Notes under the pieces: generated by a model
Seen by the model: only the letters and a program-made list of their open reading frames with translations
What the model was told of the DNA's origin: nothing
Database searches by the model: none
DNA from: a virus
Reading direction: 5' to 3' (one strand)
Virus record (IMG/VR): IMGVR_UViG_3300014502_000181
Coordinates: 1-20,735 of that record
DNA: 20,735 nucleotides
Position numbers and translations under genes: made by a program
Shown here: positions 1 to 20,735 of the stretch, in pieces
Position numbering within the stretch: the stretch's first letter is position 1
How the letters are laid out: each line of letters begins with the position of its first letter

Positions 1-33
1 TCCCTCACTTCATCCCTTAGTTACCAAAGACGG

Positions 34-1332
34 TTACGGACTATCTGCTATGCCGATATTAGACCGTATTATATAACCAGTTCCTGGAGTCCAAGCATCA
101 TCATTTACAATGTTTCCAAGTATTAAGTCGGCTTCGGCTGTGCCACGAAGTGTTATTCCATGAGTATTACCATAGGTATGATTGCCAATAACCTGATTAC
201 CTGTGCCACCTGTACTGTCAATGCCGTATGTAAAGCCAGACACAGTATTATTTACTACTTTATTTCCATAACCTGTTGCCCCAGGTGCAATCGCAATAGT
301 AGAACCACTACCGTCACTCATTAGAGTAGAATTACAGATAATGTTATCGTGACAATGCAATCCCCAAGCTTCGTTAAATAGAACACCCCTAAATGCGGCA
401 TTGGGCGAAGTAACTCCGCTAGTTGCACCATCAATGAGATTAAAACATCCGTCAATTTCGACTAGATTAGTTATTGCCTCGTTGCCACCTTCAAATTTTG
501 GTAAAATAAATTTGTTAGCATTGCAATAATTATTTAGAAATAGTTGAAAATATCCGCCATCCATATGTAAACCATAGAACACATTAGAACTTGTCTGTAT
601 TGTCGAAGTTCCGTCTAATCGTACTGTTTGGTTAGAAGAATAGCCGCATTCACCAATCTGGATGTCTCTAAAAACGGAATCTTGAAAACAAGTCCCATAT
701 ATCGCCCTGCCCTTAAAATTAGTGATTTTTAAGTCTTGGAATAATAATCCATACGTGTAATTGCCTACTGCCCCTGGTGATGCTATTTGTATGGCATCCG
801 AAGTAGCGGAATATGAGCGATTTGCCCCATCTAATTGAAAACCTGTTAATTGAGAAGCTATAGCGCCAACCGACCCAGAGCCTATTATAAAACAAACTCC
901 ATCATACGCTTGAGTTAAATAAGTGACAGCCTCCCCTCTACCATGTATCCCAACTTGACTGGGAACATAGATATTAGTAGTTATTGGGAATGATGCTGCG
1001 GTAATCCCTTCAGACAGTTCAATATCTCGATATCCGGCTGAAATTGCCGCATTTATCAAAGTTGAAACAGAAGTTGAAACTACAGCATTCGCTTGCGCCT
1101 TAACACTAGCCGGTGCATCCGATGCCGCTATGACATAGCCTGTACGCCCTGTGGGGGCATTGAGAGTGGTAATATTAGCCATTCCGATATTGGATGTGGT
1201 CGTTCCTAAAGTAGTTACTGTACCACTAGTCGCATTTATAGTCGGAGTAGTCACTGAACCAACTACAGTCAGATTACCCTGCACCAAGAAAGGTTCATTA
1301 TAATAAGTATCTCCACCTAAATATGTTGTCAT
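34..1332 (-). CDS. Tail spike / tail fibre-like protein with right-handed beta-helix
   Basis: 432 aa, ATG start behind a GGAG site (minus-strand ggtaggagagaac before ATG). The N-terminal ~70 residues are Thr/Gly/Val-rich and low in complexity, as in virion-attachment stalks (for example TVVGSVTTPTINATSGTV). From about residue 110 the protein has the short, Asn/Gly-rich, turn-punctuated repeats typical of pectate-lyase-like parallel beta-helices; GNKVVNNTVSGF, GNQVIGNHTYGNTHG and ILGNIVND near the C terminus recur at rung-like spacing. Such proteins are usually trimeric receptor-binding or polysaccharide-degrading tail spikes. I cannot assign catalytic residues. It is the last complete gene of the leftward structural module and directly follows a 54-aa gene and a GH18 hydrolase, which fits a host-surface recognition cassette. 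The substrate is unknown, and a non-enzymatic fibre is equally possible. Confidence 0.75.
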   Translation of the reverse strand: MTTYLGGDTYYNEPFLVQGNLTVVGSVTTPTINATSGTVTTLGTTTSNIGMANITTLNAPTGRTGYVIAASDAPASVKAQANAVVSTSVSTLINAAISAGYRDIELSEGITAASFPITTNIYVPSQVGIHGRGEAVTYLTQAYDGVCFIIGSGSVGAIASQLTGFQLDGANRSYSATSDAIQIASPGAVGNYTYGLLFQDLKITNFKGRAIYGTCFQDSVFRDIQIGECGYSSNQTVRLDGTSTIQTSSNVFYGLHMDGGYFQLFLNNYCNANKFILPKFEGGNEAITNLVEIDGCFNLIDGATSGVTSPNAAFRGVLFNEAWGLHCHDNIICNSTLMSDGSGSTIAIAPGATGYGNKVVNNTVSGFTYGIDSTGGTGNQVIGNHTYGNTHGITLRGTAEADLILGNIVNDDAWTPGTGYIIRSNIGIADSP

Positions 1333-1340
1333 GTTCTCTC

Positions 1341-1505
1341 CTACCAGCGTTCTCGCTGTGTTGGTTTCTTTTGTATCGTAGTCTGTGTATCCCAGTCCCA
1401 GATGAACGTTCTTGTTAGCAAACCTGTAGACCCACTAGTAGCTGTTACTGTCGGGGTAGCAGTAGTTACAGTATCTAATCCGACTCCACCTAAAGGTTCA
1501 CTCAT
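1341..1505 (-). CDS. Small Thr-rich virion-associated protein, 54 aa
   Basis: ATG at 1505 follows a clear AGGAG (minus-strand ggataggagaacaaat), and the frame runs 54 codons to TAG at 1341-1343, eight bases before the next start. The protein begins MSEPLGGVGLDTVTTATPTV and ends in a charged tail, KKPTQRERW. A Thr/Ser/Val-rich front (TVTATSGSTG) resembles the N-terminal stalk of the tail-spike-like protein that follows (TINATSGTVTT). I do not recognise a family. The ribosome binding site, the tight fit between neighbours and the composition support a real gene; a small tail or fibre accessory protein is the natural guess from position. Confidence 0.65.
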   Translation of the reverse strand: MSEPLGGVGLDTVTTATPTVTATSGSTGLLTRTFIWDWDTQTTIQKKPTQRERW

Positions 1506-1515
1506 ATTTGTTCTC

Positions 1516-2520
1516 CTATCCTATTGCACCGATTAGACTAAGTGGGAGTCGACTAGAAGCGACAGTTAGAACTTGAGGATTAAAATTGTCATAAGCCGTT
1601 TTTAATATTGACTGAGAAGTTAAAATAACGGATGTCATATAATCCTTCTCTATTGACCAAAAGCCTACCCCGCCGTAACCATTATTTTTCGCATAAGTGG
1701 CAATATCACTTACTTGATTTATTCCTTGCCAGATTAGCGTATAAGATGGCGCGGTCATTGTTTCGATTCCCCAAAATTCTGTAGTTATATGATATGGAGA
1801 TGATAGAACTATACTATTAAGACTTGGGTCAGGATTGTAGACATCTACGACATCATCCCACCATGCTCTTGCCCCGTAGGAAGATGACAAGTCGAAACCC
1901 TCCATTGCTAAACCAGGAAATATTTTACTCTTATCATATCCAGCGGCAGCCCAAGTATTGATAAAGTCTTCAACGTAGGCAGCGTCGCCGTAATAACTAG
2001 AGGTCATAAGATAATCTACTTTAGCAAACTCAGCTACCGTCACTTCAAATTGACTTTTACTCCACTGCGAGAATAGACTGATTTTCTGCCCTGCGGCGTG
2101 GAGGGTCGGATAGATAGCATCAATAAAAGCTGCCAGGTCAGTCTGGTGGTTAGCATCAAAATCTTCCCAATCCATATCTATACCATCTACGCTATAAGTT
2201 GTTACAGCAGCAAGTACATTTGATACTAAGGTAGCTCTTAAACCCGCGTTGTGCATGATCGCAGTTAAGTCAGTTGTACCTCCGATTGAAATGAGTATTT
2301 TGGTACTAGGTGAACTCGCTCTACAAGCAGACACGATATCAGGAAACCAGTTATTCGCTCCATCTTTAGTTACTAAAGTTGGATCAGCGGCAGAAGTAGC
2401 CGTTAAAGCAGAAAGCACCACTACATCTATTTTGTTCCAATTTATCCATGCCAGAAGATGATTCCGCATAGTTGCGCCGTTATCAAGGCAATCATTTGCA
2501 ATATAACCAATTATTTTCAT
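1516..2520 (-). CDS. Glycoside hydrolase family 18 (chitinase-like) protein of the structural cassette
   Basis: 334 aa. The family-18 active-site signature is complete: DGIDMDWED at residues 112-120 fits DxxDxDxE, with E119 as the expected proton donor and D115/D117 beside it. The preceding barrel strand carries the conserved SxGG (KILISIGG, 74-81), and the last strand ends with GVGFWSIEKD, W288 being the usual substrate-lining Trp. GH18 enzymes cleave beta-1,4 bonds next to N-acetylglucosamine by substrate-assisted catalysis. At the third strand, where many members have MxYD, this one reads MTSSYYG (172-178), so activity or specificity may differ. No signal peptide is seen. ATG at 2520 overlaps the upstream stop by one base (TAATG) with a GGGGG-type site. 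The location among tail-type genes suggests a virion-borne depolymerase rather than a lysis enzyme; this is inference. Confidence 0.88.
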   Translation of the reverse strand: MKIIGYIANDCLDNGATMRNHLLAWINWNKIDVVVLSALTATSAADPTLVTKDGANNWFPDIVSACRASSPSTKILISIGGTTDLTAIMHNAGLRATLVSNVLAAVTTYSVDGIDMDWEDFDANHQTDLAAFIDAIYPTLHAAGQKISLFSQWSKSQFEVTVAEFAKVDYLMTSSYYGDAAYVEDFINTWAAAGYDKSKIFPGLAMEGFDLSSSYGARAWWDDVVDVYNPDPSLNSIVLSSPYHITTEFWGIETMTAPSYTLIWQGINQVSDIATYAKNNGYGGVGFWSIEKDYMTSVILTSQSILKTAYDNFNPQVLTVASSRLPLSLIGAIG

Positions 2521-3488
2521 TAAAGTAGACCCCCTGCAACAAGTTTTCTACTGCTGATATTAGAAATACTTGGGGTAGATGCTGGAGTAACATTAGCGTA
2601 AATAGACCACTTTTGGGTGTAAGCAAATTGGGTAGGAGTCGCTAATGTCGCGTCCCATGCACCAAAAGTTCGTGCATTACTAAAAGTATCAACCGTTACT
2701 GTGTCTTTGGCACATCGAAACCATCCATCGGTATTAAAACAAAGATAGTGAGTAGCGGCAGTTAATACTGGAGGACTGGATATTGTACCTGTGGTCCAAC
2801 CCGGAGCATCATACTTCATAGAAACCGTAACTGATGGCGTACTACCTTTTAGTGCCAAAGTGGAGACTAAGTATATTGCCATTTGCATATTTTCCGTTGC
2901 ACTATTGTAGCCTCCCCCTACCGAAATTGTGGTGGCAGTACCCGCAACGGCTGTGGCTATAATTGCATTTACATACGACCCGCCATTTAGTGAGTCTTGC
3001 GTTGCGCCGAGCGTAGTGTATCCAAAAGTGTCGCCAACAGGATAGATGATATATGGTGGCTGAGATATTGCAAGAAAAGCCTTGTCAATCCACAATCTAA
3101 GTATTCCAGCTTTTTCTTTTGTCCAATCGCACCACGTTTCCATCGAGCCGTTTAATTCCTTTATTTTAAGCCGGTACAGATGGCCAATCTTACCAGCCCC
3201 GTATTCGTTATTAGACTTAAATGGATGGTAAAATGCCACGCTGTTAATTACATGGATTGGCTGAAAACTATGTCCATCATTCAATTCTGGCTGATGATAA
3301 GCTACTGCCCGATGGGAGTCATAGTTAAAGTCAATATATGGAAGTTTAGCGGGTAGACTGATAAAAGAGTCTATCCCCTTACCCTCATTGAATCCTTTAA
3401 CGAATCCGGTAGGCCTTTCGACAATTTGGATATTCTTGTTGGAAGGATTCAGTTCGATAGACGATTCGTTCCATTTAGTAATCTTCAT
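2520..3488 (-). CDS. Putative virion structural protein, 322 aa
   Basis: Family not recognised. The first ~170 residues are mixed alpha/beta with several aromatic residues (residues 70-130 include HVINSVAFYHPF and WCDWTKEKAGILRLWID). From about residue 170 the sequence is Gly/Thr/Ser-rich and strand-forming (NAIIATAVAGTATTISVGGG, later AIYLVSTLALKG, then TAATHYLCFNTDGWFR), the look of a jelly-roll or carbohydrate-binding beta-sandwich common at the tips of phage fibres. It ends one base into the GH18 gene (TAATG), implying translational coupling and perhaps joint assembly. The ATG at 3488 has only a weak Shine-Dalgarno match, but the start is fixed by the close upstream stop at 3490. A tail or baseplate role is inferred from context only. 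Confidence 0.6.
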   Translation of the reverse strand: MKITKWNESSIELNPSNKNIQIVERPTGFVKGFNEGKGIDSFISLPAKLPYIDFNYDSHRAVAYHQPELNDGHSFQPIHVINSVAFYHPFKSNNEYGAGKIGHLYRLKIKELNGSMETWCDWTKEKAGILRLWIDKAFLAISQPPYIIYPVGDTFGYTTLGATQDSLNGGSYVNAIIATAVAGTATTISVGGGYNSATENMQMAIYLVSTLALKGSTPSVTVSMKYDAPGWTTGTISSPPVLTAATHYLCFNTDGWFRCAKDTVTVDTFSNARTFGAWDATLATPTQFAYTQKWSIYANVTPASTPSISNISSRKLVAGGLL

Positions 3489-3489
3489 A

Positions 3490-4287
3490 TTATGCTGCCA
3501 CTAAGGTTGCGCCGGGACTAATCGGTATCCAAAGCACATCCCATTCTATTACGCCGGTACTTGTTGCCGACGTTGTGAGATGAATTACGCCAGAAGTAGT
3601 ACAAGTACATCCGAATGTTCCAGTTTGTGAGATATAGTTTGCGATGAGGTCAGTGAATACCATAGCGTCAGCTAACGTACCTGTAATTGAGAAGGCGGTA
3701 CCGATGTGAACACCTGTAACGCTTGCAGAGGCAGCACAAAGGAAGTATTCAGCCAGTGCGTCAGCTATAAGACCTAACCTTAGCGTACAGGCTTGGGCTT
3801 GGATAGCAGTAGTACATCTTCCTACGATTGCCAGAATTTGAATCGTACCAGTCCAAGTAAAGAGGTTCCCTGTCGCTATATTAGTAGGCGACTTGGTGCC
3901 TCTCAGAGGGATAACATCGGTCTTGGTTTTGATACCTGCTATCGTCGGGTCAAGTGCCAGATTCTTGGAGGGCAGGATTGAGCAGACTACAGTGCCAGGA
4001 GCCGCCGATAAGGGTGTAAAGGTCATAGCACCAGTACCAGAGTTGAAAGTTAGAATCTCAGCCCAATCTCCCGCAGCTGCACCGGTGTCCGGGGAGATAA
4101 TTCCTCCCACAAATTGAACCGTTGACCCAATCAATCCGGTAAATGTTGCAGCAGTTGATGATGTACTGGTCGTTACTGTTGCCGAGATTACCTTGTTAGT
4201 ACCAAGGGCAGCGATGATAGTATCTTCTTTGGCTTGGGTAGCATCACCACCACCTGCACCACCAGTAGAAAAAATATCTAATCCCAT
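3490..4287 (-). CDS. Putative virion structural protein, 265 aa
   Basis: Start chosen at ATG 4287 (MGLDIFSTGGAGGGDATQAK), because the GGAG at about 4301 sits nine bases upstream of it, whereas the alternative GTG at 4293 would leave only three. The protein is Ala/Thr/Gly/Ile-rich with a glycine-rich N terminus followed by a short ATQAKEDTIIAALGT helix, a pattern often seen at the front of phage tail and neck proteins. The rest reads as alternating short strands, with Cys-containing segments (GRCTTAIQAQACTLRLG; FGCTCTTSG). No enzyme motif is visible. It lies two bases from the next gene in the same operon. A structural role is inferred from composition and neighbours. Confidence 0.6.
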   Translation of the reverse strand: MGLDIFSTGGAGGGDATQAKEDTIIAALGTNKVISATVTTSTSSTAATFTGLIGSTVQFVGGIISPDTGAAAGDWAEILTFNSGTGAMTFTPLSAAPGTVVCSILPSKNLALDPTIAGIKTKTDVIPLRGTKSPTNIATGNLFTWTGTIQILAIVGRCTTAIQAQACTLRLGLIADALAEYFLCAASASVTGVHIGTAFSITGTLADAMVFTDLIANYISQTGTFGCTCTTSGVIHLTTSATSTGVIEWDVLWIPISPGATLVAA

Positions 4288-4318
4288 TTTCACACACTCC
4301 TAATTATTCAAATCTAAA

Positions 4319-4642
4319 TTACATTCGATAGCCACGGGCATAGAAAGTACGGTCTGCCGCTTGCCCGGCTGAAGTTTTAATTTTTATAAACTGGAAACCT
4401 CCCAGTTGTAAGGTAGTAGAGAAACCTCCAGAACTTGATGCTATAACATTGCTACTATCCCCCAAGGTTTGATAGGTTTCAGCAGATTTACGGGCAACTA
4501 ACAAACCTATAGTTGAAGCTGTTATTGCCGGAATTACTAACTGCATGTATTCCCATGAATTTCCCAAATCACAGGCAGGGGTCAAATCATCATCGGTAGC
4601 TTGAACAAGGGTAATTGTTTTCCATTCTCCGTATAGACTCAT
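4319..4642 (-). CDS. Small putative structural protein, 107 aa
   Basis: The start is placed at ATG 4642 (MSLYGEWKTITLVQATDDDL), behind minus-strand AGGAGAGTGTGTG; a reading extended to 4681 would run through the hairpin at 4661-4687 and lacks a binding site. The leader closely matches that of the next gene (GGAGTGTGTG), suggesting a local duplication or shared design. The protein reads as a single beta-rich domain, ending FIKIKTSAGQAADRTFYARGYRM, in the style of phage decoration or tail-completion proteins where each strand pair ends in a Gly turn. No family is recognised. It lies between a zinc-finger-like protein and a putative structural protein. Confidence 0.55.
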   Translation of the reverse strand: MSLYGEWKTITLVQATDDDLTPACDLGNSWEYMQLVIPAITASTIGLLVARKSAETYQTLGDSSNVIASSSGGFSTTLQLGGFQFIKIKTSAGQAADRTFYARGYRM

Positions 4643-4660
4643 CACACACTCTCCTAAAAT

Positions 4661-4687
4661 TAGTGGTTGATTAAGGCTCAACCACTA
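4661..4687 (-). other. Perfect 10-bp intercistronic hairpin
   Basis: tagtggttga (4661-4670) and tcaaccacta (4678-4687) are exact reverse complements around a 7-base loop. In the direction of transcription (minus) the stem is followed by ATTTT and then the ribosome binding site of the 107-aa gene. It could be a weak or partial terminator, or a transcript-end or 5'-protecting structure that sets relative protein amounts. The U-tract is short, so complete termination is doubtful. Confidence 0.6.
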
Positions 4688-4699
4688 AAGCCCTTTCTT

Positions 4700-5374
4700 T
4701 TAGACTTTATATTCTAAATGTGCCTGCCCCATCTTGCTGGTAAACATATGAGGTTTACTACATTTGGAGCAATTATACATGAGACTTTCTGTTGAAGGTT
4801 CCACAAAAGGAATTTCTTCCTGTGGTGCATTGCGGGCAACTTGATTAAGAATCAGATGTTGAAGTGCCCTATCTTCCTCACGTTCTTTCGCTAGCCGTTC
4901 CTGCTCGATGGACTTCCATTCTTGCGGGTGACGTTTAACCATATGTTGTTCCAACTGGTAACGGCTAGTGATATTACTCTTGGGGCAGGTTCTGAACCCG
5001 AGTTCATTAAAATGTTGACGGTTCGGGGAGTCTTTGTGGAGCATACATTTTATATCTCCCCGTTTGGGTTTCTGCCCGGGGTCAATAGTTGTGAACCGAT
5101 ACGACCCGTCAGGTCGGCGTGAACGCAACTTGCTCGGGAGCATGTAGTAAAGACACGGGACTTTTTCAAAAGTATCTGTCTCCCAAATCCAGACGTAGCC
5201 AGCACTTGAAACTTTGCTTACTACCATTGGGGCAGGCTGGTCTTCTGACCCCTTATGAATAATTGGGTTCTTTGATAGAACATCCTCTATCTCGGTTGGT
5301 TTGGCACTTCGAAGCATTTCCTGAATCATGTCCTCATTATCTTGTTCGATTGCCTTTTTCTGTGTATCCTCCAC
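4700..5374 (-). CDS. Zinc-finger-like protein within the structural operon, 224 aa
   Basis: The start is GTG at 5374, five bases after a perfect AGGAGG; an ATG at 5376 is in another frame. N-terminal residues 1-45 are acidic and helical (MEDTQKKAIEQDNEDMIQEM). The middle, about residues 110-155, contains C110 (IKCMLHK) and then RTCPKSNITSRYQLEQHMVK followed by RH. The spacing Cys-x13-His-x4-His resembles the second half of a classical C2H2 finger, with the first Cys displaced about 20 residues upstream. A charged helix (KSIEQERLAKEREEDRALQH) follows, and the C terminus has a second module: CSKCSKPHMFTSKMGQAHL, a CxxC with a distant His. Zinc binding is likely from these motifs; the job is unknown. 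Nucleic-acid binding, or a zinc-stabilised neck or head protein, would both fit. Confidence 0.6.
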   Translation of the reverse strand: MEDTQKKAIEQDNEDMIQEMLRSAKPTEIEDVLSKNPIIHKGSEDQPAPMVVSKVSSAGYVWIWETDTFEKVPCLYYMLPSKLRSRRPDGSYRFTTIDPGQKPKRGDIKCMLHKDSPNRQHFNELGFRTCPKSNITSRYQLEQHMVKRHPQEWKSIEQERLAKEREEDRALQHLILNQVARNAPQEEIPFVEPSTESLMYNCSKCSKPHMFTSKMGQAHLEYKV

Positions 5375-5421
5375 ATTGTCCTCCTAAGACAAGGTTCCTG
5401 TTTTCACAGTTACTTATTATT

Positions 5422-5733
5422 TTATTCTAATTTGAAATCGTTGGTTTCTAGTAGTTGGGCAACATCTATGCCCTTGTCCTCTCTTAATTCATCTGCTATT
5501 CCTCGGAGTTCGTCAACTGTGTGTTCGAACATCGAGGGAATATTTAGTTGCCGGATTCCTTTGAACTTACTTGCTAGACCCATAGATTCACGGTATTCAG
5601 CAAGTTTTCCATCTCGGTTGACTACGATGATTCGGTAACGTTTAGATTCACCTTTAGGTGAAGGCAGGTTGACTTCGATATAAGTCCATGCTTTTTCGCT
5701 ACCTTGGATTGTTGTTGCTATCGGTGTGAGCAT
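5422..5733 (-). CDS. Conserved-looking small phage protein, 103 aa
   Basis: Start set at ATG 5733 (MLTPIATTIQGSEKAWTYIE) with AAGGAG four bases upstream; a longer reading to 5799 would overlap the upstream gene and cross the 5748-5770 hairpin. The first half is beta-rich and charged (residues 20-50, including KGESKRYRIIVVNRDGKLAE). The second half is helical (SMFEHTVDELRGIADELRED) and ends LLETNDFKLE. No family or catalytic motif is recognised. The soluble, non-repetitive composition differs from the surrounding Thr/Gly-rich structural proteins, so it may be an assembly chaperone, neck component or minor head protein. Confidence 0.55.
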   Translation of the reverse strand: MLTPIATTIQGSEKAWTYIEVNLPSPKGESKRYRIIVVNRDGKLAEYRESMGLASKFKGIRQLNIPSMFEHTVDELRGIADELREDKGIDVAQLLETNDFKLE

Positions 5734-5747
5734 ATACTCCTTAAATA

Positions 5748-5770
5748 GAGTGGGTACAAGGCCCCCACTC
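5748..5770 (-). other. 7-bp intercistronic hairpin
   Basis: gagtggg (5748-5754) pairs exactly with cccactc (5764-5770) around a 9-base loop. On the transcribed minus strand the stem is followed by TATTT and then AAGGAG of the next gene. Same placement as the hairpins at 4661 and 6371: between a stop codon and the following ribosome binding site. Terminator-like, but the U-run is poor; RNA stability or translation control is as likely. Confidence 0.5.
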
Positions 5771-5782
5771 ACGGCACTAAGA

Positions 5783-6334
5783 TTATGCAGCGTCAGCAAT
5801 ACGTAGACAGATAACAGTAGTCGCCGCTGTTATAATACAGCGGTAAATAGCTGCTTTATTCTGGGCGATAGTGGCCGCAGCATTATAGAGAGTAATTCCT
5901 GTGTTGGTTGTTACCGTGATGGTATTGGCACCACCAGAAAGATTAACAATCGTGAAGTCAAACTGGACACCAACAGAACTATCTCCTGTTGCGGCGAGAA
6001 CCGCAGCTATAATGTCGGTGGCTAAAGGTAAGGTTAATGTGCAACCCGTTGAAACCGTGTCTTCAATGTAGCCGGCCAAAAGGTCAGCGGCTGAGTAGGT
6101 TACAGTGGCTCCGGAAGTCTTTGCTACTTTGGTGGCCTTTGAGAATGCAACCCCTGTCGCTGGCGACCAAACCGTGCCAGCACTTGTCATAGAACCAGTT
6201 ACAGTTACATTGGGCACGATGCTGGCCGTAGAAGCTGTGAAGGCAGCTACTTTAGTCGTTCCCACATAAACCTCTAGGGCGCTTGTTGATGGATTCCATT
6301 TCCATCCATGGTATTTAGTATCTTTAACAGCCAT
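5783..6334 (-). CDS. Putative virion decoration or fibre-type protein, 183 aa
   Basis: ATG at 6334 follows AAGGAG by six bases. The protein opens with a hydrophilic segment containing aromatics (KYHGWKWNPSTSALEVYVGT), then a Ser/Thr/Val-rich stretch with small repeated units (VTVTGSMTSAGT), then a compact Ala/Thr/Ile-rich beta domain ending CIITAATTVICLRIADAA. This N-terminal style (WxWxPxxxALEVYVGTTKVA) is common in phage structural proteins that display short beta units. It is flanked on both sides by perfect hairpins, as though its expression were set separately from its neighbours, which would fit a high-copy virion protein. Function is inferred; no family is named with certainty. Confidence 0.6.
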   Translation of the reverse strand: MAVKDTKYHGWKWNPSTSALEVYVGTTKVAAFTASTASIVPNVTVTGSMTSAGTVWSPATGVAFSKATKVAKTSGATVTYSAADLLAGYIEDTVSTGCTLTLPLATDIIAAVLAATGDSSVGVQFDFTIVNLSGGANTITVTTNTGITLYNAAATIAQNKAAIYRCIITAATTVICLRIADAA

Positions 6335-6370
6335 TTTTTCTCCTTAGCGGATAACTCCGCAGTTGATAAG

Positions 6371-6396
6371 AGTAGTTCTTTTCAGGAAGAACTACT
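6371..6396 (-). other. Perfect 10-bp intercistronic hairpin
   Basis: agtagttctt (6371-6380) and aagaactact (6387-6396) are exact reverse complements with a 6-base loop. It lies between the 251-aa gene's stop (6416) and the start at 6334, about 25 bases before the ribosome binding site. Neither side has a U-run, so an ordinary rho-independent terminator is unlikely; a processing or stabilising structure is a better guess. Confidence 0.55.
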
Positions 6397-6415
6397 AAGA
6401 CCTTCTAAATTAATT

Positions 6416-7171
6416 TTATACTGTCCAATCACGGGCAGCGGTGACTAACATATAGTCAACATCGAGGTCGGTGACAGTTGTGGTTGTTGCCCACACGCCA
6501 ACGATGGCTGCTTGAAGTGTGGTTGTTGAGACCGCTGTTTTAACAGTTTTCTTCAATACACCATCAATGTAGTAGCGGGCAGTACCATTCCGGTCAATTT
6601 CTACACGGCAGACATTGTACTTAGCAGCTACCACTAGTACACCAGTTGTTACTAAGGTTGAAGTTGTAACACCCGTGGTCTCTCCACCATTGTAGACAGC
6701 ATGCCAGTAACCTGCGGCGGTCAGAGCGGAATCCCAGAACAAACCGCAGAGGTGAGAAGCAGTCAAGGTCAAGGTCGTAGTTGCACCAGTCAACGGGGAT
6801 AGGACATCATCGGCTAAGGTTCCGCAGAAGCCAACGAATACACGCCGAGCCGTTAACACTTGGGATTGAACCCTAGCTTCAACTACTATGGTGCCATTGA
6901 CAGAAGGTTTGAACTGGAGGTCGGTAGTCAGGGCGCAACCTTTGGTTGACTGGTCGGTACCTGTTAGACGAATGACCCCACTAGGAACACCCATCGCTAC
7001 TGCACCCGAGTCGGTTTCACCTAACATACCACGAACAGCATAGTCGCCCAGATAGTAGTTACATCCACCTGCGGTTGTACCATAGGCGACTGCATTGGCT
7101 ACGGGAATTTCCGGGCCGCAGAAGTCATTGAATAATTTAATTTTTCCACATTCACTTTGAACAGTTGCCAT
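6416..7171 (-). CDS. Putative beta-sandwich (lectin-like) virion protein, 251 aa
   Basis: ATG at 7171 with AGGAG seven bases upstream (minus-strand cacaggagaaaaaca). The sequence suggests a concanavalin-A/laminin-G-type jelly roll. It has long alternating strands, an internal GFCGTLADD turn, a Trp-containing strand (LFWDSALTAAGYWHAVYNGG), and a late strand pair, YNVCRVEIDRNGTARYYIDG followed by VLKKTV. That pair is the 'v.rIeidgtgtvrfYiDG.lv' arrangement common in lectin-fold phage proteins. The protein ends with DLDVDYMLVTAARDWTV. A decoration protein or carbohydrate-binding head protein is plausible given its place shortly after the capsid gene. Its first 20 bases overlap the end of the upstream HNH-like gene, which suggests that the endonuclease genes were inserted immediately in front of it. 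Confidence 0.6.
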   Translation of the reverse strand: MATVQSECGKIKLFNDFCGPEIPVANAVAYGTTAGGCNYYLGDYAVRGMLGETDSGAVAMGVPSGVIRLTGTDQSTKGCALTTDLQFKPSVNGTIVVEARVQSQVLTARRVFVGFCGTLADDVLSPLTGATTTLTLTASHLCGLFWDSALTAAGYWHAVYNGGETTGVTTSTLVTTGVLVVAAKYNVCRVEIDRNGTARYYIDGVLKKTVKTAVSTTTLQAAIVGVWATTTTVTDLDVDYMLVTAARDWTV

Positions 7172-7385
7172 TGTTTTTCTCCTGTGACTCTTTTAAGAGT
7201 CTTTCAAGGTTTCTAATCCTTTCCTCGAAAGGTGAGATAACCTGACCTACGTTAGTAGGATTTCTTGGTATTGCCGCTAAGTTTTCTACTCGGCAATCAG
7301 AAGGATTTCCATTGAGGGTGTAGACGAGCCACCCTCGTGGAATCGGGCCGTGGATTGTTGACCACACTTCTCGTCTAGTGTTCAT
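7152..7385 (-). CDS. Degenerate HNH-endonuclease-like protein, 77 aa
   Basis: The core matches the C-terminal half of the HNH_3-type phage endonucleases: GPIPRGWLVYTLNGN followed by DCRVENLAAIPR corresponds to the usual 'G.iP.g..v.h.dGn..n.r.eNL'. The catalytic His that normally sits just before the DGN strand is replaced (VYT), and the N-terminal half of a typical protein is missing, so nuclease activity is doubtful. The tail is a charged helix (EERIRNLERLLKESQEKNNG). The start ATG at 7385 overlaps the stop of the LAGLIDADG gene as ATGA and has no good ribosome binding site of its own, implying termination-reinitiation. It runs 20 bases into the next structural gene. It could be a decaying homing endonuclease or a retained DNA-binding piece. 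Confidence 0.65.
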   Translation of the reverse strand: MNTRREVWSTIHGPIPRGWLVYTLNGNPSDCRVENLAAIPRNPTNVGQVISPFEERIRNLERLLKESQEKNNGNCSK

Positions 7386-7801
7386 TTTGAACCACGTTTA
7401 TTTAATTCTAACATCTTTTTTCGTAAGTCTTGCCTGTACGTCTGGATGTCTATAGGGACTCCCTTTGTGTTTGAAGAACTTACAGTTTTGTTAAACTGAA
7501 GAGCTACTTGGCATTGTTCCTTTTTGGCTTTCAAATAAGGTTGGGCAGCTTCAAGAATTTCAGAACTTGGCTTTCCAGCAAATATTAAATCTGAACAAGA
7601 TTTCCAACCAAACTTTTTAGTCCTACAAGAAGATAACCAACCACCCCATATAGCCTTTAATTCAGCTAATAGATTAACATTAGTATTAGTTATGGATATA
7701 CGGACTGAAGGACTTCTAACTCCACCATGATTGTCAATCCCGATGGAACCTTCACCATCAATGATACCTGCCAAATAAGCTCTGTCAGTTTCACTAACCA
7801 T
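7382..7801 (-). CDS. LAGLIDADG homing endonuclease (single motif)
   Basis: 139 aa from ATG 7801, which follows GAGGA by six bases; a GTG at 7813 overlaps the capsid stop but has no binding site. The family signature LAGIIDGEGSI lies at residues 10-20, with D15 as the expected metal-binding acid at the end of the first helix, followed by a strand and VRISITNTN, then WGGW. One motif in a protein of this size means it should act as a homodimer, as in I-CreI-type enzymes. There is no intron sign, so this looks like a free-standing homing gene that recognises and cuts a nearby locus lacking it. It sits directly behind the capsid gene, a conserved target favoured by such elements. Together with the HNH-like gene it forms a coupled two-gene insert. 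Confidence 0.85.
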   Translation of the reverse strand: MVSETDRAYLAGIIDGEGSIGIDNHGGVRSPSVRISITNTNVNLLAELKAIWGGWLSSCRTKKFGWKSCSDLIFAGKPSSEILEAAQPYLKAKKEQCQVALQFNKTVSSSNTKGVPIDIQTYRQDLRKKMLELNKRGSK

Positions 7802-7809
7802 ATTATTCC

Positions 7810-8694
7810 TCACGAAGTAGGAGCGGTGGCATCGGATACAATTTTTTGCACCCAGCCGTAGGCTGCGGAAGGTCGTTCAGCATAGGCATATTCGTCATAA
7901 TGGTAAACATGGTCTCCACCTCCACCACGTTTCTCATTACGGACGGTAACTACCCGAGGTGCTCTGCCTTGAACAAGGACGATACCTTCTTGGCAGAAAA
8001 CTCCACCAATGGCATCATCGTTGCCATCTATTACGATGTTACCATCTTCATAGATTTCAGCGCCAGCAATCGGGAGTTGGAAACCGTTGGCAAAAACGTT
8101 TGCAGTCGGGCCATCTGCAACGATGCCAGTACCAACACCAGCGACCAGTTCATCAAACAAGTCTTTCATCTGGAAGCCGTGTAGGACACAGCGGTATGGT
8201 TTAACACCCGGCTCGGTGGCATTGCTGGAGATGTTGTAAACAGCCGCAGCAATATAACCAGAGGTCAAAGTGTTACCTGCGCCCGGGGAGGCCGTGGTTG
8301 CGCCAGTAGCGAAGATAGTTAGACCATCGGTATCTTTCTTCCGTTGAATCGCATTTTGGGCAAGAGTACCAATCTTGGAATAACCAGTCTTGTTAATTCT
8401 TGCTTGAACCCGGTCAGTAAGGAAGGTCTCAATACCCACGACAGTCGGGGTCACAGTCAGCAATGCATCAGCAATTTGCTGCGGATTGTCGAGGTCGGTT
8501 GTTTCCGTGATAGCCTGTGCTTGCAGGGCAGAGTAGGTTATTTCCTGCCACGACAAACCAATGCCTTCACCTAACGTAACCTTATCGACAAGTTGTGGCA
8601 TGACACCTTCGTACTCACGTACGATACGAGCAGAACTCCTGATGTCATCCAAAGAGTTCGCAAGTGAACCAGTAGTAGTCCATCCAGCACCCAT
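7810..8694 (-). CDS. Major capsid protein (HK97-fold type)
   Basis: 294 aa; ATG at 8694 with AAAGGAG seven bases upstream, one of the strongest sites in the window. Placement immediately after a coiled-coil scaffold and downstream of portal and terminase is the standard capsid position. The pattern fits the phage coat family: an N-terminal helix and arm (SSARIVREYEGVMPQLVDKV), an E-loop-like segment (WQEITYSALQAQAITETTDL), a spine helix (VGIETFLTDRVQARINKTGY, then IGTLAQNAIQRKKD), an A-domain with CVLHGFQMKDLFDEL, and a C-terminal VTVRNEKRGGGGDHVYHYDE followed by YAYAERPSAAYGWVQKI. I assign capsid identity from context and this layout, not from a specific signature. Confidence 0.85.
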   Translation of the reverse strand: MGAGWTTTGSLANSLDDIRSSARIVREYEGVMPQLVDKVTLGEGIGLSWQEITYSALQAQAITETTDLDNPQQIADALLTVTPTVVGIETFLTDRVQARINKTGYSKIGTLAQNAIQRKKDTDGLTIFATGATTASPGAGNTLTSGYIAAAVYNISSNATEPGVKPYRCVLHGFQMKDLFDELVAGVGTGIVADGPTANVFANGFQLPIAGAEIYEDGNIVIDGNDDAIGGVFCQEGIVLVQGRAPRVVTVRNEKRGGGGDHVYHYDEYAYAERPSAAYGWVQKIVSDATAPTS

Positions 8695-8706
8695 ATAAAT
8701 TCTCCT

Positions 8707-9489
8707 TTAATAAGTTGCTTTAATTTTTTTGTACCTGTCCATATTAGCCTTTGTGACAGGTAGTTCGCCCTCACCAAATTTCTTTATAAACTCGGCATCG
8801 GAACCTGCAACTACTCCTTGAGAAGTAGAGGTTGAGACTGAATTGACTTCTTTGTTAGCTTGGTTTGCCTTGCCCTCAAGGTCTTTCAGTCGTTTTTCCA
8901 GAGCAGAAACACTCTGTAGTTTTTCTTGGATTATTTTTCCCGTAGAACCGAGAATTTTTTTCTGTGCATCAAAGTAGTTCAAGCCATCTACATTCCAATC
9001 TATCCTAGTGTCTGCTGGGTCAACCCCTAGACTGGTGATAGACTGATTTAGACTATCCATGAACGACTTGTGAAAGGCCATTTGTGCTGACTGTGCTTGC
9101 TCTTCTTGCTCAGCGGCAGTCAATCCTTTGGCTTGCTCTTCATAAACTGCCAGTTTGAGTTCTCTCGCTGCGTCCGGGTCTACTTGGGCTAACCGAGCTT
9201 GGGCAGAACTTAGTGTGCTCTCAGCAATTTTTGCTTTGCGTTCTGCTTTCAACAGGTCAGCTTTGTTGCGGTCTTGGGCAGATTGTAATTCTCTCTTGCC
9301 CTGTTCTTTTGCGGCGGCTAACACTTTCGCTGTAGCCTCCTCAACCATTTTGGCCACTACCTCTTTTGTCAAAGGTTCGGCTGCAACCGGGGTTGGCGTA
9401 GGTTGCGGTGCTAATTGAACTGGTTCCGTTACCACTGGGGCAGAAACCTGTTCAGGTGTTTGAACGGGGGTTACTCCGTCCGTTGTCAT
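8707..9489 (-). CDS. Capsid scaffolding protein
   Basis: 260 aa, ATG 9489 with AAGGAG eight bases upstream. Residues 1-40 are Pro/Thr/Val-rich and disordered (TPEQVSAPVVTEPVQLAPQP). Residues 41-110 form a long charged heptad coiled coil (KMVEEATAKVLAAAKEQGKR, then QDRNKADLLKAERKAKIAES). There is a middle helical region and a second coiled coil near 185-215 (LEKRLKDLEGKANQANKE). The C terminus is short and basic (VTKANMDRYKKIKATY), like the coat-binding hook of scaffolds. Thirteen bases separate it from the capsid gene. Scaffolds guide procapsid assembly and leave or are degraded; no separate protease gene is recognised nearby. Confidence 0.85.
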   Translation of the reverse strand: MTTDGVTPVQTPEQVSAPVVTEPVQLAPQPTPTPVAAEPLTKEVVAKMVEEATAKVLAAAKEQGKRELQSAQDRNKADLLKAERKAKIAESTLSSAQARLAQVDPDAARELKLAVYEEQAKGLTAAEQEEQAQSAQMAFHKSFMDSLNQSITSLGVDPADTRIDWNVDGLNYFDAQKKILGSTGKIIQEKLQSVSALEKRLKDLEGKANQANKEVNSVSTSTSQGVVAGSDAEFIKKFGEGELPVTKANMDRYKKIKATY

Positions 9490-9500
9490 ATTAGGTCTCC

Positions 9501-9638
9501 TTATCTCTTTTCTACCATATAGAGCAACCGAAGTTGCTTTACTGCTTTTTCACGGGAAGAATGTTTGGCCACAGTTTTACCTGTATCTTCTTTATAGACC
9601 TCCCATTGGCTGCCCGCTTTGCGGATTGCCCATGGCAT
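9501..9638 (-). CDS. Small DUF2188-like protein, 45 aa
   Basis: ATG at 9638 follows a strong GGGAGG (minus-strand gcaaagggaggacaaa), and the frame stays open for 45 codons to TAA at 9501-9503. It overlaps the end of the upstream 94-aa gene by 47 bases in another frame and ends 11 bases before the scaffold start. The sequence is one small beta-beta-alpha-type unit: WAIRKAGSQWEVYKEDTGK, then KHSSREKAVKQLRLLY. It resembles the core of the 94-aa neighbour (WxVxxETGxxxxxxxTRxEAIRRINML), so the two look like diverged copies of the same domain. Such short 'dTG...s..eA..ql..L' domains are frequent near phage portal and scaffold genes. Function is unknown. Confidence 0.75.
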   Translation of the reverse strand: MPWAIRKAGSQWEVYKEDTGKTVAKHSSREKAVKQLRLLYMVEKR

Positions 9639-9876
9639 TTTGTCCTCCCTTTGCTGACTGTCGTCTTTCCTCACCGTTCAGCATATTTATTCTACGGATA
9701 GCTTCGGGGCGAGTTTTGAAGGAACTTTCAGCCTGCCCGGTTTCATCAGACACTACCCACATGTCTCCTCTCTTATAAGTAACATACTTACTCGGTGGAG
9801 CTGTCGGGGGTTTAATAGGAGCAACTGGTTGCTGCATCATAGGGTTCCCTTGGGGCATCATTGGATTCATTGTCAT
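9592..9876 (-). CDS. Small protein with DUF2188-like core and Met/Pro-rich flanks, 94 aa
   Basis: ATG 9876 lies behind AGGTG and overlaps the stop of the 1,275-aa gene region by proximity (seven bases). Residues 1-27 are Met/Pro/Gln-rich (MNPMMPQGNPMMQQPVAPIK), residues 28-66 form the core (YVTYKRGDMWVVSDETGQAE, then TRPEAIRRINMLNGEERR), and the tail is Gly/Gln-rich (NAMGNPQSGQPMGGL). The disordered, Met-rich arms around a small globular core suggest a protein that bridges head components. The core matches the following 45-aa protein in pattern, suggesting an in-cluster duplication. Role unknown; head assembly is inferred from position between the large internal protein and the scaffold. Confidence 0.65.
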   Translation of the reverse strand: MTMNPMMPQGNPMMQQPVAPIKPPTAPPSKYVTYKRGDMWVVSDETGQAESSFKTRPEAIRRINMLNGEERRQSAKGGQNAMGNPQSGQPMGGL

Positions 9877-9883
9877 GTTTCAC

Positions 9884-12800
9884 CTATCCGTAATAAATTT
9901 TGTAGGCTGCGGCTACCGCAGGACTCTGTTCTTTGTAGGCCTTCTTGTACTGTAAAATTAAAGTCTTTGCCCGTAGAATCTGAGGATACTTATAAGTGGC
10001 TTGCTTGGCAGCCGTAGGATTAGTTTGGGCAAGGACATCAATCGTATCGGAAATAGTTTTTAACTGCGGGTCGTACATTGACCAAACTCGGTCTGCTATC
10101 TGCCAATAAGGTCTGAGGATTTCCTTAGCTTGGTCTAATTGGACTAGAGGGGCAGGCTTATCCACCCACGTTGACCCCCGATAAGTATCGAGGTAACTCA
10201 TTGCTGCTGAACCATACTTGGTGATAAAGTTTTGATTGATTGTGTCTGCCATTTGGTAATCATAGTTACCATACTGGTCATACATTGTCGGACTATACAT
10301 AGCGGCGTTGTATTCTCTACGAATTACGTCACCAATATTCATAGTAGATTTTTCAGCATCGGTTAAAGGTTTATTGTATTGGGTAATAATACTGGCATAC
10401 TGCGGCTGGGCTGCCCGTTGTCCGTACATCTTGTTCCGAACATCGGCGGCATCTTGAACTTTCGTTCTTAAAGTCACACCATCCCCGGTGGCTTGAAATT
10501 CTTTGGAGGCTAATGTAACAGCCGCTCGGTAGGTATCTTCAATAGACTTTCCATCTTTATACCACGCACTCATTACCGATGGATTGTTTGCAAACTGTAA
10601 CTCTTGAGCTTTCTGGGCTTTAATAATTGAAGGGTCGGTCTGCATTAGAACTAATTGGGCGGCTACACCTTGTTCTTTACCAAGGGTCGCCCAATCCACA
10701 CCAGCAGCTTTCATTGCCGCTGTATCTTCAGCTTTCAAGGTTGGGTTAGAATAGGTAGTCACACCCACTCCGAGGAAACTAGAAGAGTTAACCACGCCAC
10801 CCGCCCAACTAGACTGAACTGCCCCATCAACTAAGTCTTGAATTGCTAAAGGCATCAAGCGTTGATAGACTTGTTTACCTAACGCCGAAGTATTGGCTGG
10901 GGGCAGAGACTCACCCATATAGGTTTGTCCTGAGAGAACATCATTGATAAGTCCGGCAGCAGGAGATAGTTTAGTTTGGGCAAAACGTAATGCAATTTGT
11001 TGTCGGTTAGCTGGTTGGATAACTCCGCTTTGTGTTTTAGTTTCACCGGATGTTATCTGTGCCATAAATCTAATGTACTGAGCATATCCTGTCCAGATGT
11101 CAAGATGACTATCTCCGACAACTAATTTTCCGAAGTCTGCTGAACGAGGGTCAAGCTCTAACTTCTTTACTGCCCCAGATAAACGGGCAGCAGTCAGGAT
11201 TCCTGCCCCAACACCAATGGCAGCAAGTAAAGTTTTCGTGGCTTCTTTTCTAGCAAGGGCAGATTTAGTAACAGATGGTAAGATAGCCGCTGGAAACTCT
11301 AACCTAGAAAGTATTAACTTGGGGGCAAAGAACATACCATTGAGAAGTGCACCCTCTTGACTAATAGCTTTGGGCAGAGTACCCCGCCCCGTTGCCCAGT
11401 TAATCATTTGTGATAGGTCGGCTATATCAGAGTCAGTATATTTGACTCCTGCTTTTTCCCATAGAGCTAGGGCTTGTTCACCAACACGACTTCGAAGGTC
11501 ATTCAAACCTGTTACATACGCCCGGTTGGAAGCTTTAACAAATGGTACTTTGTTCAATAAGGTAGACATGAAGGACTCTTCACGGTCATTGATAACTGTG
11601 GCCACTGTCCCCACTGTCGGGGCAATGTAAAGACCGTTCTTCACGAGTTGGTCAAAATGAGGTCTGGCCCGAATAATAGAATCAACTAGAGCTTCGTTCT
11701 TATCAGACAACAAAGCCTTTAACATTGGTTCAACTGTCTTTGCTGCTTCTAACGGATGGGCAGCAGTTAAGATTCCACCTTGTCTCAATAGACCTGAGAT
11801 GTCGCAGGAAGCCAACAAAGTTCTAGGGGCATTGAGTAAGTCTAATGCAAACTCTCCCGCTTTCTGCCCGAAAGTTCTTTTTTCTAGTAAGGCTTTAACA
11901 AGGTCTGAACCAAAAGTTTTCTCTAGTAACTTCAACTGGTTCATTTGCGGGATACCATTAAGGAGTAAAGTTTGGACAGCTTTGAAAGTATTTATCCGTT
12001 GGTATTCATCTTTGTAGCCTGTTTGTAAAACGATGTCAAAAATATTACTAACATCTTTCTGCCCAAGTTCTTGACGTAAAGTTTGGAACTCAGGAGTAAT
12101 TGGAGCCTGCTCCATGGCCCCAGCCATTTTTCCTAGTGCTTTGGATAAGGTCTGCTCCGGGTTATTACTAGTGGTCTGCCCTTTCTCGATTGCCTTTTGA
12201 TAGGTGCTAATCTTGGCAGCCCGCTGTTCCGTGTAGAGAGTTTCTGTAGATTCCCGGAATCCTTTAGATTCCTTAATCATCTGATACAGTTTATCCAATG
12301 TTGCTGACTGGTCCGGGGTAAAACCTTGAGGATTAAATACAGAAGTTCGAATAATCTTTGGGGTTTCTGGAGTCGGGGGATTCAAATCAACAGGAGGTTT
12401 TGGAGGTTCAATCGGGGGAGTAACCGCCTCGGCAAGTGTCGGGTTCAATGGTTTGGTTGCATTCAAAGTCGGGTCAACCGCAGGATTCGGCTCAGGAATA
12501 TCAGCCAAAGCTTTCTTCACACCCAAAGTATTTTCTTTGGCTATTGTTTTTGCTGTAGGTACTTTACCTTGACCTATAGGTTTACCTTGTGGAGCCAACT
12601 GTGCCGCCTGACTGGGGATAACAGAGTTCAGGTCTTTCCAATTCTCACCAGCTTGGGCAACATGATAGGTGTTCAAGATACTTTCAGAAACCTGAGTGGC
12701 ATCCCCGATGTCACCTTTAGTGAAGGACTTATACATGCGGGCTTTAAGATAATCATCTGTCGAGAAGTCAGCTACTTGGTCAAGATACTTAGTCGCTACC

Positions 12801-13711
12801 GACTCGGATACTTGGTCAAGACCTTTCACCCGGGCAGGATTTAGATGTAACTTAATAAAGTCCGGCGATACATTTTGGTCTGCGGCAATAGAAACAATAG
12901 TCTTTTCTAACTCAGACTCAGAACCAGAAAGTTTACTCGCTATTTTGTTGCCTGCCTTTCCAGCAATAGACAAGGCCTTGTCAGATAATAGTTCTGCCCC
13001 ATACCAAGGGTTAGCTTTAACAGCCGTACTTGCTATTTTTCCTGCAACCCCGGTAAGATTACCTGCTTCTTCGGAGAGTCCTCTCAATGAACTTGTTGCC
13101 TGCCCAACTCGACCTGCAATGTCAATCGCTTTAGCCACATTAGAACCTTCTGCAAGGGCAGTCGCAAAGGCATCGGTACTGCCGTAAGCTAAGTTACCGA
13201 GTGCAGATGACCCCCCGGACAAGATAGTTGGGGCAAGCCAAGGTAGAAACTCAACTGCACCCTTGATAGGTTGAATCTTATAACTACCAATATGTCCGAG
13301 TACGGGTTGTTGCCACGCTTCATATTGACGTTTCTCATAACCAAGCCAACTTTCCCCGGGTTTCTTACCTCCGGGAAGAGTAGGAGTTATTGGGGACAAC
13401 GCCGCAGCAGCGAAAGGTTCAGAGATATTGTTTTGAACCCACTGGAAAGGGGCATTGAAAACATTAAGTGCTTTCTTCCAAACAGGTTCAGGAGTTGTTG
13501 GTTTCTGAGCTGTAGGGGTAGGAGTAGGAGTGATTGATTTTAACGAAGGCGGTGCAGAGTTTATGACATCGGCCAACTCTGGAATACCAGCGTATTGAGA
13601 GTAAACGTCAGATTTCTGTGCATCCGGAATAGATGACAGTTGTTGTTTGAGTGAGTTTAACTGTTGGGGAGTAAGTTTTTTAACTTTGTCCCTAATCAGG
13701 GCACTATCCAT
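9884..13711 (-). CDS. Very large internal-virion / polyvalent-type protein, 1,275 aa
   Basis: Residues 1-60 are basic and helical (LIRDKVKKLTPQQLNSLKQQ), followed by a PTPTPT linker near 62-76. Residues ~150-330 are Ala/Gly-rich helices with hydrophobic stretches. A second Pro-rich linker follows near 400-455. The core, about 630-900, is the most family-like part: LLASCDISGLLRQGG at ~632, DLSQMINWATGRG at ~765, FFAPKLILSRLEFPAAILPS at ~795, and a possible membrane helix (TLLAAIGVGAGILTAARLSG) at ~824-843. This core pattern recalls phage large polyvalent / virion-associated proteins (the LPD38 group is the closest I know). The C-terminal 350 residues are helical with many Tyr. I infer an ejected internal protein or pilot-like protein. 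It is unusual that it sits between the portal and the scaffold. ATG 13711 has only a weak binding site, but the upstream stop at 13717 fixes the start. Confidence 0.65.
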   Translation of the reverse strand: MDSALIRDKVKKLTPQQLNSLKQQLSSIPDAQKSDVYSQYAGIPELADVINSAPPSLKSITPTPTPTAQKPTTPEPVWKKALNVFNAPFQWVQNNISEPFAAAALSPITPTLPGGKKPGESWLGYEKRQYEAWQQPVLGHIGSYKIQPIKGAVEFLPWLAPTILSGGSSALGNLAYGSTDAFATALAEGSNVAKAIDIAGRVGQATSSLRGLSEEAGNLTGVAGKIASTAVKANPWYGAELLSDKALSIAGKAGNKIASKLSGSESELEKTIVSIAADQNVSPDFIKLHLNPARVKGLDQVSESVATKYLDQVADFSTDDYLKARMYKSFTKGDIGDATQVSESILNTYHVAQAGENWKDLNSVIPSQAAQLAPQGKPIGQGKVPTAKTIAKENTLGVKKALADIPEPNPAVDPTLNATKPLNPTLAEAVTPPIEPPKPPVDLNPPTPETPKIIRTSVFNPQGFTPDQSATLDKLYQMIKESKGFRESTETLYTEQRAAKISTYQKAIEKGQTTSNNPEQTLSKALGKMAGAMEQAPITPEFQTLRQELGQKDVSNIFDIVLQTGYKDEYQRINTFKAVQTLLLNGIPQMNQLKLLEKTFGSDLVKALLEKRTFGQKAGEFALDLLNAPRTLLASCDISGLLRQGGILTAAHPLEAAKTVEPMLKALLSDKNEALVDSIIRARPHFDQLVKNGLYIAPTVGTVATVINDREESFMSTLLNKVPFVKASNRAYVTGLNDLRSRVGEQALALWEKAGVKYTDSDIADLSQMINWATGRGTLPKAISQEGALLNGMFFAPKLILSRLEFPAAILPSVTKSALARKEATKTLLAAIGVGAGILTAARLSGAVKKLELDPRSADFGKLVVGDSHLDIWTGYAQYIRFMAQITSGETKTQSGVIQPANRQQIALRFAQTKLSPAAGLINDVLSGQTYMGESLPPANTSALGKQVYQRLMPLAIQDLVDGAVQSSWAGGVVNSSSFLGVGVTTYSNPTLKAEDTAAMKAAGVDWATLGKEQGVAAQLVLMQTDPSIIKAQKAQELQFANNPSVMSAWYKDGKSIEDTYRAAVTLASKEFQATGDGVTLRTKVQDAADVRNKMYGQRAAQPQYASIITQYNKPLTDAEKSTMNIGDVIRREYNAAMYSPTMYDQYGNYDYQMADTINQNFITKYGSAAMSYLDTYRGSTWVDKPAPLVQLDQAKEILRPYWQIADRVWSMYDPQLKTISDTIDVLAQTNPTAAKQATYKYPQILRAKTLILQYKKAYKEQSPAVAAAYKIYYG

Positions 13712-13716
13712 TTACT

Positions 13717-14865
13717 CTACCTATTATAAGTTACGTTTGGATTGTTACCACTTGGGGCAGACCTAGACCATAGTTTCCACTGAGTATCTGCGGGTGTAGC
13801 TCCTGTTGTTGCCTGCTCATAACCCATATATTGTGCCCGGGCAGAAGGAGCAATACGGCTCATATATTGGGCTGACGGAGATAATAGGTCAGGCAACTTT
13901 CCTTGAAGAGATGTATCATTAACCGAGGCATCCCATCCGGGAAGTTTATCTCCTACTTGAGAACCTTTCCAACCATACTCATCGGGAGACAAGGGCACCA
14001 TCCAAGGTTGCACGACAGGGGCTTGTTGAGACAAAGAAGCATACTCAAGCCAACTTGCAGGATTTGCCCTGAGGTTAGCTAACTTTGTTTGTTTGTCAGC
14101 TTCTAACTGACCAGCTTCCTGTTGCTGTTGCCATTGAAGTTGCTGTTGTTGTAGGCTTAAATCAGCCTGTTGGTAAGGACTTATTGGAGGTTGATAACCT
14201 GCCTGTTGAGTAGCTGGGTCAACACCCCAATCAGGAGCATAATCCCAACCGGATGAACTGTATGTCCACGTAGCTTTTCTACCAAAGGGGTCGGTAGGGG
14301 GGTCACCTGTGGGCATAGGAAATTGTTCCTGTTGGGTTTGAGAAACAGTCGGAGTATTAGAGGCAGGATTATACTGTGAAATATCTCCCGGTTTAGGTAC
14401 CCAACCATTACTAGTAGAGTCATACTCCCAATGGTAACCTGTAGGGGGGGCATCTGTTGGATATGGAGGAATTACTGTAGAACCGCTAGTTCCACCCATA
14501 ACTTCATCAAGTAGAGTAGCCGGACTACCTGCTGTTGCCCAATCCGCTTGGGACTTTTTCCCACCGGAAGCCAGGTAAGCTTGGTAGGCGGCAGAAGTAT
14601 CTGTTGTTACTTCAGTAGTTCCTTTAGTTTTTGTAGTCCCAGCTGTTCCTGTATTTTCTTGGTACTGACTTATACTTGCAACATATTGTGCATACTCATT
14701 TTTAGCTTTCAGCACAATATCGTTGGGGGCAAAAAGAGCTTGCATATGGTACTTAGCAGTAAACCATTGGTCAAAGGGTATAACTGAGCCGCTAGAATTG
14801 TAAGAAGTTGAAGGGGCAGTATAACCTGCAATACCACCATATAGACTTTGTAATCCGGTTGTCAT
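13717..14865 (-). CDS. Pro/Gln/Ser/Thr-rich, largely disordered virion-module protein, 382 aa
   Basis: The start ATG 14865 abuts the upstream TAA, with GAGGTG eight bases before it. The N terminus (MTTGLQSLYGGIAGYTAPST) leads to a short helical part (~45-70), a Thr/Lys-rich linker (TAGTTKTKGTTEVTTDT), then repeated aromatic-proline turns: TGYHWEYDSTSNGWVPKPGD and TWTYSSSGWDYAPDWG. A glutamine-rich coiled-coil-like segment (LSLQQQQLQWQQQQEAGQLE, ~240-260) and a C-terminal region rich in Pro and Trp follow. No family is recognised. The repeated 'xWxYdsxsxGWxPxP' unit is seen twice. It might be a flexible scaffold or a partner of the 1,275-aa protein that follows six bases later. Confidence 0.6.
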   Translation of the reverse strand: MTTGLQSLYGGIAGYTAPSTSYNSSGSVIPFDQWFTAKYHMQALFAPNDIVLKAKNEYAQYVASISQYQENTGTAGTTKTKGTTEVTTDTSAAYQAYLASGGKKSQADWATAGSPATLLDEVMGGTSGSTVIPPYPTDAPPTGYHWEYDSTSNGWVPKPGDISQYNPASNTPTVSQTQQEQFPMPTGDPPTDPFGRKATWTYSSSGWDYAPDWGVDPATQQAGYQPPISPYQQADLSLQQQQLQWQQQQEAGQLEADKQTKLANLRANPASWLEYASLSQQAPVVQPWMVPLSPDEYGWKGSQVGDKLPGWDASVNDTSLQGKLPDLLSPSAQYMSRIAPSARAQYMGYEQATTGATPADTQWKLWSRSAPSGNNPNVTYNR

Positions 14866-15135
14866 TTATTTCACCTCGGTTTGTAACTGCTGTACCTTTG
14901 CATATTCTCGATTAAAGATTGTTTTAGACAATGGCGAATCAGACTTCTGCCCGTAGATTACAGTCAACTTGGTCAGGTCTTCGGGTGTCCACTGGTCGTA
15001 AGGTTTGCCAATCAAGGACTCGGGATTTCCAATGTCCTCAAGGGGGTCGGCAATAGTCTCGACAATAGCATCAAGAGCTATCATCTTCAAGGTGATTGCT
15101 TTCTCCACGGCGGCGATGAAAGGAGTTGTCTTCAT
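14866..15135 (-). CDS. Small helical protein after the portal gene, 89 aa
   Basis: ATG 15135 overlaps the portal stop as TAATG, with GGAGGG about ten bases upstream, so it is probably translated with the portal. It is mostly helical: ATG-proximal PFIAAVEKAITLKMIALDAI, acidic DPLEDIGNPESLIGKPYDQW, then TPEDLTKLTVIYGQKSDSPL and a short coiled tail (REYAKVQQLQTEVK). No family is recognised. Its size and coupling would suit a portal-associated or head-completion protein; this is inference. Confidence 0.6.
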   Translation of the reverse strand: MKTTPFIAAVEKAITLKMIALDAIVETIADPLEDIGNPESLIGKPYDQWTPEDLTKLTVIYGQKSDSPLSKTIFNREYAKVQQLQTEVK

Positions 15136-17003
15136 TATCTCTGCCCTCCACCACCACGACCTTGCGTTGGGTTCATTGGGACTTGAGAACGTGCCTGAGC
15201 CATTTGGTTTTGGAGGTCAACAGCACCACCCGGAGGCACGATACTGCGATTTGAGGGCACTAGCTGCCTTCCTGGGGCTTGAGAACCTGGGGCCTGTGGT
15301 TGGTTAGGGCCTCCTGGTAATTGACCCACCAGCGACTGCCCTGCGTCGCCGAGGATGGGTGTTGGCGGCAAGTCGTTGATGCTTTCTGCCTGACTACGTT
15401 TTGTCATGGCTTGCATTAACCGGCCCGCTGTGTACTGGGATAGAATAGATTGGACCATTGGGTCTTGTAGAAGATGTTCAACTTCGATTTCAACTTCCAT
15501 TGCTTGTGGGTCGATGTTAGACATTTGCTTTCTCGCCCAGTTCGCCGTAATGAGACCAGACTTGTACAGCCGTTCGAGATCGTCATGCCTGCGGTATTCA
15601 TCTTCCTCGTTGATTGGGGCAAACTCTACATAGAAAGTGAACGGAGGATTCATTTTAGCCTTTTGAATCTCAATATCAAATTCATCGGTAGGTGTCCTTG
15701 CCCAAACGGAGACATCGCCGGGGACAACGTACTTTAAGATGTTCGCACAGTTACTGAGAACTTTGGCGATACCATTCTTAAAGGCTTGGTTAGAATACTC
15801 ATAACGAGAACTGGCTTCGGCAATCAACTGCCGGCGGTCACTGCCCGAACGAACATTGGTTTCTCCCATACCACGAACAGAAGGTGGAGCACCATGCCCA
15901 GCAAGGTAGGTAGAAGCTACATTGAGCCAAGTAAGTAAAGCATCCGGGGGCACCTTGGGGGACATATCATGAATCTCCACCCCATCGGGCAGAGTATTGT
16001 ATTCACCAAACTTCTGAAAGATTTGAGTAACACCTGAGGCATTCGGTCCAGTGAGATAACCCCAAGGAAAGGCGGTCTTGCCAAGGATAACATCACCGAT
16101 TGAGTAATCACGGGACTCAGAGATGAGTAATTCTTTAACATATCTGAGAACCCCGACATAACGTTTCTTGAGGTCGTTGTCAGAAGAGATGTTGCCTAGT
16201 CCTGAGTCAATAGGAGTGTAGGGCAGGAACCCATAAGTGTGTTCAACTACGGAACCTTTAAGTACTGGCTCCCGGTCGTAAAGTTCACAACGATAATCTT
16301 TGGTCCAGAAAGAAATATGAACAACTCGGTCTGAGACTTTTTTACCAAGAGGGTTTTTCCACCCCGGGAACTGTTGAGAAACATTGAAGACTAACTCTTC
16401 GTTAGTCTCAAAAGCAAAATCCATTCCACCCGTGTAAGGGTCGAACATCATGTTTCTAGGATGGATACCTTGAAGAACAATCGGGATAGAGTTATGGGAT
16501 TCAGAACGCCATGTGTCAATCCGACCAGCGTAAGCTTCCTCGGATTCACCCTTGTTCTGAGTAGGCTTATCTATCCAGCGGTCTGCATCCCAAACACTTT
16601 TAACAATAGCCAAGCCGTGCATCCAGTAGTGTTTAGCACAAACTCGGATAGGAGCGATAGAGGCTTCGATGTTGTTCCGGTAGAGAACACCGAGACCAAA
16701 CTTACGGAGAAGATTTTGTTCATCTTCTGACTTAATAGACTCACCTTTCTTATTGACATAGACTCGGGCATTGAAGATGTCAGTATGATCAACACAGGTG
16801 TCCACAATATCACGGGCTGTTGGGAGGACAATACCTTGGTTAGCAAACTCTTTGGGCAGACCTAGTTGACTTTTGAAGTCTAACTCATAGAGCTGGTCGT
16901 CTAAGTCGAACTGCCGGTACAGACCCGTCTCTTCATAGCGAGCCTTGCAGTCATCGTATAGGGCAAGGATATTGTCGACTGAGGGTTTTTGTTTTTTTGC
17001 CAT
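15135..17003 (-). CDS. Portal protein
   Basis: 622 aa, the usual length for a phage portal, directly behind the large terminase (one base apart). The N-terminal third has the portal-like order of helices and wing strands, with RQFDLDDQLYELDFKSQLGL and then IVLPTARDIVDTCVDHTDIF, and a mid-protein HYWMHGLAIVKSVWDAD. The crown/stem region includes GHGAPPSVRGMGETNVRSGS and the long helix EASSRYEYSNQAFKNGIAKV. The C-terminal ~90 residues are Pro/Gln/Gly-rich and disordered, ending GRGGGGQR. Portals form a dodecameric ring at one capsid vertex through which terminase pumps DNA. ATG 17003 has a weak GAGAAAG site, consistent with coupling to terminase translation. Identity rests on length, order and general pattern. 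Confidence 0.87.
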   Translation of the reverse strand: MAKKQKPSVDNILALYDDCKARYEETGLYRQFDLDDQLYELDFKSQLGLPKEFANQGIVLPTARDIVDTCVDHTDIFNARVYVNKKGESIKSEDEQNLLRKFGLGVLYRNNIEASIAPIRVCAKHYWMHGLAIVKSVWDADRWIDKPTQNKGESEEAYAGRIDTWRSESHNSIPIVLQGIHPRNMMFDPYTGGMDFAFETNEELVFNVSQQFPGWKNPLGKKVSDRVVHISFWTKDYRCELYDREPVLKGSVVEHTYGFLPYTPIDSGLGNISSDNDLKKRYVGVLRYVKELLISESRDYSIGDVILGKTAFPWGYLTGPNASGVTQIFQKFGEYNTLPDGVEIHDMSPKVPPDALLTWLNVASTYLAGHGAPPSVRGMGETNVRSGSDRRQLIAEASSRYEYSNQAFKNGIAKVLSNCANILKYVVPGDVSVWARTPTDEFDIEIQKAKMNPPFTFYVEFAPINEEDEYRRHDDLERLYKSGLITANWARKQMSNIDPQAMEVEIEVEHLLQDPMVQSILSQYTAGRLMQAMTKRSQAESINDLPPTPILGDAGQSLVGQLPGGPNQPQAPGSQAPGRQLVPSNRSIVPPGGAVDLQNQMAQARSQVPMNPTQGRGGGGQR

Positions 17004-17004
17004 A

Positions 17005-18264
17005 TTACTTTCTCATCCAACGATTTATGATTTGGTCATTCGGGGCTTCGTCGTAGGTCAGTGACTTAATTGCTTGGAGGGCCATCGGGCGGGCAGTGGC
17101 AAAGCCAAATTGTTCCGTTAGGCCCCAGATTGCATAACGCATGGCATCGACAAGATGGTCGTTGTACTTCACCGGCTCGGGCAGGAATGAGTCTTCCCCC
17201 GAAGCATTTTTGTCCTTGGCCCAGTGATAGTTCTGAATCTCGGTTATCAAATGAGAAGAGGCTTGGGGAATGTACAAAGTTTGTCGTTGACATAGGTCGA
17301 TAGACTCCTTTACCCCTTTGTGCCCTTCGTAGCAGTTGTAGCCTGCCCGTTGAATCTCAGCAATCATCTGTTTCGCTGACGGGTCGGCATAGATGTTAGC
17401 TCTGGACTCATGAGAAAAGAACTCTATGATGTCGGCGTTGGTTAACCCTGACTGGTAGAGTCTCTCTTCGCAGTAGAATTTATCACCGAAGAGGTAGACC
17501 TTAACAACAGCCGAGGGATTAACCAAGCCGAAATCCAAACCGTATGCCCATTTTCCTCCTTTTAACTCAGGTAGGTCGGGCAGAAGTTTGTAGTTGGAGT
17601 ATATCTTTCCTTCCAATAAACCCCACTCGCCCAAGACATAGACTCGGTAGGCGTTCTCGTCTTGATTGATTAGGTCTAGTAGCATGGCTTTGTAGGCCTG
17701 ACTTAGATAGGGATTGTCTTGGAAGGTAGATTTAACAATGGTAACATCGGTTTCAAGGGCAGCCTTGGTAGCGACCCAGTTGTGGGCATCAATAGGGTTC
17801 AATGAAATGTACAGATGATTATGTTCTGTGGGCAGACACTGACCTGAGAGACGTAGCTTTAACGCAACATAGTCTTGGTAGTCGAACTCGTTGGCCTCTT
17901 CCATCCAGATGTAGTTGAACTCGGTAGACTTAATCTTTTCAGACTCGTCAAGGCCGAAGAACTGGATGGTGTTGTCGCCGTAGGTATAGGTATTGAAGGT
18001 CTTGTTATGGGCAGGCTCACGGTAGATACCATACTGTTTGAGCAAGTCTATGACAAGGGCCATAGCTGTCATCCGGAGGGCAGGAAAGGTCTTTCGGCAG
18101 ATACCAAACTTTTTCCCATGCTCCGTGAGAAGCTTTTCAATGAGGAGTTGGGCAATAGAGTAAGATTTACTGGAACGTGCCCCGCCTACGTTGATAATGA
18201 TAGTAGTGGCAGCAGACCTAGTTCTCGCAAAGACTGAGGTATAGACGATGTCACGGGTGGGCAA
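17005..18264 (-). CDS. terL: Terminase large subunit (packaging ATPase/nuclease)
   Basis: 419 aa. The ATPase half has a Walker A-type loop GGARSSKS (27-34), a Walker B strand FNYIWMEEAN with E123/E124, and the coupling motif LYISLNP (152-158). The RNase-H-like nuclease half shows the three acids in order: YGLDFG (D245), IYADPS (D295) and DHLVDAMRYA (D374). This layout matches the Terminase_3-type enzymes that pump and cut phage DNA at the portal. The start is TTG at 18264: AAGGAG lies six bases upstream and no in-frame ATG is available nearby; the ATG seen at about 18281 is in another frame. A TTG start may limit the amount of this low-copy motor protein. A portal gene follows immediately. 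Confidence 0.95.
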   Translation of the reverse strand: MPTRDIVYTSVFARTRSAATTIIINVGGARSSKSYSIAQLLIEKLLTEHGKKFGICRKTFPALRMTAMALVIDLLKQYGIYREPAHNKTFNTYTYGDNTIQFFGLDESEKIKSTEFNYIWMEEANEFDYQDYVALKLRLSGQCLPTEHNHLYISLNPIDAHNWVATKAALETDVTIVKSTFQDNPYLSQAYKAMLLDLINQDENAYRVYVLGEWGLLEGKIYSNYKLLPDLPELKGGKWAYGLDFGLVNPSAVVKVYLFGDKFYCEERLYQSGLTNADIIEFFSHESRANIYADPSAKQMIAEIQRAGYNCYEGHKGVKESIDLCQRQTLYIPQASSHLITEIQNYHWAKDKNASGEDSFLPEPVKYNDHLVDAMRYAIWGLTEQFGFATARPMALQAIKSLTYDEAPNDQIINRWMRK

Positions 18265-18402
18265 GAGAGACTCCTTGACATAATGTTATTCCTAAAATGA
18301 GAATTTTTTTATGTGTCGTTATAAACAATATAATTAGACTACCAACCCAAACCCACTTTTCCTAAACCTTCATATGATATAATCACATACGCTACGTTGA
18401 GG
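18265..18402 (-). promoter_or_regulatory. Gap between terminase genes with a weak candidate promoter
   Basis: 138 bases with no credible gene. On the minus strand a weak promoter-like pair, TTGGTA and TATAAC with a 16-base spacer, lies about 60 bases before the TTG start of the large terminase, followed by an A-run (AAAAAAA) and then AAGGAG. It could give the packaging motor its own transcript or be chance in A+T-rich sequence. No clear hairpin terminator was found after the small-terminase-like gene. Confidence 0.3.
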
Positions 18403-18774
18403 CTACACAGGCTCAAGCTCTTTAGGCTTATGTGATTCAATCTGCTTAGGCTTATCAGTCTTATCTATAAGATATGGGACAAAATTGATAGTGATAGGGT
18501 TTTCTAACTCTATCTTATGTGATTCAACCGGCTTACCGTCGATCCTATCTATGATGTTATTGATTGCGCTTAGCTGATTATATCCCTTATGACGGGCCAT
18601 AGTGATTAAGCTGATTGCGATGTCTCGTTTCCAGTCTGGGTGAATCTGGAGTATCTTCTTAATCTCCCCAGTGAGGCTAACACTATCCTTAGGCCTGCCT
18701 GTTTTCTTCAGTTTCGTGCCTAAATTAGACTCTATCTCTTCAAAATGATTGTTTATAGGCGTTTCAATAGTCAT
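18403..18774 (-). CDS. Putative small terminase subunit / DUF5681-like protein
   Basis: 123 aa from ATG 18774 (MTIETPINNHFEEIESNLGT). An apparent upstream extension would begin inside the -35 box of the promoter at 18791-18819, so it is rejected. The core pattern matches phage packaging-associated DUF5681-type proteins: KKTGRPKDSVSLTGEIKKIL near the front, then a helical segment and INNIIDRIDGKPVES. The 'tGRPkgs' front and 'AI..iidRidGkP' are the recurring marks of that group. The C-terminal part is strand-forming and Lys-rich (INFVPYLIDKTDKPKQIESH). Being the first gene of the leftward module and just before the large terminase, it is the best candidate for the DNA-recognising small subunit. 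The leader is very short, about ten bases, with no strong binding site. Confidence 0.65.
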   Translation of the reverse strand: MTIETPINNHFEEIESNLGTKLKKTGRPKDSVSLTGEIKKILQIHPDWKRDIAISLITMARHKGYNQLSAINNIIDRIDGKPVESHKIELENPITINFVPYLIDKTDKPKQIESHKPKELEPV

Positions 18775-18775
18775 A

Positions 18776-18872
18776 TTACACTCTATCACTATTATACTCT
18801 TCTCATATAGTAAAGTCAAGTCGAACTAAATCACTTAGGAAGCATTGGCTACATCTATTTACACTCAATCAC
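18776..18872. repeat. Pair of 14-base direct repeats, possible operators
   Basis: TTACACTCTATCAC (18776-18789) and TTACACTCAATCAC (18859-18872) differ at one base and start 83 bases apart, close to eight helical turns. The first copy covers the transcription start and leader of the leftward operon; the second lies upstream of its -35 box. CTATCACTA also recurs at 18783-18791 and 18873-18881. A repressor or activator binding both sites on one face of the helix, with looping, would fit. This is inference from spacing and position. Confidence 0.45.
18791..18819 (-). promoter_or_regulatory. Strong sigma70-type promoter of the structural operon
   Basis: On the minus strand: -35 TTGACT (18814-18819), 17-base spacer, -10 TATAAT (18791-18796). 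The -10 is perfect and the -35 has one mismatch. Transcription should begin near 18784, about ten bases before the ATG at 18774, and read left through the packaging and structural genes. Confidence 0.85.
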
Positions 18873-19070
18873 CTATCACTACATCTTTCAATCACACTAT
18901 CTTATGCCTATTCACTCTCAATTTGTCTTATCGTTCACCTGTGACCAAGTTTATCCGTTTCCGTGTACCACCAGTCTCGACAGTTTCACTACTCTTCCCA
19001 GGCTCAAAATATATTTTTGCCACTCTCAAACTAGTCTCGCAGCCTCGCCGTTAGCCTCAACTGCACTCAC
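18820..19070. other. Divergent control region without a convincing gene
   Basis: Between the leftward promoter and the rightward -35 box. A plus-strand frame open from 18845 to 19054 has no binding site and a codon pattern unlike its neighbours, so I treat it as non-coding. Features seen: 57 consecutive bases without G on the plus strand (18849-18905), a direct repeat of ACATCT followed shortly by TCAATCAC (18851 and 18881), and the distal operator-like repeat. The region could hold regulator sites or, less certainly, an origin element. Confidence 0.5.
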
Positions 19071-19099
19071 TTGACAGGTTTTTCAAATTGTGGGATAGT
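19071..19099 (+). promoter_or_regulatory. Rightward sigma70-type promoter
   Basis: -35 TTGACA (19071-19076) is perfect; the spacer is 17 bases; -10 GATAGT (19094-19099) matches four of six. Transcription should begin near 19106 and serve the small plus-strand genes. It is divergent from the structural-operon promoter. Confidence 0.8.
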
Positions 19100-19117
19100 T
19101 TAGTTAGCCGAAAAACC
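19077..19117. repeat. Inverted repeat around the rightward -10 box, possible operator
   Basis: GGTTTTTC (19077-19084), just after the -35 box, and GAAAAACC (19110-19117), just after the expected start point, are exact reverse complements separated by 25 bases. A dimeric repressor binding these arms would block the promoter; alternatively one arm in the transcript has no partner, since the first arm lies upstream of +1, which argues for a DNA-level rather than an RNA-level role. Confidence 0.4.
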
Positions 19118-19148
19118 ACAGAAGTGGGTGAGGCTGAAGGAGATTCAA

Positions 19149-19352
19149 GTGACAAAGACGACAATCACAATCACAGTCAAGAGAGGCAACGAAGAGAAAA
19201 CCTATGCGCTCACAGAGCTAGGCGAGAGCAAGGGTGGGAAGCTCAAGTTTCAAGTCATGCCGAGCGTAGATTTCCCAGATTCCGAAGGCCGGTTTAATAT
19301 CCTGTACGTCAACCCTTCACGCAAAGCATCCAACGTCAAGGCTCGCAAATAA
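19149..19352 (+). CDS. Small beta-rich protein, 67 aa, first rightward gene
   Basis: GTG at 19149 is preferred because AAGGAG (19137-19142) ends six bases before it; an in-frame GTG at 19128 would place that site inside the gene. The protein is basic and strand-forming: VTKTTITITVKRGNEEKTYA, LTELGESKGGKLKFQVMPSV, then FNILYVNPSRKASNVKARK with a basic tail. A compact beta barrel or single-strand/RNA-binding fold is conceivable, but no family is recognised. As the first gene after the promoter at 19071 it is likely expressed early and strongly. Confidence 0.65.
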   Translation: MTKTTITITVKRGNEEKTYALTELGESKGGKLKFQVMPSVDFPDSEGRFNILYVNPSRKASNVKARK

Positions 19353-19370
19353 CCTGCCTGCGGATAGCAT

Positions 19371-19395
19371 AGGCCTGCCTCTTGATTGCAGGCTT
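19371..19395 (+). other. Hairpin between the first two rightward genes
   Basis: GCCTGC (19373-19378) pairs with GCAGGC (19388-19393), extended by a G-U and an A-U pair, around a 9-base loop. No U-run follows, so it may be an attenuator, a processing site or a translation-control structure. CCTGCCT also occurs twice just before it (19353 area and 19374). Confidence 0.4.
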
Positions 19396-19439
19396 GTGCT
19401 TGCCCGAATAATCTTGAATAAAATATCAAGGAGTCACCC

Positions 19440-19610
19440 ATGCCTAACTTTTACACTCAAGATAACACTAGGAAACAGGCTGCTTTTGAGCGTCAGCTTC
19501 CTACACCTCGCCCGGAACAATGCCAAGATAGCTATCTGTTAAAATGTTCAAGATGCTATTATCGTCATACATGCTTAAAATCTGCCACCTTGCCCAGACT
19601 GCAAGACTGA
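19440..19610 (+). CDS. Four-cysteine small protein, 56 aa
   Basis: ATG 19440 lies behind AAGGAGTCAC (AAGGAG, six-base spacing). Cysteines at 28, 36, 39 and 45 give C-x7-C-x2-C-x5-C (CQDSYLLKCSRCYYRHTCL), a likely zinc or Fe-S site. The N-terminal half is polar and basic (TRKQAAFERQLPTPRPEQ). The same arrangement appears in the 95-aa protein downstream (CQPSVKNCLTCNLPKCL), so the two look like relatives. I do not recognise a named family; small phage transcription factors or host-takeover proteins with such clusters exist, so nucleic-acid or protein binding is a reasonable guess. It ends at TGA just before the next ribosome binding site. Confidence 0.7.
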   Translation: MPNFYTQDNTRKQAAFERQLPTPRPEQCQDSYLLKCSRCYYRHTCLKSATLPRLQD

Positions 19611-19621
19611 AGGAGTCACAT

Positions 19622-19717
19622 ATGAATTACACAGCGAATATAACACGCTTGGCGAAAAAACGCCTAGCTATGAGGAGAAAACAATGGATTGTCAGCCGTC
19701 TGTTAAAAACTGTCTAA
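19622..19717 (+). CDS. Short, very basic peptide, 31 aa (uncertain)
   Basis: ATG 19622 has AAGGAGTCAC in front at the same spacing as the preceding gene, a repeated initiation region. It encodes 31 residues with nine Lys/Arg (ITRLAKKRLAMRRKQWIVSR). It overlaps the start of the 95-aa gene by 34 bases in another frame, so it may act mainly as a coupling or leader peptide for that gene, or be a real nucleic-acid-binding micro-protein. It could also be a relic left by duplication of the initiation region. Too short for family assignment. Confidence 0.4.
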   Translation: MNYTANITRLAKKRLAMRRKQWIVSRLLKTV

Positions 19718-19971
19718 CCTGCAATCTGCCCAAGTGCCTAGAAGATACTCTAGGAGTCGAAGCTGCACAGCCTTTTGTCCGGATGCTCACGATTGAACCT
19801 ATATACTCTACGCTTTTAGCTACAGCCGAAGCTAACAGACTTCGGGTTGCCTTAGGCAGCCATGCCGATGCCTATGTTCAAACAAGTGATAATCTAGGTG
19901 ACTTGCCCGTAGAACATCCTGCGGGTAAAAAATACCGACATTTAGGAGAATATCAAACAGACTCTAATTGA
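19684..19971 (+). CDS. Four-cysteine small protein, 95 aa
   Basis: ATG 19684 with GAGGAG six bases before it. Cysteines 3, 10, 13 and 18 form C-x6-C-x2-C-x4-C (CQPSVKNCLTCNLPKCLED), parallel to the 56-aa protein. After the cluster comes a helical part (residues 26-60: AAQPFVRMLTIEPIYSTLLA, then TAEANRLRVALGSH) and a polar tail. The 'C..C.lp.C.eD' pattern is familiar from small phage and Firmicutes regulators, where it probably binds a metal. A role as an early regulator is inferred. Last gene before the promoter at 20052. Confidence 0.65.
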   Translation: MDCQPSVKNCLTCNLPKCLEDTLGVEAAQPFVRMLTIEPIYSTLLATAEANRLRVALGSHADAYVQTSDNLGDLPVEHPAGKKYRHLGEYQTDSN

Positions 19972-19985
19972 TTCTATGTTCAAGA

Positions 19986-20032
19986 CTGGGCAAGGCTGCT
20001 AGGCTCATTTTAGCTTTGCCAGACTTGCCCAG
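19986..20032 (+). other. Inverted repeat after the 95-aa gene
   Basis: CTGGGCAAG (19986-19994) and CTTGCCCAG (20024-20032) are exact reverse complements with 29 bases between them. An alternative inner stem, GGCAAGGCT with AGCTTTGCC, competes with it. The pair lies between a stop codon and the next promoter. It may help end the first rightward transcript, though no U-run follows. CTTGCCCAGACT also occurs at 19589-19600. Confidence 0.35.
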
Positions 20033-20051
20033 ACTCGACCACAGACTCAAC

Positions 20052-20080
20052 TTGACACGACCTGCCGAGCGTGGTATAGT
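20052..20080 (+). promoter_or_regulatory. Near-perfect sigma70-type promoter for the cysteine-rich gene
   Basis: -35 TTGACA (20052-20057), 17-base spacer, -10 TATAGT (20075-20080), one mismatch in twelve. The expected start is near 20087, giving a leader of about 110 bases before ATG 20197. A candidate reading frame crossing this promoter (19968-20165) has no binding site and is not accepted. Confidence 0.85.
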
Positions 20081-20196
20081 GAAGGTGAGAGGTCAATCAG
20101 CCTTGAAAGGAGTGTGCCACCGACATCCAAACACAATCGAATACTCTGCCCTACAAGCTAATTAGCTATTGAATTTTATTGAAAGGAGAATAAAAT

Positions 20197-20735
20197 ATGC
20201 CTGAACAATCACCCTACCATGTTGGCGACAGACTCAGAGTCGTTGAAACCGCTGGATTCTACCCAGATGTCCATCTTGGAGACATCGGTATTTGCATCAG
20301 TCCCGGGGAAATAGAATTTATTAGCTCTGGGCATTCTCCACTTCGGCAGTGGTTTTATCCTAGGAACGTAACACTAGCCGAGACTACTAACTCTCCAGAA
20401 GCCGATGAGCCTGACGAGGACACTATCTATTGTGACCAGTGTGGCTGTAAAGTTAGTGAAGATGATGCTATCTGCCCAGAAGAAACTGAGCTTAGCCGAC
20501 ACTACTCTTGTCTCTGCCCAGACTGCGCTGGTCACTATGCAAACACCTGCCAATGGTGTGATAATGTCTTTTATGCCTATTATCACGACACCTTCTGCCC
20601 TTCCTGCGCCGATGACCATTTCGTCTGTGACTCTTGTGGCGAGGCATTCTCTAACGATAATTACGAAGAGGATGGATACTGCCGAGACTGTTGGGAAGAA
20701 AACCATCACGGTGAAGCCGGGCACGTTCACGACCA
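20197..20735 (+). CDS. Multi-zinc-ribbon protein with SH3/KOW-like N terminus (partial, cut by window end)
   Basis: ATG 20197 follows AAGGAG by eight bases; 179 codons are read with no stop before the window ends. Residues 6-60 look like a small SH3/KOW barrel (YHVGDRLRVVETAGF, LGDIGICISPGEIEF, QWFYPRNVTL). After an acidic linker (EADEPDEDT) come paired cysteines: C79/C82, C84, C93, C105/C107/C110, C118/C121, C134/C137, C144/C147 and C162/C165, making at least four CxxC modules (YCDQCGCKV, CQWCDNVF, FCPSCADD, FVCDSCGEAF, YCRDCWEEN), then a His-rich end. Rows of such ribbons precede the catalytic domain in many phage amidoligase-type proteins (Amidoligase_2), usually followed by a 'HDYSYKP'-like junction. 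The visible ending GHVHD might be approaching that junction, but the enzyme part is outside the window, so this stays a suggestion. Confidence 0.8.
   Translation, partial: MPEQSPYHVGDRLRVVETAGFYPDVHLGDIGICISPGEIEFISSGHSPLRQWFYPRNVTLAETTNSPEADEPDEDTIYCDQCGCKVSEDDAICPEETELSRHYSCLCPDCAGHYANTCQWCDNVFYAYYHDTFCPSCADDHFVCDSCGEAFSNDNYEEDGYCRDCWEENHHGEAGHVHD

Follow-up and report, generated by a model that had tools for sequence, protein, structure and literature searches.

Most known phage depolymerases are beta-helix spikes. Tail-gene GH18 enzymes with a TIM barrel have, to our knowledge, been sparsely described in phages, with phage TP-84 as the tested case. The glycosylase-depolymerase TP84_26 of this Geobacillus phage has been detected in virions and removes capsules (PMC10131341, PMC10815759), and the authors remarked on its likeness to GH18 (PMC10131341). 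A prophage-borne chitinase gene of phage_KT1 has been reported to aid the growth of its host, which has a chitinase of its own described as belonging to GH18 (PMC11788074), and the Bacillus phage vB_BpuM_BpSp carries in its virion a glycoside hydrolase acting on peptidoglycan that belongs, however, to GH25 (PMC4870245). Basilisk gp52, a ‘chitinase’ cited in PMC4870245, was set aside as a virion precedent, since no chitinase domain was found in it (PMC6145125).

We analyzed a linear viral record of 20,735 bases, probably a fragment, referred to at its full length as the window. On its minus strand, ORF calling and Pfam searches located a stand-alone GH18 catalytic domain of 334 aa with an ATG start (1516..2520). 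Pfam profile PF00704 matched residues 3-293 (E=3.3e-18; 66.8 bits, with the cut-off at 29.6), and chitinases were the top matches in a phmmer search of PDB chains (best 5.7e-9), while the profile for EndoS-type endo-beta-N-acetylglucosaminidases, PF23916, remained below its cut-off (21.6 versus 27 bits). In 2,000 shuffles of the window's proteins, the string DG.D.DWE never arose, compared to 3.4% of shuffles for the looser D..D.D.E. The product is a divergent GH18 glycoside hydrolase: identity to the aligned homologues was ~15-22% in a 35-sequence alignment, and the nearest homologues found reached roughly 20-34% at best. Searches with exact peptide patterns in viral and genome contigs revealed no close relatives, nor did phage records. 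A scan based on a three-sequence alignment recovered 59 distant cellular GH18 loci, the best with ~24-40% identity over short stretches.

An AlphaFold2 model based on 35 aligned sequences (mean pLDDT 79.7, pTM 0.81) displayed eight strands in TIM-barrel order (residues 2-8, 33-41, 74-80, 113-117, 149-153, 170-173, 200-205 and 284-288); as its input alignment comprised GH18 homologues only, this fold prediction is not evidence separate from the Pfam assignment. The GH18 identity proposed in the initial annotation was thus borne out by profile score and predicted barrel, and a fold lacking a TIM barrel, which it had named as grounds for rejection, did not arise. A structure search with the model aligned 999 chains, and the PDB matches listed were all GH18 chitinases or chitinase-like proteins. 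The best, a GH18 chitinase from Bacteroides thetaiotaomicron (PDB 3co4; Z 31.4, rmsd 3.2, 292 residues aligned), is unlike the window protein a cellular enzyme and shares 18% identity with it. Because the unreliable parts of the model (residues 214-230 and 242-258) fall at a possible strand 7/helix 7 insertion site, the GH18 subfamily is not callable.

Structure comparison of the model also led to TP84_26. Like the window gene, TP84_26 combines GH18-like motifs (the degenerate GIEIDCE and MTYD), an overlap with the upstream gene (4 bp, with a tail gene) and a proposed role as a capsule cutter. In contrast to the window protein, it has 991 aa, further domains and an altered first motif, and its phage infects a Gram-positive thermophile. 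The two proteins had no significant sequence similarity, and TP84_26 gave no PF00704 match.

The complete DxxDxDxE signature noted initially was confirmed as DGIDMDWE at residues 112-119 (codons 2164..2187, minus strand). Model and alignment placed it on barrel strand beta-4 (113-117), and alignments identified E119 as the catalytic acid. D112, G113, D115, D117, W118 and E119 were invariant in alignments of 35 and 78 sequences. The SxGG motif of strand 3 (S78, G80, G81) was likewise present in the alignment with 78 homologues, as was the conserved Trp closing beta-8 (strand 284-288), W288 (codon 1657..1659, minus strand; Trp in 71 of 78). The third motif, MxYD in its common form, corresponds according to column counts to S174-S175-Y176-Y177 on beta-6 (codons 1990..2001, minus strand), and alignments of 7, 35 and 79 sequences agreed on these columns. 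The initial annotation was, therefore, right that this motif is altered but set the register wrongly by reading MTSSYYG from M172. The Tyr column (Tyr in 77/78 homologues) is retained as Y176, and the changes are Met to Ser and Asp to Tyr. The former is rare: Met occupies its column in 76 of 78 homologues, and S174 is the only Ser among those aligned. Loss of the Asp, here Y177, is common, with Asp in 64 homologues and absent in 14; its apparent enrichment in phage GH18 proteins (5/14 versus 9/64 in others) was not significant (Fisher p=0.12). At residue 207, Tyr in 68 of 78 homologues, the window protein has Glu. We take Y176 to be the Tyr by which GH18 enzymes hold the N-acetyl group, and the two changed motif-3 residues are presumably located at the lining of the sugar site.

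These substitutions bear on whether the protein is a weak or dead GH18 that serves as a glycan-binding receptor protein in the manner of a chitinase-like lectin, related to the binding-only version suggested initially. Besides the two motif-3 changes, this idea draws on the lectins YKL-39 and YKL-40 among the structural matches of the model. Inactive chitinase-like lectins, however, have typically lost the catalytic Glu, and the window protein retains E119 along with D115, D117, Y176 and W288; moreover, Asp-less GH18 proteins are common (14/78). The retained catalytic Tyr makes a binding-only protein unlikely, and because D115, D117, E119 and W288 are kept, the changes at 174, 177 and 207 do not point to a dead enzyme. 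We regard the lectin explanation as very unlikely. Judging from the alignments, the motif-3 and residue 207 changes may alter specificity, the -1 sugar site is plausibly altered and the Met-to-Ser and Asp-to-Tyr changes might weaken activity. Tentatively, the SSYY motif could mark a GH18 branch with a -1 site remodelled for a non-chitin bacterial surface glycan, with the protein carried on a podovirus-like particle as an exchangeable stand-alone enzyme.

Markers elsewhere in the record define the phage background. The major capsid protein (7810..8694, minus strand) shares 29% identity with the capsid protein of Pelagibacter phage HTVC112P, and the terminase large subunit (17005..18264, minus strand) matched Pfam PF04466 (E=6.7e-31), PF17288 and PHROG 2. 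The adjacent gene (15135..17003, minus strand) has no Pfam or PHROG family match and is, by position, a probable portal gene, with 61-65% identity to a terminase-adjacent gene in three other contigs (L003, L005 and L041). By sequence, the record probably represents a tailed, podovirus-like phage with a capsid distantly like those of Pelagibacter podoviruses. We compared 80 loci of capsid relatives with up to 81% identity. These loci (L158-L237) come from a large uncultured podovirus-like group with 117 relatives by capsid, and most of their structural-region proteins that were scanned matched neither PHROG nor Pfam families. The order capsid, g7152, g6416, g5422, g4700 is common to the capsid relatives, and gene content diverges after g4700 (4700..5374, minus strand), the end of the conserved block, which has homologues in 57 of the 80 loci. 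The equivalent slot in relatives contained no Pfam family; in one relative, L171, a PHROG tail-fibre protein occupies the region. Searches of 42 capsid-related and 37 terminase-related contigs turned up no GH18, an absence that is firm only in the long records, for example the 44.8-kb G003, as many are fragments. Being undetected in these relatives, the GH18 gene appears to be a swappable accessory.

Further features of the record were noted in passing. Two small capsid-adjacent genes (7152-7813, minus strand) look homing endonuclease-like by eye (HNH-like; YLAGIIDGEGSIGI suggests the LAGLIDADG type), and 46 of the 80 related loci carry a homologue of the first. A 1275-aa protein (9884-13711, minus strand) had no Pfam, PHROG or NCBIfam match but is partly conserved in related phages (up to 43% identity) and may be an internal or ejection protein. 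A Cys-rich, zinc-ribbon-like protein (20197-20733, plus strand), encoded opposite to the structural genes, runs past the contig end.

After g4700, a run of genes on one strand encodes, in order, a 120-aa protein (4319..4681, 44% identity to L188/L189 from relative phage contigs), a 267-aa protein of the same operon (3490..4293, 30% identity to L160/L161, a distant homologue in relative phage contigs), a 322-aa protein (2520..3488), the GH18, a 53-aa ORF with a GGAG-type RBS read directly from the sequence (1344..1505) and a 432-aa spike-like protein (34..1332), all on the minus strand. The TAA stop of 2520..3488 shares one base with the GH18 start (TAATG), which upholds the proposed coupling of the two genes. 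The fibre identity assigned to the upstream product was not recovered: searches of Pfam, PHROGs and phages returned nothing for it, and a single-sequence model reached pLDDT 32. We regard it as probably a fibre/tail protein. No virion-attachment domain is recognisable inside the 334-aa GH18 protein itself, and the coupled 2520..3488 product is a candidate particle-attachment partner of the enzyme. Similarly, the spike-like gene is adjacent as initially described, but the beta-helix rests on a sub-threshold NosD match (E=0.0048, 16.8 bits, cut-off 23.6), making a right-handed beta-helix possible. Peptide patterns from 2520..3488, 4700..5374 and 34..1332 found no relatives among viral contigs. 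The tail-module label thus relies on position and relatives, as the direct neighbours 2520..3488 and 34..1332 have no profile identification. Placement of the GH18 in a phage structural or host-interaction cassette is nonetheless supported by a slot that varies among relatives and follows conserved head genes. Separately, the C-termini of the GH18 (VASSRLPLSLIGAIG, 1516-1570, minus strand) and the upstream protein (ISSRKLVAGGLL, 2520-2570, minus strand) look similar, possibly as a common anchoring tail.

Base composition also sets this region apart: GC3 is 0.32 in the GH18 gene and 0.36 and 0.27 in the genes beside it, compared with 0.38-0.57 in core genes. The low GC3 shared by the upstream gene, GH18 and spike is consistent with one exchanged cassette, and a horizontally exchanged host-interaction cassette is the simplest account of the module. 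An assembly chimera, or a host gene joined to a phage contig, could also produce the lower GC of 34-3488 and the lack of GH18 in relatives. Against this, the genes overlap on one strand with no gap, and 3490..4293 and 4319..4681, which lie on the stretch from the GH18 to the conserved block, are represented by homologues in contigs of related phages, rendering such an artifact extremely improbable.

The phage_KT1 case, like the window a phage-borne chitinase gene, raises the question of whether the enzyme is an auxiliary chitinase, with the infected or lysogenic host or post-lysis debris gaining from chitin degradation. That prophage gene aids its host (PMC11788074), and GH18 is a common chitinase family. 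In contrast to this reported host-benefit chitinase, the window gene lies in a host-interaction module rather than a cargo locus and has no export signal: its N-terminus, MKIIGYIAN, is unlike a signal peptide in shape, and in the model barrel strand 1 already fills residues 2-8. This leaves no space for a signal peptide, which speaks against export as a chitinase benefiting the host. We also found no chitin-binding domain in the protein and no integrase or lysogeny gene among the scanned proteins, which cover part of the ORFs of a partial genome. We consider a host-benefit function unlikely.

GH18 enzymes acting on peptidoglycan or spore cortex exist (YaaH/SleL type), and an enzyme of this kind could work on the cell wall as a virion ejection lysin or in host lysis. 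Another parallel is the virion peptidoglycan hydrolase of vB_BpuM_BpSp, though from GH25 (PMC4870245). However, the GH18 gene was missing from all tested relatives and is, therefore, not the core lysin of the group, no LysM or SH3 wall-binding domains were found in its product, and it occupies a variable fibre slot. A cell-wall role, thus, seems fairly unlikely.

We also searched IMG/VR for GH18 in other viral settings. A pattern scan for DG[hydrophobic]D[hydrophobic]DWE-type strings returned 36 contigs, including L002; the GH18 cut-off was exceeded by L002 and by 17 of the 35 others. In L043, which is the same record as L002, the GH18 lies inside a protein matching PHROG tail-fibre families. 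Similar to the window, this 1329-aa protein is encoded near terminase and structural genes, contains DGIDMDWE in its GH18 and has a third motif, MSYI, likewise without Asp. It differs in that the GH18 is fused within a tail-fibre protein carrying another PHROG tail-fibre domain, and the two GH18 parts share only ~34% identity over 83 aa. By eye, this L043 protein (2725-6711, minus strand; terminase adjoining) joins tail-fibre domains, GH18 and an SGNH-type hydrolase-like C-terminal part. L062 encodes a tape-measure-like protein and Baseplate_J, with GH18 plus fn3 downstream of both, and in L077 GH18 occurs near a virion structural protein. L066 and L068 have it near nucleotide-metabolism or HNH genes and, thus, the context is not uniform. 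GH18 in a phage tail-type setting, therefore, has precedent in a few phages, and the window protein is a divergent example.

GH18 family, barrel, intact catalytic residues, module position and absence from relatives are computed features of the locus. We consider it rather likely that the gene encodes a genuine, probably active GH18 that is an interchangeable host-interaction part of a podovirus-like phage and depolymerises a GlcNAc-containing surface glycan, borne by the virion or the lysate. Presence in the virion is plausible from context and precedent. The 2520..3488 product, the GH18 and the spike-like 34..1332 product would probably be made together, with the GH18 placed on the virion or released with it and acting at adsorption or after release by lysis. 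It would cut beta-1,4 linkages beside N-acetylated sugars of a host surface polymer, which may be a capsule, an exopolysaccharide or an O-antigen. In the substrate-assisted retaining mechanism of GH18, E119 would be the acid, and D117 and Y176 would position the N-acetyl group. Activity, virion location and substrate are what we infer for the enzyme.

The main points of the window GH18 are its altered sugar site and its small stand-alone format; with 334 aa, it is directly assayable. Together with several unrelated viral contigs, the window suggests that GH18 enzymes were repeatedly recruited into phage host-binding modules.
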